Shown here one piece after another: positions 1 through 63,140 of a stretch of 63,140 bases of DNA. The stretch covers positions 1 through 63,140 of the forward strand of contig CAIUPP010000017.1 in assembly GCA_903901045.1 (NCBI GenBank), given 5' to 3'. Position 1 is the stretch's first letter. Each line of letters starts with the position of its first letter. The notes below the pieces were generated by a model. It ran no database searches and was not told where the DNA came from. It saw only the letters and a program-made list of their open reading frames with translations. The position numbers and the translations under genes were made by a program. The stretch comes from an uncultured Planctomycetota bacterium (GTDB lineage Bacteria; Planctomycetota; Brocadiia; CAIUPP01).

Positions 1-1
1 C

Positions 2-136
2 ATGGCCAACCTGAGCTACACCGGGCATTGGATCCAGAACGGCGGCACCCCCTCCACCGACGGGCGCCTCAACACCCCCACCGTCTGGCACCTCTTTGAC
101 ACCGCCAAAGGCCTCGATGCCGGCGCTCCGATGTGA
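2..136 (+). CDS. C-terminal fragment of an H-X9-DG type pseudopilin
   Basis: An open frame enters from the left edge of the window and ends at TGA 134-136; 44 residues are visible. The tail reads PTVWHLFDTAKGLDAGAPM. It matches in layout the end of the complete pseudopilin at 15145-16371, which ends [15 protein letters not shown] and a few more residues. This type II secretion-like pseudopilin family (DUF1559-like) is hugely expanded in Planctomycetota, Lentisphaerota and relatives. The ATG at position 2 is probably internal, because the N-terminal prepilin motif is missing and must lie outside the window. Homology rests on the short tail only. Confidence 0.6.
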   Translation: MANLSYTGHWIQNGGTPSTDGRLNTPTVWHLFDTAKGLDAGAPM

Positions 137-160
137 GAGGATGAGAATTCGTGTGGCGGG

Positions 161-179
161 GCCGGCCTCCCGGGCCGGC
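161..179. terminator. GC-rich stem-loop after the pseudopilin
   Basis: GCCGGCC and GGCCGGC form a seven-base stem around a five-base loop, 25 bases after the pseudopilin stop and before the methyltransferase operon. There is no T-run, so it may be a pause or REP-like hairpin instead of a true rho-independent terminator. Confidence 0.3.
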
Positions 180-344
180 TCCGCCGCCGAGGATGGCGAC
201 GGGCGGCAGGGGGTTGCGCCCTTTGCGCTGGGATGTGGCGGTTTCAACCCCTTTGCACCCATAGGCTATGAACGCCGGCCTTCCGCGATCAGTTGACGCA
301 CGCGGCGGGAGGTGGTATCGGAAGAGGGCAGAAAGGAGACGTTT

Positions 345-1769
345 GTGAAGGTCTGGGGAGGCGGAGAGTATCTCAGCGCCGAAGAGCGGCAGCGCATTCA
401 TGCGGCCGTGCTGCGCATCCTGGAGGAGACGGGCGTGGTTATCGAGAATGACCGGCTGCTGGAGCGGCTGGCCGCCTCGGGCGCGCGCGTCGTCAAGGGG
501 GAGCAGCGCGTCATGTTCAGCCCCGCGTACATGGAGAAGTTCCTGGCCGAGTCGGTCCGCGGGAACGCGCCTCTCGGGACGGGCAAGGTGGGGGGGCTTT
601 CCGCCGTTTACTACGGCCATTATCTGAACCCCGACACCAACGAGTACGAGCCCTGGGATACCGCGCGCGTGTTGCGCTATCTCAAGATTGCGCACCACTT
701 GGAGCACACTTCACCGTTTCTGAGCGTCATCGTGCCCTTGTCGGATATCCCGGCCGATGTGTTGACGCCGTTCTATCACTATATGACTTTCAAGTTCCTG
801 GGACGCAGCGCCTGCGGGATGGACGACCCCCGCTGGACGCCGTGCATTCTGGAGATGTGCGAGGCCGCCGCGGCTGAGATGAACCGGCCCATGCGGGAGC
901 TTTTCTCCGGTTATGTGTTCCTGATTTCTCCGCTGAAGATGGGGCGTCAGGAAGCGGACATCCTGGAATATTCGACGGAGCATGGCCTGCCGCTAGGCGT
1001 CGGGCATATGACTTCCGCGGGAGGCACGGCGCCCGTGACTCTGGCGGGGGCCGTGGCGCTGCACCTGGCGGAGGAGTTCGCGGCCCACATTTTAAGGCGG
1101 GTCTGTTTCGGCGCAAAGCAACTGACCTTCAACATTTCCCTTTCCCACATGGACATGCGCACGGGGATTTTCCCCTATGGGCGGCCGGAGCGCGTGCTGG
1201 CGGCCATGGCGATGGGGGATATGGCGCGGCACTACGGCGGCCGGTTCAATCCGCCGCGCGGGCAGTCCGACGCCAAGCGCCCCTGCGCGGAAGCCGGGTT
1301 CCAGAAGGGCATGTCGGCTACGGCGATGCTGATGTCCTGCGGGTCCGCCTCCATCGCCTGCGGCGTGCTGTCGGTCGATGAAGTGTTCTCCCCGATTCAA
1401 ATGATCATCGACAATGAGATGGTGAGCGCGCTGAAATATCTGGCGCGGGGCTTCGAGGTGAACGACGAGACGCTCGCGCTGGACGTGGTCCGACAGGTGG
1501 GTCCCGGCGGGCAGTTCCTCGACACGACGCATACGGCGGAACATTGCCGGGAGGCGGTCTGGGAGCCGCATCTGTTCGCGCGCGAGATGTTCGCGAGCTG
1601 GAGCCAGAGCGGGCGGCGGATCGACGTGGACTACGCGAGGGAAGCTTACCATGACCTGGCCCAGCGCGCGCCATTGCCGGCGTGCATCTCGGAGGGTTTG
1701 GAGCGGAAGCTGCTGGACATAATTCACAAGCACACGGGCCGGCGCATGGCGCCTCTCCAGAGTGTTTGA
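345..1769 (+). CDS. MttB-superfamily corrinoid methyltransferase, non-pyrrolysine type
   Basis: The protein has 474 residues when read from GTG 345, which has AAGGAG at 333-338, six bases upstream. The frame is open back to a GTG at 312, but that start has no ribosome site. It resembles the trimethylamine:corrinoid methyltransferase family (MttB/MtgB) along its length, including an MDMRTGIFPYG segment and the late QMIIDNEMV region. No in-frame TAG is present, so this is not a pyrrolysine enzyme. Characterised non-Pyl members such as glycine betaine methyltransferase MtgB move a methyl group from a quaternary amine to a corrinoid protein. The substrate here cannot be read from sequence. It is first in a run with GH4, a second MttB homologue, a URO-D protein and beta-glucuronidase. 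No corrinoid-binding protein or reductive activator is in the window. Confidence 0.85.
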   Translation: MKVWGGGEYLSAEERQRIHAAVLRILEETGVVIENDRLLERLAASGARVVKGEQRVMFSPAYMEKFLAESVRGNAPLGTGKVGGLSAVYYGHYLNPDTNEYEPWDTARVLRYLKIAHHLEHTSPFLSVIVPLSDIPADVLTPFYHYMTFKFLGRSACGMDDPRWTPCILEMCEAAAAEMNRPMRELFSGYVFLISPLKMGRQEADILEYSTEHGLPLGVGHMTSAGGTAPVTLAGAVALHLAEEFAAHILRRVCFGAKQLTFNISLSHMDMRTGIFPYGRPERVLAAMAMGDMARHYGGRFNPPRGQSDAKRPCAEAGFQKGMSATAMLMSCGSASIACGVLSVDEVFSPIQMIIDNEMVSALKYLARGFEVNDETLALDVVRQVGPGGQFLDTTHTAEHCREAVWEPHLFAREMFASWSQSGRRIDVDYAREAYHDLAQRAPLPACISEGLERKLLDIIHKHTGRRMAPLQSV

Positions 1770-1827
1770 CGGGGCTGGGAGTGCGCGCCTCAAGCGGGCG
1801 CTTTTTCGCGGCAAAGGTGGATGACCT

Positions 1828-3174
1828 GTGAAGATTACGATCATCGGCGGGGGCAGTTACCTGTGGTCTCTGGGGTTCTGCGCCCAATTCATCCGCAGCA
1901 GCCATCTGCGGGATGTGACGGTGTGCCTGATGGACACGGACGCCGCTGCGCTCGACCTGGTCGGTTCGGCGGCGGATATTCTCAATCGCAAGCAGGGCTC
2001 CCCGGTCCGCCTGGAGCGAACGGGCGATCTGAACGCGGCGCTGGACGGCGCGCAGTTCGTGCTGGTGTCCATCTCCACGGGCGGGTTGGAGGCCATGCGC
2101 CACGACCTGGCCATTCCGGAGAAGTACGGCATCTGGCACACCGTGGGGGACACGGTCGGGCCGGGAGGATGGTCGAGAGCGGTGCGCAATATCCCGGTCT
2201 TTCACCAGATTGCGGAGCGAATGAAATCGCTCTGCCCCGGCGCGTGGCTCATCAATGTGTCCAACCCGCTGACGGTTCTGACCCGGGTGCCGCATCGCTG
2301 CTTTGGCATCCGGAGTGTGGGCATGTGTCCCGGCGTGGAGAACCAGGTCGCGAGTCTCGCGAAGCTGGCCGGCGCCGGCGAGGGCGTGAGTCCGGATTAC
2401 GTGGTCACGGGGATTGACCACGGTTCCTGGTTCACCCGTTTGCGCGCGGGCGACCGGGATATCCTGGGGTGGCTGAAGGAGGCCGGTTATTGCCGCGGCG
2501 ACGGGCTGCTGCCCAGCGAAGTCCGCACCGAGGACCCGCTGGCGGAGAACGCGCAGACGCGCGCGGCCTTTGCCGTATGGCATGAAGTGGGCTACCTGCC
2601 GAGCATCGGGGACCGGCATATCGTGGAGAATTTCCCCTGGTTCGTGGCCCAGCCGACGGCGGAGCTTCCGTTCCGGCTGAAGCGAACCAGCATCGACGAG
2701 CGGCGCGCGCGCAAGGAGCGCAACAAGACGCGGTTCGAGGCGTTTGTGAAATCGGAGGATGAGGTCGCGCTCGGCGGTCTGGGGCACGGCGACGACCCGG
2801 TGGCGCTGGTCGTGGAGTCGCTCTGCGGCTTCCGCTCGTTCCTCTACGGCTCGAACGCGCCCAACGTCGGGCAGATTCCCGGCCTGCCCGAGGGGGCGGT
2901 GGTCGAGACGCGCTGCCGGTTCGATGCGGCGGGGGTTCATCCGCTGGCCTCCCCCATGCCGGATATCCTCAAGTGCCTGACCCTGCCCACTGTGCTGCGG
3001 CAGGAGATGATCATTGACATTGCGCTGGAAGGGACGTTCGACCAGTTGGTTGCGCTGATTCTGACCGATCCGCTGTGCAGCCGCATGCCCATCGGCCGGT
3101 GCCGTGAAATGGCACGGGAATTGTTGACCGCCAATCGCGAGTGGATCCGAAATCCCCGCCTGTTGGAATTCTAA
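1828..3174 (+). CDS. Glycoside hydrolase family 4 (NAD- and metal-dependent)
   Basis: This 448-residue protein starts at GTG 1828 with AAAGGTGG just upstream. A Rossmann NAD site opens it (IIGGGSYLW, residues 4-12). The family segment GDTVGPGGWSRAVRNIPV follows, then INVSNPLT. Cys167 (in GMCPGVE) and His198 (in GIDHGSW) fall where GH4 enzymes bind their divalent metal. GH4 members cleave alpha- or beta-linked glucosides, galactosides, glucuronides or galacturonides by an oxidation-elimination mechanism using NAD+. There is no signal peptide, so it acts on imported oligosaccharides in the cytoplasm. Substrate specificity is unknown, but the beta-glucuronidase 2.7 kb downstream in the same run makes a uronoside plausible. 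Length is normal for the family. Confidence 0.88.
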   Translation: MKITIIGGGSYLWSLGFCAQFIRSSHLRDVTVCLMDTDAAALDLVGSAADILNRKQGSPVRLERTGDLNAALDGAQFVLVSISTGGLEAMRHDLAIPEKYGIWHTVGDTVGPGGWSRAVRNIPVFHQIAERMKSLCPGAWLINVSNPLTVLTRVPHRCFGIRSVGMCPGVENQVASLAKLAGAGEGVSPDYVVTGIDHGSWFTRLRAGDRDILGWLKEAGYCRGDGLLPSEVRTEDPLAENAQTRAAFAVWHEVGYLPSIGDRHIVENFPWFVAQPTAELPFRLKRTSIDERRARKERNKTRFEAFVKSEDEVALGGLGHGDDPVALVVESLCGFRSFLYGSNAPNVGQIPGLPEGAVVETRCRFDAAGVHPLASPMPDILKCLTLPTVLRQEMIIDIALEGTFDQLVALILTDPLCSRMPIGRCREMARELLTANREWIRNPRLLEF

Positions 3175-3189
3175 CCAAGGAGACTTCGC

Positions 3190-4680
3190 TTGAAGACTGC
3201 CGTGACGCCTCTGCGTTTTCTTTCCCCGGAAGAGATGGAGACGATCCATCGCAACGCGCTGCGCATCCTGTCCGAAATCGGGATGAAGATCGACCATGAC
3301 GCGGCGCTGGACTACCTCCTGGCCGCCGGCTGCAAGGTGGACCGGGAGAAGCGGCGCGTCCTCTTCCCCGCGCAAGTGGTGGAGGGGGCCGTGAAGAAGC
3401 TGCGAAAGGACTACGCCGCGCGGGAGGCGCCGGAGCGCATGTCCGTGCGCTACTCGCACGTCCGTTTCCGCAAGGAGCCTTTCCAGGTCCACACCGATTT
3501 CACCGTCAGCGCCGGCGGCTATTGCATCTTCATCCACGACCTGAACGGAGTGCGCCGTCCCGCCACTTTGCAGGACACGCGCGACGCGCTGAAACTGGTC
3601 GCGCAACTCGACCAGATCGCCTACACCGGCCTTCCCGTCGCGGCGCAGGACGTGCCGCTGCCGATCCGGCAGATTCGCATGGCGGCCGAACTGGTCAAGC
3701 ACACCGACAAGTTCGGCGGCATCGAGGCGCTGGACCCGTTCGACATCGAATACATCTGCCGCATCGGCGAGGTCGTCCGGGGCGGGCGCGAGGAGCTGCG
3801 GAAGCGCCCGATCCTGATCGGGTACGCCGAAGCGCGCACGCCGCTGAGCATCGACCCCAACATGTGCGAGGTGTTGATTGAATACGTCCGGCGCGGGATG
3901 CCTCAGTCGCTGGACACGATGCCGAACGCCGGGGCGACCGCGCCGATGAACCCCGCCGGCGCGCTGGCGCTGGGCATCGCCGAGACCCTCGGCGGCATGG
4001 TGCTGGCGTATGCGGTGGACCGCGGCGCGATCGTTACGCTCGATGTGACGCCCTCCTTCAGCGACATGCGCACGGGGATTTTCAAGTATGCGGGAGCGGA
4101 GCGCACCTCGCTGCTGGGCGCGCGCATTCAGATGATCAGCGAGTATTACGGCTGCCCGAGCGGCGTTCACGGCGGCAAGACCGACGCCTGCCTGCCGGGG
4201 GTGCGCGTCGGCGTGGAGAAGGGGATCTCCATGCTCGGCCCCATCCTGTGCGGCGCGGTCGGCTTCGGCACGGTCGGGCATATCGAAAACGCCATCACTT
4301 TCTCTCCCATCCAGTTGGTGATGGACAACGAAATCGCCCGCTACGTCCGCCGCGTGGTGCAGGGCTTCGAGGTGAGCGACGAGTCCGTCAATTTCGATCT
4401 GATCCGGCGCGTCGGGATCGGCGGCAACTACCTGACGGAGATGGAGACGGCCGAGGGGTTCCGCGATTTCCTGAACCTTTCTCCCTTCTTCGGCGTGGAG
4501 CCATGGGGGTCGAGCGACGAGGCCCGCGAGGCGCGGCGCTGGGAGAAGATGGCCGCCGACAAGGTGCGCGAGCTCCTGGCCAGCGATGTTCCCTCGCCGC
4601 TCTCCCCGGAGCAGACGCGCGCGGTGGATGGCATCGTCGCCGAAGCGGAAGCCAGGTTGCGCGAGCAGGGGCGGATGTAA
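3190..4680 (+). CDS. Second MttB-superfamily methyltransferase, non-pyrrolysine type
   Basis: A 496-residue paralogue of the protein at 345-1769. It starts at TTG 3190 with AAGGAG at 3177-3182, only 15 bases after the GH4 stop. Shared blocks include SDMRTGIFKYAG, the GINP-like NPAGALALGIAE stretch and QLVMDNEIARYV. It opens with LSPEEMETIHRNALRIL, the usual MttB N-terminal helix. There is no amber codon in frame. The stop at 4678-4680 is followed directly by the ATG of the URO-D gene, so the two are almost certainly translationally coupled. An MttB homologue paired with a URO-D methyltransferase is the classic arrangement for corrinoid-dependent methyl transfer (substrate to corrinoid, then corrinoid to an acceptor). 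Two MttB copies separated by a glycosidase is unusual. Confidence 0.85.
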   Translation: MKTAVTPLRFLSPEEMETIHRNALRILSEIGMKIDHDAALDYLLAAGCKVDREKRRVLFPAQVVEGAVKKLRKDYAAREAPERMSVRYSHVRFRKEPFQVHTDFTVSAGGYCIFIHDLNGVRRPATLQDTRDALKLVAQLDQIAYTGLPVAAQDVPLPIRQIRMAAELVKHTDKFGGIEALDPFDIEYICRIGEVVRGGREELRKRPILIGYAEARTPLSIDPNMCEVLIEYVRRGMPQSLDTMPNAGATAPMNPAGALALGIAETLGGMVLAYAVDRGAIVTLDVTPSFSDMRTGIFKYAGAERTSLLGARIQMISEYYGCPSGVHGGKTDACLPGVRVGVEKGISMLGPILCGAVGFGTVGHIENAITFSPIQLVMDNEIARYVRRVVQGFEVSDESVNFDLIRRVGIGGNYLTEMETAEGFRDFLNLSPFFGVEPWGSSDEAREARRWEKMAADKVRELLASDVPSPLSPEQTRAVDGIVAEAEARLREQGRM

Positions 4681-5862
4681 ATGAAGAGCGCGCAAAAGCT
4701 GTGGACGTCGAAGGAGCGCGTGCGCGCAGCCCTGCGCCACGAGGAGCCCGACTGCGTGCCGGTGGGCGAGACGGGCATTGACGCGCATATCACCGAGCGC
4801 ATTCTGGGACGCCGCACGCATTACCGGGGGGGCTGGTGGAGCCAGATCGCCTCGTGGGAAGGACGCGCCGCGGAAGTGATGGAGAGTCACAAGCGCGACA
4901 TGGTCGAGCTCTATACGAAGCTCGACTACGACGTGGTTCCGGTCTTTCTGGGCGCCGACGTCTCCATGGCCAGGGCGGTGGAAGTCAAACGCATCGACGA
5001 CGAAACCGTGGAGGTCTCGGGGGTCCGTTATGTCCTGAGTTCGCAGACGAACAAGTACGTGGCGGTCAAATCTTCCTATCCCGCGCAGGACTTCACGCAG
5101 TGGAAGGAGGGGCCGCCGTACCAGTCTCCCTCCGACGCGCAATGGGAACTCTTCGACCATTGCGTCAGCCATCTCGGCGACCGGTTTCTGCTCGCGCGCG
5201 ACCTGGGCGGCTTCTTTCACGGCGACGAGGCTTTTCTCATGGCCTGCTACGATCATCCCGGGATCATCGCCCGGATGAATGCCTACGCCTGCGAGCACGA
5301 CTGCCGCCGGGCGCAGGATTTCATCCGCCATGGCGCGGACGCCGTCTTCATCGGGGGAGATTACTGCGACAGCCGCTCTCCGATGATCAGCCCCGCGAAG
5401 TTCCGCGAGTTGATTTTCCCCTGGCTGAAGGAACTCTGTGCCGCCATCCACAAGGCGGGCGGCTACGCCGTGAAGCACACCGACGGTCACACCTGGCCGC
5501 TGCTGGACATGTTCGCCGAGGCGGGGGTGGACATTTTGCACGCCATCCAGCCCTCCGCCGGCATGGACATCAAGAAGATGAAGAAGCGCTATGGCAAGAC
5601 CTTCACTTTCCTGGGAGCCATCGACTGCGACACGCTTGTCCGCGGCACCCCGGAGCAGATCCGCAACGAGGTGGACTACAACCTGCGCTGGGCCTCCCCG
5701 GGGGGCGGGCATATTCTCTGCTCGGGCAATACCATCCAGTACGGCGTGCCCTTCGAGAATTTCATGGCCATGCTCGGGCGGCTGCGCGAGAAGGGGAGCT
5801 ACCCCATTGATTTCCAGGGGCTTCATCCGCAATCCGTGTACGAACAGGCCAGGGCGTCCTGA
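4681..5862 (+). CDS. URO-D-fold protein, MtaA/MtbA-like methyltransferase candidate
   Basis: This 393-residue protein starts at the ATG that abuts the stop of the preceding MttB gene. It has the uroporphyrinogen decarboxylase TIM-barrel pattern: ERVRAALRHEEPDCVPVGE at the N-terminus, then IFIGGDY-like and FLGAIDCDTLVRGTPEQI segments. It lacks the heme-pathway HemE signature, so it is not HemE. In MtaA/MtbA/CmuA-type methyltransferases the zinc site is H-x-C plus a later Cys. Here His266 is kept (VKHTDGH), the first Cys position reads Asp, and a late Cys347 is present (HILCSGN). It probably acts with its MttB partner, but it could carry out another reaction of this large fold. Confidence 0.75.
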   Translation: MKSAQKLWTSKERVRAALRHEEPDCVPVGETGIDAHITERILGRRTHYRGGWWSQIASWEGRAAEVMESHKRDMVELYTKLDYDVVPVFLGADVSMARAVEVKRIDDETVEVSGVRYVLSSQTNKYVAVKSSYPAQDFTQWKEGPPYQSPSDAQWELFDHCVSHLGDRFLLARDLGGFFHGDEAFLMACYDHPGIIARMNAYACEHDCRRAQDFIRHGADAVFIGGDYCDSRSPMISPAKFRELIFPWLKELCAAIHKAGGYAVKHTDGHTWPLLDMFAEAGVDILHAIQPSAGMDIKKMKKRYGKTFTFLGAIDCDTLVRGTPEQIRNEVDYNLRWASPGGGHILCSGNTIQYGVPFENFMAMLGRLREKGSYPIDFQGLHPQSVYEQARAS

Positions 5863-5878
5863 AAACGAGGTAACCGCC

Positions 5879-7648
5879 GTGCTATATCCCCGCGAAAGCG
5901 AAACGCGCTTTGTGAAAGATCTCTCCGGCCTCTGGCGGTTCCGGTGCGACCGCGCCGAGGAGGGCTTTGCGAAGCGATGGTTCGATGCGCCCCTGCGCGA
6001 CCCGATCCTGATGCCGGTGCCGGCCAGCTACAACGACATCACGCAGGATGTCACGCTGCGCGACCACGTCGGCTGGGTGTGGTACGAGACCACGCTCTTC
6101 GCCCCGGCGAGTTGGCAGGGTCAGAGCGTGCTGCTGCGTTTCGGCAGCGCCACGCACCACGCCACGGCCTGGGTGAACGGGCGCGAGGTGGTCTCACACA
6201 AGGGGGGGTACATGCCGTTCGAGGCGGAGATCGCCGGGCATCTCCATTACGGCGAGGAAAACCGCATCACGGTGGCGGTCAGCAACATGCTGGATTGGAC
6301 GACCATCCCGCCCGGACAGGTCAAGACGCCGCCGGAGGGGCCGCGCTACCCGAAGGGGTTCAAGTTTCAGGAAATTTACCAGGACTTCTTCAACTACTCC
6401 GGTCTGCACCGTCCCGTGCGACTCGTGGTGCGGCCGAAGGACCATATCGAGGATATCGCCGTCAGGACCGGCGTGCGCGGGCGCGACGCGCAGGTGTTCT
6501 ACGCCGTGACGCTCTCCGGAGGCCGGCGCGATGTGCGCGTCAGGCTCCTGGACGAGAAGGGCAGAGTCGTCGCGCGCGGCGAAGGGCTCAAGGGAAGACT
6601 CCCGGTGAAGAACGCCCGCCTCTGGTTCCCCGGCAAGGCGTACCTCTATACGCTGGAGGTCGAAATGCCGGCGGCAGGGCGCCCCGAGGACATCTACCGC
6701 CAGCCCGTCGGAATCCGGACTATCAAGGTCACGAAGAAGCAGTTCCGGATCAACGGCAAGCCCTTCTATTTCAAGGGGTTCGGCAAGCACGAGGACGCGG
6801 ACATCCGCGGCAAAGGGCACGACGATGCGACGGATCTGAAGGATTTCAATCTCCTGGGCTGGATCGGCGCGAACTCCTTCCGCACCTCGCACTACCCCTA
6901 CAGCGAGGAGATCATGGAGCTTGCGGACCGGCTGGGGGTGGCGGTGATCGACGAGACGCCCGCCGTCGGCCTGAACTATTTCCCTCACGGCAAGACGTTC
7001 CAGCCCGACCGCGTGGGGGAGGGCTCGCAGGCGCATCTGCTGCAGGTCATTCGCGAGATGGTCGAGCGCGACCGCAACCACCCCTGCGTGGTGATGTGGT
7101 GCGTGGCAAACGAGGCCGCGACCGAGGAGCCGGAGTCCGTCCCCTACTTCCGCCCCTGTCTCGATCTTTTCCGCAAGCTCGATTCCACGCGTCCCGTGTC
7201 CATCGTCACCTGCTGCGACCCCGACACCTGCCTCTGCACGGGGATGGCCGACGTGGTCTGCGTCAACCGCTACTACTCCTGGTACAACGACCCGGGCCGG
7301 CTCGACCTGGTGGAGCACCAACTTGAGCATAACCTGCGCGCGTGGCACAAGAAGTTCGGGCGGCCGGTGATTGTGACGGAGTACGGCGCCGACGCCGTGG
7401 CCGGCCTTCATGCCGACCCGCCGGTGATGTTCAGCGAGGAATACCAGGTGGAGATGCTCGACCGGTTCCACCGCGTCTTCGACAAGCTCGATTTCATGGC
7501 GGGGGAACATGTCTGGAATTTCGCCGACTTCATGACGCGCCAGGAAATCCGGCGCGTCGTGGGGAACCGCAAGGGGGTGTTCACCCGCGAGCGGCAGCCG
7601 AAGATGATCGCCCATGCCCTTCGCCGGCGATGGACGCGCCTGAAGTAA
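5879..7648 (+). CDS. uidA: Beta-glucuronidase, GH2
   Basis: 589 residues from GTG 5879, with ACGAGG eight bases upstream. The frame is open much further upstream, but the family N-terminus LYPRESETRFVKDLSGLW starts here. A sugar-binding jelly-roll, an Ig-like domain and a TIM barrel follow. The acid/base Glu412 lies in CVANEA and the nucleophile Glu501 in VTEYGAD, matching E. coli GUS Glu413 and Glu504. The N-x-K carboxylate-recognition motif that separates glucuronidases from galactosidases is present as Asn563-Arg-Lys565 (GNRKGVFTR). The C-terminal FSEEYQ and VWNFADFMT blocks match E. coli UidA closely. No signal peptide, so it is cytoplasmic and hydrolyses imported beta-D-glucuronides. It is the last gene of this plus-strand run and converges with the GH35-like gene nine bases away. 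Confidence 0.95.
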   Translation: MLYPRESETRFVKDLSGLWRFRCDRAEEGFAKRWFDAPLRDPILMPVPASYNDITQDVTLRDHVGWVWYETTLFAPASWQGQSVLLRFGSATHHATAWVNGREVVSHKGGYMPFEAEIAGHLHYGEENRITVAVSNMLDWTTIPPGQVKTPPEGPRYPKGFKFQEIYQDFFNYSGLHRPVRLVVRPKDHIEDIAVRTGVRGRDAQVFYAVTLSGGRRDVRVRLLDEKGRVVARGEGLKGRLPVKNARLWFPGKAYLYTLEVEMPAAGRPEDIYRQPVGIRTIKVTKKQFRINGKPFYFKGFGKHEDADIRGKGHDDATDLKDFNLLGWIGANSFRTSHYPYSEEIMELADRLGVAVIDETPAVGLNYFPHGKTFQPDRVGEGSQAHLLQVIREMVERDRNHPCVVMWCVANEAATEEPESVPYFRPCLDLFRKLDSTRPVSIVTCCDPDTCLCTGMADVVCVNRYYSWYNDPGRLDLVEHQLEHNLRAWHKKFGRPVIVTEYGADAVAGLHADPPVMFSEEYQVEMLDRFHRVFDKLDFMAGEHVWNFADFMTRQEIRRVVGNRKGVFTRERQPKMIAHALRRRWTRLK

Positions 7649-7657
7649 AGGCGAGCC

Positions 7658-9241
7658 CTAAGGTGTGGCCATGACCACGCGCACCGCGCCGACGTCCGGC
7701 CACACCCAGATGCCCCAGTCGCTCTCGTCGCCGCTGCGCGTGCGCCGGGCCTGCCAATCCCCCGCGTCGCTGAACCGCCCCTCTTCCACCGTCGCAAAAT
7801 CGCCGCAGGACATGGCCAGCGGGTCGATATAGCGCCACAGCGCGCGCTCGTCCGTCGCTTCCTTCCGCACGATGAGCAGCTTGAATGCGCTGCCGGCGAC
7901 GAAGAATTCCCGCGGTCCTTCCTGGATCACCAGCCCGCGTCCGCGTTCCGGGGAGCGCGGCTTGGCCGGGTGGTGGTAATCACCCCGGATGGACTCGAAG
8001 CGCACCAGCCCCGCATACTCGCCGAGGTCGATGTACTGCTCCAGCGCTCCCTCGTCCTGCACGACGGCATGCACTTGCCCGCCGGCATGGCGCCGCACGA
8101 TGAGCGGGAGCATCGCGGCGACGATGCGAGCGCTGTCCACGGCCGCCTGCGCCTCCGGTTTCACCGTCCCCTCCGCGTCCAGCATGCTTTCGACGCCGAA
8201 CATGCCGTAGCCGACCGCATGGTGCTGCGCGATGGCATAGAAGATGTGGCGCGAGCTGGATTCATCGATCCCCGATTCCGGAATGAACAAGGGGTTGTCG
8301 GGCCGCGCATAGATGCCGCAGTGCATGCAGAACGATTTCGTGCTTTGACTGTAGATATCCGGCGCGATGAGGGCGATCTCCGGCGCGGCCCACTTCCAGA
8401 GGTCCAGCACCTTGGTGGTGGGACCGCCCGAGGGATAGCACAGGCCGGCGATGTCGAAGCCGGCATGGTCGTTCCAGACGTTCACGTACATCGGCAGCGC
8501 GTACTCCTTCTTCCCCGCGGCCGCCACGGCGTTGATGTAACGTGCGATGTGCCAGGCGCTGAAATACTCCGGCGCATGGCGGGCGCCGAACACCTCCGCC
8601 CAATGCCCTTTCGCCCGGCCCCCCGCTTTCTTCCATGTCTCGTGCGGGCAGGTCCCCTGCGCCGCGGCCAGGCGCTTCATCAACGCGGCCGGCACGGGCG
8701 CATTGAAGAGGCGTTCCGCCTCCGCGCCATGGTCGCGCTGCGCGCCTGTGCGCATGCCCGGCTCGTTCTGCACCTGGACGGCCAGCACGGTCCCGTCGGC
8801 GTTTTGCCGCTTGAGATGCCGAAGCAGCGCGGCGAAGGCGCGCGAGTCCGCGGCCAGCGTCTCGGGGCAGTGCTCGGAAAGCACCGGCGTCGCCACGCCA
8901 TCGTGGGTCAGCACCCGCCAGAACCGCTTCGGGTTGTTCTTCACCCAAAGCGGAGAGTACTTCATGGCGCCGTTCTTCCACGTCCCGAACCAAAGCAGGA
9001 TCACACGCAGTTTCCGCGCGCGCGCTCCCGACAAGATGTCGTCCACCATGCTGAAATCGAAAGCGCCTTCGGCTGGCTCCACGCGCTCCCAGTAAACGGG
9101 CACTTCCGCCGTGTTGGCCTGCATCGCGGCGCACGCTTTCCAGAAGGACGCCAGTTCATCCGGTGAATAGGCGCTCGAATTGTGGGCCTGGCCCCCGAGC
9201 GGAAAGAAGGGCTTCCCATCGACCTGAAAGATCGTTTCCAT
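7658..9241 (-). CDS. GH35-like beta-galactosidase (DUF5597-type)
   Basis: 527 residues from ATG 9241, where the domain starts (METIFQVDGKPFFPLGGQAH). The frame opens 13 codons earlier, but those residues are not family-like. The TIM barrel contains PVYWERVEPAEGAFDF and LLWFGTWKNG. The acid/base Glu is in VQVQNEPGM and the likely nucleophile Glu in PLFIPESG. These match bacterial GH35 beta-galactosidases with a C-terminal DUF5597-type beta domain, as found in xyloglucan-utilisation loci. No clear signal peptide is seen. It is transcribed towards the beta-glucuronidase gene and probably belongs with the large gene upstream of it (9419-11827) in one minus-strand transcript. Confidence 0.75.
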   Translation of the reverse strand: METIFQVDGKPFFPLGGQAHNSSAYSPDELASFWKACAAMQANTAEVPVYWERVEPAEGAFDFSMVDDILSGARARKLRVILLWFGTWKNGAMKYSPLWVKNNPKRFWRVLTHDGVATPVLSEHCPETLAADSRAFAALLRHLKRQNADGTVLAVQVQNEPGMRTGAQRDHGAEAERLFNAPVPAALMKRLAAAQGTCPHETWKKAGGRAKGHWAEVFGARHAPEYFSAWHIARYINAVAAAGKKEYALPMYVNVWNDHAGFDIAGLCYPSGGPTTKVLDLWKWAAPEIALIAPDIYSQSTKSFCMHCGIYARPDNPLFIPESGIDESSSRHIFYAIAQHHAVGYGMFGVESMLDAEGTVKPEAQAAVDSARIVAAMLPLIVRRHAGGQVHAVVQDEGALEQYIDLGEYAGLVRFESIRGDYHHPAKPRSPERGRGLVIQEGPREFFVAGSAFKLLIVRKEATDERALWRYIDPLAMSCGDFATVEEGRFSDAGDWQARRTRSGDESDWGIWVWPDVGAVRVVMATP

Positions 9242-9418
9242 CTGGTTTTCTTTCGTTCCTCGCATGTCAGCGCCGGTCACCGCCGGCCGGACTTTCGTCG
9301 TCCGCGGGGCGACGAAGTTGAATCAATTGTACTTCGGCGCTCAGTGCGCCACAAGCATCTGCGCCCCTGCGCGATGCCGCCGTGCGGGCATCACCAGCCC
9401 ACACGGCCACTCGGTTTT

Positions 9419-11827
9419 CTACCGCGCGCCTCCCGGCATTTCCGGGCCGTCCGGATACAGCCATTTCATCCCTTTGACCGTGGCGTTCAGAGTTCGGCCG
9501 CCCGCGAAGCAGATGCGCACGGAATGCCCGGCGCGCAAGTTGAGATGAACGCGAGAGACGATCTCCTCGGAGGGGGTGACGATCATCTGTCCCTCCGCGC
9601 CGGCGCTCACGCGACAGTTCCATGCGGCGATGCGGCCATCCTCGCGCTCCACGACGTACGCGCTGGTCAGGGCGACTTCCTCAAGGCACTTGAAGATCTC
9701 ATGAACATCGTTGTCACAGCAGCCGCCATCTCCGCCCACCGGGCGCGCAGAGCCGTCGATCGGGCCCCAGACCGCGGGCCAGGATTCCCCCGGCGGCAGG
9801 GCGGCGTCACTGGCTCCGCCCCAGTAACCGGTGACCCACGTGTCGGGTCTGGCGCGGTACCACCCGCTGATCATCGGCAGGTATTGCTCGCCGATAACGC
9901 GCGGGACGCTGCGTCCCTTGCCGGGACTGTCCGGGAATTCCTCGAAATGCAGCGCTTCGACATGGGGGTCCGGCACGAAAGCCCAGCGCAGTTCGCCGGT
10001 GTCCGCGTCAATCAACTGCGCGCAGGCGCCGAGCCCGTTCATGGCTTGCCGGAGGTGCTCCTCCTCGCCGGTCAGTTGGTAGAGGTAGTGCAGTCCGTAG
10101 ATCCGCCATGCGCTCCAACCGTGCGGTGAATTGAGCATGTTCGGCGTGGTGAGGATGTCGTACTGCGCCTCCCAGAAGCGCAGGCTCGCACCGTTCATCC
10201 GGCTGTCCGGCACAAGAATCTGCGACAGGCATCGGTGTCCCCCGGCCAGGTGTGCCGCGGCCTGGAGGTATTTCTGCCGGAGGATGGGATCCTCCTGCCA
10301 CAGGGCGAACTGCGCCAGTTGCGAATAGCTGCAGGAGATCATGCCGTCTTCGTAGGTCATCTCCCCTTCGGTTTGGATGTTGTCGAGATTCCGAGCGAGT
10401 TCATCCATTGCGCGGCGCACGGAATCGTAGTGGCGGTCGTAGCGCGCCTTCCACGCGGCGTCCGAAGCGGCCAGCTTCTTCTCCTCCGCAAGGACTTCCA
10501 GTATCGATTTGCCGATATACACGACCGAGGTGTAGTGCACGCTCCCGTTGCGGTAAGCGCCGTCGGCCGACTGCCTGGTCAGCAGGAAATCGGCGAGGGA
10601 GGCGGCGAATTCGAGGTCCCGGATGTCCCCGGTGGCGCGATACCGCGCCGCCATGAGCCCGGCGGCGCAGGCGTGGTTCTGGACGCGATTCTGCCAGGAG
10701 GTCGGCGTCATGGTCTGCATGTCGTACATCAATGGCCAGATTTCCTCGAACTTGGCTTTTGCCCGGGCGTCGAGCGCCGAGTCCGGGAAGTGCCGCTGCG
10801 CGAGGAAGCAGGAGAAGAAGCCGTACCAGCTTTCGGTATGCGAAGAGGCCTTCTGCGGTTTGGCCAGCGCCTCGGCGCGCGCGCGTTTCAAGTACCACGA
10901 CCAGGGACGCCGGACGGTCACGATGGCTTCCGCGATTTTGCCGTTGGGAGAAGTGGCCCGCAGAGTGTAGAGGCCGGGGGTGTCGCCGGGATGGAAGGGC
11001 GCGGCCGGTTCTATGGGAGAGAGGCCGCCCTCGGGGGTCAGGAGCTCCACGCGGGAAGGGCCTCCGTGGAGCGTCAAGTTAATCGCCTCGCCCGGCTCCA
11101 CGGTGCAGCGGTCGCACTCCAGCATGGGCGCGCCTGTGGCGGCAGCGAGGCGCGGCTTGATCAACTGGAGCGATGGAATTTCTTCGAGGAGGATCGTCCA
11201 TTGCCGTTGCTCGCCGGGCTGGAGAGTGTCCAAGTTCTGCGGGTGACGCGTCGGCAACGGGCCGGGATGGAGCAGGTCGAGGCAAAGCGTGTAGATCCGA
11301 TGCTCCAGCCCCTTGTAGTCCAGATGCCAGGAGGCGACGGCGTCGGGGGAGGCGATGCCGAGAATGCGGCCGCGCGGCGTCATCGCGTAGCCCCAGAAGT
11401 GCGTTTTCTCGCAGCGCAGGAGCGTCGGGAAGAACTTGTCGTTCCAGTCCGGAAACTTCTCCATGTAAGTATCCAGACCCAGCCGCAAACCCGCGCGCAA
11501 CGGATGAGCCACCCCGGCGCCCATGTTGCGAATGGCGGCGGTCAGCGCCAGTTGATCGCCGCGGAGGTCATAGCGCAGGGAGAAGCGCAGTGATCCGAGA
11601 TCCCCCTCGAATTTCAGGCGCGCGCGGTCGGTGATTCGGAGGGGGACCGGTTCTTCGCTCCCCCGGGAGCGGCAGTACCACGCCGGGCCACGGTGCGCAT
11701 CAGACCGGAAATCGATGCGCTTCCACCCGCTCTCGCAAGCGCCCTCCAACGATTCCAGGTGACCTCCGTCGGCGGCGACGGTGGCGCGTAACCTGGACGT
11801 GGCGACAGTGACGGAGTTCGAAGTCAT
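9419..11827 (-). CDS. Large protein with N-terminal beta domain and helical-toroid domain
   Basis: 802 residues from ATG 11827, with AAAGGAATGAGG just upstream. I do not recognise a named family with certainty. Residues 1-300 are beta-rich and look like a carbohydrate-active-enzyme N-terminal sandwich. An Ig-like segment follows (about 230-310). Residues 330-790 are mostly helical, with repeated aromatic and acidic turns (SHTESWYGFFSCFLAQ, NRVQNHACAAGLMAARY, DEMISCSYSQLAQFALW-like) typical of (alpha/alpha)6 or 7 toroids of glycosidases, polysaccharide lyases and epimerases. No signal peptide is visible. It lies upstream of the GH35-like gene in the same orientation, which supports a glycan-processing role. 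The reaction is unknown. Confidence 0.6.
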   Translation of the reverse strand: MTSNSVTVATSRLRATVAADGGHLESLEGACESGWKRIDFRSDAHRGPAWYCRSRGSEEPVPLRITDRARLKFEGDLGSLRFSLRYDLRGDQLALTAAIRNMGAGVAHPLRAGLRLGLDTYMEKFPDWNDKFFPTLLRCEKTHFWGYAMTPRGRILGIASPDAVASWHLDYKGLEHRIYTLCLDLLHPGPLPTRHPQNLDTLQPGEQRQWTILLEEIPSLQLIKPRLAAATGAPMLECDRCTVEPGEAINLTLHGGPSRVELLTPEGGLSPIEPAAPFHPGDTPGLYTLRATSPNGKIAEAIVTVRRPWSWYLKRARAEALAKPQKASSHTESWYGFFSCFLAQRHFPDSALDARAKAKFEEIWPLMYDMQTMTPTSWQNRVQNHACAAGLMAARYRATGDIRDLEFAASLADFLLTRQSADGAYRNGSVHYTSVVYIGKSILEVLAEEKKLAASDAAWKARYDRHYDSVRRAMDELARNLDNIQTEGEMTYEDGMISCSYSQLAQFALWQEDPILRQKYLQAAAHLAGGHRCLSQILVPDSRMNGASLRFWEAQYDILTTPNMLNSPHGWSAWRIYGLHYLYQLTGEEEHLRQAMNGLGACAQLIDADTGELRWAFVPDPHVEALHFEEFPDSPGKGRSVPRVIGEQYLPMISGWYRARPDTWVTGYWGGASDAALPPGESWPAVWGPIDGSARPVGGDGGCCDNDVHEIFKCLEEVALTSAYVVEREDGRIAAWNCRVSAGAEGQMIVTPSEEIVSRVHLNLRAGHSVRICFAGGRTLNATVKGMKWLYPDGPEMPGGAR

Positions 11828-12304
11828 CTAACTATGCCTCATTCCTTTGGCTCGCTGTTGCGGGACTACGGCGGGCAAGCCGCTCAAATCATGGGTGGCA
11901 ATAAATGCGCGAACGTCCGGACCCTGAGACCATGTTGGGCCGGGAATAGGGTAACACTCCGGAGACCTGGGTTCAATGAAGAGCCTGCAAGGTCGATGGA
12001 AATACATCCGCCGGCGACTTGGCCGAGCCGTTGCCGGTATGTCGCGCACAGGCTGCGCTTGAACTATCCGACGCCTGCGCGGCGCAGATGATCCGGCCGG
12101 AATTCCCTGCTATCCGGGCAATGCCCTTCTGTAACATTGACTTCCGTTGGCCGTCTTATTGATAATAATGGAGACGCGGGCGGTCCGGCGCATTGGGCGC
12201 AGTTGCGGGGCTGGATGTTGCGACGAGAGGATTCCAGTCGCATCCCAAGGGCAGATACTTTGCCGGGCTATGGAAGCCATCACTCGATGAAAGGACAGAA
12301 CCTG
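11828..12304. other. Divergent intergenic region, 477 bases
   Basis: This gap separates the minus-strand toroid-domain gene from the plus-strand URO-D gene. Weak open frames run through it in both directions, but none has a ribosome site or a recognisable protein. The one clear signal is a sigma-70-like promoter at 12137-12166 for the plus-strand gene, which leaves an untranslated leader of about 130 bases. I see no riboswitch or repeat that I can name. Confidence 0.5.
12137..12166 (+). promoter_or_regulatory. Sigma-70-like promoter for the URO-D gene at 12305
   Basis: TTGACT (12137-12142), 18 bases, then GATAAT (12161-12166). Expected start of transcription is near 12173. This argues against translation from the in-frame TTG at 12137, which lies inside the -35 box, and for the ATG at 12305. 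Confidence 0.55.
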
Positions 12305-13564
12305 ATGCTGTATTGCGAACGGCTCTTCAATGATCTGAATCGTTTGGCGGACTCGCCGGATGGGGAGAAGCGGCTCATCCGCGAGTTGGCCACGAGGGTG
12401 GCGGCTCTCGCCCGCGCTCCGCGCATGCGGGCTATCAACCAGCGCTGGCGCGATGTCGTGGCGCGGCGACGCCCGGACCGGCCGCCGGTCTGGTGCAATC
12501 CCGTTGGCTGCTGGAGCGAACTGTTGCCGGAGGCCAAGCTGGCCTGCCGGACCCCCGCCTTTCAGGAGCTTGAGGTCCACTTCAAGCGGTTGCTGATCAA
12601 GGATGCCATTGGCGACGACACGCCTGTCAATGAGTACTTCATGGTCAACGCGGTGTTTGACGTCAGTCCCGCCAACACGTGGGGCCTCGACATCGAGTGC
12701 GAGAAGACGGAAACCAAAGGCGACGCCTGGCGCTACAAGCCCGCCCTGCGCTGTGCGGCGGACTTCGCCCGGCTGGTCGTTCCGCGCTACCAGATCAACC
12801 GCGCGGCCACCGAGGCGGCGCGCGCGCGGCTTGCCGACATTCTGGGTGAAGCGATGCCGGTCCGGGTCAGTCCGATCACCGGCTATTACAGCGGCGCAAC
12901 CCTTTGCCAGCCGGCCGTCGGCCTGCGCGGCATGGAGCAAATACTGATCGACATGGCCGAGTCGCCCGAGTTGGTGCATCGGCTGTTGGAGACCGTGTGC
13001 CGGGGCGAGATGGCCCGGCTCGATGCCATCGAACTTGCCGGCGGGATTCTTCCCAACACCGATTGTGCCATGTTCCTGAGCGACCCATTGCGCGAGAACG
13101 TCTCGGGGAACTTCGATTTGCGGGACTGCTGGGGGCACGGCAATTCCCAGGAATTCGACACGGTGGGCCCGGCGATGTTCAACGAGTTCCTGCTGGACTA
13201 CCAGAAGAGACTCTTCCTGCGCTTCGGCGCGGTCGGCTACGGCTGCTGCGAGAACTTGACGCGGAAACTTGACCACGTCCTGACTATCCCGAACCTGCGT
13301 CTTCTGACGTGCAGCGCCTGGACCGACCTGTCCGTTCTGGTCGACAAGGTCGGCGATCGCTGCTGCATTATGTGGCGTCACAAGGCCACGGACGTGGTGT
13401 GCCCGGACGATACAGTCAAACTCAAGGCGCAAATCGTCGCGCAGGCGGAACGGCTGAAGGGGTGCCACTATCAAGCTGTCCTGCGCGAGTTGCAGACGCT
13501 CATGGGCCACCCGCAGCGCCTGAGCGAGTGGACGCGCCTGACGATGGAAGCGGTGTCGAGGTAG
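12305..13564 (+). CDS. URO-D-fold protein, divergent, function unknown
   Basis: 419 residues from ATG 12305, with AAAGGA nine bases upstream; an in-frame ATG at 12287 is the alternative. The fold pattern is that of the uroporphyrinogen decarboxylase superfamily: PPVWCNPVGCWSELLPEA near the N-terminus, RVSPITGYYSGA in the middle and a C-terminal helical run ELQTLMGHPQRLSEW. Where MtaA-type enzymes have the zinc H-x-C it shows YGCCENL (Gly, Cys, Cys), with more Cys residues later (GDRCCIMWRH), so any metal site would differ. It stands alone between a divergent CAZyme-like gene and a convergent regulator. Substrate unknown. Confidence 0.6.
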   Translation: MLYCERLFNDLNRLADSPDGEKRLIRELATRVAALARAPRMRAINQRWRDVVARRRPDRPPVWCNPVGCWSELLPEAKLACRTPAFQELEVHFKRLLIKDAIGDDTPVNEYFMVNAVFDVSPANTWGLDIECEKTETKGDAWRYKPALRCAADFARLVVPRYQINRAATEAARARLADILGEAMPVRVSPITGYYSGATLCQPAVGLRGMEQILIDMAESPELVHRLLETVCRGEMARLDAIELAGGILPNTDCAMFLSDPLRENVSGNFDLRDCWGHGNSQEFDTVGPAMFNEFLLDYQKRLFLRFGAVGYGCCENLTRKLDHVLTIPNLRLLTCSAWTDLSVLVDKVGDRCCIMWRHKATDVVCPDDTVKLKAQIVAQAERLKGCHYQAVLRELQTLMGHPQRLSEWTRLTMEAVSR

Positions 13565-13664
13565 GAAGGGCCCGGCCCTGCACGCACGAGGTCAGTTCAG
13601 CGGGGATGAACTCCCCGCTGCGCGCCTGGTTCTCCTGCCGCGCGTCCATAGGAGGCGGACGACG

Positions 13665-14771
13665 TTACGCGCCCTCGCGCGGGGTTCGGATTGCGCGGGC
13701 ATAGCCGAGGGTCGTATCGCGAAACACCAGGGGGGGATCGAGGACAACGCGTTGCCGGAAGGGGGAGGAGGGACGCGAAATGGCCTCCGTGAGCATGGTG
13801 ATCGCTTCGCGCGCGATCTGCTCCTTCGGCTGGCGAACGGTTGTCAACGGCGGGGCCGCCTTCAACGCGTCGGCGACGTCGTCAAAGCCGATCAGCGCGA
13901 GGTCCTCCGGAATTCGAATGCCGAACTCCCGGGCGGCCATCATAATTCCCAAGGCGCAGAAGTCGTTGTGCGCAAGAATGCCGTCGGGCACGCGGCCGGC
14001 GGCGAACTCGCGCGAGGCCGTCTCATGGCCTGACTCCACCGTGCCCCATGCGGGCACAACAAACGTTTCGAGAGAAACCGTGGGCTGGCATTCCTGGACG
14101 AAGCGGATGATCCCCGGCAACCTGCCCCAGGCTCCCTTGTCCTCCGGACTGCCATAGTAGCGGATGGTGCGGCAGCCGATCTGGTGGAGGTGTTTTGTCG
14201 CCGCGTAGGTGCCTGCGCCCATATCCACCGTCACGAAGTTCGCCGGGATGGGGTCCCGGTTCTCGATGAACACCGTTGGACGGGTCACATCGGCGAATGC
14301 GGGGGCGATCTTGTCATAGCAGCCGAGCAACGGTCCGCAAATCAATCCGTCAAAAAGGTGCGTCTCAAGAACTCTTTTCAGTTCTTCGACGCTGGGCACA
14401 TTGGCCAGGGTGCCCATGCTGCAAAAGGCGGTGGCGAAGCCCGCCTGGAACAGTTGCCGCTGCAGCGCGATCGCCTCCTCCTGGAAGAAGCCTCGCTGGT
14501 CCAGCCATATCAAGAGCAGCGTTCCCAGTCGCTTCCTGGCGCCCTCATGGTCCGTCAAGAGCCTTCTGACGATGGCGCGTTTGCCCTGCCTTTTTTCGAG
14601 CAGGCCGTCCGTCACAAGAATGTCCAGCGCCTTTCGCACGGTGCCAACGCTGACGCTGAGTGTCCCCGCGAGTTCCGATTCCGATGGCAGCAGATCGCCA
14701 TGCTTGCAGGATGCGCCTATTCTCTCCCGCAACTCATTGACGGCAAATTCGTATTTCTTCTGCGTGACCAT
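13665..14771 (-). CDS. GntR-HTH / LacI-type ligand-binding hybrid transcription regulator
   Basis: 368 residues from ATG 14771. Residues 5-75 form a winged helix-turn-helix of GntR type (GDLLPSESELAGTLSVSVGT, VRKALDILVTDGLLEKRQGK). Residues 85-360 are a periplasmic-binding-protein-like sugar-sensing domain of LacI/PurR type (GCRTIRYYGSPEDKG, DGILAHNDFCALGIMMAA, ALIGFDDVADALKAAPPLTT). The build is that of AraR-type repressors, which release DNA on binding a sugar. It is divergent from the pseudopilin gene at 15145. Its own promoter (14846-14874) abuts a near-palindrome (14828-14845) that would make a good autoregulatory operator. The inducer is unknown, though a sugar from the surrounding glycan locus is likely. 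Confidence 0.88.
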   Translation of the reverse strand: MVTQKKYEFAVNELRERIGASCKHGDLLPSESELAGTLSVSVGTVRKALDILVTDGLLEKRQGKRAIVRRLLTDHEGARKRLGTLLLIWLDQRGFFQEEAIALQRQLFQAGFATAFCSMGTLANVPSVEELKRVLETHLFDGLICGPLLGCYDKIAPAFADVTRPTVFIENRDPIPANFVTVDMGAGTYAATKHLHQIGCRTIRYYGSPEDKGAWGRLPGIIRFVQECQPTVSLETFVVPAWGTVESGHETASREFAAGRVPDGILAHNDFCALGIMMAAREFGIRIPEDLALIGFDDVADALKAAPPLTTVRQPKEQIAREAITMLTEAISRPSSPFRQRVVLDPPLVFRDTTLGYARAIRTPREGA

Positions 14772-14827
14772 AGGAAATCATTTCGCCCTGGAACTCAGGC
14801 ATTAAATAGCTACTCTTGTGTCCAGCC

Positions 14828-14845
14828 GGACATATATACATATCC
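14828..14845. promoter_or_regulatory. Candidate operator of the GntR/LacI-type regulator
   Basis: GGACATATATACATATCC matches its own reverse complement at 14 of 18 positions. It begins directly after the -10 box of the minus-strand promoter, over the expected transcription start, so bound repressor would block the regulator's own gene. Confidence 0.45.
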
Positions 14846-14874
14846 AGCATATCGCAAGGCCCCAGGCCTGTCAA
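14846..14874 (-). promoter_or_regulatory. Promoter of the GntR/LacI-type regulator
   Basis: Read on the minus strand: TTGACA (14874-14869), 17 bases, TATGCT (14851-14846). The -35 is consensus and the -10 matches at four of six positions. Confidence 0.5.
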
Positions 14875-15009
14875 GCAGATCAGAATATTTCGGTTATGAG
14901 TGTGTTCAAGCATCTGGGATGTATATAGGTGGCATGATATCGATATAAGGACAGCGTATCAAGGGCTAAGTGAGCCTTGCAGAATTTCGGGTAGCTATGT
15001 ATTTTCCGC

Positions 15010-15038
15010 TTGACAAAGAGAAAATGAGTAATTACAAT
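15010..15038 (+). promoter_or_regulatory. Consensus sigma-70 promoter of the pseudopilin gene
   Basis: TTGACA (15010-15015), 17 bases, TACAAT (15033-15038). Transcription should start near 15045, giving a leader of about 100 bases before the ATG at 15145. Confidence 0.6.
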
Positions 15039-15144
15039 CATATATAGAGAGTAGAGAAGTATGTCAGTAAGTTTCGACATTCCTAATGATCCGGGTAGTG
15101 GCAAGTTCCTGTGCCTGTGTTCCCTATTTGGAGGCGAGAAGGCC

Positions 15145-16371
15145 ATGCGAGGACAGCGGAATTGGCGCTCGGCGTTTACGCTGATTGAGTTGTTAGTCGT
15201 GATCGCGATCATAGCGATTCTGGCCGGGATGCTGCTGCCCGCGCTGGCGGCGGCGCGGGAGAAGGCGCGGCGCACGGCGTGCTTGAACAACCTGAGCCAG
15301 ATGTCCAAGGGCTTCGCGAGTTACTTGTCGGACTACTCGGACTACGTGCCGTTCAACGTAACGTGGAATCTGGATTTTGATATCACACGCGGCGCACTCA
15401 CGGATGTAGGGTTGTACTCCGACCCCAAAGGTACGGCGCCTCATGATGTAATCCGGGCCTGGCCGGTCTGTGATACCAGCATTCTGGGGTACCTTTCATA
15501 TGCGGCGCGCTACAGCGCTGCCGGCTGGGGACGCAGCCTTATGCGGTGCATCGCTCAGGGCCAAATCGACACCAGCAGAGGCACGCCGAATTACGCCCTC
15601 GGCAACCTCGCCATGGTTCCGCATGGCGTGGGCTTCCTGGCCAGTTGCGGATACATCGGCAACCTCGGGGTGTATTTCTGCCCGACCGCCAGCAACATGC
15701 CGGATGAACTGTACATCAAGCTCGGCAGTCAGTCCTCCTACAGCAACAGGGACAACGGCGCGACGACGATGGAAGAACTGAAAGCGGCCGGAGGAACCGA
15801 TTCGCGAATCCTCACGCACGGCAACTGGAGCAACGTCGGCAAGATGTGGGCCCCCAACGCGACCTGGGCGACTGAGCTGCAATATACGCGACGACTCCTC
15901 TCCAACTATTCCTATCGGTTGATGGCGGCGTATGACATCAACAACGGCCAGGTCGGTAACGTCTTTGCCGGCAGCTATACCATGCCGGTCCCCTGGACGA
16001 ATCCGCGCCAGATGCATAACCAATGGCTGCCGTACTTCAAGACGAGCAAGCAACTGGGAGGGCGCGCTTTTCTCGCCGACTCGTTCGACCGTCCCGACGT
16101 ATGCGAGGTCCCTGCCTTGGCAAACAGGCCCGGCGTCGGCTGGTACGGTCATCGCGACGGGTACAACATCCTCTATGGCGACTTCAGCGCGAAGTGGTAC
16201 GGCGATTCCCAGCAGAAGCTGATGTGGTGGGACCAGGGGGCCAGCGAGTTTACGGCGGGATATGTGTCGTCGAACGGAGCCACGGCTTCTTCCGTGTCCG
16301 TAACGCCGGACATCTGGCACCAGTTTGACGTGGGCGCTGGAGTTGATGTCGGGACCACCCGAGGCTGGTAA
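15145..16371 (+). CDS. Type II secretion-like pseudopilin, H-X9-DG family
   Basis: 408 residues from ATG 15145, with GGAGG at 15130-15134; an in-frame ATG at 15061 would add a tail that is not pilin-like. The prepilin motif [20 protein letters not shown] starts near residue 9, with the Glu+5-type residue of class III prepilin cleavage, followed by [20 protein letters not shown]. The C-terminal signature is [18 protein letters not shown], an H-X9-D motif whose final Gly is Phe. These proteins are processed by prepilin peptidase and are thought to form or decorate a pseudopilus at the envelope. Their many copies next to CAZyme loci suggest substrate capture or display. It is probably co-regulated with the secreted proteins that follow. 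Confidence 0.88.
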
Positions 16372-16390
16372 CGTGATACGGCATACCGCG

Positions 16391-16416
16391 CCCGCCGGCG
16401 GCCGCAAGTCGGCGGG
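16391..16416. terminator. GC-rich hairpin after the pseudopilin
   Basis: CCCGCCG (16391-16397) pairs with CGGCGGG (16410-16416) around a 12-base loop, about 20 bases past the pseudopilin stop. It has no T-run and could be a partial terminator ahead of the next gene. Confidence 0.3.
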
Positions 16417-16512
16417 AGCGCGTTGCGCCTTCAGCCCCCTTTGCGGACCTGAAACCATGCTTCCTCTTCAAGGAGGAGGGTGGACTGCGTCCAATACCCA
16501 AGGAGTGTCGTT

Positions 16513-17166
16513 ATGAAATCGAGAATCGCGCTTGTCTCTCTGCTCGCCGTGGGTTTGCTGGGGTCGTTGAGCTTCGGAGCGCCGGTGGGGAAGTACGTCA
16601 TAGAGAACGGTCGCGCCGAGCCGGACAAGTACTACGACGAAAAGCCCGCCCTGCTGGAACAAAGCAAGGCGCAGCTGTCCGAGGGGGAGGCCGCGCTTCA
16701 CTTCCGTTCGACCGACGAGAAGGCCGGACGCGTGTTCCTCACCAAATTCAACTGGCCGGATGCGGCGGACTTCACCTCCATTGCCGCGAATGGAACGATC
16801 CGCTTCGATCTCTGGGTGGATGACGCCTCCAAGGTCGGCTCCGCTCCCGACGCCATGGGAGACCGGTTCGAGTTCACCGTCGGCAGCCGGTCCAACGACA
16901 AATTCACCTCCTGGTATATTCCTTCGACGCTTCTGCAGAACAAGAAGTGGAACAAGGTGCGCCTGGCGCTGCGCGATGGGCTGCCGCAGATCGAAGGCTC
17001 CACCGTGAACGACACGCCGCTCTCCAAAGGCAAGGAGCCGCAGGTGGTGGGCAGCAAGGAAACCGTTTGGAGTCAGGTGAACTATCACCGGTGGTGCATC
17101 CCGACGTACGGCGCGACGGACTTCTACCTGGATAACTGCGTCGCGGAAGCTGTGACGGCCAAGTGA
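16513..17166 (+). CDS. Secreted single-domain paralogue of the next protein's N-terminus
   Basis: 217 residues from ATG 16513, with AAGGAG at 16500-16505. Residues 1-23 form a signal peptide (MKSRIALVSLLAVGLLGSL, cleavage near SFGA). The mature part is beta-rich, resembles a concanavalin-like or family-11-type carbohydrate-binding domain, and contains RFDLWVDDASKVGS, DRFEFTVGSRSND and a late FYLDNCVAE. It is colinear with residues 20-215 of the protein encoded at 17257, which has the same RFDLWVDDASKIGS and LYLDNCIAQ segments. The pair therefore arose by duplication, with either a lone domain copied or the catalytic part lost. Binding of a glycan in the periplasm or outside is an inference. 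Confidence 0.75.
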   Translation: MKSRIALVSLLAVGLLGSLSFGAPVGKYVIENGRAEPDKYYDEKPALLEQSKAQLSEGEAALHFRSTDEKAGRVFLTKFNWPDAADFTSIAANGTIRFDLWVDDASKVGSAPDAMGDRFEFTVGSRSNDKFTSWYIPSTLLQNKKWNKVRLALRDGLPQIEGSTVNDTPLSKGKEPQVVGSKETVWSQVNYHRWCIPTYGATDFYLDNCVAEAVTAK

Positions 17167-17256
17167 TCCCGTCCATGCCGGCCCGCCCGGTGCGCCGGTG
17201 CGGCGTCGGTCGAAACGCGGCGCGGACCTGTCCGCCGCTTGAAAGGGGAGACGCTC

Positions 17257-20200
17257 ATGCGAGGAGGATGCCGGGCCTGTATTTCCGCAATCATGGTCCT
17301 CTTTCCTGTCCTGGCGCTGGGTGCGCCGGAAACCAGGTGGGTGATCGAGAACGGCCGCGCCGCGCCGGAGAAATATTACGACGAGAAGCCGGCCTTCCTC
17401 GAACAGACCTATGACCTCGCCTCGGAGGGGAATTCTTCGCTGCACTTCCGCACCGAGCCGAAGCCCGGCCGCGTGCTGCTGACCAAGATGAACTGGCCGG
17501 AGGCGAAGGACTTCTCGCTGATCGGTGCGAACGGCGTGATCCGCTTCGACCTCTGGGTGGATGACGCCTCCAAGATCGGTTCCTCGGAAACTGCAGCGAT
17601 GGGAAACCGGTTTGAATTCACCATCGGCAGCCGGAGCAATGAGAAGTTCATCTCCTGGTACGTCCCCTCCGGCCTGCTCCTGAGCGGCAAGTGGAACGAG
17701 GTGGCGCTCGTCCTGCGCGACGGACTGCCTCAACTGAACAACTCCAGCGTCAACGGCGTCCCGCTCGGCAAGGGGAAGGACCCTGCCGTCGCTGGCGGCC
17801 CCCAGGTGAACTGGACGAAGATCGACTACAACCGCTGGTGCATTCCGTCGTACGGCTCGGCCGAACTCTACCTGGACAACTGCATTGCCCAGGTGTCGGA
17901 CGAAAGCCGGATTCCCAGGAAGGTGGTTTCATTCGCGCGCCAGGAGCTCACGCCGCTGCCCACCAACCCGAAAGACGAGGACTTCCTCCCGCCGGACGTC
18001 CGGAAGGATGCGTTTTTCGAAAAGGCTGATGTGGACTTCAACACGATTGAGGGCTGGACCGCGACGTTCTTCGATGGTGACGGGCAGTTCTACCTTTCAT
18101 CGAAACAGGGGATCCGCGGCGTACCCAACGCGCGCATCGAGGTGAATTGCACCGGGAACAACGGGCGCGTCCTCATCAGCCCGCCCAAGCCGCTCCGCAT
18201 AGAGCATCCATTCGACACGGTCGAGGCATGGGTCCACGGCCATTACTACGACGGGTTGAGCCTCACCGTCAATTTCCGCGATCCGTCCGGAGAAACCTAT
18301 TCCGTCCGCGGCGGGGACCTCTGCTACTCGCGCGGCGGAAAGATCTTCTATGACTGGACGCTGTACCGCAATCGCGATTCCTCCCGCCTGACTCCGGTCG
18401 GTGCGGAACTGGTTTCCATGGAAATCGGCCCGCTTGTGAAAGACCAGGCATATCTCTTCACGCTGGACGAGATGCGTTTCATCAAGTTTGACCTCTCCGG
18501 CCCGCCGCCGAAGTTCGAGCACATCGGGCCGATCGTCAAACTCCCGGTCACCGATTCCGGCTCCGCCCCGGTCACCCAATCCAAGGTGGCCACGAAAGCC
18601 TCGAAGAAAGAGAGCGCCTTCGTCCTGGAATACCGCGCCCCGGCGCAGAACAAGACCGCCGGGGAAGCGCGCTCCGGTCAGGAAGAAGTCGTCCGCTATA
18701 TCGTCGAGCCCAAGAGCGGAACGTTCTCCGACATCTCCGTGGACATCGGCGGGGGTGGCCGCTTCCGCCCCGCGGTCGAAAGCGGACCGGTCCTGATCTA
18801 CGGCACCACGATTGTCGACCCGGTGCGGGATGAAACCGTCAAGCGAGCCTGCCTTGGTTCGAAGCTGGAAGGGGACAAGGTGCTGATCTCCTGGAAATTC
18901 GAGTCTCCCGCCGGGGCAACGACGGTGCGCTACACTTTCTACCTCATGGGGAAGGCGCTGGCGGTCGAGGCGGAGTCCGATTCGGCCACGGTGGACCAAT
19001 GGCTTTTCGGCCACGCGGACGGTTTGAAGGCGCCGAAGATCGTCGAGACGCCGTATATGCGGTGGAGCCCGAACATTCTCCTGGATCGGGGATTCTTCGT
19101 GTCCTATCTGCCGGACTGGTATCTTTCCAACGTTTCCACCTTGCCATACACCGGCGCGAACAACATCGCGGGGGACAAGGCCTGGTACACCTTCTCGGAC
19201 TCGTCGAAGTACGCTTATCTGCCGAGGACCGACGGGTCGCGGTTTCCGCTGAAGGAGCGGTTCTACATCGCCGTCAGCTCCGACTACGACGAAGTGCTGC
19301 CGACGGTCAACAACCCTCCCTCGCCCAACAAGGCCGTCTTGAAGAAGTATCTCTGGCAGTTGGTGAACGGCACGGACCTTCCGACGGTGAAGGCGTACGT
19401 GCAGCAGGCGGTGGACTACGGAATGACCGACCTCTATTTCATCTGGCACGCCGGGTTCTGGAGTTGGCGCGGCGGGCGCGGGTCGGAGCCGTTCACCGGA
19501 CGCATGCGCAACGCACAGGCCTTTGAGAAGTACGGCGGCGACGACGCCGTCATCTCCTTCTACCAATGGATGCGCGAGAAGGGGATGCGCACGGGCTACT
19601 ACGAGGGGTACAGCTTCCTGCAACCGATCTGCGACTTCTTCCATTACGACTGGATGGCCTATGGGCCGGATGGGAACTGGCGCACCACCTGGGTGCAGGC
19701 CACGCACTGCAAGCCCTGGGCCTTTCCCGAGTATTGCGCCACCGTCTCCAAGGCGAGGGCGGGGAAGTACGGCGCCAACGTGATCTACATGGACGGCTGG
19801 ACCGCCAACTACGCCTTTGAGAGCAATGACTACGACCATCGCTATCCGGAGAACGGCAAGATGATCGACACGCTCCGCGCCATGGCCTGCGCCTACCGAA
19901 ACGTGCGCGAAGTGGTCCAGGGGCCCGTCTTCAGCGAAGGATGTGGACACCATTTCCGCGAGGCGGGGCTTGTGGACGGCAGCTACGGGCAGACGTACGA
20001 CGAGACCCGCAAGAAGCCCACCCCGCTGTTCGTCAACTTCCAGCTTCTCAAGACGCACGAACTCGGCGGCGACCTGGGGATGGGGCCGTGCCCCTATATG
20101 TTCAGCGACAAGGCCTACCCCCCGATTGAGGAGTACTACAATTTCGTTTGCTCGGAGATTGCGTTCGGGAACATCGGCATTCAGGAGCCGTACCATAGCG

Positions 20201-20691
20201 TATCCCCGGCCGCCTCCTTCTGGCCCATCCGTTTCCTCACCTACTTCATGGTGCAGCAGCTCCAGGAGCAATACGTCATGGAGCCGGTGGCTGAAATTCT
20301 CCATTTCGACGGAAACAAGCTGATCGGCACGAGCGAGGCGGTCGCGCGCGACATCCAGTTCGAGAGCCAGACCTTCATCCGCTACAAGAACGGGCTGGAA
20401 ATCTGGGCCAACTGCAATCCGGCGGGCAAGACCTGGACTGTGGTGCGCAACGGCGAGACGTTCCTCCTGCCGAAAGGGGGATGGCTGGCTGCCAGGGGGA
20501 AGGAGCTTCTGGAGTTCTCCGCGCTGGTGGATGGCCGCCGCGTGGATTACTCCGACGGGCCCAATTACACCTATGTGTTCCCGGGGGACAAGGAGTTCAC
20601 CGGATACGGCCTCCACGCGCCCGCCGGCAAGTACTGGATCAAACACAAGCAGGGCCCGCTGGCGGGGCAGGAGTTGCTGTACCCGAAGTGA
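17257..20691 (+). CDS. Large secreted multidomain glycoside-hydrolase-like protein
   Basis: 1,144 residues from ATG 17257, with AAGGGGAG six bases upstream. A signal peptide (CRACISAIMVLFPVLALGA) is followed by a beta domain at about 22-215, paralogous to the preceding protein. A second jelly-roll-like region spans about 245-415, and a beta-sandwich of about 240 residues leads into a TIM-barrel-like region at about 690-1050. That barrel contains LYFIWHAGFWSWRGG, RTGYYEGYSF, ANVIYMDGWTAN and GPVFSEGCGHHFREAG, with an Asp in YMDGW and a Glu in FSEG as possible catalytic residues. The architecture recalls GH101/GH129-like retaining enzymes, but I cannot assign a family. It probably acts on polysaccharide or glycoprotein glycans in the periplasm or outside the cell. 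Confidence 0.65.
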   Translation: MRGGCRACISAIMVLFPVLALGAPETRWVIENGRAAPEKYYDEKPAFLEQTYDLASEGNSSLHFRTEPKPGRVLLTKMNWPEAKDFSLIGANGVIRFDLWVDDASKIGSSETAAMGNRFEFTIGSRSNEKFISWYVPSGLLLSGKWNEVALVLRDGLPQLNNSSVNGVPLGKGKDPAVAGGPQVNWTKIDYNRWCIPSYGSAELYLDNCIAQVSDESRIPRKVVSFARQELTPLPTNPKDEDFLPPDVRKDAFFEKADVDFNTIEGWTATFFDGDGQFYLSSKQGIRGVPNARIEVNCTGNNGRVLISPPKPLRIEHPFDTVEAWVHGHYYDGLSLTVNFRDPSGETYSVRGGDLCYSRGGKIFYDWTLYRNRDSSRLTPVGAELVSMEIGPLVKDQAYLFTLDEMRFIKFDLSGPPPKFEHIGPIVKLPVTDSGSAPVTQSKVATKASKKESAFVLEYRAPAQNKTAGEARSGQEEVVRYIVEPKSGTFSDISVDIGGGGRFRPAVESGPVLIYGTTIVDPVRDETVKRACLGSKLEGDKVLISWKFESPAGATTVRYTFYLMGKALAVEAESDSATVDQWLFGHADGLKAPKIVETPYMRWSPNILLDRGFFVSYLPDWYLSNVSTLPYTGANNIAGDKAWYTFSDSSKYAYLPRTDGSRFPLKERFYIAVSSDYDEVLPTVNNPPSPNKAVLKKYLWQLVNGTDLPTVKAYVQQAVDYGMTDLYFIWHAGFWSWRGGRGSEPFTGRMRNAQAFEKYGGDDAVISFYQWMREKGMRTGYYEGYSFLQPICDFFHYDWMAYGPDGNWRTTWVQATHCKPWAFPEYCATVSKARAGKYGANVIYMDGWTANYAFESNDYDHRYPENGKMIDTLRAMACAYRNVREVVQGPVFSEGCGHHFREAGLVDGSYGQTYDETRKKPTPLFVNFQLLKTHELGGDLGMGPCPYMFSDKAYPPIEEYYNFVCSEIAFGNIGIQEPYHSVSPAASFWPIRFLTYFMVQQLQEQYVMEPVAEILHFDGNKLIGTSEAVARDIQFESQTFIRYKNGLEIWANCNPAGKTWTVVRNGETFLLPKGGWLAARGKELLEFSALVDGRRVDYSDGPNYTYVFPGDKEFTGYGLHAPAGKYWIKHKQGPLAGQELLYPK

Positions 20692-20717
20692 GCAATTCTT
20701 CTTTCGGATGCGATCCT

Positions 20718-22349
20718 ATGCTGCGTTTCTGCCCATCTGAAGATGCCGTGCATCGCGAGAGGTCCCGAGTGCCCGCGCACTCGAATGAGGCGAAGATTCT
20801 GGCGTTCGCCCGGCGCGAAGCCGGCGACCTGGCCGTTGAATTGAAGGTCCTCCCCGAGCCCGGCGACCGCTATGCCGTCGAGCGCCGAGGGGCCGGCATC
20901 CGCGTGACCGGATCGAACGCCCGCTCCTGCCTGCACGGGGTCTACCACGCGCTGGGGGGTCGCGCGCCCGGGGTCTTCCGGGCCGCCTTCACCACGCGAG
21001 GGATCAACACCTGCGAGTCCCTCGCCCGGCACACCCCCGCCGAACTGCGCCAGTTGATCGACCGGATGGGCAAGTGGCGGCTGAACTCGCTCGTCGTCCA
21101 CGTCAACTACGGCTGGAAGCGCCACCGGGAGCTGATCGTCGAGGAATGCGCCAAGCGCGGCATTGACCTGGTCTTCTACGTCTACACCTCCATGGCGTTT
21201 CTTCCGCCCGATGCGCCGGTCCGATGGCTCGCGACGTGGGAAGATGGAACCCCGTACACCCAGCGCGTCGAATGCGAAACCCGTCTCTGCGTCAGCGATC
21301 CGGAGGGGGTCGAGGCCTTTCGGCGGGGCGCGCGGGAGTTTTTCAAAACGCAGACCGGCCCGGCGGCCCGGCTTGTCGCGATGACGGGGGACGGCTACGG
21401 CCATTGCCGCTGTCCCAAATGCCGCGGCCTGAACCCGGTCGAGCAGTGGCAGCCGCTTCTGAAGTGCTTCGTGGATGCCGGGAGCGAACTCGCCCCCGAG
21501 AAGGAACTCGAATCGCTCGTGTACGTCCAGCGGCTGCGGCCTCCTGCGGACATGGCGCTCCATCGCCGGCTGGACGGGGTTCTGTTTGACGACCACCTTC
21601 GGAATCGCTGGCGGCCGCTCGGCGATGAACATCCCATTCACGTCAAGAACCGGGAGGCTGAGGTGGACCCCGCCGCCGAAGGGGTGCCGGTGAACATCTA
21701 TCTCATGGACCGGCTCCGTGAATGGCGGGAGAAGTTCGACCAGCGGCTGTGCGTCTTCCATAATCTCCAGTTGCATGGCGCGCTTTCCTGCCCGCAGCCG
21801 AACACCGCCGTTCTGCTGGAGGATCTGCGCCGGTGGCAGCGCCTGGGAGTGGACGGCGTGGTCTACGAGGCGCTCAACGGCATGGCGTATTTCGAGGAGC
21901 AGCTCCGCATTCTTTCCGACGGGTTGTGGGATCCCTCGATCCCGTACACGGCCACGCGGCTTGAGCGCTGGTGCAGTGATCGCTGCCCTCCGGGGCCGTT
22001 GTTCTTCCTCAAGCAGTTCGACTTCCCCTGGGACTCCTTCAAGGACCAGTTCGACGACGTTCTGCGCGAGCACATGGAGAACATCCGCGAATTCTACGCG
22101 TCGTCATCCCCCGAGAACCTCCGGCGGGTCGTGCAACACATGTACGCGCACGCGGACCGCATCGACCGCCTTAGCAGCTCTTTCCGTTTCCTGAAAATGG
22201 TTCACGCTCAGCATCCGCTCACCGGCGCGACTGCCGAGGAGAACCGTTTTCTGGCCAGCACCAAGCCGTGGGACTTCATGGAACCGCTGGCGGACCCTAT
22301 CTCTGAGACGGACGCCGTCATCCAATCCCTCGTCAGCCGCCTGAAGTGA
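20718..22349 (+). CDS. DUF4838/GH67-like putative glycosidase
   Basis: 543 residues if read from ATG 20718. GTG 20769, with GAGAGG six bases upstream, is a good alternative that would remove 17 residues. An N-terminal alpha/beta domain with GIRVTGSNARSCLHGVYHAL matches the non-catalytic domain that precedes the barrel in GH20 and GH67 enzymes. A TIM barrel follows (FTTRGINTCESL, MTGDGYGHCRCPKCRGLNP). The paired C-x-C-x2-C cluster is typical of DUF4838 proteins, which are related to alpha-glucuronidases. No signal peptide. It is 26 bases behind the large secreted protein, so it probably processes that enzyme's products in the cytoplasm. The activity is not proven. Confidence 0.65.
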   Translation: MLRFCPSEDAVHRERSRVPAHSNEAKILAFARREAGDLAVELKVLPEPGDRYAVERRGAGIRVTGSNARSCLHGVYHALGGRAPGVFRAAFTTRGINTCESLARHTPAELRQLIDRMGKWRLNSLVVHVNYGWKRHRELIVEECAKRGIDLVFYVYTSMAFLPPDAPVRWLATWEDGTPYTQRVECETRLCVSDPEGVEAFRRGAREFFKTQTGPAARLVAMTGDGYGHCRCPKCRGLNPVEQWQPLLKCFVDAGSELAPEKELESLVYVQRLRPPADMALHRRLDGVLFDDHLRNRWRPLGDEHPIHVKNREAEVDPAAEGVPVNIYLMDRLREWREKFDQRLCVFHNLQLHGALSCPQPNTAVLLEDLRRWQRLGVDGVVYEALNGMAYFEEQLRILSDGLWDPSIPYTATRLERWCSDRCPPGPLFFLKQFDFPWDSFKDQFDDVLREHMENIREFYASSSPENLRRVVQHMYAHADRIDRLSSSFRFLKMVHAQHPLTGATAEENRFLASTKPWDFMEPLADPISETDAVIQSLVSRLK

Positions 22350-22440
22350 GCGTCACTCCGCGCCGTCCGGAGAAGGACCGCTGCCTTCGCAATGACGAGG
22401 GGCCCTGCCTGGGAAAGCCCCTGCCCGGGTCGCCGCGCTC

Positions 22441-22469
22441 TTGAAGGAGATGTGACAAGGCTGTACAAT
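22441..22469 (+). promoter_or_regulatory. Promoter candidate for the isomerase-aldolase pair
   Basis: TTGAAG (22441-22446), 17 bases, TACAAT (22464-22469), about 75 bases before the ATG at 22543. Confidence 0.4.
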
Positions 22470-22542
22470 CCGCGCGCGGTGATAAACGAGCTCCGGTGAG
22501 GCGCATTCCGGCTGCAACGGCACCTATTGGGAGGTGGTGGTC

Positions 22543-23523
22543 ATGGCGGCGAAGAAGTATTCCGTGATTCTAGGGAACCTGGGAAACACCCGCGACCGAT
22601 TCTGTTCCTCCGGCTACAAGGACAATCCCGATACGCTGACGATGCTCAGACGCGCGGCGCGGATTGACGGGGTTACCGGAGTGGAATTGGTCGGCACCTG
22701 GGACATCCGGCTCGACAACGTCCGGGAAATGGGCAAGACGACGAAGGAGCTTGGGCTCAAGTGCGTCTCGATCATTCCGGATCATTTTTCGCAGCCCATC
22801 TTCGGGAAGGGCGCGTTCACTTCCCGTGACGCAACGATCCGCCGCAAGGCCAGGGAAACCACCCTGGAGGCCTGCGAGATGGCCCTCGCGCTGGGCTGCG
22901 GGCTGATCAATATCTGGAACGGCCAGGACGGGTACGACTACCCCATGCAGACGGACTACATTCGCGAGCGCGCCTGGCTGGTTGAAGGCGTCCGCGCCTG
23001 CGCGAGGGCCTTCCCCAAGATTCGCTTCGCCCTGGAATATAAACCCAAGGAACCGCGCACGCACAGCTACCTGGCGAGAATGGCGGATACGCTCCTGGTC
23101 TGCCGGGAGATCGGCCTGGACAACGTGGGGGTGACTATTGACGTGGGCCATTCCTTCGTGGCCGGCGAGAACGTCTCGGAAGCCGCCTGCATGGCCCAGT
23201 GCGCCGGCGGCAAGCTCTTTCATCTGCACTTCAACGACAACTACCGCTCGTGGGACGACGACATGATGGTCGGATCGGTCCACACCGTCGAGTACATCGA
23301 ACTGCTCTACTGGCTCGACCGCATCGAGTACAAGGGATGGTACTCGATGGACCAGTATCCGTATCGCGAGGATGCCACGCGCGCGCTGTCCGAGAGCGTG
23401 TCATGGCTCCGGGCGATGCAGAATGGGGTGAACCGTCACCGGGCCGCAATCACCGCTCTCCTGAAGGAGGGCGACGCCACGAAGAGCTCCGCGCTGCTTC
23501 GCCGCATGCTCCTGCCCCGCTAG
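22543..23523 (+). CDS. Xylose-isomerase-like TIM-barrel sugar isomerase/epimerase
   Basis: 326 residues from ATG 22543, with GGGAGG eight bases upstream; two in-frame GTG codons lie just before it. It belongs to the AP-endonuclease-2/xylose isomerase-like superfamily: GVTGVELVGTWDIR, RFALEYKPKEPRTHSYL, NVGVTIDVGHSF and LFHLHFNDNYRSWDDD. The Glu of LEYKP, the Asp and His of IDVGH, and the His and Asp of HLHFND correspond to the metal-binding residues of this fold. L-rhamnose isomerase and D-tagatose 3-epimerase relatives share this pattern. It is followed 64 bases later by a class II aldolase, the usual pair for ketose isomerisation and cleavage of deoxysugar phosphates. No kinase is seen between them. 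Confidence 0.8.
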   Translation: MAAKKYSVILGNLGNTRDRFCSSGYKDNPDTLTMLRRAARIDGVTGVELVGTWDIRLDNVREMGKTTKELGLKCVSIIPDHFSQPIFGKGAFTSRDATIRRKARETTLEACEMALALGCGLINIWNGQDGYDYPMQTDYIRERAWLVEGVRACARAFPKIRFALEYKPKEPRTHSYLARMADTLLVCREIGLDNVGVTIDVGHSFVAGENVSEAACMAQCAGGKLFHLHFNDNYRSWDDDMMVGSVHTVEYIELLYWLDRIEYKGWYSMDQYPYREDATRALSESVSWLRAMQNGVNRHRAAITALLKEGDATKSSALLRRMLLPR

Positions 23524-23587
23524 CGCGCAATGGACCGGGGCGGAGGAGCCGGGGAAGCGATGCCGTTCGGGAACGAAAAGGAAGGCG

Positions 23588-24301
23588 ATGCACACTCTCC
23601 AAAAGCAGTTTGAGCGTGAGATCAATGAGACGGTCGAAGCATGCGGAGCGGCCGCGCTTCGCCAGTACGTCACAAGCCAGGGGGGCAATCTCTCCTGGCG
23701 GGTGGGTCCCGACCGCGTACTCATCACGCCGACGAAGATGAACAAGGGAAAGATCCGCTTCGACGACGTCCTCATCGTGGGAGCGGACAGCCGGGTCCTT
23801 TTTGCCGCGGAGAAGCGGGAGCCCACCGGGGAGGTTCGCATTCACCTGGGCATTTACGCAAAGCGGCCGGACATCGTCTCCATCATCCACGCGCATCCGA
23901 CCTGGCTGACGGCGTTTGCCCTGTCGAAGCCGGAGCTTTTGCAGATGCCCTGGCTTCCGGAGCCGGTCATCGAGGTCGGGCCCGTGGCGCTGACGGAATA
24001 CGCCCAGCCTCTGACCGAGGATCTGGCCCGGAAATTCGATCCGGTCATTATGCGGCACAATGCGTTCCTCATGCGCAACCATGGCGCGGTCGTGCTCTGC
24101 CGGGAGGGGCTTTCGCGCTGCTTCGAACTGCTGGAAATGCTGGAAACGTCCGCCAAGAGCGTGGCCATCGCTCAGATGATCGGCGGGGCCACGCCTCTGT
24201 CGAGGGAGGCCGTGAAAGGCCTGGCCGAGACCCTGCGAGCGCGGAACGCGCGCCTGCCCGGCGCGCCGGGAGAAGTGAAGGACCTGGCGGACCTCTACTG
24301 A
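23588..24301 (+). CDS. Class II aldolase/adducin family protein (fuculose- or rhamnulose-phosphate aldolase-like)
   Basis: 237 residues from ATG 23588, preceded by AAGGAAGG. The zinc ligands are visible as SIIHAHPTW (two His) and MRNHGAV (third His). The phosphate-loop region QGGNLSWRVGPDRVLITPT and the acidic EKREPTGEVRIH segment are also typical. Members include L-fuculose-1-phosphate aldolase, L-rhamnulose-1-phosphate aldolase and L-ribulose-5-phosphate 4-epimerase. Which one applies cannot be read here, but the neighbouring isomerase points to a deoxysugar route yielding lactaldehyde and dihydroxyacetone phosphate. It is cytoplasmic and converges with the minus-strand URO-D gene 132 bases away. 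Confidence 0.88.
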   Translation: MHTLQKQFEREINETVEACGAAALRQYVTSQGGNLSWRVGPDRVLITPTKMNKGKIRFDDVLIVGADSRVLFAAEKREPTGEVRIHLGIYAKRPDIVSIIHAHPTWLTAFALSKPELLQMPWLPEPVIEVGPVALTEYAQPLTEDLARKFDPVIMRHNAFLMRNHGAVVLCREGLSRCFELLEMLETSAKSVAIAQMIGGATPLSREAVKGLAETLRARNARLPGAPGEVKDLADLY

Positions 24302-24433
24302 AACGGCTTCCGAAAGAAGCACTGTCCACGAGCCGCCGCAAAATAGCCGGCGGCATTTCAGCCGACGGACCCTGCCCCCTCCGGCCACGGACGAGCATAG
24401 CGGACGTACCGGGCAAGTCAGGCGGCGCGGATT

Positions 24434-25504
24434 CTACGCCGCGCGCGCCGCCTCAATCATCGCCAGGAGGTTCTCCACGGGGGCATCCGCCTGGATCGTG
24501 TGGGAGCCGGCCAGGAGGTAGCCGCCGTCGCGGCCGACCACGTCGATGATCCGGCGCACGTGCCGGCGGACTTCCTCGGGGGATGCGTGGACCAGCAGGT
24601 GCTGAATATCGATGCCGCCGTCGAACGTCAGCCGGTCTCCAAACTCGGCCTTGAGGCGGAACGGGTCCATGTTCGTTGCCAGCGGCTGGACGGGGTTCAG
24701 GATGTCCACGCCGATCTCGATGAGGTCGGGAATGATGGGGTAAACCGCTCCGCAGGAGTGGTAGCGCACCTTGGCGCCGTGCTGGTGAATCAGTTTGCAG
24801 ACCTGCGCCATGCGCGGCTTGATGAGTTCGCGCCACATCGTGGGCGACATCAGAAGCGCGCGCTGTGAGGCGACGTCGTCGTTGTACTCGTAGATCGCGT
24901 ATTCTCCCTTGCCCGCCTCCAGGGTCCGCCGGACCAGCGTCAGGAGGCACTCCATGATGTGGTCCATGAGGCAGTTGGCGAACTCCGGGTTCAGCGTCAG
25001 GTCGAGCATGAGGCGATCCATCCCGCGCATGAAGTGCGCGATTTCAAAGACGCCGCGGCAGCGCGCCCAGGTGGCTTTGTGCCGGTTCGCCGCCAGCGCG
25101 GCCGGAATCGTCGAGAAGTCCCACAGATCCAGTTGAGGCCAGGGATAGCGGTTCAGTTCGTCGAGATGCTCGGCCTCCCGCAGCGGGGGGATGCCCGCCA
25201 GCTCGACATAGTTCTGGTATTCCGTGCGGACTTCGCGGAAGGGGACGCGGTAGATGTCCAGGAGGAGCCCCTCGGGCGTGACCTCGATGGTCGGGTCGGC
25301 GTAGAGCTTGTCGGAAGCCGGGCGGCGAATGGACGGGCGGACGGTGACGAGGTCCACGCCGATCCACTCGACAACTTCCGGCTCGGTCATGCCCAGGCGT
25401 TCCTTCAACTTCAGCATGGCGGCGGGAGCGAAACGCAGGCTGATGGGCACGCGGTCGGGTTGGGTGTGGTTGACCGCCGCGAGGACGCGTTCTCTGGATG
25501 TCAT
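24434..25504 (-). CDS. URO-D-fold protein, methyltransferase-like
   Basis: 356 residues from ATG 25504, with GAGGAAGG upstream. The pattern is MTSRERVLAAVNHTQPDRVP at the N-terminus and ILNPVQPLATNMDPFRLKAE near the end, that of corrinoid or URO-D-like proteins that are not HemE. The zinc-type H-x-C is present (KVRYHSCGAVY), but where a second Cys is expected the sequence reads LLAGSHTIQ (Ala). That tail is otherwise colinear with ILCSGNTIQ of the protein at 4681-5862. Methyl transfer is possible, but so is a different lyase reaction. The two beta-propeller genes follow upstream on the same strand with a 54-base gap. Confidence 0.72.
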   Translation of the reverse strand: MTSRERVLAAVNHTQPDRVPISLRFAPAAMLKLKERLGMTEPEVVEWIGVDLVTVRPSIRRPASDKLYADPTIEVTPEGLLLDIYRVPFREVRTEYQNYVELAGIPPLREAEHLDELNRYPWPQLDLWDFSTIPAALAANRHKATWARCRGVFEIAHFMRGMDRLMLDLTLNPEFANCLMDHIMECLLTLVRRTLEAGKGEYAIYEYNDDVASQRALLMSPTMWRELIKPRMAQVCKLIHQHGAKVRYHSCGAVYPIIPDLIEIGVDILNPVQPLATNMDPFRLKAEFGDRLTFDGGIDIQHLLVHASPEEVRRHVRRIIDVVGRDGGYLLAGSHTIQADAPVENLLAMIEAARAA

Positions 25505-25558
25505 TCGGGGACCTTCCTCTGAGGGGTTTGGCGCTATCGGGACTCGGATGGCAGGCGC

Positions 25559-26734
25559 TCAGCCTGGAGCCGTCTCGAAGCCGGTTCTGCGAACCACGGG
25601 CGGATAATAGACGAAAAGGTGCGAGATGGTGTCGCTCTCTCCGGCGTAGATTTCGCCGTGAATGCCGGTGCAGAGCGCGCCGATGGAATGAGGCGACCAT
25701 TGCACGGGGATGAAGGTGTTGAGTATCCCGAGGTCCTCGAAAACGCGCCCGGCGGGGTCGAACGTGAAGAGGTGCGCCATGCCCTTCGGCTCTTCCACGA
25801 CGCCGTAGATCAAGCCGTCGTGCCCCTCGGTGAGCGCGCGGATGAAGGACTGCCGGTGCGGCTTGCCGAAGTTCAGCAGCGCGCCGGTTGCCGGATCGAA
25901 GGAAAAGAAGAATCCATCCGTCCCGCTGCCGCCATAGACGACGCCGTTGCGGGTGAGCAACAGGCTCTGCACGCTCGCGACGTAGCGCTTTCCCTTTTCG
26001 CACGGGGCGAACGCGCCGGTCTTTTCGATGGCCCGGGTGCCGGGGCGATAGGTCCAGAGCTGGCCCTCTTCGCACGCGCCAAGCAACCGCCCGTCGGGCA
26101 GGCGGAGGAGCGCGGGCGCGAGGCGCGCATCGGCCTGAACTTCGACGCGGACCTTCCGGGCGTCGTCGGCCAGGGAGATGATGCGGTTGGAGGTGGTGAG
26201 CCCATAGGTCGCGCCGGCTGTGGGATTGTAGACCAGCGCCAGGACGCCTTCTCCCTTCCCGGGCAGAGAGAGCCTTTCGACGGGCGCTTTGCGGGAATAG
26301 AAATCCTCCTGGCCTGTGCCCAGTTCATGCCGGGCGTCGTGGCGGAAGAGGCCGCCGTCCTGCCCGCGCCAGCCGCCCACGATCTTGTCGCCGAGCGTAG
26401 TGACGATGGCCCCGCCCGTGACACCCTCCCCCAGCACACCCAGGTCGACCACGTAGAAGGAGTGATGGAAGTAGAAGAGGTGGCCGCGGCGGCCCGTGGT
26501 GATGCCCAGAACCACCCCCGTCGGCGTGGTTGTCAGCGCGCCGATGGAGGATTCGCCCTCCAGGATGGTCGGCTCGGTCATCTCTTCGTGCATCGGGAAT
26601 CCATACACGCTTCCCGCGCTCACCCAGGGAGAGACCTTGTCGAAGAAGAACCGGAACTTGTCCGCGACATCGGCAGGGCCGATGAGGGGCGTTTGCTCGG
26701 CGGGGGGGCGCACCGGTTTCCTGTGAGCAGCCAT
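25559..26734 (-). CDS. Beta-propeller protein A (cytoplasmic, unknown role)
   Basis: 391 residues from ATG 26734. Repeats of about 45-55 residues carry short hydrophobic strands and turn motifs such as IGALTTTPTGVVLGITT, LLRLPDGRLLGACEEGQLW, LLLTRNGVVYGGSGTDGF and ALTEGHDGLIYGVVEEPKG. Each has the G-x-hydrophobic-Y/L-G pattern of WD40/PQQ/SMP-30-like blades. There is no signal peptide. It is paralogous in style to the protein encoded at 26745-27884, ten bases upstream, and the two are surely cotranscribed. Such proteins can be lactonases or sugar-binding propellers, but no catalytic signature is clear. Confidence 0.65.
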   Translation of the reverse strand: MAAHRKPVRPPAEQTPLIGPADVADKFRFFFDKVSPWVSAGSVYGFPMHEEMTEPTILEGESSIGALTTTPTGVVLGITTGRRGHLFYFHHSFYVVDLGVLGEGVTGGAIVTTLGDKIVGGWRGQDGGLFRHDARHELGTGQEDFYSRKAPVERLSLPGKGEGVLALVYNPTAGATYGLTTSNRIISLADDARKVRVEVQADARLAPALLRLPDGRLLGACEEGQLWTYRPGTRAIEKTGAFAPCEKGKRYVASVQSLLLTRNGVVYGGSGTDGFFFSFDPATGALLNFGKPHRQSFIRALTEGHDGLIYGVVEEPKGMAHLFTFDPAGRVFEDLGILNTFIPVQWSPHSIGALCTGIHGEIYAGESDTISHLFVYYPPVVRRTGFETAPG

Positions 26735-26744
26735 CGGGTCCTCT

Positions 26745-27884
26745 CTATGCGTTCGGGTGGTAAATTGCCAGCGTCATCGGGCGGCCATTGCCCTTGATGT
26801 AGATGTTTCCTTCCAGGTCCGTCACGCCGATCCAGCTCCAGGGCGTGACGCCATGAGCCTGCAGTTGCCCGAGCACTTCCTTCTTGCCCGTGTCGAGGTG
26901 ATAGCAGCACCAGAAATGCGGGCCGGCCTCTCCCGGTCCCTTCGCGACCCAGGCGAGGTAGTAGATTCGCCCGCGGCCGTCCGGCACGAGGCATCGCAGT
27001 TGCTGGCAGGCGTCGGTGTCCGCTCCCCTTCCAAGGTCCTCGATGCGCGGGGTTTCCTCGGCCGGGTCGAACCGGAACAGGTGCGGATTGTGGTAGTGCG
27101 TGCCGTAGATTTTCCCATCCTCGGCGAGGTTCAGATTGCTGATCCAGGAAAACCGCTTGGAGGCGTTCCAGGGGTTGGCATAGGGCGTCTGGCGCGTGAA
27201 GATCAGCCGGTCCTGCTTCACGTCGTACTTGATGAGTTGCGAGTTCGTATCGGAGAAGAAGATGTTCATGCGCGGGTCGAAACAGAGGCCGATAGGATAC
27301 CAGGAGGAGACGCGTCCGTAGTCGACCAGGTCGCGCCCGGCCATGTTCACCCGGAAGAAGTGCGCTTTCGGATAGGTGATGCCGTAGAGGCGGTCGCGCT
27401 TTTCATCGAGGACCATGAAAGGAAGGCCCTCGTTGGGAAAGAGGATGCCGAAGTCGACGGCCTTGCCGCTCTTCGGGTCGTAGCGGAAGATGTGCCCGCC
27501 GGGGTAGCCCAAGAGCGGGTCGTCCCACATGCCGCAGGGGTTCCAGACGGCATGGCCCATGGGCGGGGTGGTGCAGTGGGTGGTCCCGTAGATGGCGCCG
27601 TCGGAAGCGGCGCAGAGAGAGAAGTGTATCTTGCCCTGCGTGGCGTGTCCGTTGGAGGGGCGCTCGCCGGTGACTTCCCCCAGGTCCAGGCAGTGCTCCA
27701 GCTTCTTCGAGGCGACGTTGTAGCGGTATAGTTGCGCGATGCCGCCGCCGGAGTATTCCCAGCACAGGCCGATGTAGATGTGCCCGTCCGCGCCGCGGAC
27801 CATCGCCCAGATCGAATCGTGGCCGGGGTGCTCCTTGAAGGGCACAATCTCCCAGCGCCGCTCGTCAACCAGCGGGTACTTCAT
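26745..27884 (-). CDS. Beta-propeller protein B (cytoplasmic, unknown role)
   Basis: 379 residues from ATG 27884. The blades show the same turn pattern as propeller A: SIWAMVRGADGHIYIGLCW, SLCAASDGAIYGTTH, FMVLDEKRDRLYGITYP, NLNLAEDGKIYGTHYHNP and LRCLVPDGRGRIYYLAW. Several blades contain HIFRYDPKSGK or HLFRFDPAEE, strands that often line the outer ring. It lacks a signal peptide. It is the first gene of the pair with propeller A. Upstream, 28076-28112 holds one copy of the GGGACACAA palindrome. The role is unknown; sugar-lactone hydrolysis or binding would fit the neighbouring dehydrogenases. Confidence 0.65.
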   Translation of the reverse strand: MKYPLVDERRWEIVPFKEHPGHDSIWAMVRGADGHIYIGLCWEYSGGGIAQLYRYNVASKKLEHCLDLGEVTGERPSNGHATQGKIHFSLCAASDGAIYGTTHCTTPPMGHAVWNPCGMWDDPLLGYPGGHIFRYDPKSGKAVDFGILFPNEGLPFMVLDEKRDRLYGITYPKAHFFRVNMAGRDLVDYGRVSSWYPIGLCFDPRMNIFFSDTNSQLIKYDVKQDRLIFTRQTPYANPWNASKRFSWISNLNLAEDGKIYGTHYHNPHLFRFDPAEETPRIEDLGRGADTDACQQLRCLVPDGRGRIYYLAWVAKGPGEAGPHFWCCYHLDTGKKEVLGQLQAHGVTPWSWIGVTDLEGNIYIKGNGRPMTLAIYHPNA

Positions 27885-28021
27885 CTCTTGGCCCTCGTGA
27901 GGCGGTGGAGTCCATCGAAACGCCCGGCTGTGTCAAGCGCCGCGCGAATAAATGGAATGGTACACTTTGTTTTCCGCGAATGCCAGCGAGGTCGAGGTCG
28001 CGTTGCGGGAGTTGGAGCCGG

Positions 28022-28040
28022 TTTTGCTCTGTTGAAACCA
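28022..28040. repeat. GCTCTGTTGAAACCA intergenic repeat, copy 1
   Basis: TTTTGCTCTGTTGAAACCA. The same block recurs near 43105, 47971 (degenerate), 49114 and 63081, in three of those cases running into a CGTCCCG-type palindrome. Confidence 0.6.
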
Positions 28041-28075
28041 GCCCGTCGGCGCTGCCTTTGGCGTGAGACAGGGTT

Positions 28076-28112
28076 GGGACACAAAACTTTCCGAAGGAAA
28101 GCATTGTGTCCC
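28076..28112. repeat. GGGACACAA palindrome family, copy 1
   Basis: GGGACACAAAACTTTCC (28076-28092), loop GAA, GGAAAGCATTGTGTCCC (28096-28112). It lies seven bases past the Gfo/Idh/MocA stop. The left arm has AAAAC and the right arm would need GTTTT but reads GCATT, so the stem is imperfect at two adjacent positions. Confidence 0.85.
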
Positions 28113-28118
28113 GATCAC

Positions 28119-29081
28119 TCATTCCTCGCTGATTTCGCTCAGCAGCACTTCGCGGCCCCCCTCCTCGCGGCTGCGAATGCCGGCGATGACGATCTTCATG
28201 AGTTCGACCGTTTCCGACCAGGGGAAGGGGCGTTCCCCGGTTCGCAGGAAGTGCGCGAACGCCAGAAGCTGGCTCTTGAATGCGAAGAACGTGTCCACGA
28301 AGGGGGCGTCAATCGCCTCTTTCGTTCCGATGGCCGAGAGCCTGCAGAAGCCGCCGTACATGTCCTTGTTGGCGACAAAGAGCACGTCCGCGCCGCAGGA
28401 GTGCTTGCAATGGACGATGTTGCGGTCAACGCCCCCCGTGTTGCGCACGGAAAGATAGCCGGGGCCGAGAATCGGGTACAGCCCTTCCGCGGCGTGAATG
28501 CCGTACCGCTCCCAGCTCTTGGCCGTCGTATTGATCAGGAAGCGGGGCTCGCCGATTTCCGCCAGGCGCTTCTTGACGTCCATGAACTCCTTCGAGTACC
28601 GCATGCCGCTGGACGTGAGGATCGGTCGGCCTTCGCGCACCCAGCGATGAAAGACTTTCAGGTCCGGCTCGTTGTCGACCAGCGGCTTGTCAATGAATAC
28701 GGGCAGCCCCGCCTCGACAAAGGGACGCGCGCGCTCCACGTGCTCCCAGCCCTTGTCGGTGGCGATGATCACCGCGTCCACCTGGCCGATCACGTCGGTC
28801 GGCTTGCTGACGACGTTCGGAATCCGGGAGGCCTTGGCGACGTGCGGCGCGTCCTTGGGGTCGTCGGTCCAGACGTGCGTGACGCGCGCCCCCTGGATCT
28901 GGAGCGTTTTGGGGTCTTCGGCGAAGAGGTACTTGGGGATTCCGGCGAAAGGGCATTCCGACATGGCCTGCCGGTCATATCCGTTGAAGATCGCGCTCCA
29001 GGAATAGGGATGGCCGTTGCCGTCCACCATGCCCAGCATCGCCAAACGGATGTGGTCCGGCTTGGGAACCAGAGCGCTCAT
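28119..29081 (-). CDS. Gfo/Idh/MocA-family dehydrogenase 1
   Basis: 320 residues from ATG 29081, with GGAAAGGA upstream. The N-terminal NAD(P)-binding domain starts at IRLAMLGMVDGNGH and is less canonical than usual, with an Asn-Gly-His instead of a clean G-x-G-x-x-G. The active-site Lys motif appears as IDKPLVDNE (E-K-P in most members), near residue 140. The C-terminal alpha/beta domain holds GGVDRNIVHCKHSCG. These enzymes oxidise or epimerise sugars and inositols. It precedes an HpcH/HpaI aldolase and a second dehydrogenase on the same strand, with gaps of 27 and 12 bases between those genes, suggesting one operon for a sugar-acid pathway. Confidence 0.82.
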   Translation of the reverse strand: MSALVPKPDHIRLAMLGMVDGNGHPYSWSAIFNGYDRQAMSECPFAGIPKYLFAEDPKTLQIQGARVTHVWTDDPKDAPHVAKASRIPNVVSKPTDVIGQVDAVIIATDKGWEHVERARPFVEAGLPVFIDKPLVDNEPDLKVFHRWVREGRPILTSSGMRYSKEFMDVKKRLAEIGEPRFLINTTAKSWERYGIHAAEGLYPILGPGYLSVRNTGGVDRNIVHCKHSCGADVLFVANKDMYGGFCRLSAIGTKEAIDAPFVDTFFAFKSQLLAFAHFLRTGERPFPWSETVELMKIVIAGIRSREEGGREVLLSEISEE

Positions 29082-29108
29082 GATCGGTCCTTTCCTGTCA
29101 GTGCGGGG

Positions 29109-29891
29109 TCACTTGCCGAAACCGTTGTCCGAGAAGGCCTTGGCAATGTCATCCCAGTAACGCGTCAGCGAGAGCACGTCGGCGCCGACGGAGATGAAGC
29201 GATAGCCCAGGTCGAGGCGCTCGCGGAGGCCCGCGGCGTCGGAGACGGTGCCGGCGAATTTGCCATGCTTGACGGCGGCTTTGGCGACGGCCTTGCGCGT
29301 GGCGGCGATCTCCGGCGCGTTCCACTGGCCGGGCTTGCCGATCCCGTGGGAGAAGTCGCCGGGGCCGAAGAACAGCATGTCGATCCCGGGCACGGCCGCG
29401 ATGGCGTCCAGCTCCGCCAGCGGCTCGGGGTCTTCGATCTGGACGATCACGAAGCGTTCCCGGTTCGCCTGTTCGAGGTAGGAAGTGAACTCGATTCGGC
29501 AGTAAGCCCCGTCGGCGTTCCCGCCATCCACGGGGCGGCGGCCGATCGGGTGGAACTTGGTCATCCGCGCGACGGACTTGGCGTCGGCGAGGCTCATGAT
29601 GTGCGGGACCATGATGCCGGCCGCGTCCAACTCCAGCGGACGGATGTAGTCGGAGTACCCTCCGCGCGATACGCGCACGAGGGCATCGGTGTCGAAGATC
29701 TTGGCGGTGCGGACCAAGTGCTCCAGGTCCTTCCAGTCCGTCGCGGAATGCTCGTTGTCATACCAGATGCAGTCGAAGCCGCTCTGGCAGGCGATCTCGG
29801 CGGCGCGCGCGTCCATCAAATTGAGCTTCGTGCAACTGGCCGGTTTGCCGGCCCGCAGTTGTCTGAGAACGCGGCTTGGGCGCATCATCAT
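29109..29891 (-). CDS. HpcH/HpaI-family class II aldolase (KDR aldolase-like)
   Basis: 260 residues from ATG 29891, with AAAGGA seven bases upstream. Family blocks are DCIWYDNEHSATDW (general-base His), GIMVPHIMSLADAKS, IGRRPVDGGNADG (substrate Arg), VIVQIEDPEPL (metal-binding Glu) and FFGPGDFSHGIG (metal-binding Asp). Members cleave 2-keto-3-deoxy sugar acids, for example 2-keto-3-deoxy-L-rhamnonate or 4-hydroxy-2-oxo-heptanedioate, to pyruvate and an aldehyde. Flanking dehydrogenases and two amidohydrolases of possible lactonase type fit a non-phosphorylated deoxysugar-acid route. Cytoplasmic, of normal length for the family. Confidence 0.9.
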   Translation of the reverse strand: MMMRPSRVLRQLRAGKPASCTKLNLMDARAAEIACQSGFDCIWYDNEHSATDWKDLEHLVRTAKIFDTDALVRVSRGGYSDYIRPLELDAAGIMVPHIMSLADAKSVARMTKFHPIGRRPVDGGNADGAYCRIEFTSYLEQANRERFVIVQIEDPEPLAELDAIAAVPGIDMLFFGPGDFSHGIGKPGQWNAPEIAATRKAVAKAAVKHGKFAGTVSDAAGLRERLDLGYRFISVGADVLSLTRYWDDIAKAFSDNGFGK

Positions 29892-29903
29892 GGCAGAGTC
29901 CTT

Positions 29904-30938
29904 TCAACTTCCTGAAATATCCTTGCGGTCCTCCAGTACCACCTCCGCGCGGCGCCGGCCGCTTTCGGAGAGGGCGAGGCACGTCTCAATCGTGTGGCGC
30001 GCTTCGAGCAGCGAGCACATGATCGTTCCCTTCCCTTCCGTCGCGTCGAGGAAGTTCTCCGCTTCGAAAATGAACGGCGCGTCCGTTTGCCCTTTGGCGT
30101 CCGGCTTGTCCCTGAGCCCCTCGGTCCAGGTCCAGTTTCCATCGCGCAGGACGACGCCGACGCGGCCCGTCCAGGCGTCGCAGTGGATGCTCCCCTTGGT
30201 TCCCGAGAGGATGAGCTGGTCGGTGCGCTCCGCCTGCCAGGCGACCAGATGGACGGCACCGAGCGCCGGACTGTTGCGGAAGCGCAGCAGGTAGGAGAGC
30301 GTGTCCTCCGCATCGGTCCCTTCGATCAGGAGGTGATCGTATTGCGCCATCACGCTCTTGATCGGCCCCAGGTACCACTGGATCATATTGGTGATGTGGC
30401 TGGAGACGTCGAAGACGGCCCCGCCCCCCTGCGCGCGATGGGCCCAGTAGGTGCTGCGGTAGTCGGGGCGCGCCGTGCGATGATCGTAGAGGCCGATGAA
30501 GGAGCAGGCCAGCACGTCGCCGATCTTCCCGCTCTCGAGCTCCCGCTTCGCCACTTTCATGGCGGGCATGGCGCGCCGGACGTGCGCCACGCCGACCGTG
30601 CGCCGCGTCGACTTGGCCAGACGGTCGAGTTCGTCGATGCCCTCCAGGGAGAGGGAGAGCGGCTTTTCGATCAGCGTGTGTGCGCCGGCTTCCACGGCTT
30701 TGCGCGCCCAGGGCACATGCAGGTGCGCCGGGACGCCGATCACCACGGCGTAGAACTTGGAGAGGTCGATGCGGTTGAAGTCCTCATAGGCGCCGACCAG
30801 CGGATACGCCGCGGCGATTTGCTTCAGCCGCTCGGGGCGGTTATCGCACAGCGCCACTTCCGCGCGCCCGGTCTTCAGGAAACAGCGAAGATGCCTCTCG
30901 CCGATGCTGCCGCCGCCAACCACCAGAATGCGATGCAT
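29904..30938 (-). CDS. Gfo/Idh/MocA-family dehydrogenase 2
   Basis: 344 residues from ATG 30938, with AGGAG seven bases upstream; the frame is open for 57 more codons, but those are not family-like. The NAD(P) motif is textbook: RILVVGGGSIGERHLRCF. The catalytic Lys sits in TLIEKPLSLSLEG. The C-terminal domain includes GGGAVFDVSSHITNMIQWY with the conserved Asp and His. It is 12 bases upstream of the aldolase gene. Expected to oxidise a sugar or sugar acid carbon with NAD(P)+; substrate unknown. Confidence 0.88.
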   Translation of the reverse strand: MHRILVVGGGSIGERHLRCFLKTGRAEVALCDNRPERLKQIAAAYPLVGAYEDFNRIDLSKFYAVVIGVPAHLHVPWARKAVEAGAHTLIEKPLSLSLEGIDELDRLAKSTRRTVGVAHVRRAMPAMKVAKRELESGKIGDVLACSFIGLYDHRTARPDYRSTYWAHRAQGGGAVFDVSSHITNMIQWYLGPIKSVMAQYDHLLIEGTDAEDTLSYLLRFRNSPALGAVHLVAWQAERTDQLILSGTKGSIHCDAWTGRVGVVLRDGNWTWTEGLRDKPDAKGQTDAPFIFEAENFLDATEGKGTIMCSLLEARHTIETCLALSESGRRRAEVVLEDRKDISGS

Positions 30939-30970
30939 GGTCTCTCTCCTGACTAATTGAGGGGAACCGA

Positions 30971-32077
30971 TCAGTACGCGCCATAGTGCGCCACCAGCTC
31001 CGGGAGCATCGCGATGCGGTCGAACGGTGCATCGGTGGGCGCCTGGTCGCCGGCGGCCATGATCAACCGGGGAGAATCGCGCCGCGTATCCAGCCAGCGT
31101 TTGACGCATTCAATGAAGGCGGCGTCGCTGCCGGTGGCGCCGAACAGGCCGGCGGGTATGCCGCCGGAGAGGATCAAACGCGGCCCGGCCTGCGCGCGCA
31201 TCTGGGCGGGAGTCAGGGAGAACATCGGCGCGGGCGTGACGGCGTCCGCGCAGTCGACGCCGCACTCCGCCAGCCAGCCCAACACTCCCCGGCTCTCCCC
31301 GTCGACGTGCACCGCCAGAGTTTTGCCTCGCGCATGCAGCCGCCGCGCGACTTCGGAGTAGTACTCGCGCACATACGTGTCGAAGAATTCCTTCGTCTGC
31401 ACATTGCTGTCGTAATTATCGCTGACGAGCAGGGTTTCAAACGGGCCGTCGAGAAGGGCGTCGAGAATCCGCAGGTTGCAGGCGTTGACGGCCTGCACGA
31501 GGCGCTGCACCTTCTGCGGTTCGTCCAGCACCGCGAACACGGCGCGGTCCACCGCCATGTTCCGCGCCATGAGGTACCCCGACCCGGAGTACGGCAATTG
31601 GGCGTAGGGGTAGGCCAGTTCGCCCAACGCATCCTGCCACGCCCGATACAACTCCCATCGGGGCCGGCAGCGCAGGCGCTCCAGCAGGAACTCCACGATG
31701 GGGAAGTCGTCCGTGGATTCGAGCAGGTGCTTTCGGATGCCGTAGGAATAGCTCTCCGGGTTGAATACGCGCTCCTCGCAGAGCGATCCCAGCGGCGTGG
31801 TGATGCGGGTGGAGAAGACGCCGCGCTCCGTGCGGGACTCCACCACGGCCTCGGGATCGTCGGAGGCGAGAGTATAGAAGCTCCCCATCTCGCAGTAGGC
31901 CAGCGCGCCGATCTGCTTGTGCAAGTCCACCAGCCCCTGTTCCACCTGGGTGAAGCCGGAGAGATTGAAGGGCACGTTCCGGTTCTTCTTGTACCAGTGG
32001 GAAAGGTCCAGCATCAGCGGAACCTGGTCGGGCTTTTTGCCCTGGTACACCGCGCGCACGCGTTCCCGGGGAGTCAT
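30971..32077 (-). CDS. URO-D-fold protein, function unknown
   Basis: 368 residues from ATG 32077, with a GGAGG-type site upstream; a long upstream open frame is not protein-like. It has the URO-D N-terminus MTPRERVRAVYQGKKPDQVP and the mid-barrel LLVSDNYDSNVQTKEFF. Where methyltransferases carry H-x-C it has LAVHVDGESRG (His, Val, Asp), and the expected late Cys is replaced in PRLILSGGIPAG. It differs most from the MtaA pattern among the four URO-D proteins here. It stands at the head of the dehydrogenase/aldolase run, 32 bases before dehydrogenase 2, and just downstream of the GntR regulator gene. Confidence 0.7.
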   Translation of the reverse strand: MTPRERVRAVYQGKKPDQVPLMLDLSHWYKKNRNVPFNLSGFTQVEQGLVDLHKQIGALAYCEMGSFYTLASDDPEAVVESRTERGVFSTRITTPLGSLCEERVFNPESYSYGIRKHLLESTDDFPIVEFLLERLRCRPRWELYRAWQDALGELAYPYAQLPYSGSGYLMARNMAVDRAVFAVLDEPQKVQRLVQAVNACNLRILDALLDGPFETLLVSDNYDSNVQTKEFFDTYVREYYSEVARRLHARGKTLAVHVDGESRGVLGWLAECGVDCADAVTPAPMFSLTPAQMRAQAGPRLILSGGIPAGLFGATGSDAAFIECVKRWLDTRRDSPRLIMAAGDQAPTDAPFDRIAMLPELVAHYGAY

Positions 32078-32154
32078 GCGATGGCCCTCCCTGGCGTGAT
32101 GCACGCTTTCAGGGACGACAGGGGAGGTTCGACGGAGGCAACGAAACGGTCCAT

Positions 32155-32889
32155 TCAATGTCCCTCCCGTTCCGAGGAGACGGCGCCAGAAGCGACCAGG
32201 GCGGGGGATTCGACGGGCGCGCCGTCGAGGCGGCTCTTTTCCAGCCCCTGGATGTACAACCTGCGAAGCTCGTCGGCATCCCGTTTCTCCAGCGCATCCA
32301 GAATGGCCCGGTGTTCCGTGACGATCCGCTCCGACTGCCCGTGGGCGATCAGCGAGGGGCGGGTTACCGTGGCCATGCGAAAGAAATCCTGGACCACGTC
32401 GCCGAAGCTCTCGGCGAGCTCCTCTCCGGCGCATTCGAGCAGCAAGAGGTGAAAGCGCACGTCGTTCTCACTGTTCGGCAGATCGGCCAGATGGTCCTTG
32501 GCCATTTTGTCGACGATCGCGTGGAGTCGCGCCAGTTGCTCCTGCGTCCGCCGCTGGCAGGCATATTCCGTGGTGCCCACTTCGATCGCGTAGCGCAGTT
32601 CGGTCAGCCGGCTGAACTCGCGGCGCAAGGCCTCGGGGCTGCCCATGTGGTGGGAATCCACCATGGAAGCTGCGACGACCGCCCGGCCGCGGTCGCGCCG
32701 GATGGTGCCCTTTCCCTCCAGAATGGCCAGGGCGTGCCTGAGGGTCATGCGGCTGATGACCAGCGCTCCGGCCAGTTGCCTTTCGGGGGGCAGCGGGTCG
32801 CCGGGTTGCATAGCCTCGTCAATAATATAATTGTGGATGGTCGTGACGGCATTGTCCACAAGTGATTCGCGACGGATCGGTTTAAGCAT
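32155..32889 (-). CDS. GntR/FadR-type regulator with FCD domain
   Basis: 244 residues from ATG 32889. Residues 8-75 form the winged helix (GDPLPPERQLAGALVISRMT, LRHALAILEGKGTIRRDRGR). Residues 90-225 are an all-helical FCD ligand domain with the metal-binding pattern LRYAIEVG, DVRFHLLLL and IVTEHRAIL. FCD regulators usually sense organic or sugar acids such as glucuronate, galactonate or lactate. Its position at the head of the minus-strand run of URO-D, dehydrogenases and aldolase makes it the likely local repressor. A sugar acid from that pathway is the probable ligand, by inference. Confidence 0.88.
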   Translation of the reverse strand: MLKPIRRESLVDNAVTTIHNYIIDEAMQPGDPLPPERQLAGALVISRMTLRHALAILEGKGTIRRDRGRAVVAASMVDSHHMGSPEALRREFSRLTELRYAIEVGTTEYACQRRTQEQLARLHAIVDKMAKDHLADLPNSENDVRFHLLLLECAGEELAESFGDVVQDFFRMATVTRPSLIAHGQSERIVTEHRAILDALEKRDADELRRLYIQGLEKSRLDGAPVESPALVASGAVSSEREGH

Positions 32890-33042
32890 ATGGTTCTCTG
32901 AATGACGATCAGTTCAAGCGGCTCTTCGCAGGAATCACGGAGCCAATGAGCAAAACAAGTTATGATTCGTTGGTCCACCGGTCGACCAGCGAACCATGCG
33001 CAGTGTAGCCGATATTTCCGTGGGACGCAAGCGAGGAGTGGA

Positions 33043-33120
33043 AGGGGGGGGCGGTGGGGACACGGGGACGGCGGGGGGACGGGCGGGGGGGGCGGTGCGA
33101 ACGGCGGGGGGGGACGGTGG
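33043..33120 (+). repeat. G-rich low-complexity tract, potential G-quadruplex
   Basis: The plus strand has at least eight runs of four or more G separated by short linkers, including GGGGACACGGGGAC and GGGGGGAC units. It borders a GGGGACACAA palindrome copy. Confidence 0.6.
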
Positions 33121-33159
33121 GGACACAATACTTTCCAAAGGAAAGTTTTGTGTCCCCAC
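33117..33159. repeat. GGGGACACAA palindrome family, copy 2
   Basis: Arm 33117-33136, loop AAA, arm 33140-33159 ending TTTTGTGTCCCCAC. Here AATAC is on the left and GTTTT on the right, the inverse orientation to copies 3, 4 and 6. It lies 47 bases after the amidohydrolase stop. Confidence 0.85.
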
Positions 33160-33206
33160 TGCGTTGTGTCCCCGGTGCGCTGGTCCCCACTGCGCCGTCA
33201 CTACGC

Positions 33207-33980
33207 CTACCGGCCGCGGCCGGTGAGGAATCGGATGCCGTTTGTCCAGAGGATTCGCTTGCGGGCCGCTTCTCCGATCCGCGCAACCTTCGCCAGGTTG
33301 AGCATGGCCGAGGGGGTCTGCAGCGGCCAGAGGCTGCCGTAGAGGATTCGTTCCGCCGGAATCTGTTCAAGCAATCGGTCGAGTCCCCACAACATGCAGC
33401 GCAGCCGCGACCAATCCACCCATGCGGCGGGGCGGTCTTTGATGATCGCGGAGATGGAGCCGGCCTCGCCCACTTCGAATCCCAGCAGTGCGACGCGCAA
33501 GCCGGGCGTCTTCGCAAGGAATTCCCCGGCCTCCTTCACCGGGACCGGGGGGAAGCGGGAAATCCAGTGCATTCGCTCATCCTGCAGGCGGGCGTGGATG
33601 GCGACGGGCAGTTGGAATTCGCGCGCGGCGTCGGCCAGCGCTTGAACGGCGGGGTCGGTCAGGGCGTATCCATGATAACCGGGGGTGAGCCGCACGCCCC
33701 GAATGCCAAGTTCCCGGACGCCGCGCTCCAGGTCGCGCTGCCAGCCCGGGAAGAGGGGGTTGACCACCTGGAATTGGCGCGCCATGGGGAGAGAGGCGAG
33801 CCGGCCCGTCAGCCGCGCCGTGGCGCGGAATGCGTCTTCGTGAAAGACTTCTTCAAAGGCGGAGACGGCGACGCACGTCACGCCCTGTTTCCGGGCCATG
33901 GCCTTAAGACCGCGCGGACCCGAGGAGGGCAGGGAGCGGAACGGCCAGGCGCCCAGGAAGCAGCCCACGTCGCAGATCAT
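33207..33980 (-). CDS. Amidohydrolase-type TIM-barrel hydrolase 1
   Basis: 257 residues from ATG 33980, with AAGGAG eight bases upstream. The start overlaps the stop of the next gene upstream as ATGA, so the two are coupled. It has the amidohydrolase-2 style: MICDVGCFLGAWPFR, GVRLTPGYHGYAL, LPVAIHARLQDERMHW and RILYGSLWPLQTPSAM. The usual N-terminal H-x-H metal motif is absent (DVGCFLGAW), so metal binding may be weaker or different from its partner. Members of this clan include lactonases and decarboxylases. Working with its neighbour on a sugar-acid lactone is an inference. Confidence 0.65.
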   Translation of the reverse strand: MICDVGCFLGAWPFRSLPSSGPRGLKAMARKQGVTCVAVSAFEEVFHEDAFRATARLTGRLASLPMARQFQVVNPLFPGWQRDLERGVRELGIRGVRLTPGYHGYALTDPAVQALADAAREFQLPVAIHARLQDERMHWISRFPPVPVKEAGEFLAKTPGLRVALLGFEVGEAGSISAIIKDRPAAWVDWSRLRCMLWGLDRLLEQIPAERILYGSLWPLQTPSAMLNLAKVARIGEAARKRILWTNGIRFLTGRGR

Positions 33981-34783
33981 GGCAGAAGCTCCTTCGCGTT
34001 GCGGTAGAAGATCCTTGCCTTGTCCGCATCGGAGATGCGCGCGTCCTGGACTTTGCCCAGGTTGAAGGCGATGCCGTTGTCCGAGCCGAAGATCACGCGG
34101 GAAGCGCCCAGTTCGCGGACGGCCGTTTCGACCATGCCGGCCTCGCAGTAAGTGCCGCTGATGTCGGCCCAGACGTTGGGCGCGCGGCGGATGGCCCACG
34201 CGCCCCGGATGTAGTCCCCGGCGACGTGCGCCATGACGAAGCGCGCCTGCGGGTAACGGAGGGCAAGCTCCGCCACGTCCTCGGGGAGGGATTCGTTCGA
34301 GAGATTGCCGGTGGCTTTGCAGAAGGCATGCTGGAGGATCGGCAGGCGCAGGTCGATGCAGCGCTCGACGATGGGGAAAACAATGGGGTTCGTGCAGCGG
34401 GCGGCGACCCAGAGTTTGACCATGCGCATGCCGAGTTCTTCATAGCAGCGGCGCAGTTCCGCCAGCGCGCGCTTGCCGTGACGGGGGTTCAGGATGGCCT
34501 GTCCGCGGAAACGTCCGCCGGACTGCTTGACCCACCGCGCGACGTGGTCGTTCCCCTGGTGAACCTGATCCGGGGAGGGGTTGTAACCCCAGAGATGGCT
34601 GATGGCAATGTATTCCGCGCCGAGGATCTCCGCTTCCTCCAGCATCAGGCGCGCGTCCAGTTCCTCGCGGCCCGCCCAGAGATGGGCATGCAGGTCGATC
34701 AGCCTGCCGCCGGCGATGGGGATGCCGGCGCGTTCTCCTGCCCACACGGCGCGCCGCTTCTTCATGGTTCCACCGGCGGCCAT
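33977..34783 (-). CDS. Amidohydrolase-type TIM-barrel hydrolase 2
   Basis: 268 residues from ATG 34783; ATG 34765 is a possible alternative with GGTGG just upstream. It carries the metal motif LIDLHAHLWAG (H-x-H), then PILQHAFCKATGNL, FVMAHVAGDY and the closing RVIFGSDNGIAFNLGKV with the metal Asp. It therefore keeps a full set of candidate metal ligands, unlike its coupled partner. Amidohydrolase-2 proteins include L-fuconolactone and L-rhamnonolactone hydrolases and various decarboxylases. The four-base overlap with its partner suggests a functional pair. It is 15 bases behind the stop of the FHA-sigma54 activator gene on the same strand. Confidence 0.75.
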   Translation of the reverse strand: MAAGGTMKKRRAVWAGERAGIPIAGGRLIDLHAHLWAGREELDARLMLEEAEILGAEYIAISHLWGYNPSPDQVHQGNDHVARWVKQSGGRFRGQAILNPRHGKRALAELRRCYEELGMRMVKLWVAARCTNPIVFPIVERCIDLRLPILQHAFCKATGNLSNESLPEDVAELALRYPQARFVMAHVAGDYIRGAWAIRRAPNVWADISGTYCEAGMVETAVRELGASRVIFGSDNGIAFNLGKVQDARISDADKARIFYRNAKELLP

Positions 34784-34798
34784 GTCGGGACCTGCATC

Positions 34799-36703
34799 CT
34801 ACGCCCCCTCTTCTTTCGACTCCAGGCCATACGCTTTGAGCTTGGCGTAAAGCGTGCTGCGGTCGATGTCGAGGATGCGTGCGGCTTCCTTCTTGTTGCC
34901 GGCGGTGTGGCGCAGGACGCGCTCGATGTGCCCCTTCTCCAGGTCGCGCAGGGTGGGCAGCGCCTCGCCCACTTCGACGGCGGTCGTCTCGCGCACCTCG
35001 ACCGATTTGACGCTGGAGCGGATTTCGTACGGCACTTCCTCGGTCCCCAGCGTATTCCCCTCGGCCATGACCACCATGCGCTCGACGGCGTTGCGCAGCT
35101 CGCGCACGTTGCCGCGCCACTCGTGGCGGCGGAAGAGGCGCAGGACGTCCGGGTCGAAGCGCAGCGCGGGCCGACCGCACTTGTCGGCGAAGTGCTTCAG
35201 GTAATGCTCCGCGAGCAGGTCGATATCCTCGCCTCGGTTTCGCAGCGGCGGGAGGGAGATTTTGAGGATGTTGAGGCGGAAGTAGAGGTCTTCGCGGAAG
35301 CGGCCCGCGGCGACTTCGTCGGCGAGCTTCTTATTGGTGGCGGCGACCACGCGGACGTTCACCTTCCGGTCCTTCACATCCCCGACACGCCGCAGCGTGC
35401 CATCCTCGATCACGCGCAGCAGCTTGGACTGGCTGCCGTCGGGCAGTTCGCCGATCTCGTCGAGGAAGAGCGTGCCGCCGTCGGCCAATTCGAAGCGACC
35501 GGGGCGGTCGCGATCGGCACCGGTGAAGGAGCCTTTGACGTGGCCGAACAGTTCGCTTTCGAGGAGCGTGGGGGCCATGGCGGCGCAGTTGAGCGCCTCG
35601 AAGGGCTGGTGCTTGCGGCGGCTGTTCAGGTGGAGGGCGCGCGCGACCAGTTCCTTTCCGGTGCCGCTCTCCCCCTCGATCAGCACGCCGGCCTCGGCGG
35701 GGGCGGCCTTGGCGATGAAACGGAAGACCTCCTGCATCGGCGCGCAGGCGCCTACGATGTCGTACGCGCCGCGCGCTTCGCGCTCGCGCACGGAGCGCTC
35801 GCGCCCCATTTCCTCGCGCACGCGGAGGTTCTCGATGGTGACGGCGGCCTGGGCGCCGATGGCGCTGAGCAGGTCGAGGTCGGCGCGGGTGAAGCGTTCG
35901 GCGTCGCCGAGGCGGTCGGCGTAGAGGACGCCGAGCAGGTGGTCGCCGAGGGCCATGGGCGCGCACAGCGCGGTGGTGATGTGATGCGCGGCGATGGACT
36001 GCGCTTCGCGGAGGCGGCGGTCGGACTGCGCGGCGGCGACAAGGAGGCCCACCTTTTTCTCGCGCACGAGGTTGACAACGGTGGAGCTGATGGGGACTTT
36101 GGCGAGGGCGCGGTCGAATTCGCCGCGCTGGCTGATCCAGGGGCGCAGGAGTCCCTTGCGCTCGTCGAAGAGGATCGGCACGACGCGGTGCGGGCGGACG
36201 TTTTTCTCGACGGCGCTGCACAGGGTGCTGAAGAGATCGGCATAGGTGCGCGCGGAACTGAGGGCGTGGCCGAGTTCCAGCAGCGCCTGCAGCCGCTGGG
36301 GGGACTCGCCGGCCGGGCCGCGCGCCGCCGGCGCGGCGGCGCTTTCGCGAACCTCCAGGTCGTGCACGGGGGCCAGGTCCGCCTCCTGAAGCGTATCGAA
36401 CTCGCGGTCAATGAACAGCAGCGCGCAGTCCCCCATGCGAATCTCGTCGCCGGGGGCGAGGGGGGCCGGCTCCTCGATGCGTCGCCCATTGAGCAGCGTT
36501 CCGTTCTTGCTGCGCATGTCGCGCAATACCCAGGTATCGCGCTCTCCCTCGATCGCGCGCGTGAGCGTGGCGTGCGTCCGGCTGACGGCGTCGGAGGGGA
36601 TTTGAATTGTGTTGACGGGGTCGCGCCCAATGGAGACGACCTCCTCCACCAGCTCGTAGCTCGCGCCCGGTGCGGGACCTTCGCGGACGATCAGTTTGGC
36701 CAT
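34799..36703 (-). CDS. FHA-GAF-AAA+ sigma-54-dependent activator
   Basis: 634 residues from ATG 36703. Order: FHA domain (about 1-100; VSIGRDPVNTI, SRTHA, KNGTLLNGR); GAF domain (about 130-290); sigma-54 AAA+ core (about 310-545) with Walker A GESGTGKELVARAL, the GSFTGA loop that contacts sigma-54 (Ser replacing the usual Ala), Walker B GGTLFLDEIGELPDG and FREDLYFRLNIL; Fis-type HTH at the C-terminus (NKKEAARILDIDRSTLYAKL). FHA domains bind phosphothreonine, so input probably comes from a Ser/Thr kinase, and two kinase-like proteins are encoded at 45-47 and 58-59 kb. This architecture is common in myxobacteria and PVC-like groups. Target promoters were not identified. Confidence 0.95.
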   Translation of the reverse strand: MAKLIVREGPAPGASYELVEEVVSIGRDPVNTIQIPSDAVSRTHATLTRAIEGERDTWVLRDMRSKNGTLLNGRRIEEPAPLAPGDEIRMGDCALLFIDREFDTLQEADLAPVHDLEVRESAAAPAARGPAGESPQRLQALLELGHALSSARTYADLFSTLCSAVEKNVRPHRVVPILFDERKGLLRPWISQRGEFDRALAKVPISSTVVNLVREKKVGLLVAAAQSDRRLREAQSIAAHHITTALCAPMALGDHLLGVLYADRLGDAERFTRADLDLLSAIGAQAAVTIENLRVREEMGRERSVREREARGAYDIVGACAPMQEVFRFIAKAAPAEAGVLIEGESGTGKELVARALHLNSRRKHQPFEALNCAAMAPTLLESELFGHVKGSFTGADRDRPGRFELADGGTLFLDEIGELPDGSQSKLLRVIEDGTLRRVGDVKDRKVNVRVVAATNKKLADEVAAGRFREDLYFRLNILKISLPPLRNRGEDIDLLAEHYLKHFADKCGRPALRFDPDVLRLFRRHEWRGNVRELRNAVERMVVMAEGNTLGTEEVPYEIRSSVKSVEVRETTAVEVGEALPTLRDLEKGHIERVLRHTAGNKKEAARILDIDRSTLYAKLKAYGLESKEEGA

Positions 36704-36742
36704 GGTCTACCACAGTCAGGTCATATCGAATACGCACGACAC

Positions 36743-36772
36743 ATGATACGGCAGTAAGAAATATCATAACAA
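36743..36772 (-). promoter_or_regulatory. Promoter candidate of the FHA-sigma54 activator gene
   Basis: Minus strand: TTGTTA (36772-36767), 18 bases, TATCAT (36748-36743), with the ATG about 40 bases further on. Confidence 0.35.
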
Positions 36773-36910
36773 ATCGAAGAATGCCGAAACAGGCCAAAGG
36801 TGAGCAGGATGGCCGTTATGATCGAACGTGTCTCAAATGGCAAGCTTGTGGGGCGTCTTGCGCGTAGCCCGCAGGGTGCTACTCTCTGGCCTGGAATAGG
36901 AACGAAAATG

Positions 36911-36960
36911 TTCCGTCCCAGCGGGACGGAATGATAATAGGCAGGGGTTTCAACCCCTGC
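36911..36960. repeat. Left REP pair of the RAYT unit
   Basis: Hairpin TTCCGTCCC-AGC-GGGACGGAA (36911-36931), then TGATAATAG, then hairpin GCAGGGGTT-TC-AACCCCTGC (36941-36960). Confidence 0.85.
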
Positions 36961-36986
36961 AAGAGGAGCCTGCCTCGATTGTTTTC

Positions 36987-37003
36987 GCGTCCCGGCGGGA
37001 CGC
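36987..37003. repeat. Inner left REP hairpin of the RAYT unit
   Basis: GCGTCCC-GGC-GGGACGC, ten bases before the transposase stop. Confidence 0.8.
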
Positions 37004-37012
37004 GGTGGAACA

Positions 37013-37465
37013 TCATCCCCACACATACCGCTCGTCATAGGGGATGCCGTTCTTCTTCAAGAACGCCACATATTCCTCGCGAAAGGACCTCTTCTTGTGA
37101 TGCTCGGCCTGGCCCTCGATGTACTTGCGTGTGTCGGCAATTTGTGAAATGCCGATGCTGAACGCGCCATACCCCTCCTGCCACGCAAACCCGTGCAGAT
37201 CAGGAAACGTCTGGTGAAGCCACAATGATGAGCCGCCTTTGACGATCTGAATTGCGCGGCTAAGCGCCATGTCAGGCGGAAGGGATAGCAGGATGTGGAC
37301 GTGATCGCTATGCCCGCCGACGCAGAGCGTCGTCATCTCATTCTTCGCGGCGACACCGCCCAGGTACGGCCAGAGCCTCTTTTGAATGGGCGGCGTCAGC
37401 CAAGGTTCGTGGTTCTTGGTGCTGAAGACGAGGTGGCAGAGGGAACTGGTGTAGCTGTTGCCCAT
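37013..37465 (-). CDS. REP-associated tyrosine transposase (RAYT, IS200-like Y1 HUH)
   Basis: 150 residues from ATG 37465 (MGNSYTSSLCHLVFSTKNHE). It contains the HUH motif HVH inside GGHSDHVHILLSLPPD and the late catalytic-Tyr region IADTRKYIEGQAEHHKK. Length and pattern are those of transposase_17/Y1 proteins, single-strand DNA nucleases that recognise hairpins. It appears intact. RAYTs are often domesticated and maintain REP sequences dispersed through a genome. The nested REPs flanking this gene, and matching REPs at 43 kb and 63 kb, identify it as the likely source of the CGTCCCG family here. Confidence 0.92.
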   Translation of the reverse strand: MGNSYTSSLCHLVFSTKNHEPWLTPPIQKRLWPYLGGVAAKNEMTTLCVGGHSDHVHILLSLPPDMALSRAIQIVKGGSSLWLHQTFPDLHGFAWQEGYGAFSIGISQIADTRKYIEGQAEHHKKRSFREEYVAFLKKNGIPYDERYVWG

Positions 37466-37480
37466 GTCTGTCTTATCACC

Positions 37481-37497
37481 GCGTCCCGATGGGACGC
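37481..37497. repeat. Inner right REP hairpin of the RAYT unit
   Basis: GCGTCCC-GAT-GGGACGC followed by GAAAAAAAAG, the inverted mate of the hairpin at 36987-37003. Confidence 0.8.
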
Positions 37498-37522
37498 GAA
37501 AAAAAAGATTCTATGGCCGAAT

Positions 37523-37692
37523 GCAGGGGTTGAAACCCCTGCCTATTATCAAAGCGTCCCGCTGGGACGCAGGTGACGGCCTATTATTAAAGTGTCCCGC
37601 TGGGATGCAGCTAACGGCCTATTGTCAAAGTGTCCCGCTGGGATGCAGGTAACGGCCTATTATTACAGCGTTCCGCCGGATGCGGGCAACGG
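37523..37692. repeat. Right REP pair and four 38-base tandem REP units
   Basis: Hairpin GCAGGGGTTGAAACCCCTGC (37523-37542) is followed by units starting at 37543, 37581, 37619 and 37657, each CTATTATNAAAG, then GTCCCGCTGGGAYGC, then a short AGGTAACGGC linker. The exact period is 38; the last unit has lost one base and its hairpin is damaged (TTCCGCCGGATGC). Confidence 0.88.
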
Positions 37693-37719
37693 CGCCGAAC
37701 CCAACCGGGAATCCCCCCG

Positions 37720-38856
37720 TCACGTCCTCTCATTCGGCTCGAAGAGCTTGAGGTACTCCTCCTGCGCGTAGCGGTCGGTCATGCCGGCGACGTAGTCGCG
37801 GATCGCTTCGTGGAGGCCGAATTCCTGCACGTGCATCTGGTGGTCGGGGGGCAGTTGGCGCCGGTCGTTCAGGTACGCCTCGAAGATCTCTTTGACGAAT
37901 CGCTGCGCCTTGGTGGTCATGCGGACGACGCGGTAGTGGCGGTACACGTTGTCGAGAAGATGTTTCTGCAGCGCTTCCTTGAGGCGCTGGAGCGATTCGG
38001 AGAAGGTGACGATGTTCATGGGCGCGAGGCGCACGTGCTCGACCGAGGCGATCCCCTGCGATTCGATCCGCGCCAGCGTGGCGGCGCAGATGTCGGTGAC
38101 CAGCCGGTTGATGAGGAAACGCACCACCTGGATGCGGTGGTCGCGCTCGTCGAGGTCGGGATACCGGCTCTTCACTTCCGCTGAGACGATCCCCAGCAAT
38201 TCCACCTGCTCATAGGCGGCGGGGGTGAGGATGCCCGCGGCGAAGGCGTCGTCCAGGTCATGGCTGATGTAGGCGATGCCGTCGGCGGCGTCCACGATCT
38301 GCGCTTCCACCAGCGAACGCAGCTCCGGGTCGAACTCGCGCGTGGTGGGGTGGTCGTAGGCGCTGGTGTGCTTGGCGATGGACTCGCGCACCTCCCAGGT
38401 CAGATTCAGGCCGCGGAACTCCGGGTAGCGCCGCTCCAGCACGTCCACCACGCGCAGGCCGTGGATGTTGTGCTCGAAGCCGCCGTGGTCCTTCATGCAC
38501 TCGCGCAGCGCGTCCTCGCCGGAGTGGCCGAAGGGGGTGTGGCCGACGTCGTGCGCCAGAGCGACCGCCTCGACGAGGTCCTCGTTGACGTTGAGGATGC
38601 GCGCGATGGCGCGGGCGATCTGCGCCACCTCGATGGTGTGCGTCAGCCGCGTGCGATAGTGGTCTCCCTCATGGTTGACGAAGACCTGCGTTTTGTATTC
38701 GAGGCGGCGGAAGGCGGTGGCGTGAATGATGCGTTCGCGGTCGCGCTGATAGGCGGTGCGCAGGGGATGCTCGGGTTCGGGGTGGACGCGCCCGCGCGAA
38801 AGGGCGCTGCGCATGGCGTAGGGGGCTAGATCGCGCGCTTCGCGCTCGGCCATCAT
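37720..38856 (-). CDS. dgt: dGTPase-like deoxynucleoside triphosphate triphosphohydrolase
   Basis: 378 residues from ATG 38856, which overlaps the stop of the HIT gene as ATGA. It has HD-superfamily metal ligands: RLTHTIEVAQIARAI (first His), ALAHDVGHTPFGHSGEDAL (His-Asp) and VDAADGIAYISHDLDDA (late Asp). The N-terminal RTAYQRDRERIIHATAFRRL block is the dGTPase signature. It hydrolyses dNTPs to deoxynucleosides and tripolyphosphate and helps balance the nucleotide pool; the short type here matches dGTPase-like proteins of many bacteria. The frame remains open far upstream through the HIT gene, but that reading is spurious. Confidence 0.93.
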   Translation of the reverse strand: MMAEREARDLAPYAMRSALSRGRVHPEPEHPLRTAYQRDRERIIHATAFRRLEYKTQVFVNHEGDHYRTRLTHTIEVAQIARAIARILNVNEDLVEAVALAHDVGHTPFGHSGEDALRECMKDHGGFEHNIHGLRVVDVLERRYPEFRGLNLTWEVRESIAKHTSAYDHPTTREFDPELRSLVEAQIVDAADGIAYISHDLDDAFAAGILTPAAYEQVELLGIVSAEVKSRYPDLDERDHRIQVVRFLINRLVTDICAATLARIESQGIASVEHVRLAPMNIVTFSESLQRLKEALQKHLLDNVYRHYRVVRMTTKAQRFVKEIFEAYLNDRRQLPPDHQMHVQEFGLHEAIRDYVAGMTDRYAQEEYLKLFEPNERT

Positions 38857-39392
38857 TTCTCGGGTAAGCACGGCAGGTTCTCCTGTGCCCAGGCTTCCGA
38901 CAAGAGCCGCCAGAGTTCCTCCAGCGATTGCGGCAGGACTTTCGCGGAGCCGACGGTGGTCATGAAATTGGCGTCCCCGACCCATCGCGGGACGATGTGA
39001 ACGTGCAGGTGAGCCTCCAGCCCTGCGCCGGAGGCGCGGCCCAGATTCAGCCCCACGTTGTAACCTTGCGGGGCCATGAGGCAGTCGAGCAGTTTCTTGG
39101 ACTGGAGGAGGAGCGCCTGAATCTGGTCCATCTCCTCGTGCGAAAGCTCCTCCAACTGCGCCACGTGCCGGAGGGGAGCGATGAGCAGGTGGCCGTTGTT
39201 GTAGGGGTAGCGGTTCAGCAGCACCATCGCCAGGCTGGCGCGCTTGACCACGAGGTTGGCGCCCGGATCGCCGGTGGTTGCGGCGCGGCAGAGGAAGCAC
39301 TCCTTCGCCGCTTCCTGGCGGCTGACGTCGCGGATGAATTCCATCCGCCAGGGCGCCCAGAGGCATTCCGTCCCGGGGGGGCGTTCTTGCAT
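38853..39392 (-). CDS. HIT-family nucleotide hydrolase/phosphorylase
   Basis: 179 residues from ATG 39392. The histidine triad is HLHVHIVPRW (His-x-His-x-His). The N-terminal LWAPWRMEFI and CFLCRAATT segments (Cys-x-x-Cys zinc half-site) and the YPYNNGHLLIAPLRHV block match the Ap4A phosphorylase-like branch of HIT proteins. Upstream in-frame codons would translate the palindrome at 39426-39466 and are not part of the protein. It is coupled to the dgt gene by a four-base overlap, so both serve nucleotide clean-up. A strong ribosome site is not visible. Confidence 0.9.
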   Translation of the reverse strand: MQERPPGTECLWAPWRMEFIRDVSRQEAAKECFLCRAATTGDPGANLVVKRASLAMVLLNRYPYNNGHLLIAPLRHVAQLEELSHEEMDQIQALLLQSKKLLDCLMAPQGYNVGLNLGRASGAGLEAHLHVHIVPRWVGDANFMTTVGSAKVLPQSLEELWRLLSEAWAQENLPCLPEK

Positions 39393-39425
39393 AAGCTTCG
39401 GGTCCGATGAAGGTTCGCGAGCGGG

Positions 39426-39466
39426 TGGGGACACAAAACTTTCCTGCGGAAAGTATTGTGTCCCCA
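39426..39466. repeat. GGGGACACAA palindrome family, copy 3
   Basis: TGGGGACACAAAACTTTCC, loop TGC, GGAAAGTATTGTGTCCCCA. It lies 33 bases upstream of the HIT gene start. One mismatch, AAAAC against GTATT. Confidence 0.88.
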
Positions 39467-39603
39467 TCCTGCGGGCCGCCCGCGCCGTCGCCGCCGAGGG
39501 CGCAGGCCCGCTGGAACGTAGGATATCAGAGCGGGGGAGGGCAGGCAACATCTTCGCAATGCGCCGGGGCGGATTCGACGCCAACGTGGAGTCTCCTCCG
39601 CGC

Positions 39604-39632
39604 TTGACATAGTGCGAACGGCTCTGTAGCAT
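39604..39632 (+). promoter_or_regulatory. Promoter of the secreted coiled-coil protein
   Basis: TTGACA (39604-39609), 17 bases, TAGCAT (39627-39632), 35 bases before the ATG at 39667. Confidence 0.5.
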
Positions 39633-39666
39633 GGTTTCCTGTAAGACCGTCAGTTGGAGGAATGCC

Positions 39667-40200
39667 ATGTCTCGCCGTTTTCTGCTGATCCCGATCGCCT
39701 TTGTGCTGCTGGCCCTCTCCCTGTTCAATCGCCCCTGCCGCGCCGCGCTGGAAGAGAAGCCGGTGCTGGATATGATCAACGATAACGTGGCGGTGCTGCG
39801 TTATCTGAACAAGCAGATTTTCGACATGGAAGAGGATCTGAAGCTGGTCCATGCCGCGCGCGACCAGACGCAAAAGCAGTTGGACGCGATGAAGTCGCTG
39901 GTGGATACGGAACTGGCCGCGGGGAACAAGGAGCGCGCGGAGATGTTCAAGACGAACCTCTCCCGCCTGCAGCGGCAGATGCTGCACCTGAACGAGTTCG
40001 ATTTCGAGAAGCTCTACGGCGACCGGATCGCCGCGATCAATGTGCAGATCAAGCTGTTTACGGCCCAACTCGACGCCCGCATGACGGAGTACTCCACCCT
40101 GTTCGGCAAGAAGGCGGTGGTGAACCTCGATTTCCGGAAGGAGTACGATCGCTCGCGCGGCACGCGCGCGAACGCCGCCTCCTTCCTGGACCTGGACTGA
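39667..40200 (+). CDS. Small secreted coiled-coil protein of unknown function
   Basis: 177 residues from ATG 39667, with GGAGG upstream. A signal peptide (FLLIPIAFVLLALSLFNRPC, cleavage after CRA) leads a mature part that is almost wholly helical: NVAVLRYLNKQIFDMEEDLK, DQTQKQLDAMKSLVDTEL and RAEMFKTNLSRLQRQMLHL have the heptad character of a coiled coil. A periplasmic place is expected. No family is recognised. A palindrome copy begins 20 bases after its stop. Confidence 0.6.
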   Translation: MSRRFLLIPIAFVLLALSLFNRPCRAALEEKPVLDMINDNVAVLRYLNKQIFDMEEDLKLVHAARDQTQKQLDAMKSLVDTELAAGNKERAEMFKTNLSRLQRQMLHLNEFDFEKLYGDRIAAINVQIKLFTAQLDARMTEYSTLFGKKAVVNLDFRKEYDRSRGTRANAASFLDLD

Positions 40201-40220
40201 GCGCGCCGTCCCGGCGCACA

Positions 40221-40302
40221 TGGGGACACAAAACTTTTGTCCGGGCGAGAAAATCGGCATAGCGAGGCTGACTCCTCTTCGGACAAAAGTATTGTGTCCC
40301 CA
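40221..40302. repeat. GGGGACACAA palindrome family, copy 4, long-spacer variant
   Basis: Arms of 22 bases, TGGGGACACAAAACTTTTGTCC (40221-40242) and its mate (40281-40302), with a 38-base spacer in place of the usual three. The arms keep the family's AAAAC/GTATT mismatch but extend with TTGTCC. The right arm carries the GTG (40294-40296) that I take as the start codon of the mnmE-like gene. Confidence 0.85.
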
Positions 40303-41514
40303 CTTCTTCTAGCCTGCCGCCTCACGCCCCCGGGAGAAGGGGGGATCGGCCTGATAGAACTGGCCGGCCCCCGCGCCCCGGAAATCCTCGACAAGCTCTT
40401 TTCAAATCCCCGCGGACACCACGCCTCGACCCTGCGCCCCGGCCGGCTCCTCTATGGCAAGCTAATCAAGGAGGGGGAGACGCTGGACGAGGTGATCCTG
40501 GACTGCGTCGCGCTGCGACCGCAGCCGGCATTCATCATCAACTGCCATGGCGGCGCCGTGGCAGCCGCGCGCGTAATGCGGGCGCTGGCGGCCGAAGGGG
40601 CGCGGCCCTGCTCGATGCAGGAACGGGCCGAGGCGCGGCGCGCCCTGGGGGTGATGGATGCCATTCAGGCCGAGGCGGAGCAGGCGATTCCGCGCGCCCC
40701 CACGCTGCGGGGCGTCGCGCACCTGCTGGACCAGCGCGGCGGGGCGCTGGCGGCGGCGATCGAAACATTGCGCGGCGCGGCGCTGCGCGCGGATTGGCCC
40801 GCGGCCTCCAGCGGCGTCGAGCGGCTGCTGGCAACCGCCGCTTTCGGGCGGGCGCTGACGACGCCCCCGAGCCTGGTGCTGGCGGGGCGTCCGAACGTCG
40901 GCAAGTCCACGCTGGCCAACGCGCTGCTGCGCTACGACCGGATGATCGTCCATTCCCTGCCCGGCACGACGCGCGATACAGTGGAGGAACTGCTGAGCAT
41001 CGGCGAGCTGCCCTTCCTGCTGGCGGACACGGCGGGGTTGCGCGACGCGGGGGATGCCGTCGAGCGCGAAGGGGTGGAGCGCACGCGCCGGGCGCTCGAG
41101 CGCGCGGACGTGGCGTTGCTGCTGTTCGACGCTTCCGAGCCGCTGCGGGAGGAGGACGAGGCGCTTCTCTCCGGCCCGTTGCCCGCCCGCCTCGTGCCGG
41201 TGCTGAACAAGAGCGACCTGCCGCTGATGATTCGCGCGGAGACGATCCGCCAGAAGACGGGGCGCGAGCCGGTAGCAGTGAGCGCGGTGCAGGGAGAGGG
41301 GATCGCGGAATTGGAGGAGCGCATCGTCCAAGAGATGTGGCCCTCGCCCCCGGCGCGCGGAGAGGCGATTATTTTCACCGAACGGCAGGAGAAACTCATG
41401 CGCGCGGCTAAAGAGGCGGCTGCGGGGCGAAGCGCGGAGCGGTTCCTGGAAGCGCTGGATACGTTGCGCGGGGGAAGCGCGAACGGCAATGTGCGATCTG
41501 CGATTACTGATTAG
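40294..41514 (+). CDS. mnmE: MnmE/TrmE-like tRNA-modification GTPase, altered at both ends
   Basis: 406 residues from GTG 40294, the only reasonable start that keeps the N-terminal LLACRLTPPGEGGIGLIELA block; it lies inside a repeat arm. The GTPase motifs are complete: GRPNVGKST (near residue 197), GTTRDT, DTAG and NKSD. MnmE works with MnmG to modify U34 of certain tRNAs, using a C-terminal Cys in the motif C-I-G-K. Here the protein stops early with SANGNVRSAITD and has no C-terminal Cys; usual length is about 450. The last residues are encoded by a dispersed GCGATT repeat. Either this lineage has a divergent MnmE or this copy is damaged. Confidence 0.85.
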   Translation: MSPLLLACRLTPPGEGGIGLIELAGPRAPEILDKLFSNPRGHHASTLRPGRLLYGKLIKEGETLDEVILDCVALRPQPAFIINCHGGAVAAARVMRALAAEGARPCSMQERAEARRALGVMDAIQAEAEQAIPRAPTLRGVAHLLDQRGGALAAAIETLRGAALRADWPAASSGVERLLATAAFGRALTTPPSLVLAGRPNVGKSTLANALLRYDRMIVHSLPGTTRDTVEELLSIGELPFLLADTAGLRDAGDAVEREGVERTRRALERADVALLLFDASEPLREEDEALLSGPLPARLVPVLNKSDLPLMIRAETIRQKTGREPVAVSAVQGEGIAELEERIVQEMWPSPPARGEAIIFTERQEKLMRAAKEAAAGRSAERFLEALDTLRGGSANGNVRSAITD

Positions 41515-41529
41515 CGATTTGCGATTTAG
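41493..41529. repeat. Short-period repeat GCGATT/GATTAGC
   Basis: Imperfect 6-8-base units of GCGATCT, GCGATTA, CTGATTA and GCGATTT type. Similar runs (GCGAATGGCGAATAGC type) occur at 42724-42757, 59288-59327 and 59974-60009. It overlaps the last codons of the mnmE-like gene. Confidence 0.55.
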
Positions 41530-41544
41530 GCGGCAACAACAGAA

Positions 41545-41565
41545 AGCGCGCTGGGACAGCGCGCT
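41545..41565. repeat. AGCGCGCTG hairpin repeat, copy 1
   Basis: AGCGCGCTG-GGA-CAGCGCGCT followed by CCACC; a second copy lies in the 3' end of comEC (60557-60578). Confidence 0.65.
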
Positions 41566-41628
41566 CCACCACGCGGAAGCGGCAAGGTGCCAGTCATTGG
41601 CTTGTCTTTGGATTGTCGTCTCACCGGC

Positions 41629-41657
41629 TTGACATACGTCCCTCATGGTTAGACAAT
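41629..41657 (+). promoter_or_regulatory. Promoter of the lower-GC gene at 41734
   Basis: TTGACA (41629-41634), 17 bases, GACAAT (41652-41657). Confidence 0.5.
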
Positions 41658-41733
41658 GCATAGGCGCGAGCCGCTTCGAGTGGACAGGCGGGGCTTGTCC
41701 AAAACAAGAAAGTGGGCAACTGGAGGCAAGTAG

Positions 41734-42492
41734 ATGGCGACGTGTTTTATGATGCAGCCCTTCGACGACGGCCCATTTGATCGACGGTACAAAGATGTTT
41801 TCGCGCCAGCTATCCGGGATGCGGGGCTTGAGCCGTATCGAGTTGACCAGGATCCAGGGGTCAGCATTCCGATTCAGAACATTGAGACCGGCATCCGTGA
41901 TTCCGCTATTTGTTTGGCAGACATCACACTCGACAATCCAAATGTCTGGTTTGAATTGGGTTTTGCCATTGCCAGCGGCAAGGAAGTAGTCTTGGTCTGC
42001 TCCAGTGAACGGACCACGCGGTTTCCATTCGACATTCAACACAGAACAATTCTCAAGTACACCACTTCTTCCATAAGCGATTTTGAGAAGTTAAAGACGA
42101 GCATCACTGCGAAGGTGAAGGCGTACCTAGAGAAGACCGAGACGCTGGCAAGTGTCTCTGAGATTTCGAAACTAACGAAATTCGAAGGCCTAGAGCAACA
42201 TGAGGTCGTTGCATTGGCCGCGTTGGCCCAGAATCTAGAAAACCCCGAGGATAACGCTTCGTCGTTCCAGATAAAGCGGGATATGGAGGCGAGTGGGTTC
42301 ACCAAGGTTGCTGCTACGCTTGCTCTTAAGGGCCTTTGCCAGAAAGGCTTGATGGCATACGGCTCGTATCAGGACGAAGGCGGCGAGTATTACACTGGGT
42401 ACACACTCACTGAAGATGGTTGGGGTTGGGTGTTAAGTAACAAGGACAAGTTCATTCTTCAGAAACCACATGTAGATGTTCCGCTCTATTGA
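41734..42492 (+). CDS. Nucleoside-deoxyribosyltransferase/TIR-like domain with winged helix
   Basis: 252 residues from ATG 41734, with GGAGG upstream. The N-terminal 120 residues (MMQPFDDGPFDRRYKDVFAP, RVDQDPGVSIPIQNIETGI, CLADITLDNPNVWFELGFA) match the family of nucleoside 2-deoxyribosyltransferase/TIR-like folds often found in stress or defence proteins. The conserved Glu in WFELGFA is the candidate nucleophile. The C-terminal 90 residues look like a winged-helix domain (FQIKRDMEASGFTKVAATLA, TGYTLTEDGWGWV). Base composition is visibly lower in GC and codon use more mixed than its neighbours, which suggests recent transfer. It stands alone with its own promoter. Which nucleotide it acts on is unknown. 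Confidence 0.65.
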   Translation: MATCFMMQPFDDGPFDRRYKDVFAPAIRDAGLEPYRVDQDPGVSIPIQNIETGIRDSAICLADITLDNPNVWFELGFAIASGKEVVLVCSSERTTRFPFDIQHRTILKYTTSSISDFEKLKTSITAKVKAYLEKTETLASVSEISKLTKFEGLEQHEVVALAALAQNLENPEDNASSFQIKRDMEASGFTKVAATLALKGLCQKGLMAYGSYQDEGGEYYTGYTLTEDGWGWVLSNKDKFILQKPHVDVPLY

Positions 42493-42723
42493 CCTTTGCG
42501 TAACAAATGGAAATGCCCGATGGCCGGAAAGGGCCTGAAAACATAGCCGTTTCTTGTCTTGTGCGATTCCATTACTTCTGCAATCCTCAATAGTTGCGAG
42601 AGTCGCTGAACATGTAGCTTTAACGAACGCCACTGAGTTACTACGTGTTGGCGATGCTCGTTCCTGGCACCCATGGTAATCGGCACCTCTACCTAAGCAA
42701 CCATGGCTATTGGCCAGCCACCG

Positions 42724-42757
42724 TTCCGCACTCCGCATTCCCGATCCGCAATTCTCC
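42724..42757. repeat. Short-period repeat TCCGCA/TTCCGA
   Basis: Units of CCGCACT, CCGCATT, CCGATCC and GCAATTC type, the opposite orientation of the GCGAAT runs elsewhere. It ends just before the cupin stop. Confidence 0.45.
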
Positions 42758-42759
42758 GT

Positions 42760-43077
42760 TCACACCGCCCCGTGGCACCAGACCAGCTTCACCGGCTTGT
42801 CGCCGGGGTGTTTCTTGACGGAGTGGGGGACGCCGGCTTGGGCGATGAAGGCGCTGCCGGGGGAGATTTCAAATTCCTCACCGCCGACCCGGGCCATGCC
42901 GCGCCCCTCGACGCAGTAGAACCCCTCCTGATCCTTGTGGATGCCGGGGGGATTGTATTCCTCCTTGTCGTAGATGGCGACGCCGACGCAGAAGCCCTTC
43001 GTAGCGCCGTGCGCAGGCCCGATCAGCAACCCGCCATCCTCTTTGCGCATGTTCTTTTCATGTGCGTGAACTGCCAT
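42760..43077 (-). CDS. Small cupin-domain protein A
   Basis: 105 residues from ATG 43077, with AAAGGAAGG just upstream; codons further upstream fall in a repeat element. One cupin barrel: NPPGIHKDQEGFYCVEGRG (cupin motif 1, with His and Glu metal ligands) and EEFEISPGSAFIAQAGVPHSVKKH (motif 2, with the last His). It may bind a metal and a small ligand or serve as an isomerase or dioxygenase; nothing narrows this. Single gene between a lower-GC gene and a repeat element. Confidence 0.85.
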   Translation of the reverse strand: MAVHAHEKNMRKEDGGLLIGPAHGATKGFCVGVAIYDKEEYNPPGIHKDQEGFYCVEGRGMARVGGEEFEISPGSAFIAQAGVPHSVKKHPGDKPVKLVWCHGAV

Positions 43078-43406
43078 GTCCCTTCCTTTCATTGTTAGAA
43101 GCTGTTTTGCTCTGTTGAGACCATCGTCATTCGGATAGCCGTCCCGCCGTTCGACGTTGCTCACGGCCCTGAGCCTGCCGAAGGGTAGGGACGGCAAGAT
43201 AATAGCCCGGCACTTCAGTGCCGGGTACTGGAAGGAACCCCCACCCCCTTCCCCTCCCCCACAGCCATGTGGGGGAGGGGAGAAAGGGGAGGGGGTTTCC
43301 TCCTTTACCCGCCAGTGAACTGGCGGGCTATTTTCTTTCTGTCCCTACGGGACGAACAACGGACCAAACGGCCGCTGTTCACGGGCCAAAACAGGCTGCA
43401 AGCGGG
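43078..43406. other. Intergenic region filled by nested palindromes, 329 bases
   Basis: Apart from about 25 bases after the cupin start and 50 before the AMMECR1 stop, the whole gap is occupied by the repeat element at 43105-43353. Confidence 0.7.
43105..43353. mobile_element. Non-autonomous nested-palindrome element with RAYT-type ends
   Basis: From left to right: TTTTGCTCTGTTGAGACC block; GCCGTCCCG...GGGACGGC interrupted by a 40-base hairpin with the CCCTGAGCCTGCCGAA core; AAGATAATAG; hairpin CCCGGCACT-TC-AGTGCCGGG (43206-43225); a 67-base pyrimidine/purine hairpin (43234-43263 with 43268-43300); hairpin CCCGCCAGT-GA-ACTGGCGGG (43308-43327); CTATTTTCTTTCT; GTCCC-TAC-GGGAC (43341-43353). 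Left and right ends are inverted copies of the same three-part order as in the RAYT unit at 37 kb. No coding sequence. Confidence 0.7.
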
Positions 43407-43958
43407 TTACTCTTTTTCGTTAATGATATCTGCGGTGAAAACGTACACCTCCGTATCCGGCTGCTTCCAGGCGTCGGGCGCGAGGCCGGCTTTATGGCTG
43501 CAGCAGGAGCGCAGGAACTCCTCCTTGCTCCAGCCCGTCTCGGTGGCGACCTGGGGGAGGAAACAGCCCGCCGCGCCGCCGCGGCGGATGTAGATGCCAT
43601 GCACGCCCAATTCCAGGTCGAGCGGGTTGGCGATGCGCTCCAGGGTGCTCAGGACGCTGATCTCGATCGCCAGTTGGGGAAGCTCCTGGGGGGTGATGGG
43701 AGAACTGAAGAAGCGCGGGTCCTCGGTGGCCGAGGCGCGCGCCATTTCGTTGACGAGACGGCAGAGGGGGATTCGGCTGACGAAGTTCCCCAGGCAGCCG
43801 CGCAGATGCTCGCCGTTCTTGAGGGTGACGAAGCACCCCTGCTTGCCGGTCAGCTCCGGGTCGCTCTCCTCGACTTTGGGAAGCGGCGCGCCATTCACCG
43901 CGGCGGTGACGCTGCAGCGGGCGATCTCCAACAGGCGCTGGCGGGTTGTTTCCTTCAT
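43407..43958 (-). CDS. AMMECR1-domain protein
   Basis: 183 residues from ATG 43958, with AAAGGC upstream. The AMMECR1 signature is LRGCLGNF (residues about 52-59), preceded by GKQGCFVTLKNGEH and followed by ATEDPRFFSSPITPQELPQL and AIEISVLSTLERI. This domain occurs alone or with MEMO and radical-SAM proteins in the AmmeMemoRadiSam system, thought to modify a metabolite or protein. No partner is nearby. Cytoplasmic, of usual length. Confidence 0.93.
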   Translation of the reverse strand: MKETTRQRLLEIARCSVTAAVNGAPLPKVEESDPELTGKQGCFVTLKNGEHLRGCLGNFVSRIPLCRLVNEMARASATEDPRFFSSPITPQELPQLAIEISVLSTLERIANPLDLELGVHGIYIRRGGAAGCFLPQVATETGWSKEEFLRSCCSHKAGLAPDAWKQPDTEVYVFTADIINEKE

Positions 43959-44020
43959 TGCGGCTTGCCTTTCATCGAGACGGATGATTCACCGCGGCGG
44001 CACGGAAAACGGCGATGCGG

Positions 44021-44153
44021 GAACCACGGATACGCACGGATAGGCTCGGATACAGCACGAAAGAGTTCATGCAATGACCGCTTCGCCTTGCCTTGCTCAT
44101 AGCAGTTGCCGCTGTTCTCCGTATCCGTGTCCATCTGTGTGCATCCGTGGTTT
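44021..44153. repeat. CCACGGAT inverted repeat pair
   Basis: GAACCACGGATACGCACGGA (44021-44040) and the inverse TATCCGTG...GCATCCGTGGTTTC (44122-44153) face each other across about 80 bases. Such CCACGGAT...CACGGAT repeats are widely dispersed in environmental bacterial genomes. Next to it, CTCCGTGTCTCCGTGGTGAA (44197-44216) recurs in variant form at 55964-55981. Confidence 0.6.
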
Positions 44154-44219
44154 CATTCATCTGATAGGTCGTTGCCGTTGCCCCGCAACGCGGTTCTCCG
44201 TGTCTCCGTGGTGAAGTCC

Positions 44220-45002
44220 TCACGCACCGCCGTAGAGATCGTTTCGCCGGCACCGCAGCATGTCGTCGCTGACTGCGCTCAGGTCGATGGTGGCGTGGAG
44301 GAGTTCGGCCGCGCCGGGGCGGCAGGAGGCGATGACTTCCCCGCGCGTGTTGAGGATCATGGAGGGGAGGTTCTGATTCGAGCCGGCGACGTTGGCGAAG
44401 GCGACGAAGCGTCCGGTCTCGGAGGCGCGGCTGCGCAGGTGGCCGGTGATCACCGGCCCTTTCCACATGTCGCGCGCGCCGTGGATGTACGCGGCGACGG
44501 CGATCAGTTCGGCCCCGGCCAGTGCGAGGTGGCGGAAAGGCTCGGCGAAGCGCAGGTCGAAGCAGACCTGCATTCCCACCCGCGCCTTGCCCACTTTTGC
44601 CGGCGCGGGAAGGGCGCGGCCGGCGCGGTAAAATTCGGTGTCGCGCCCGTACAGGTGCAGCTTGTCGTAGCGGGCGGGCCGGGAGGCTCCCTTGAGCAGC
44701 AGGAGGCTGTTGGTCCATCCTCCCTCTAGCGGGAGCGCGGAGCCGATGAGGATGGCCATGCCGCTGGAGCGCGCCAGTTCGCGCACCTCTTCGATGCCCG
44801 CCTCAATGGCGTCGGCGTCGAACGTGGCGGAGGATTCGTGATGGCGTGGGCCGTAGCCGGTGAGGGCGCATTCGGGGAAGAGCAGCAGGTGCGCCCTGGC
44901 TTTGCGCGCGAGGGCTGCGAAGCGTCCGATGACGCGCAGGTTCTCGCCCAGATCGCTGCTCTGCGGGGCCTGTGCGACGGCCACGGTGAAGTTCTTCGGC
45001 AT
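44220..45002 (-). CDS. Carbon-nitrogen hydrolase (nitrilase superfamily)
   Basis: 260 residues from ATG 45002, with GGGAGG five to six bases upstream. The catalytic triad is seen: Glu in LLLFPECALTGYGP, Lys in ARYDKLHLYG and Cys in GMQVCFDLRF. Members hydrolyse amides, carbamoyl compounds or nitriles (omega-amidase, N-carbamoylputrescine amidase and others). The substrate cannot be told. It follows the transmembrane kinase gene by 58 bases on the same strand. Cytoplasmic; normal length. Confidence 0.92.
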   Translation of the reverse strand: MPKNFTVAVAQAPQSSDLGENLRVIGRFAALARKARAHLLLFPECALTGYGPRHHESSATFDADAIEAGIEEVRELARSSGMAILIGSALPLEGGWTNSLLLLKGASRPARYDKLHLYGRDTEFYRAGRALPAPAKVGKARVGMQVCFDLRFAEPFRHLALAGAELIAVAAYIHGARDMWKGPVITGHLRSRASETGRFVAFANVAGSNQNLPSMILNTRGEVIASCRPGAAELLHATIDLSAVSDDMLRCRRNDLYGGA

Positions 45003-45060
45003 GGGTTCCTCCCGGGGACGAAGATTCCAGATGAATGAAGTTTCCTGGCCGGGTTGCGCT

Positions 45061-46833
45061 CTAGCCGCCGCGTCCGCTGCGGCTGCGGAAGATGCGCACC
45101 CCGACTGCCACGGTGAAGCAGGTGAAGAGGATTCCGGCAAGTCCGCCGACCTGTGCGATGGTGCGCAGGGCGGACTGGGCGACGGTTTGAACCGCCGCCG
45201 GCGCGGTTTCGATGCCCAGGACGGAGATGGGCTGCCCCTCTTTGCTCATGATCGGCGCGTACCCGGAGAAGACGACGCCCCAGCGCGACGGCATCTGCTT
45301 GGCCTCCGGCGCGCCGTTGCGGAATACCTGACCCACCGGGGCCTCCGGCAGCGCCTTGAACGGGCAGCCGGGTTGCCGGTTCTCGTCTGCGGCGTCGGCA
45401 TCCGCGACATAGACGTACTTGGCGCTGCCCCCTTCGGGACGAAGGATGAAGGCTTCCTGGATGCTGGGAATGTTGGCGTCGCGGCGCAGGCGGATGACGT
45501 TCAACTGATCGACGGTCTTCTTGAACGCCGGGGTGTTCTGGTCGCCGGCTCCCTTGATCTGCGCGAGGTCTTCGGGGGGGAACGCCATGGCGGCATAGCT
45601 GGCCGCCGTCAAGAGCTTGGTGCGCAGCGCCTCCGTGTCGCGCTGGACGGACTGGCGGGAATAGACCGCAACGGCCAGCGACAGCGCGATGGCCATAATG
45701 GAGAGCGCCGCGCCGCTGACCAGCGCCACGTCTTTGTTGCGCTGCACGACCTTCATCCAGCGGGCCACCGCGCCGATCGGGCGCGCCTTGATCGGCTGGC
45801 CGGCCAGGTAGCGCTTGAGGTCTTCGGCCATTTCGCCCGCGTCGGGATAGCGGGCGCGCGGCTCCTTTTCGAGCGCCTTCATGCAGATGGCGTTGAGGTC
45901 CTCCCCGATGGTCGGGTCCATGTTCTTCAGCGGGGGGGGCTCGTCGCGGATGATGCGCATCATCGTCCCCGCCGCCGTGTCCGCCTTGTGCGGGAGCTGG
46001 CCGGAGAGGCACTGGTACATCACCGTGCCCAGCGCGTAGACGTCCGTGGCGGGGCCGATCTTGTTGTGCAGGCCGCTGGCCTGCTCCGGGGACATGTAGG
46101 CGGGGCTGCCGACGAGTTGGCCGTCCAGAGTGGCCACCAGGAAATCGTCGCTGCCGAGAACGCTCTTGGCCAGGCCGAAGTCCATCACCTTCGGCTCCCC
46201 CTCCTTGGTGAGCATCACGTTCTGCGGCTTGAGGTCGCGGTGGATCAGCCCTTCGTGGTGGGCGTATCCCATGGCTTCGCAGACCTTGGCGAGGATCTCC
46301 AGCAGGCGCGTGCGCGAAATGCGCCCCCCTTTGACGGCGCTCAGGAGGGTTTCCCCCTCCAGATATTCCATGGCGAGGAAGGGGACGCCATCCTGCTCGA
46401 AGACGTCATAGAGTTGAACGACGTTGGGGTGGCGCAGGCGCGCGGCAGCGAGACCTTCATTGTGGAAGCGCTGGAAGGTGGCTTCGTCCAGCAGCGGGAG
46501 CGCGGCGATGGTTTTGAGCGCGACCTGGCGGCCGAGTTCCTCGTCGCGCGCCAGGAAGACTCGCCCCTGTCCGCCGCGCCCGAGTTCGCGCAGGATGCGG
46601 TACTTGCGCACCTTGACGCCCGGTTCGAGCCGGCGCAGCACCTCCGCATTGTGCACGGTGGCCAGCGGCGGCACGTAGCGCGTCCCCGATTTCGCGGAGA
46701 TGGAGCTTTCCTGGGCGGAGGGGGTTGCCTTCCCCTTCGCATCGTTGACCACGGTCGTCTCGCTCGGAGTGGACTCCGGTTTCTCCGGTTTGGCCACGCA
46801 GCAGCTCCCTGAAGTTGAATGGAACGTCTCCAT
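45061..46833 (-). CDS. Transmembrane Ser/Thr protein kinase with extracytoplasmic domain
   Basis: 590 residues from ATG 46833, with GGAGG seven bases upstream. An N-terminal low-complexity tail is followed by a Hanks-type kinase domain (about 78-345): LGRGGQGRVFLARD (P-loop), VALKTIA (Lys), GLIHRDLKPQNVML (HRD) and KVMDFGLAKS (DFG), then GSPAYMSPEQ. A first transmembrane helix near 366-392 (SGAALSIMAIALSLAVAVY) leads to a domain of about 165 residues expected outside the membrane (FILRPEGGSAKYVYVADADA). A second helix near 561-583 (GGLAGILFTCFTVAVGVRIF) returns to the cytoplasm. All catalytic residues are present. It could phosphorylate FHA-domain partners such as the sigma-54 activator here; that link is inference. 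Confidence 0.93.
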   Translation of the reverse strand: METFHSTSGSCCVAKPEKPESTPSETTVVNDAKGKATPSAQESSISAKSGTRYVPPLATVHNAEVLRRLEPGVKVRKYRILRELGRGGQGRVFLARDEELGRQVALKTIAALPLLDEATFQRFHNEGLAAARLRHPNVVQLYDVFEQDGVPFLAMEYLEGETLLSAVKGGRISRTRLLEILAKVCEAMGYAHHEGLIHRDLKPQNVMLTKEGEPKVMDFGLAKSVLGSDDFLVATLDGQLVGSPAYMSPEQASGLHNKIGPATDVYALGTVMYQCLSGQLPHKADTAAGTMMRIIRDEPPPLKNMDPTIGEDLNAICMKALEKEPRARYPDAGEMAEDLKRYLAGQPIKARPIGAVARWMKVVQRNKDVALVSGAALSIMAIALSLAVAVYSRQSVQRDTEALRTKLLTAASYAAMAFPPEDLAQIKGAGDQNTPAFKKTVDQLNVIRLRRDANIPSIQEAFILRPEGGSAKYVYVADADAADENRQPGCPFKALPEAPVGQVFRNGAPEAKQMPSRWGVVFSGYAPIMSKEGQPISVLGIETAPAAVQTVAQSALRTIAQVGGLAGILFTCFTVAVGVRIFRSRSGRGG

Positions 46834-46888
46834 TATGCAGCCTCCGGGCCAAAAATGCCACTCAAAATTGTGGAGGAGCGCTTTCTCT

Positions 46889-46917
46889 TTGACCAGCTTT
46901 GCGCCTCCTGCTAGACT
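46889..46917 (+). promoter_or_regulatory. Promoter of the polyprenyl synthase gene
   Basis: TTGACC (46889-46894), 17 bases, TAGACT (46912-46917), in the gap between the divergent kinase and synthase genes. Confidence 0.5.
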
Positions 46918-46964
46918 AAGTGCGGTCTGCGTGCCGAGGCGTTGTTTCATAAACGGAGGGGCGC

Positions 46965-47957
46965 ATGTTCTCAGAGGCGTTCGACCCAATAGCGACTGAC
47001 CTGGAAGCGATGCTGGACTTGGTCCGCAACGTGAAAGGGGGCCAGACGGCCTTCTTCCGTCCGCTGCTGAAGGATGCGATGGAGCATCCGGGCAAGCGGC
47101 TCCGGCCGGGGTTGTACCTGCTGGGGGCGCGCGCGGCGGGGCGGGTGAAGCCGGGCCACCATGCGGTGGCGGCCGGGCTGGAATTGATTCACATCGCGTC
47201 GCTGGTGCATGACGACATTCTGGACTCGGCGATGACGCGGCGGCAGCGTCCGACGCTGAACGCGCGCTGGGGGAACCGGGCGGCGGTGCTGTTCGGCGAC
47301 TTCCTCTTCGCGGGGGCTTTCCAACTGGCCACCGACGAGGGAATGGCGAAGGCGCTGCCGGATATGGCGCGCATCGTCACGTCGCTCTGCCAGGGAGAGG
47401 GGATGCAGGCGAACGCGTCCTGTGCGCCGCGGCAGATCACCCCGGCGCTGGCGCGTTCCGTGGCCGCCGCCAAGACCGCTTTCTTCTTCAGCCAGGCTTG
47501 CCGGATGGGGTTCGAGGCCGGCGGCGGCGCCCCCGCCAGGGCGGAAGCGCTGGGGCGTTTCGGGATGTATTTCGGCATGGCGTACCAGTTGACCGACGAC
47601 GTGGTGGACGCCGTCGGCTCGGAACGCGCCGAGGGAAAGACGCTGCGCAGCGACCTGCGGCTGTGCCGCCCGACGCTGCCGGTGGCGCTGCTGCTGGAAC
47701 GCGCGCCGGAAGCGGCCAAGCTGCTCCCGGCGACCGATATTCGCGCGGTGCGCAAGTTGATCGCGCTGATGCACCGGACGCGCGCGCTGGAGACGGCGCT
47801 GGCCCGCGCCAAGGCGCAGTTGCGCCAGGCCGAGTCCGCCCTCAATGAAGCGGCTGCGCGCAGGGGGCTCAACGGCATGGAGCCGCACTTCAGGTCGATT
47901 GCGCGGGTATTGCACGACCGATGCACCACGCTGGGCAGGATGCTCGAACGGATGTGA
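46965..47957 (+). CDS. Trans-isoprenyl diphosphate synthase (polyprenyl synthetase)
   Basis: 330 residues from ATG 46965, with GGAGG upstream. First aspartate-rich motif SLVHDDILDSAMTRR; second motif YQLTDDVVDAVGSERAEGKT; the substrate-binding PGKRLRPGLYLLGAR precedes them. It condenses isopentenyl units on an allylic diphosphate to make a long-chain isoprenoid such as the quinone tail. The C-terminal tail (RRGLNGMEPHFRSI) is a little longer than usual. Housekeeping; promoter at 46889. Confidence 0.93.
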   Translation: MFSEAFDPIATDLEAMLDLVRNVKGGQTAFFRPLLKDAMEHPGKRLRPGLYLLGARAAGRVKPGHHAVAAGLELIHIASLVHDDILDSAMTRRQRPTLNARWGNRAAVLFGDFLFAGAFQLATDEGMAKALPDMARIVTSLCQGEGMQANASCAPRQITPALARSVAAAKTAFFFSQACRMGFEAGGGAPARAEALGRFGMYFGMAYQLTDDVVDAVGSERAEGKTLRSDLRLCRPTLPVALLLERAPEAAKLLPATDIRAVRKLIALMHRTRALETALARAKAQLRQAESALNEAAARRGLNGMEPHFRSIARVLHDRCTTLGRMLERM

Positions 47958-47970
47958 TTGGAAGCTGCCT

Positions 47971-48008
47971 GCTCTGCCGGAACCATCCTCATTCAATGAG
48001 CCGGCCCG
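47971..48008. repeat. GCTCTGTTGAAACCA intergenic repeat, degenerate copy
   Basis: GCTCTGCCGGAACCATCCTC then ATTCAATGAGCCGGCCCG. It lies between the polyprenyl synthase and lpxD genes and is most similar to the copies at 43105 and 63081. Confidence 0.5.
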
Positions 48009-48082
48009 CCGATGCGGGAACTCACAATGTCCTGCGATGATGCGTTATCGGGTGAAATAGCGCGCGAGATGGAGGCCCTGGG

Positions 48083-49111
48083 ATGAGACTGACCGTTGGC
48101 GAAATCGCCGCCCTGGTGGGCGGAAAGCTGGAAGGGGATGGGGCGGCTATCGTGGAGCGCGTGGCGAGCCTGGCCGCAGCGGGGCCGGGGGATGTCACTT
48201 TCGCCAAGCGGGAACATCTGAAGAGCGCGCGCGATTCCCGCGCGACGGCGGTGTTGCTGCCCGAACCGGTCCCCGGAATGCGCGCCGCGCAGGTGATCGT
48301 CGAGAACCCTTATTTCGCCTTTCTCGTCCTGCTGCGCCTTGTGGAGAAGGAACGGCGCTATCCTCCGCGCGGCATCCACCCCACCGCCGTGCTGGGGGAG
48401 AACGTGCTGGTCGGCGAGGAAGCGGCCATCGGCGCGCACGCCGTGCTGGGGGATTACTGCGTGGTGGGCGACGGCGCGGTGATCTATCCGAACGTCAGCG
48501 TCGGCGCGCATTGCGTCATCGGCTCCGAAAGCGTCATCTATTCCAACGTCTCCATCCGCGAGCATTGCACCATCGGGCGGCGCACGATTATCCATTCCGG
48601 CACCTCCATCGGCGGCGACGGGTTCGGCTACATCCAGCAGGGAGGGGCGCACGTCAAAGTGCCGCAGGTCGGCACCGTCGAGATCGGCGACGACGTGGAG
48701 ATCGGGTGCAACTGCACCGTGGACCGCGCGACGGTGGATAAGACGGTGATCGGCAACGGAGTGAAGATCGACAACCACAGCCATATCGCGCACAACTGCC
48801 GCATCGGCGATAACTCCATGCTGATCGCCTACGCGCGCATGGGAGGGAGCACGGTGCTGGGGAAGAACGTGCTGCTGGCGGAGGACGTGGGGCTCACCAA
48901 CGGCATCACGCTGGGGGATGGGTGCATCGTCGGGGGGGCCAGCAAGGTCAGCCGCTCCTGGCCGGCCGGGTCGGTTATTTTCGGCTTCCCCGCGCAGCGC
49001 ATGGAGGATGAGAAGCGCCAGATGGTGCTGGTGCGCCGGCTGCCGAAGCTCTTCGAGGCGGTGAAGGAGCTGAAGGCGAAACTGGGCGTGAAAAGCTCCG
49101 ACGAGGAGTGA
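48083..49111 (+). CDS. lpxD: UDP-3-O-acylglucosamine N-acyltransferase
   Basis: 342 residues from ATG 48083, with GGAGG upstream. An N-terminal domain (VGEIAALVGGKLEGDG, RVASLAAAGPGDVTFAKREH) precedes a left-handed beta-helix of hexapeptide repeats (IGAHAVLGDYCVVGDGAVIY and many more). The catalytic His is in DNHSHIAHNCRIGDN. It adds the second acyl chain to UDP-3-O-acylglucosamine in lipid A synthesis, cytoplasmic side. Its presence shows a lipopolysaccharide-bearing outer membrane. The genes usually beside lpxD (fabZ, lpxA, bamA) are absent here. Confidence 0.96.
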   Translation: MRLTVGEIAALVGGKLEGDGAAIVERVASLAAAGPGDVTFAKREHLKSARDSRATAVLLPEPVPGMRAAQVIVENPYFAFLVLLRLVEKERRYPPRGIHPTAVLGENVLVGEEAAIGAHAVLGDYCVVGDGAVIYPNVSVGAHCVIGSESVIYSNVSIREHCTIGRRTIIHSGTSIGGDGFGYIQQGGAHVKVPQVGTVEIGDDVEIGCNCTVDRATVDKTVIGNGVKIDNHSHIAHNCRIGDNSMLIAYARMGGSTVLGKNVLLAEDVGLTNGITLGDGCIVGGASKVSRSWPAGSVIFGFPAQRMEDEKRQMVLVRRLPKLFEAVKELKAKLGVKSSDEE

Positions 49112-49113
49112 TG

Positions 49114-49140
49114 CCGCTCTGTTGAAACCATCGTCTTCAG
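49114..49140. repeat. GCTCTGTTGAAACCA intergenic repeat, copy next to lpxD
   Basis: CCGCTCTGTTGAAACCATCG then TCTTCAG, starting three bases after lpxD and 27 bases before a GGGACACAA palindrome, the same pairing as at 28022/28076. Confidence 0.6.
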
Positions 49141-49166
49141 CAGGCCGGACCGACGGCGGAGCGATC

Positions 49167-49203
49167 GGGACACAATACTTTCCTTCGGAAAGTTTTGTGT
49201 CCC
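49167..49203. repeat. GGGACACAA palindrome family, copy 5
   Basis: GGGACACAATACTTTCC, loop TTC, GGAAAGTTTTGTGTCCC, in inverse orientation (AATAC left, GTTTT right). With AACCCTG following it mirrors copy 1, which is preceded by CAGGGTT: the shared element is about 45 bases with one difference. Confidence 0.88.
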
Positions 49204-49255
49204 AACCCTGTTTAACGGAGCAGCGTGATTCCAGCGGCGCAGCGCGCGGGCGGGC

Positions 49256-50161
49256 TCAAAGGCTCTTCGCAGCGACACTTTCCACGAGAGTTTCCCTGGC
49301 GTGGCCCGTCACCCAGGGCTCGAATCCGGGGAGCAGGGCGGTGCGCTGCCGGGCGGTCTTGGGGATGAAGCGCCGGATGCCGGCTTTCTGGCGCGCGTTG
49401 CGCCAGCCGCCGAACGCGCGGCAGGCGGCGGTGTAGAGCGCGGCGTCCACCTTCCGAACGTTGTTGTCCGACATGTGAACCCCCTGCCGCTCCATCGCCC
49501 GAAGTCTTGCAATGAGTTCCGGCTCGGTCCAGTTGTGCCGCAGGGCGATCTCACGGTAGTCGTAGCTTAGCGTCTTCATCGCCCGGCCCCAGCAGCCGTG
49601 GTAACGCAGCGCCGCGTAGTACAGCGGGGAATCGTGCTCCAGGACGTTCTTGGCGTTCAGGGGGATGCCGGCCTGCTTGAGGTCGGCGACGCGGCGGCGA
49701 AGCTTGGCCTCGTCCCAGCGCTCGTATTTCGCCACGCGCTCATACGGAATGCCCCCCGCCTCCAGCGCGCGCTCCCATGAACCGAAGAGTCGCTTGCGCA
49801 CGGCGGCGGCGAAAAGCGCCGGATGCTTCATCTGCATGGCGCGCGAGCTCAAGTCCTCTTTGCTCCGGCGCAACCGGCGAAGCTCGCTGCCGACTTTGGT
49901 CCGCGTCCACTTGATGTCGGTGCGGACATCCTCGTACTTGAAGCCGGCCGCTTCCACCGCCGCGCGCCAGGAGCCGAAATAGTGGGAGGCCGCCCGGACC
50001 AGTTGCCACTCCCCGGCGGCGCACATGGCGGACCAGTTGATCGCCTGTCCCCGCCGCGCCAGACTGCGCAAGCGGTTAATGACCTGCGGCCGGTCCCAGA
50101 ATTGGAAGTAATATCCTTCCCATGCCGGGCCCCAAAGGAATCTGTTGGCTGACGATCCCAT
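49256..50161 (-). CDS. Protein of homing-endonuclease-associated (HNH_repeat) repeats
   Basis: 301 residues from ATG 50161. Four repeats of about 60-70 residues each start with a Trp-x-x-x-x-hydrophobic helix (WDRPQVINRLRSL, WTRTKVGSELRRL, WDEAKLRRRVADL, WTEPELIARLRAM) and end with F-G-S-W-x-x-A-hydrophobic-x-x-A-G (FGSWRAAVEAAGFKYEDV, FGSWERALEAGGIPYERV, HGCWGRAMKTLSYDY, FGGWRNARQKAGI). These are the DNA-binding repeats linked to homing or HNH nucleases, but no nuclease domain is present. The C-terminus is basic. It may be a free-standing DNA-binding protein left from a mobile element. Confidence 0.8.
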   Translation of the reverse strand: MGSSANRFLWGPAWEGYYFQFWDRPQVINRLRSLARRGQAINWSAMCAAGEWQLVRAASHYFGSWRAAVEAAGFKYEDVRTDIKWTRTKVGSELRRLRRSKEDLSSRAMQMKHPALFAAAVRKRLFGSWERALEAGGIPYERVAKYERWDEAKLRRRVADLKQAGIPLNAKNVLEHDSPLYYAALRYHGCWGRAMKTLSYDYREIALRHNWTEPELIARLRAMERQGVHMSDNNVRKVDAALYTAACRAFGGWRNARQKAGIRRFIPKTARQRTALLPGFEPWVTGHARETLVESVAAKSL

Positions 50162-50384
50162 GCGATTACTCTTCCAGAAAGTCGATGCAGCGCTAGAATG
50201 AAGAGCAGAAGCGTGAGAAAATACCTGCCCCGCGCGCGCCTCAAACGCTTGCAACGAAATTATATCTTTTTTGCGCCTATTTGCAATTCAAACTCATCAA
50301 GTTAACCGTTTTTTCCGTGCCATTTTCGGACAAAGCGGCTCCGGCTCGTTTCATCGTGCTAATCCCCCGGGGCTTGCGGCATGG

Positions 50385-52658
50385 CTATTTTTCAGCCGGC
50401 GGGGTCGGTTGAACGGAGGCGAGGCGACCGAGCGCTTGCATCAGGGCAGGTCGTATCGTCTCTGGCCATAGGAGCTTAAGCGCTTCCGAGAGCGTTTCAG
50501 GGGCTTGAGCGCGCCGGTTCTCGCGCAGGGATCGTCCCGCGGCGATGATCGCCGAACGCTGCGACGGGGTCTCCCCGAGCGTCGCGAAGCCGGCCCATTC
50601 CTGTTCCGTCAGGTCGGCTCCGGCGGCGACCGCGGCGGCAATGGCGCGCGCGCAGGGGGCGTCCCCCTCGGTGAGCGCGCGGAGTTCGCGATCGAAGGCG
50701 TCCCAGTTGCAGCGCTGCAGTCCATCCCGGGCGATGGAGGCGGAGAGCGGCGCATCAACGAGCTTCAGCGCCGCCGAGATCATCAGCAGGCCGAAGGGGC
50801 CGGTGCGCGGATCGTGGCGCATGCGCTCCACGCTCACCCGGTAATCCATCTTCCCGGCGTTCACCATCGCCGTATCGTGCAGGATGGCCCAGGGGGTGCA
50901 GTGCGCGGAGAAGAGGCGCGAGGCGGCCAGGAGAAGGAGCGTTGCTCCCTCCGTCGGCGCGCGCGCGGTTTCGGTGCAGATGCGGAAGGGATGCGGTTCG
51001 TCCGGCGCGCTCTCCATCAGCGGACGGATGCGCTCATTGAGGTGGATGGCCAGCGATGAAAGCGCCTGGCGGAAGGGGGCGGGGTTCTCCTTCGGCTGAA
51101 GCGCCGCGCAGAGGTAGTCCCGCGCGAGGGCGAGCGGAGCGGAGATATCTCCCGCCGGGGGCGCGGCGACGGTTTCTCTTGCGCGGGCGAGGGTGGCGTC
51201 GTACGCCCCCTTTTCCAATGTCACCTGATTTCCGCCGAGAACGGCGGATACGAACTTGCCACTGCCGGCGTCAAGAGTCATTCGGCCGGTTGCCGCTTCG
51301 GTCGAGAGGAGCTTGCCGTCGGGCGAGAGGGTCCAGCCGTTCCGCCAAGCATAGACCGCCTCGGGAGTCATCTCCGCGTGATAGAAAGGGGGATAGTCGT
51401 CGGAGGTGAACCCTGCAAAGAAGTTGATGCTGGCCACGTCCGCGCTCGGTTCAGGTCCGGCGGCTGAGTATATGTCCAGGGCGGCCCAGAGTGAGCCGGG
51501 GGCCTTGCACAGGCCGACGGTTTTTGTCCGAGAGGAGAACCACGCGACTTCTCCCCGGCTCAGAGCCAGCGTGCCGCGGAGCGGGGCTTTGAGGGAATCG
51601 CCCGCCGGAGCGTCCAGTTCGGCGATCAACCCCGCCGTGGGTTTCCAGCAAACGCGGATGCGGCCCTTCCCGTCCGACCACGCGCGCTCCAACACCAGTT
51701 GCTCCTCCCACTTCTCCGGATGGTTGAGCCACTGGCGGGTGCGCTGGAGGGTGAGGAGGGTGGCGGAAGGCTTCTCGGAGAGGGGCCGCGCCCAAGGCCG
51801 CTCCTTGACCAGGATGACCACCTTGGCCATGCCCGGATGGTCGCCGGGGAGCAGTTGGAGCCCGGCGTCTGAGAACTGGCCGGTCTCGCGAAGGGCGTTA
51901 TGCGCCGCTTTGAGCGCGGCCGGCGTGAGAAGTTGGCCGACCTGCAGGCCGGAGCGTTCCACGATTTCGGACGCAGGGATGGCGGCCGCTCCGTTGGCCT
52001 CGACGGACTCAATCGTGAGCGGGGTCCCTTCGTTCCGTATGACGACGCACAGGTCCTGGGTTCCCGGAAGTTCCCCCGGCTTCGCGAAGACCGAGCCGTC
52101 CATCTCCAGCCGTCCCAGTGCGCCGAACATCTCCTGTGCGCGCAGGGCGAACTCGTTGAGGCTGAGCTGGTCCAGCGGCGCCGGTTCCCCTTTGACCCAG
52201 GAGGCTTCCCATCGGCGCGATCCGTCAGGTTGCCGCGATTCGGGGGCAGGCTCGGCGAACTTCCGCTGAAACTCTTCGGCGGTGAAGAGCTTCGTCCCTT
52301 CCACGATTACTTTTCCGGCGCGCACCAGCGGCCCCTCCGCGATGCGGAGGAGGACGTGCTTCCCATCCTTGTCCAACTCGGCGGTGGCGGTAACGGGCAT
52401 GCCGGCGTTTGCGTAGCCGCTGACAATGGCGGCGGAGAGATGACCCAGGCAGGGCGTGAGCGGCTGCTGCGGCGCGGAGAGCTCCTGGTATTTCAGGTCC
52501 ATCACCAGCGCGGCGCGGATGGCGTCGGGCTTGAAATGCCGGACGCCCTGGATGAGAAGCGCGGAAGGTTCGCACGACTCGCCGCAGAGCACCTCCGCCC
52601 GCGCGGCGCTCGCGCAGAGAAGAACGGCAAGGAGCGACGCGGCAAGACGCTGTGACAT
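50385..52658 (-). CDS. Secreted POTRA-domain protein
   Basis: 757 residues from ATG 52658, with GGAAGG seven bases upstream. A signal peptide (LAASLLAVLLCASAARA) is followed by POTRA-like modules: LLIQGVRHFKPDAIRAALVM, VRAGKVIVEGTKLFTAEEF and IESVEANGAAAIPASEIVER with the GLQVGQLLTPAALKAAHNAL helix. These occur in BamA/TamA-type outer-membrane factors. The second half (about 330-757) is not an obvious beta-barrel: it has many Cys, Ala-rich helices and no terminal aromatic. So it is a periplasmic scaffold or a degenerate Omp85-like protein. Its own promoter is at 52718-52746. Confidence 0.7.
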   Translation of the reverse strand: MSQRLAASLLAVLLCASAARAEVLCGESCEPSALLIQGVRHFKPDAIRAALVMDLKYQELSAPQQPLTPCLGHLSAAIVSGYANAGMPVTATAELDKDGKHVLLRIAEGPLVRAGKVIVEGTKLFTAEEFQRKFAEPAPESRQPDGSRRWEASWVKGEPAPLDQLSLNEFALRAQEMFGALGRLEMDGSVFAKPGELPGTQDLCVVIRNEGTPLTIESVEANGAAAIPASEIVERSGLQVGQLLTPAALKAAHNALRETGQFSDAGLQLLPGDHPGMAKVVILVKERPWARPLSEKPSATLLTLQRTRQWLNHPEKWEEQLVLERAWSDGKGRIRVCWKPTAGLIAELDAPAGDSLKAPLRGTLALSRGEVAWFSSRTKTVGLCKAPGSLWAALDIYSAAGPEPSADVASINFFAGFTSDDYPPFYHAEMTPEAVYAWRNGWTLSPDGKLLSTEAATGRMTLDAGSGKFVSAVLGGNQVTLEKGAYDATLARARETVAAPPAGDISAPLALARDYLCAALQPKENPAPFRQALSSLAIHLNERIRPLMESAPDEPHPFRICTETARAPTEGATLLLLAASRLFSAHCTPWAILHDTAMVNAGKMDYRVSVERMRHDPRTGPFGLLMISAALKLVDAPLSASIARDGLQRCNWDAFDRELRALTEGDAPCARAIAAAVAAGADLTEQEWAGFATLGETPSQRSAIIAAGRSLRENRRAQAPETLSEALKLLWPETIRPALMQALGRLASVQPTPPAEK

Positions 52659-52717
52659 GGACGTTCCTTCCGAGGAGGTCGGGCCGGGCAATCGGCCTCG
52701 CTGCCCGCGATGATGGG

Positions 52718-52746
52718 ATGATAGCCCCGTTCCCATTCGGGCGCAA
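52718..52746 (-). promoter_or_regulatory. Promoter of the POTRA-domain gene
   Basis: Minus strand: TTGCGC (52746-52741), 17 bases, TATCAT (52723-52718). It is back-to-back with the promoter at 52758. Confidence 0.45.
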
Positions 52747-52757
52747 GCGGCCATTCC

Positions 52758-52786
52758 TTGACAAGCCATCGCAGGCGGCATAGGAT
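52758..52786 (+). promoter_or_regulatory. Promoter giving a probable leaderless transcript
   Basis: TTGACA (52758-52763), 17 bases, TAGGAT (52781-52786). The expected start of transcription, six to seven bases on, coincides with the ATG at 52793. Confidence 0.45.
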
Positions 52787-52792
52787 GCCGAT

Positions 52793-53002
52793 ATGAATAA
52801 AGCGACACATCGAAGCAGCAGGGATGGCAGGCCAGGCGGCGAATCTCCGTCCAAGCCGCCCCTGCCGGCATTCAGCGAGGATGGAGTCGACCTGACGCTG
52901 ATCCGCTGGATGCTTTCCCTGTCGCCCGCCGAGCGGTTGGCGGTGCTGCAAGCCAATGTGCGGTCCATCGTGAGGCTGCGCAATGCCAATTCCGGTTCCT
53001 GA
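52793..53002 (+). CDS. Small partner protein of the nucleotidyltransferase
   Basis: 69 residues from ATG 52793. The conserved part is SEDGVDLTLIRWMLSLSPAE followed by RLAVLQANVRSIVRLRNA. I recall this type of small protein upstream of nucleotidyltransferase-like genes in environmental bacteria, and the pairing here fits a toxin-antitoxin module. Its 3' end overlaps the next gene by 20 bases. The -10 box upstream is so close that the message probably starts at the ATG. A role as antitoxin is inferred from context only. Confidence 0.6.
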   Translation: MNKATHRSSRDGRPGGESPSKPPLPAFSEDGVDLTLIRWMLSLSPAERLAVLQANVRSIVRLRNANSGS

Positions 53003-53477
53003 TTTCGGAATACTCCTTGATGAACTGACGGCCCACGGGGTGGACTTCATCGTGGTGGGCGGAGTTGGGGCCGTGTTTCTGGGCGCTCCCATAACCACAT
53101 TCGACCTGGATATTGTGCATTCCCGAACGCCCGAGAACGTGCGCCGCCTGCTGGTGGTGCTGGGGAAGTTGGGAGCTACCTATCGCGAGCAGCCTTCCAG
53201 GAGATTGTCGCCCACCGCGTCGGACCTCGCCGGCCCCGGGCATCACTTGTTGATGACACGCGCAGGCCCCCTCGATCTTCTGGGCGCTGTGACGGGGGAG
53301 CGCGCCTACGAGGAGTTGCTGCCCCATACGGTGGAATTATCTTTATCGCCAAACGCCCGCCTTCGCGTCCTCGACTTGCCGACGCTCATTGCACTCAAGG
53401 AAGAATTGGGACGGGAGAAGGATATGGCGATGCTGGCGGTGCTTCGTCGCACGCTTCAGGAACGGGGGGGCATCTAG
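52983..53477 (+). CDS. Nucleotidyltransferase-fold protein, possible toxin
   Basis: 164 residues from ATG 52983, overlapping the preceding gene. The pol-beta-type motif is GVDFIVVGGVGAVFLGAP then TTFDLDIVHSRTPEN, with the Gly-Gly turn and the Asp-x-Asp pair expected for metal binding. A late LIALKEELGREKDMAMLAVL is typical of AbiEii-like or MNT-like nucleotidyltransferases. Such proteins may adenylylate or otherwise nucleotidylate targets, as in AbiE and HEPN/MNT systems. The small overlapping partner supports a two-gene toxin-antitoxin-like unit. It ends 29 bases before a perfect palindrome. Confidence 0.75.
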   Translation: MPIPVPDFGILLDELTAHGVDFIVVGGVGAVFLGAPITTFDLDIVHSRTPENVRRLLVVLGKLGATYREQPSRRLSPTASDLAGPGHHLLMTRAGPLDLLGAVTGERAYEELLPHTVELSLSPNARLRVLDLPTLIALKEELGREKDMAMLAVLRRTLQERGGI

Positions 53478-53506
53478 AGTGCCGCATAATTACCTTGACG
53501 CGTTGT

Positions 53507-53530
53507 AGGGGCAAGGCATGCCTTGCCCCT
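53507..53530. terminator. Perfect 24-base palindrome between convergent genes
   Basis: AGGGGCAAGGCATGCCTTGC then CCCT: fully self-complementary, lying between the stops of the nucleotidyltransferase and folK genes. Fits a bidirectional terminator or a dispersed repeat of the widespread GGGGCAAGGC type. Confidence 0.5.
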
Positions 53531-53594
53531 GCGGACAGTGACGATTTAGCGCGCAGGCAAGAGGCGGTGCGTCAAGCTGGTTATGTGGCGGTCA

Positions 53595-54062
53595 TTAAGT
53601 TTCCACCGGCAGCGCGGCGAGCAGTTCGGCGATGGTGCGGTGAAGCAGGGGGTGGCGCAGGTCGGGGGCAAGTTCGGCCAGCGGTTCGAGAACGAAGCGC
53701 CGCTCGTGCAGGCGGGGATGGGGCAGTTGAAGCTCCGCGTCCGCCGCCACCTGATCATCCATCAGCAGCAGATCCAGGTCGATGAGGCGCGGCCCCCAGC
53801 GCTGGGCGCGGACGCGGCCGAGTTGCGCCTCGATGCTCAGCAGGAGTTCCAGGAGCTGGTGGGGGCCCAGCGTGGTTTCCACTTCGGCGACGCCGTTGAG
53901 GAAGTCGGGCTGGTCGGTCACTCCCACCGGGCGCGTCCAGCGCAGCCGGCTGACGCGCAATGAATGCAGGCGCGGGTGAGCGCGAAGCAGCGCGAGCGCG
54001 GCATCCAGATGGATGGCGCATTCCCCCAGGTTCGATCCGAGTCCGATGTAGGCCCGTGCCAT
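53595..54062 (-). CDS. folK: 2-amino-4-hydroxy-6-hydroxymethyldihydropteridine pyrophosphokinase
   Basis: 155 residues from ATG 54062, with GGGAG six bases upstream; codons further upstream run into hairpin repeats. It begins ARAYIGLGSNLGE, then TRPVGVTDQPDFLNGVAEVE, and carries the HPPK signature RAQRWGPRLIDLDLLLMDD with the metal-binding Asp pair, ending LPHPRLHERRFVLEPLAEL. It transfers pyrophosphate from ATP to the pterin in folate synthesis. Normal length, cytoplasmic. Confidence 0.96.
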   Translation of the reverse strand: MARAYIGLGSNLGECAIHLDAALALLRAHPRLHSLRVSRLRWTRPVGVTDQPDFLNGVAEVETTLGPHQLLELLLSIEAQLGRVRAQRWGPRLIDLDLLLMDDQVAADAELQLPHPRLHERRFVLEPLAELAPDLRHPLLHRTIAELLAALPVET

Positions 54063-54092
54063 GGCTGCTCCCGGCGGACGGCGCGCAAGAAA

Positions 54093-54178
54093 AACCTTGC
54101 GAAGGTTCATTGGATCCTTCGCAAGGTTCTGCGAACGCCAACCAACCTTGCGAAGGACTGGGCGAGCCTTCGCAAGGT
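54093..54178. repeat. Two identical tandem hairpins after rpsT
   Basis: AACCTTGCGAAGG (54093-54105) pairs with CCTTCGCAAGGTT (54116-54128). The same stem recurs at 54144-54156 with 54167-54178. Both loops are ten bases and the two hairpins are 51 bases apart. The nearer one begins 11 bases past the rpsT stop. Likely terminators or a REP pair. Confidence 0.75.
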
Positions 54179-54189
54179 AAATGGCGCGA

Positions 54190-54468
54190 TTACTTCTTCT
54201 TGGCGGCCTTGACCGCGTTGAGCTGGGCGCTCAAGCGGGACTTCATGCGGCTGGCCTTGCCCTTGTGGATGACCTTCTTCGCGGCGGTCTTGTCGATGCA
54301 CTTCTGCGCTTCGAGGTAGACGGCGGCCGCGGCGGCGGCATCGCCGCTTTCGAGCGCGGCGGCGAACTTCTTGATGATGGTGCGCAGGGCGGACTTGACG
54401 GTGCGGTTCTGAAGACGCTTCGCTTCGCTTTGCAGCACGCTTTTCTTTGCGGACTTTGAGTGTGGCAA
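54190..54468 (-). CDS. rpsT: Small ribosomal subunit protein bS20
   Basis: 92 residues from TTG 54468, with GGAAG about six bases upstream. The sequence PHSKSAKKSVLQSEAKRLQN and the basic helices that follow are those of bS20. The TTG start is notable because E. coli rpsT also uses an inefficient UUG start tied to translational feedback by S20. Two identical hairpins follow the gene. The TPR gene ends 20 bases upstream, so both may share a message. Confidence 0.97.
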   Translation of the reverse strand: MPHSKSAKKSVLQSEAKRLQNRTVKSALRTIIKKFAAALESGDAAAAAAVYLEAQKCIDKTAAKKVIHKGKASRMKSRLSAQLNAVKAAKKK

Positions 54469-54488
54469 GGGGGCTTCCTTTCTGGAGG

Positions 54489-55856
54489 CTAACCGAGTTC
54501 CTGAATCTTCTTGGCCACGTTACGATAGCTGGCATCCACGGAGAAGATTTTCTTGTACCACTTGAGCGCCTCGACCTTGTCCCCGAGCTTCTCGGAGACC
54601 AGGGCGAGGTCGAACATGAGCGATTTGGCGGCGTCGGTGGCGGGATCGTCCAGCGTCGTCAGGGCGCTGGCGAATTGCTCACGGGCCATGTCGAGGGTCT
54701 TGGGGTCGTTGGCGAAGCAGCGGCCGAGCAGGTGCTGCGCGCGGACTTTCAGGCCGGGGCTGGACATCGCCTGCTGGAATTGCTGAATGGCCTGCTGGAT
54801 GTTCGGCTCGCCGCCCGCTTCGACGTAGAAAAGGCCCAGCTGCATTGCCAGCTTCATGTCGGTCGGGTGCTGCTTGCGGCGGAAATCGAACTCCTTGATG
54901 GCGAATTCGAGCCGTTTGCGGCGCGCTTCGCTGCGGGCGCCGAGGCTCTGGGGGTCCTGGGCATTCTCCTCCGCCTTCTTGATGGCGGCGCGTTCGATAT
55001 GCTCCAGGGCGCGCAGGCGGGAGTTCCCCATCTTCTCGCGGACCGGCCATTTCTTGCTGATTTCGAACGCCTTGCGGTAGGCCGCCTCGGCGTCGGGGAA
55101 GCGCTCGGCGCGGAAGAGGGCGTCGCCCCAGCGGACGAAACCCTCGGCGTCCTCCGGGTGGGCCATCGCCTCGGCCTTGAGTTTCTCCGCTTCCGCCGTG
55201 CGCTCGTCGGAGGTGACGGCCATGCGCTGCTCGCGCTCCAGGTTCACCGTCGTGTTCTCGTCGCGCAACTGCTCGCGGAAGGTCTGGGATTGCTCCATGC
55301 GCGAGCGTTTCAGGTGGGACTCGGCGGAAATTTCGCGCACCTTATCCCCCGCCTCGCGGTCGTCCGGCTTGAGAGTGTTGATTTCCTGGAAGCAGCGCAC
55401 CGCCTTGTCGTAGATTCCCTGCTGGTAGAGCAGCGTGCCGAGGCGGCGCAGCACCTTGATGTTTCGCGGGGCGCGCTGACGCGCGAATTCCAGCGTGTCG
55501 GTGGCGGCTTCCATGTACCCGAGCTTGACGTGCGCCTCAGCCAGGCGTCCCAGGACGCCGAGGTTGCCGGGGTCGCCGACGAGGTACTGCTCGCACAGGT
55601 CAAGGACTTTCTTGGGCTCTTTGGCGACGAGGAGTCTCAGGAAGGGGCCGATTCCCTGCGCCATGCCGCTCAGGCGCGCCGAGAAGCCGCCGCCGCGCTC
55701 GCGGAACTTCTCCATCTCGCAGCCGCGCAGTGCGATACGACTGTTGCGATGGGTCGGTTCGGCGCGCAGAACATCCAGGAAGATGGTGATGGCGTAGTCG
55801 TAGTTTCCGCGGTCAGCGGCTTCTTTTCCGCGCAGAAACAGGGGTTCTACTTCCAA
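54489..55856 (-). CDS. Tetratricopeptide-repeat protein
   Basis: 455 residues from TTG 55856, with GGGAG eight bases upstream; the frame runs 17 codons further without a ribosome site. TPR-like helical pairs include EAADRGNYDYAITIFLDVLR, LGRLAEAHVKLGYMEAATDT, LGTLLYQQGIYDKAVRCFQE, WGDALFRAERFPDAEAAYRK and LALVSEKLGDKVEALKWYKK. A charged helical linker (about 200-260) splits the two TPR blocks. No signal peptide; probably a cytoplasmic scaffold. Partner unknown. It sits directly upstream of rpsT. Confidence 0.88.
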   Translation of the reverse strand: MEVEPLFLRGKEAADRGNYDYAITIFLDVLRAEPTHRNSRIALRGCEMEKFRERGGGFSARLSGMAQGIGPFLRLLVAKEPKKVLDLCEQYLVGDPGNLGVLGRLAEAHVKLGYMEAATDTLEFARQRAPRNIKVLRRLGTLLYQQGIYDKAVRCFQEINTLKPDDREAGDKVREISAESHLKRSRMEQSQTFREQLRDENTTVNLEREQRMAVTSDERTAEAEKLKAEAMAHPEDAEGFVRWGDALFRAERFPDAEAAYRKAFEISKKWPVREKMGNSRLRALEHIERAAIKKAEENAQDPQSLGARSEARRKRLEFAIKEFDFRRKQHPTDMKLAMQLGLFYVEAGGEPNIQQAIQQFQQAMSSPGLKVRAQHLLGRCFANDPKTLDMAREQFASALTTLDDPATDAAKSLMFDLALVSEKLGDKVEALKWYKKIFSVDASYRNVAKKIQELG

Positions 55857-56005
55857 CGCCTTCTCTCCCTTGAATTTGGATCGTTCCGGGGACAGGCCCC
55901 CCCGCAATTAGATAATGATAGCAAAGAGTTTTCCGGTGTGTCAACCGCCGCGGCCAGTTCACCTCCGCGTCTCCGTGGTGAGTCCCTCCCCTGAATGCAC
56001 CCGGA

Positions 56006-56034
56006 TTGACAGGTGTGCTCCGATGCGACAGAAT
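56006..56034 (+). promoter_or_regulatory. Promoter of the DUF6941-like gene
   Basis: TTGACA (56006-56011), 17 bases, CAGAAT (56029-56034), about 45 bases before the GTG at 56080. Confidence 0.45.
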
Positions 56035-56079
56035 GACTTCTGGGGTTGCGGCTTAACCTTAGAGTGGGAGGAACGGACC

Positions 56080-56484
56080 GTGCCGACAGTCCCGAAATTG
56101 GTTGCCTTTATCCTCTGCGATGAAATCCACCGCGATCCGGCCACGCACAAGAGCTACCTGCTGGGGACGTTCAACCAGGTGATGGTGCGGGAATTCCCCG
56201 GCAAGCACGAGCATATGCACGTCTACCTTTCGCTGGTCAATGGGCATGGCAAGGCGCACGTCCTGCTGCTGCTCACCTGCGACAACGGCGCGACGGAGGT
56301 GTTCCGCGCGCAGGGGGAGATCGAGTTCGCCAATCCGCTGGCAGTGGTCGAGATGGACATCGAAATCCGCAATCTCCTTCTGCCGAAGGATGGGGAGTAC
56401 CAGTTCGAGCTGACCTGCGACGGCGAGATCGTCGCCCTCCGTCCCTTCCGCGTTATTGCGGTGAGGCAGGAATTGGGGAAGTGA
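56080..56484 (+). CDS. DUF6941-like conserved protein
   Basis: 134 residues from GTG 56080, with GGGAGG upstream; the frame is open earlier, but that part overlaps the promoter. Conserved blocks are PKLVAFILCDEIHRDPATHK, SYLLGTFNQVMVREFPGKHE and a terminal YQFELTCDGEIVALRPFRVI. Members are small all-beta proteins found in planctomycetes and many other bacteria; function not known. It is followed by two palindrome copies. Confidence 0.75.
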   Translation: MPTVPKLVAFILCDEIHRDPATHKSYLLGTFNQVMVREFPGKHEHMHVYLSLVNGHGKAHVLLLLTCDNGATEVFRAQGEIEFANPLAVVEMDIEIRNLLLPKDGEYQFELTCDGEIVALRPFRVIAVRQELGK

Positions 56485-56498
56485 AGCCGGTGGGGAAT

Positions 56499-56537
56499 GG
56501 GGGCGCAGAACTTTCCGGGGGAAAGTGATGCGTCCTC
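56499..56537. repeat. GGGGACACAA palindrome family, degenerate copy 7
   Basis: GGGGGCGCAGAACTTTCC, loop GGG, GGAAAGTGATGCGTCCTC. The core is kept, the outer arms have drifted. It is followed 33 bases later by intact copy 6. Confidence 0.7.
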
Positions 56538-56570
56538 GTTCGTTTGTGGGGCAGGCGAGAAATACGGGAA

Positions 56571-56613
56571 GTGGGGACACAAAACTTTCCTGGGGAAAGT
56601 ATTGTGTCCCCAC
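56571..56613. repeat. GGGGACACAA palindrome family, copy 6
   Basis: GTGGGGACACAAAACTTTCC (56571-56590), loop TGG, GGAAAGTATTGTGTCCCCAC (56594-56613). Longest intact stem, 20 bases with one mismatch. Confidence 0.9.
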
Positions 56614-56748
56614 GTCCCTATTCCCAAATAGGGGGCAGTCTGAGGGTGGAACGGGCAATTCCGCCCATTTCCTCGGCGCACCACCTGCGCTACGCTTGGC
56701 ATGGGGAAAGAGAAAGGGGCCTGACCCGACGGAATGGAGGTGAGTGCC

Positions 56749-57120
56749 ATGAAGAGCGCAACGATGATGGGGATGGAACTCAGGAGATTTGCGAAACCAG
56801 ATGAGGTGCGGAATTTCGAGAAGGGGAAGGTCGAACTGCTGCACATGGGGGAGGATGTGATCGGGCGCATCACCCTGCAGCCGGGCTGGCGCTGGTCGCG
56901 CTGCGTCAAGCAGATTGCCGGGACGGATTGGTGCGAGGCGCCGCACTACCAGTACGTGATTTCCGGCCGGTTGCACTTCCTCACCGCGGACGGGCAGGAG
57001 TTCGATCTGGGGCCCGGCGACTGCCTCCATATTGGCGGCGGGCACGATGCCTGGGTCGTCGGCGACGAGCCGTTTGTCGCCATAGACTGGGCTGGGATGG
57101 GCGCGTACGCCAAGCCGTGA
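56749..57120 (+). CDS. Small cupin-domain protein B
   Basis: 123 residues from ATG 56749, with GGAGGTG eight bases upstream; an in-frame ATG at 56734 overlaps that site. The cupin parts are APHYQYVISGRLHFLTADGQ and LGPGDCLHIGGGHDAWVVGD, with His residues as possible metal ligands. It differs from cupin A (42760) in length and sequence. Role unknown; the repeat pair precedes it. Confidence 0.85.
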   Translation: MKSATMMGMELRRFAKPDEVRNFEKGKVELLHMGEDVIGRITLQPGWRWSRCVKQIAGTDWCEAPHYQYVISGRLHFLTADGQEFDLGPGDCLHIGGGHDAWVVGDEPFVAIDWAGMGAYAKP

Positions 57121-57217
57121 GCGCAGCCGGCGGGAGTACAGCAAGGGGTCGAAGCCTCAGGAAGTTCTCAGAGGCTCCGACCCCGGTTGTTTGTGGCGCG
57201 ACTTGTCTTCAGTACGG

Positions 57218-57868
57218 CTATTCCTCGAACGGGCTCGGCGACTGCTCCTGGCGCGGGTCGGTGGAGGAAGGTTTATCGCCGCGCGGCGGTTCCGCCTGGG
57301 GCGGCTGTGGTTTCGGCGGCTCCTGGCGAGGAGGCTGCGGCCGGGGCGCTTCCTGGCGCGGGGGCTCCTGACGCGGGGGCTGCTGCGGACGCGGCGGCTG
57401 GGGTGGGGGCGGCGGGTTCTGCGGACGCCCCTGCTGATTCTGCGGACGGCCCTGCTGGGGTTGTCCCTGCGGACGTCCCTGCTGCTGCTGACCCTGCCCG
57501 CCACGACGCCCTCCGCGACGGCGGCGGCGCTGCTGGTTGTGCCCGGCATCCTCGTTTTCAAGCAGCCGCGTGGTGCGGTCCAGCGTGCGCGCCTTCAACT
57601 GTTCGAGCCGCTCGATGAGGCGGCGCAGGTGGTCCTGGCGGAATCGGTTCCCTTCTTTGAACGCCTCGTCCAGCATCTTCTTCAACTCGCCCGACATCTG
57701 CTCGTAGTAATTGCGCACTTCGAGCAGCTTCACCGAGGCGCCCAGGCTCTCCTCCATCTTCGCCATCAACCGTTCCGTCTCCATTTTCTGCGCGGCGCGC
57801 AGTTTGACGAAAGCAACCGCGACAGCGGCGAGAGTCAGCACCATCAGCACGACCAACGCGATCTCCAC
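57218..57868 (-). CDS. Membrane-anchored coiled-coil protein with Pro/Gln/Arg-rich tail
   Basis: 216 residues from GTG 57868, with AAGGAG seven bases upstream. One transmembrane helix (residues 3-22, ALVVLMVLTLAAVAVAFV), a coiled coil (about 23-105; METERLMAKMEESLGASVKL, LIERLEQLKARTLDRTTRLL), a basic RRRRRRGGRRGG cluster, then a low-complexity tail made of QGRPQ, PPRQEP and PRPQ repeats. The tail is disordered and could bind nucleic acid or cell-wall polymer. It follows the FHA-pseudokinase gene after 21 bases, so the two are cotranscribed and may work together. Confidence 0.75.
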   Translation of the reverse strand: MEIALVVLMVLTLAAVAVAFVKLRAAQKMETERLMAKMEESLGASVKLLEVRNYYEQMSGELKKMLDEAFKEGNRFRQDHLRRLIERLEQLKARTLDRTTRLLENEDAGHNQQRRRRRGGRRGGQGQQQQGRPQGQPQQGRPQNQQGRPQNPPPPPQPPRPQQPPRQEPPRQEAPRPQPPRQEPPKPQPPQAEPPRGDKPSSTDPRQEQSPSPFEE

Positions 57869-57889
57869 AACGAACTCCTTTCTCTGGCG

Positions 57890-59206
57890 CTACGGGCGGA
57901 GCCGTTCGCGCTCATGCTGCAGCGCGCTCTGAAGCTCGGACGCCCGGCCATAACGGCCCGCAGGGGCCGCGGCCATAGCGCGGTCAAGAATCTCCGCCAG
58001 CCCGTCCGAAATCTCTTTTCGGAGCTGGCGCGCGGGAGTCAGCGACCCCGCGCGAACGCCCTCCGCCGCCGGCCGGGAAACGCCCGGAGCGGGGGGACGG
58101 CCCGTCGCCATCAGGTACAGCACGCCGCCGAGCGAGTAGATGTCCGAGCGCGGCGACTCGGACTGCGGGTCCGTGAACAGCTCGGGCGCCGCATACGGCA
58201 GAGGCTTCGCGCGTCCGGACGCCCCGGCCGCGGCCAGCGATTCGGCCAACCCTTTCGCGAAGCCCAGGTTGGCCAGTTTGGCGATGCCGTGCTCCAGCAG
58301 CACGATGTTCTCCGGCGTCACCGCCCGATGCACGACGTTGTGCGAATGCGCGTAGTCCAGCGCCCCGGCGATCTGCTCGGCGATCTCGACCGCGGCGCGC
58401 AGCGCGAAGGGGCGGCCGTTGCTCCGCTCCAGGCGCCGCTGGACCGTCTCCTCGCCGGCGAACTCCAGCGCGATGAAGTAGAGTCCGCGCTCCTGTCCGG
58501 CGTCATACACCTGCACGACATTCGGATGGCTCAGCTTCCCGCTGGCGCGCGCGGCCGTCAGGAAGCGTTCCACCCGCGCCGGGTCCGCCGCCAATTGCGG
58601 ACGCAGCACTTTGAGCAGCACTTCACGTTCCATCGAGAGTTGCACGGCGCGGAACTGCAGCGTGAACTCATCCTCCCCCGCCGGTTTGCCGATGCGGCAT
58701 CCTCCCAGCGTGGTCCCGGTCAGCTTCTCCAACTCATCCTGCAGCATCAGCAGCTTGCCGTTGCGAGGCGCGGCGTTCAGGCCGACCTCGACGGCGAGAG
58801 CGGCCTGCGTGGGGGGCATCGGCTCCAGATTCCCGCGCGGAGGAATCACCTCCATGCCGCCCACCGGCGCGGGCTTCTTCGCCCCGACCGGCGCGGCGGT
58901 CTCGATCCGCATGCGCACCTGCACGCGCAGGCACGCCTCGCCCAGCACCAGCAGGTCGCCATCGGCCAGGCGGACCTCCTGGTCGATCTTCCGCCCGTTG
59001 ACCAGCGTCCCGTTGCGCGAGCCGAGGTCCTGAACCAGCAGAGCGTCCCCGGCGAACCGGACGCGACAGTGGCGGCGCGACACCCCGGCGTCGGTCAGGA
59101 CGATGCCCGACTGCGACCCGCGGCCGATGATATTCGTCTCTCCGTCGGCGAGACGAAACGTCTTGCCGTTGTCATTTCCCTGAATTGCGGTGAAAAGGGC
59201 AAACAT
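57890..59206 (-). CDS. FHA-domain pseudokinase
   Basis: 438 residues from ATG 59206, with GGAG six bases upstream. FHA domain at about 10-95 (NIIGRGSQSGIVL, VSRRHCRVRF, GSRNGTLVNGRK). A linker of about 75 residues leads to a kinase-like domain at about 170-435. The Lys is kept (VLLKVLR), but the catalytic HRD reads HRAVTPEN (Asp replaced by Ala, near 292) and DFG reads NLG (LANLGFAKG, near 310). The Gly-rich loop is also poor (LGGCRIGKPAGEDE). It should not transfer phosphate. Family folds without activity often act as scaffolds or bind nucleotide to signal. It may bind phosphorylated partners through FHA. Confidence 0.92.
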   Translation of the reverse strand: MFALFTAIQGNDNGKTFRLADGETNIIGRGSQSGIVLTDAGVSRRHCRVRFAGDALLVQDLGSRNGTLVNGRKIDQEVRLADGDLLVLGEACLRVQVRMRIETAAPVGAKKPAPVGGMEVIPPRGNLEPMPPTQAALAVEVGLNAAPRNGKLLMLQDELEKLTGTTLGGCRIGKPAGEDEFTLQFRAVQLSMEREVLLKVLRPQLAADPARVERFLTAARASGKLSHPNVVQVYDAGQERGLYFIALEFAGEETVQRRLERSNGRPFALRAAVEIAEQIAGALDYAHSHNVVHRAVTPENIVLLEHGIAKLANLGFAKGLAESLAAAGASGRAKPLPYAAPELFTDPQSESPRSDIYSLGGVLYLMATGRPPAPGVSRPAAEGVRAGSLTPARQLRKEISDGLAEILDRAMAAAPAGRYGRASELQSALQHERERLRP

Positions 59207-59287
59207 GGCCGCTCCAGGATGGGAACCCACCAACGCATCTTACTCGCGGCGCGAGGAAGGCGTCAAGCCTTGCGGGGGGAACGGATC

Positions 59288-59327
59288 AATAGCGAGTGAA
59301 GAATAGTGAATAGCGAATGGCGAATGG
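59288..59327. repeat. Short-period repeat AATAGCGAATGGC
   Basis: Units AATAGCGAGTG, AATAGTG, AATAGCG and AATGGCG in a row, upstream of the FHA-pseudokinase. Similar run at 59974-60009. Confidence 0.5.
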
Positions 59328-59442
59328 GAAGAGAAGCGGAGTTCCGCGCGAGGGATTGTTTGAGGCGGTTGGCGATTCGCAAATCACAGGTGCGCACGGC
59401 GCACCGCGCTGTTCGCCAATCGCAATTCATCCGTTTCCCGTC

Positions 59443-59859
59443 TCACCGGCCTCCTTTGCGCAGTGTGGAGATCCGGTTGCTGACGGCCGTCTTGTAGTAG
59501 GGGTCTTCCGAATGCGCCATGATCCAGTTGTATTCCTTCTCGGCTTTGGAGATTTCGCCGCCGGCCTGGAGGATCGAGCCGCGATGGTAGTGCGCCTCGA
59601 CGGAGGCGGGGTCGAGCTGGATGGCGCGCTCCAGGTCGGCCAGCGCCCCCTTGGCGTCCCCCTTCTTGAAGCGGATCGTGCCGCGCTTGGTGAAGGCCAC
59701 CGCGTCGTTCGGGTTCTTCCGGATCTGCTGGCTCAACCCCACCATCGCCATGCCCAATTGCCTGCGGTTGTCGCCGGAGCCGCGCTTCTTGAAGAACTTG
59801 ACGGTGTAAATGACGGCGGCCACGACGAACAGGGAGATGATGAGAATGTAGACGATCAT
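59443..59859 (-). CDS. Small membrane-anchored TPR protein
   Basis: 138 residues from ATG 59859, with GGAGG five bases upstream. One N-terminal transmembrane helix (YILIISLFVVAAVIYTVKFF) is followed by TPR motifs: AFTKRGTIRFKKGDAKGALA, DLERAIQLDPASVEAHYHRG and SILQAGGEISKAEKEYNWIM. Signal-anchor topology would put the TPRs outside or inside the membrane; the basic residues after the helix (KFFKKRGSG) suggest the cytoplasmic side. Possibly a small assembly factor. Unknown partner. Confidence 0.85.
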   Translation of the reverse strand: MIVYILIISLFVVAAVIYTVKFFKKRGSGDNRRQLGMAMVGLSQQIRKNPNDAVAFTKRGTIRFKKGDAKGALADLERAIQLDPASVEAHYHRGSILQAGGEISKAEKEYNWIMAHSEDPYYKTAVSNRISTLRKGGR

Positions 59860-59973
59860 CCATGCCTCCAACTTCGTCCCAAGATTCGGGCAACATCCCC
59901 TCTCCCGAGCATAGCGCAGTGCGGGGAAGAGGTCAAGCTCGCGGGGGGGGGGCGAACAACGAAGGAACGTACT

Positions 59974-60009
59974 AATAGCGAATGGGGAATAGCGAATTGC
60001 GAATGGGCA
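59974..60009. repeat. Short-period repeat AATAGCGAATGGGG
   Basis: Units AATAGCGAATGGGG, AATAGCGAATTGCG and AATGGGC in a row, just before the stop of the macro-domain gene. Confidence 0.5.
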
Positions 60010-60025
60010 ATGAAACGCCCCCTCC

Positions 60026-60538
60026 TCACTCGCGGGCAAGTTCTCGCTGGTACAATTCGTACGTCATTGCGTCGAAGCAGACGAAGAGGACTTTTTCGAC
60101 GGCGGCGCTTTGCGACAGGAAGTCACGGACGGTCTTCACCGCGATGGCGCAGGCGCGTTCGCTGGGGAAGCGGTAGACCCCCGTGCTGATGGCGGGGAAG
60201 GCGACGCTTTTCGCCCCATGCTCCGCCGCCAGCGCCAGCGAGTTGCGATAGCACTCCGCCAGGAGCGCTTCTTCGCCGCGCCGGCCGCCGTTCCAGACCG
60301 GGCCGACGGTGTGGATGACGAAGCGCGCGGGAAGCTTGTAGCCGCGCGTGATCTTCGCCTGCCCGGTCGGGCAGCCCCCCAGCGTGCGGCATTCCGCCAG
60401 CAACTCCGTCCCCGCCGCGCGATGGATCGCCCCATCCACCCCTCCTCCCCCCAGCAGCGAACTGTTCGCGGCGTTGACGACGGCGTCCACCTTGAGCTGC
60501 GTGATGTCGCCCTGCACGGTTTCCATTCGGTTGTTCAT
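60026..60538 (-). CDS. Macro-domain ADP-ribosyl hydrolase
   Basis: 170 residues from ATG 60538, with AAGGAG upstream; ATGA overlap with the comEC stop. ADP-ribose-binding motifs are complete: [20 protein letters not shown] then AIHRAAG, and [20 protein letters not shown]. This is the MacroD/YmdB type that removes ADP-ribose from proteins or O-acetyl-ADP-ribose. Cytoplasmic. The coupling to comEC is unexpected and may be chance operon structure. Confidence 0.96.
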
Positions 60539-63054
60539 GACTTCTCCTTCGCAACAAGCGCGCTGGGGACAGCGCGCTCCACCTTGCGAGGCGCGTTCAT
60601 CATGGCGCGCTCCGGCTCTTCTTCCTTAATCTGTTCCGCCGGATGGCAGAACGTCCGCACGTCCAGCTCCCCCGGCGTGAGGCGCACGGAGATCATGCCG
60701 CACTGCTCCGTCGTAAGCAAGCGCTTCGAGTGCAGCAGCCAGGGACGGGGCGTGTTTCGCCCCCCGGGCACGAGCGCGAGATCGGGCGAAACGGCCTTCG
60801 CCAGCAACGCCGAGGAGCTATCCACCCGGCCGTGATGCGGCACCTGCGCGACGCGCACCCGCAGGTCCGGCTCCTCCGAGGAGAGGGCCGCCGCCGCAAC
60901 GCCGTTCAGGTCGCCGGTGAGGAGGATTCGCCCCTGGTCGGTCCGCACGTCGAGGACGGCGCTGAGGGGATTGGTCTCCATTCCCCGCGCGAAGAAGGCT
61001 TCCCGCGGTGGCCAGAGGACGTCAAGCTGCGCCTGGGGGAAGCCCTCGATCCGGTCGCCGCGCGCGATGCGCAGGATGCGGCAGGAGCGGCCCAGACGCA
61101 CCACCCATGCCTCCGTTTTGCGGCTGTTCTCGAAGTGCGCCGGAAGCGCGATGCAGCCGATGGGAATGCGCCGCGCCAGTTCCTCCAGCCCGGTGCAATG
61201 GTCCTCGTCCGAATGCGACAGGACTGCCAGGTCGATTCGGCGCACGCCGACCGCCCAGAGCGCGGGGGCGAGAATCTGCGCCCCGACTTTCGCGTTCCTT
61301 CCCCCCGCGTCGAACAGCAGGTTGCGCCCGTCGGGGAAGCGCACGACGGTGCAATGCGCCTCCCCCACGGAGAGCATGTGCATCTCCACGAAGGAGGGGG
61401 CGGGCTGATGCCATACCAGCCCCAGGTAGAGCGCCGCCGGGAGCAGGAGCAGGCCCGCCGTGCGCCAGGGACGCCAGAGCGCTTTCGGCCAACAGGCGAT
61501 GCAGGGCAGGAGGGCGCAGGCGGCGAGGGTGAGCCAGAGTCCGGGCGAGGGTCCGTACTGAGCGACGCCGGGCAGTTTCGCCAGCGCGCGCGCCATGCCG
61601 TCCATCAGCCAGACCCCGGCCCCGGCCAGTTTGAACAGCGGCCAGGCCGCCGTATAGGAGAAGGGACCGAGAAGCACGGCGGGCAATCCGGCCGCCATGG
61701 CCAGCGTGACCGCCGGGGTCAGCAGCAGCGTGGCGATGGGGGCCAGCGGAGTGAAGACCTGGAAGTGATACGCCATCAGCGGAACGGTGGCCAGCGACGC
61801 GGCCAGCGAGAGGCTCAGGCTGCGTTGCACGCTCCGGCGCAGCCAGTGGAGCGCGGCGGGACGCTCCGCGGCGTCCTGGAGGCGCTCCAGCTCGTCGAGC
61901 TCGCCGAAGAGCGCCTGCTCGATGGGGACTGTGAAAAGGCAGAGCCCGGCGACTGCGACGAAGGATAGTTGCATTCCGGCGTTGAACAGGTCGGCCGGGT
62001 TCAGCGCCAGGACCACCAGCAGGGCCAGCGCTAGGCTGGTCGCCATGTCCGGTTTGCGCATGAAGAGATAGGCGCCGCAGACGATGATGCAGGCGATGGT
62101 GGCGCGCTGCACGCTGGGGCCCATCCCGGCCAGGAGCGCGTACCCCGTGACGGCCAGGATCACCGCCACGGCCGTCGCGCGCGGCCCGAGGCCCGCCACC
62201 ATGAGCAGCAGCCAGACGAATCCCGCCACCATGACGATGTGCGAGCCGCTGATCGCCAGCAGGTGCAGCGTGCCAGTCTCGCGGAAGGCCGTCTGCTGCG
62301 AGGCCTCGAGGTCCGAGGTGTTCCCCATCAGGAGGCATTTGAGGATCGTCGCCTGCTCCGGGGGCAGTTGGTCATCCGCGGCCCGCTGGCAGCGCCGTTT
62401 GAATTCCAGCCCCGCCCGGATGAGGAATGAACCGAGGTTGCGCCCGGTGATCGCCCAGGCGTTCGGGCGGGTGATGCTCATGGCGGCGGCGACGCCGTTG
62501 CGGCGCAAGTGGCGCGCGTAGTCGAATTCCCCCGGGTTGGTGGCTCCATCGGCGCGGGCAAGCCGCCCCGTGAGCGTCAGTTCGTCGCCGTACGCCACCG
62601 CGCCCGCTTCATCGTTCAGGTGGACCTGAATGACGCCGGGGCAGGCGCGGCCATCCACGGTGCTGACGGCAAGGGGGAAGCGGGTGTTCTGATAACTCCC
62701 CATGCGCTGCGGGTACGAGACGAGGGAGGGGGCGCCCTCAATGATGCCGACGACGCGGGCGGAGGCGCGCCCTTCGGAGAGAACCTGATCCAACTCCGGC
62801 GACAGGGCGGAGACTGTGCACCAGACGAACCACGAGCCGGCGATGCCCGCCGCCAGCAGCATTCCGAGCGCGTGGGGGATCCACGGAGTGCGGCGCGTGC
62901 GAGGCCACGCCAGCGCCGCCGCGAGCAAGAGCGCGGCGGCGAGGCACCCGAGGAGAGAGAGGCGCAGCGATGCCTCGAGCGCATCCGCGGCAGCGATTCC
63001 CCCCACGGCGGCCACCGCTGCCAGGAGCAGCGGTCTACGGATGAAGGCCCCCAA
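60535..63054 (-). CDS. comEC: ComEC/Rec2 DNA-uptake channel
   Basis: 839 residues from TTG 63054; a weak ribosome site (AAAGGA) lies upstream. N-terminal helices and an OB-like domain (DUF4131; [20 protein letters not shown]) precede the competence channel ([40 protein letters not shown]) with about ten helices. A C-terminal metallo-beta-lactamase-like domain follows ([49 protein letters not shown]). ComEC imports single-stranded DNA for transformation. The last 16 or so residues ([18 protein letters not shown]) are encoded by the AGCGCGCTG repeat at 60557-60578. It overlaps the macro-domain gene by four bases. Confidence 0.95.
60557..60578. repeat. AGCGCGCTG hairpin repeat, copy 2
   Basis: AGCGCGCTG-GGGA-CAGCGCGCT, inside the 3' end of comEC; the other copy is at 41545-41565. 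Confidence 0.65.
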
Positions 63055-63080
63055 TTATCCTATCCTTTTGATCTTAATGT

Positions 63081-63140
63081 GCTCTGTTTGCATCATCGTT
63101 CTTCGATGAGCCGTCCCGTCGGGACGGCAAGATAATAGCC
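63081..63140. repeat. CGTCCCG-type REP element cut by the window end
   Basis: GCTCTGTTTGCATCATCGTT block, then CCGTCCC-GTC-GGGACGG (63111-63127) and AAGATAATAGCC at the right edge. Order and sequence match the left part of the element at 43105 and the RAYT ends. Confidence 0.7.

Follow-up and report, generated by a model that had tools for sequence, protein, structure and literature searches.

A planctomycete operon combining MttB- and URO-D-family genes with GH4 and beta-glucuronidase genes, and a tentative case for corrinoid-dependent demethylation of uronosides

The stretch of DNA analyzed here (the window) is the whole of contig 17, 63,140 bases long, from the draft genome of an uncultured Planctomycetota-type bacterium, 4.77 Mb in 154 contigs and an estimated ~94% complete. 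Close to its 5′ end lie five plus-strand genes in the order MttB1, GH4, MttB2, URO-D, and GUS (Table 1), with intergenic gaps of 58, 15, 0, and 16 bp in the 5′ to 3′ direction. The first-pass annotation had described a tight same-strand run at 345-7648 in which the URO-D gene abuts an MttB stop codon, and its coordinates, strand, and gaps (0 to 58 bp) hold, the URO-D start following directly on the MttB2 stop. Its statement that the genes carry matching ribosome sites stands for MttB1 and MttB2 (AAGGAG before each) and for GUS (ACGAGG), all of which are plausible, and is less certain for GH4, upstream of which the site is weak. The TTG start of MttB2 agrees with the starts of its orthologues. 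These data indicated that the five genes are one operon. Since an unrelated frame ends at base 135, the operon is complete at its 5′ end and starts at MttB1; a second DUF1559/N_methyl protein, of the kind to which that frame probably belongs, is encoded at 15145-16368. A corrinoid gene cut off at the contig edge was considered and rejected, as the upstream gene (1-135) is unrelated and ends before MttB1. Elsewhere in the window, a second URO-D cluster contains an HpcH-type aldolase, two MocA dehydrogenases, a GntR/FCD regulator, and an amidohydrolase.

Table 1. Features at the 5′ end of the window, with the evidence for each assignment
Feature	Coordinates	Strand	Start codon	Evidence
3′ end of unrelated gene, probably pilin-type DUF1559	1..135	+		C-terminal sequence
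MttB1, MttB superfamily, 474 aa, without pyrrolysine	345..1769	+	GTG	PF06253, 182 bits; tree and alignment
GH4 NAD/metal-type glycosidase	1828..3174	+	GTG	PF02056/PF11975; PDB search; alignment
MttB2, MttB superfamily, 496 aa, Lys at Pyl position	3190..4680	+	TTG	PF06253, 217 bits
URO-D superfamily protein, 393 aa	4681..5862	+	ATG	PF01208, 82.6 bits; alignments
GH2 beta-glucuronidase (GUS), 589 aa, no obvious signal peptide	5879..7648	+	GTG	NF007538; 6XXW; motifs
GH35-type beta-galactosidase with DUF5597, convergent to operon	7658..9265	-		Pfam
802-aa protein, possibly carbohydrate-related	9419..11827	-		No Pfam or PDB match
Very divergent URO-D-like protein	12305..13564	+		PF01208, 19 bits, below Pfam cut-off; no PDB relative
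GntR/LacI-type regulator (Peripla_BP_3), plausible local regulator	13665..14771	-		Pfam

The last gene of the operon is, judged by its sequence, a true beta-glucuronidase. Its product scored 798 bits against the NCBIfam beta-glucuronidase equivalog NF007538 (cut-off, 544), and its best PDB match is 6XXW at ~54% identity (310/572 residues). The NEA, EYGAD, and N-x-K motifs are retained, giving the two catalytic glutamates and the N-x-K uronate motif, so that the specificity residues reported in the first-pass annotation are indeed present. Compared with GH2 beta-glucuronidases (6XXW and the E. coli UidA family), GUS has the same motifs and differs in nothing notable, and it can be regarded as an ordinary member. 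The GH4 protein matches both the N- and the C-terminal Pfam domains of its family, and the closest solved relative found in a PDB search is the alpha-galacturonidase LplD (3FEF, ~29% identity). Like LplD, it retains the NAD-binding GGGS, the metal Cys, and the metal His; unlike LplD, it has an unusual C-P-G motif in place of C-H-E, and the alignment shows C-P-G to be common to the GH4 proteins of the window, of Planctomycetes GWC2_45_44, and of genome G079. We know of no tested member of this GH4 subgroup.

The 4-O-methylglucuronate of glucuronoxylan, which had been named as a possible substrate, is alpha-linked, and for that reason glucuronoxylan is unlikely to supply the substrate of GUS. 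Glycans of arabinogalactan proteins are also attacked by GH35 galactosidases and alpha-rhamnosidases, and a substrate of this type would match the neighboring GH35 gene and the GH106-like gene of the related GWC2_45_44 locus. Compared with glucuronoxylan, a uronate in beta linkage, such as that of arabinogalactan, is a better fit to GUS, and 4-O-methyl-beta-GlcA is present on arabinogalactan proteins (PMC4052742).

MttB1 and MttB2 match PF06253 (MTTB) over most of their length, above a cut-off of 25 bits, and in the alignment they share the core motifs found in MttB and MtgB, with 24-29% identity to MtgB. As had been reported, neither contains an internal stop or an in-frame amber codon. Pyrrolysine or selenocysteine MttBs elsewhere in the genome were also considered and rejected, the flagged in-frame stops (L002, L008) lying upstream of start codons. 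In the PF06253 fold, the lack of pyrrolysine, and the core motifs, the two proteins are like the quaternary-amine demethylases MtgB, MtpB, MtcB, MtyB, and MthB; unlike those enzymes, they have no linked corrinoid protein or MtqA and stand in a glycosidase context. They also depart from the characterized demethylases at the column of pyrrolysine 334 (numbering after PMC9842639), where Lys occurs in 6/6 MttB2 relatives (HGGKTD type) and Gln in MttB1, and in their place in a 48-row tree (midpoint root; basal split support, 93/82), in which both fall in the half opposite MttB, MtgB, and the corrinoid-linked gene of genome G400 (L125). The tested substrates of non-pyrrolysine MttB proteins are quaternary amines (PMC12155760). 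A lysine in the MttB2 pocket would disfavor such compounds; speculatively, it could donate a proton to a leaving oxygen or hold a carboxylate. In AlphaFold models built from 4-5 sequences, the mean pLDDT was 43 for MttB2 and 49 for URO-D.

In the URO-D protein, the C-terminal half alone is recognized by PF01208. HTDG replaces the HxCG metal motif of MtaA-like proteins, and the C-terminal Cys is missing from the aligned position. The metal ligands of MtaA/CmuA-type URO-Ds are defined as H-x-C ... C, a set that the window protein lacks. It resembles MtaA, MtbA, MtvB, and CdmB in its PF01208 C-terminal half and in adjoining a methyltransferase-I-type gene, and it is unlike them in the HTDG motif, the unrecognized N-terminal half, and the absence of a corrinoid gene nearby. 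Several sampled URO-Ds of the lineage likewise have HxDG or no HxCG motif. Among the genes of the operon, URO-D is the better methyl-ether candidate, because the URO-D superfamily includes known O-demethylases (PMC13222342).

The first-pass annotation had found neither a corrinoid protein nor an activating ATPase in the window and had proposed a genome-wide search for both. The window indeed encodes neither, and both exist elsewhere in the assembly: two corrinoid proteins with the D-x-H-x-x-G motif are encoded on contigs C123 and C79, and a single RACo/RamA-type activase is encoded on C29. The C123 corrinoid gene is accompanied by two HxCG URO-Ds, a 4Fe-4S protein, SelA, and SelB. The one MtqA/AcsE-like pterin methyltransferase of the assembly, on C124, is a candidate tetrahydrofolate methyltransferase. 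Near the relatives of the window MttBs, no corrinoid gene was found except at a far paralogue (G400:C111); in genome G031, the activase gene adjoins one MttB. The canonical mttB-mttC-URO-D operon at that paralogue (L125) shares MttB and URO-D genes with the window operon, but its corrinoid gene lies between the two, and the window has GH4 and GUS instead. Corrinoid partners acting at a distance have been described: E. limosum MtqC is one corrinoid protein serving several MttBs (PMC12155760), and the MtgB genes of R. pomeroyi are unlinked to MtgC, the corrinoid partner being supplied in trans (PMC12478193).

The number of corrinoid proteins is small relative to that of their presumptive partners. 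The window genome has 68 URO-D matches (65 above the cut-off) and 12 MttB genes versus 2 corrinoid proteins, and ten sampled relatives or MttB2-bearing genomes with expanded URO-D have 16-58 URO-D, 0-7 MttB, and 1-2 corrinoid proteins. Over these 11 genomes, 16-68 URO-Ds stand against a constant 1-2 corrinoid proteins. Thus, URO-D numbers grew without corrinoid proteins, which would mean sharing in trans or loss of corrinoid chemistry, two outcomes between which sequence cannot decide. Genome G122 has two URO-Ds, adjacent to its one corrinoid protein, and G088 has no URO-D, no MttB, and no corrinoid protein. Several of the corrinoid genes inspected occur with two HxCG-type or strong URO-Ds (C123, G397:C46, G031:C140, and G122:C1). 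A literature search on URO-D expansion or joint PF06253/PF01208 analysis returned nothing relevant. The gap between URO-D and corrinoid proteins is a separate puzzle, and it makes bulk annotation of such genes as B12 methyltransferases unsafe.

The first-pass annotation had made its proposal depend on whether related genomes keep the MttB/URO-D genes with glycosidases. They do so in part. In Planctomycetes GWC2_45_44, GH4 is followed by MttB2 and then URO-D, with a GH106-like gene and a weak GH2-like gene beside them; the GH4-MttB2 gap is 14-16 bp there and in the window, and identity to the window proteins is 56% for GH4, 69% for MttB2, and only 22% for URO-D. In genome G393, an MttB1-type gene (42% identical to MttB1) follows a GH4 gene after a gap of 13 bp; this GH4 belongs to a different subgroup, 24% identical to the window GH4, and the pairing probably arose independently of that in the window. 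On contig C60 of the window genome, a URO-D is directly followed by a GH4. GH4 thus lies next to MttB or URO-D at 4 places in 3 genomes. Association is absent from other loci: GH4 is found upstream at 2/6 MttB2 loci (window and GWC2_45_44) and is missing from 4/6. At these four, a MocA-family gene and a beta-helix protein take the place of GH4 in G208, the locus of G392 (same family as the window genome) has a zinc-type dehydrogenase, the G031 locus has URO-Ds near glycosyltransferase genes, and the Firestonebacteria locus has no notable neighbor. No glycosidase neighbor was detected at MttB2 orthologues other than those of the window and GWC2_45_44, in a scan whose local profiles, built on one or a few sequences, can overlook remote members of a family, and GUS was not found beside MttB2 at the other MttB2 loci. 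Around the GH4 orthologues of G079, G110, G056, G141, and G171, no MttB or URO-D was found in the flanks examined. The conserved partner of MttB/URO-D is GH4.

Taken together, the original observation was correct, and the proposal built on it is partly supported. As the best reading, we put forward, tentatively and with somewhat more doubt than belief, that the operon demethylates a uronic-acid glycoside, or its aglycone, with a corrinoid protein in trans. A uronic-acid-containing glycoside would be taken into the cytoplasm, where its glycosidic bonds would be cut by the GH4 and GH2 enzymes; MttB1, MttB2, and URO-D would remove a methyl group from that substrate or from its aglycone; the acceptor would be one of the corrinoid proteins from other contigs (C123 or C79), kept reduced by the single RACo-type activase; and the MtqA-like protein would unload the methyl group onto tetrahydrofolate. 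A plausible substrate would be an arabinogalactan-type beta-linked uronate, which can carry a 4-O-methyl group. We infer the methyl transfer by MttB1, MttB2, and URO-D, the use of a corrinoid in trans, and the methylated-glycoside substrate from the operon itself, the uronate-specific GUS, the uronidase-like GH4, the recurrence of GH4, and the corrinoid kit of the genome. Against this reading stand the 68 URO-D and 12 MttB versus 2 corrinoid proteins, the occurrence of GH4 at only 2/6 MttB2 loci, the failure to find GUS beside MttB2 elsewhere, and the quaternary-amine substrates of tested non-pyrrolysine MttBs (PMC12155760), which the pocket lysine would disfavor. A corrinoid role for these particular proteins, which the first-pass annotation had drawn from known MttB and URO-D partners, is also opposed by the locus: the operon has no corrinoid gene, both MttBs fall outside the demethylase half of the tree, and URO-D lacks the Cys metal ligand of HxC.

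Part of this evidence fits another explanation, rather unlikely in our estimate, in which the MttB and URO-D proteins of the lineage have mostly left corrinoid chemistry and the barrel is reused for corrinoid-free sugar or sugar-acid catabolism, for example in lyase, hydrolase, or epimerase-like steps beside NAD-dependent GH4 and MocA enzymes, with a few corrinoid-linked copies retaining the old role. The near-constant corrinoid complement of the 11 expanded genomes, the adjacency of both G122 URO-Ds to its single corrinoid protein, the HxDG or HxCG-less URO-Ds, and the Lys that the MttB2 clade invariably has at the Pyl position all favor it, as do the second URO-D cluster of the window, with its aldolase, MocA dehydrogenases, and amidohydrolase, and the MttBs that the neighbor scan also found beside MocA genes. 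However, the MttB core motifs are conserved, and, to our knowledge, every characterized MttB and the known non-HemE URO-Ds use corrinoid. The activase gene adjoining an MttB in G031 argues in the same direction, as does the ability of several MttBs to share one corrinoid protein (PMC12155760).

Two further accounts appear improbable. The MttBs might demethylate a quaternary amine carried as a glycoside or glucuronide, the operon freeing a betaine-like aglycone and then demethylating it; a related URO-D-MttB operon of the genome ends in a creatininase-family gene, and the chemistry established for non-pyrrolysine MttBs is that of quaternary amines (PMC12155760), but no betaine transporter or amine gene was recognized in the window, and the MttB2 clade has a lysine at the pyrrolysine position. 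Nor do we know of betaine glucuronides as common substrates. The neighbors might equally be independent, grouped by chance or only loosely co-regulated in a genome where glycosidases, URO-Ds, and MttBs abound. On a first look there are ~15 GH4 candidates alongside 12 MttBs, enough for an isolated adjacency to be conceivable; GH4 is lacking at most MttB2 loci, and the closest GH4 orthologue (G079, 59%) has no MttB within ~8-10 kb. The spacing of 0-58 bp and the abutting stop and start speak against independence, and so do the four GH4 adjacencies. For GH4 next to MttB, a rough estimate, not derived from a full gene list, gives a chance expectation of a few tenths over the sampled genomes.

Returning to the demethylation reading and its corrinoid-free counterpart, we consider it a nearly balanced question, leaning slightly to doubt, whether this lineage's MttB and URO-D families amount to a large unrecognized set of carbohydrate-catabolism enzymes. 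They would be either the first corrinoid-dependent methoxy-sugar demethylases, up to ~80 substrate proteins sharing 1-2 corrinoid proteins, or barrel enzymes that act on uronosides by a new, corrinoid-free chemistry. What most non-pyrrolysine MttB proteins do has been described as an open question (PMC12155760), and our literature search for methoxy-sugar corrinoid demethylases returned nothing relevant. If true, the former would mean that sugar methyl ethers can be demethylated anaerobically, and the literature searched yielded no described enzyme for that reaction. What we find most interesting is that URO-D/MttB expansions are decoupled from corrinoid proteins and repeatedly paired with NAD-dependent sugar enzymes. 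The partial recurrence hints that MttB/URO-D proteins help break down decorated sugars, and the operon and recurring GH4 pairing point to uronosides with and without methyl ethers as concrete candidate substrates. As a purely descriptive observation, other MttBs of the window genome lie near GH84, GH2, or GH42-type genes.

Across the window genome and its relatives of the same lineage, each genome carries 16 to 68 URO-D genes versus only one or two corrinoid proteins. At the corrinoid locus L057 of the window genome, selA and selB directly adjoin the genes listed in the table, and the module of a corrinoid protein and two URO-Ds was found again in three other genomes (G397, G031 and G122). The canonical cluster of G400, a genome of the same class as that of the window, could serve as a positive control.

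The closest paralogue of the first MttB of the window operon (39%) is encoded in the L063 operon. The large L066 cluster also contains transketolase halves, an SDR, a class III aminotransferase and MocA genes.

URO-D, MttB and corrinoid gene loci, and further features of the window
Feature	Location	Strand	Context
Corrinoid protein, two HxCG URO-Ds, 4Fe-4S protein	L057 (C123:100000-119000), 2289-9750		
MttB, corrinoid protein, URO-D	L125 (G400:C111), 4949-10048		canonical type
URO-D, MttB, creatininase-family gene	L063 (C60:112000-131000), 8258-11781		one operon
MttB, RACo-type activase	L150 (G031:C120), 5350-8832		divergent, abutting
Two MttBs, URO-Ds	L066 (C120:22000-41900)		large cluster
URO-D protein	window, 24434-25504	-	second catabolic cluster
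URO-D protein	window, 30971-32077	-	second catabolic cluster
802-aa protein	window, 9419-11827	-	adjoins GH35 enzyme

We noticed a second catabolic cluster in the window (24434-34765, minus strand), which, besides its URO-Ds, encodes two MocA-family dehydrogenases, an HpcH/HpaI aldolase, a GntR/FCD regulator, an amidohydrolase and two further proteins without any family assignment, and which looks like a sugar-acid breakdown cluster. Pfam and PDB searches retrieved no relative of the 802-aa protein, which is possibly an unrecognised glycosidase.
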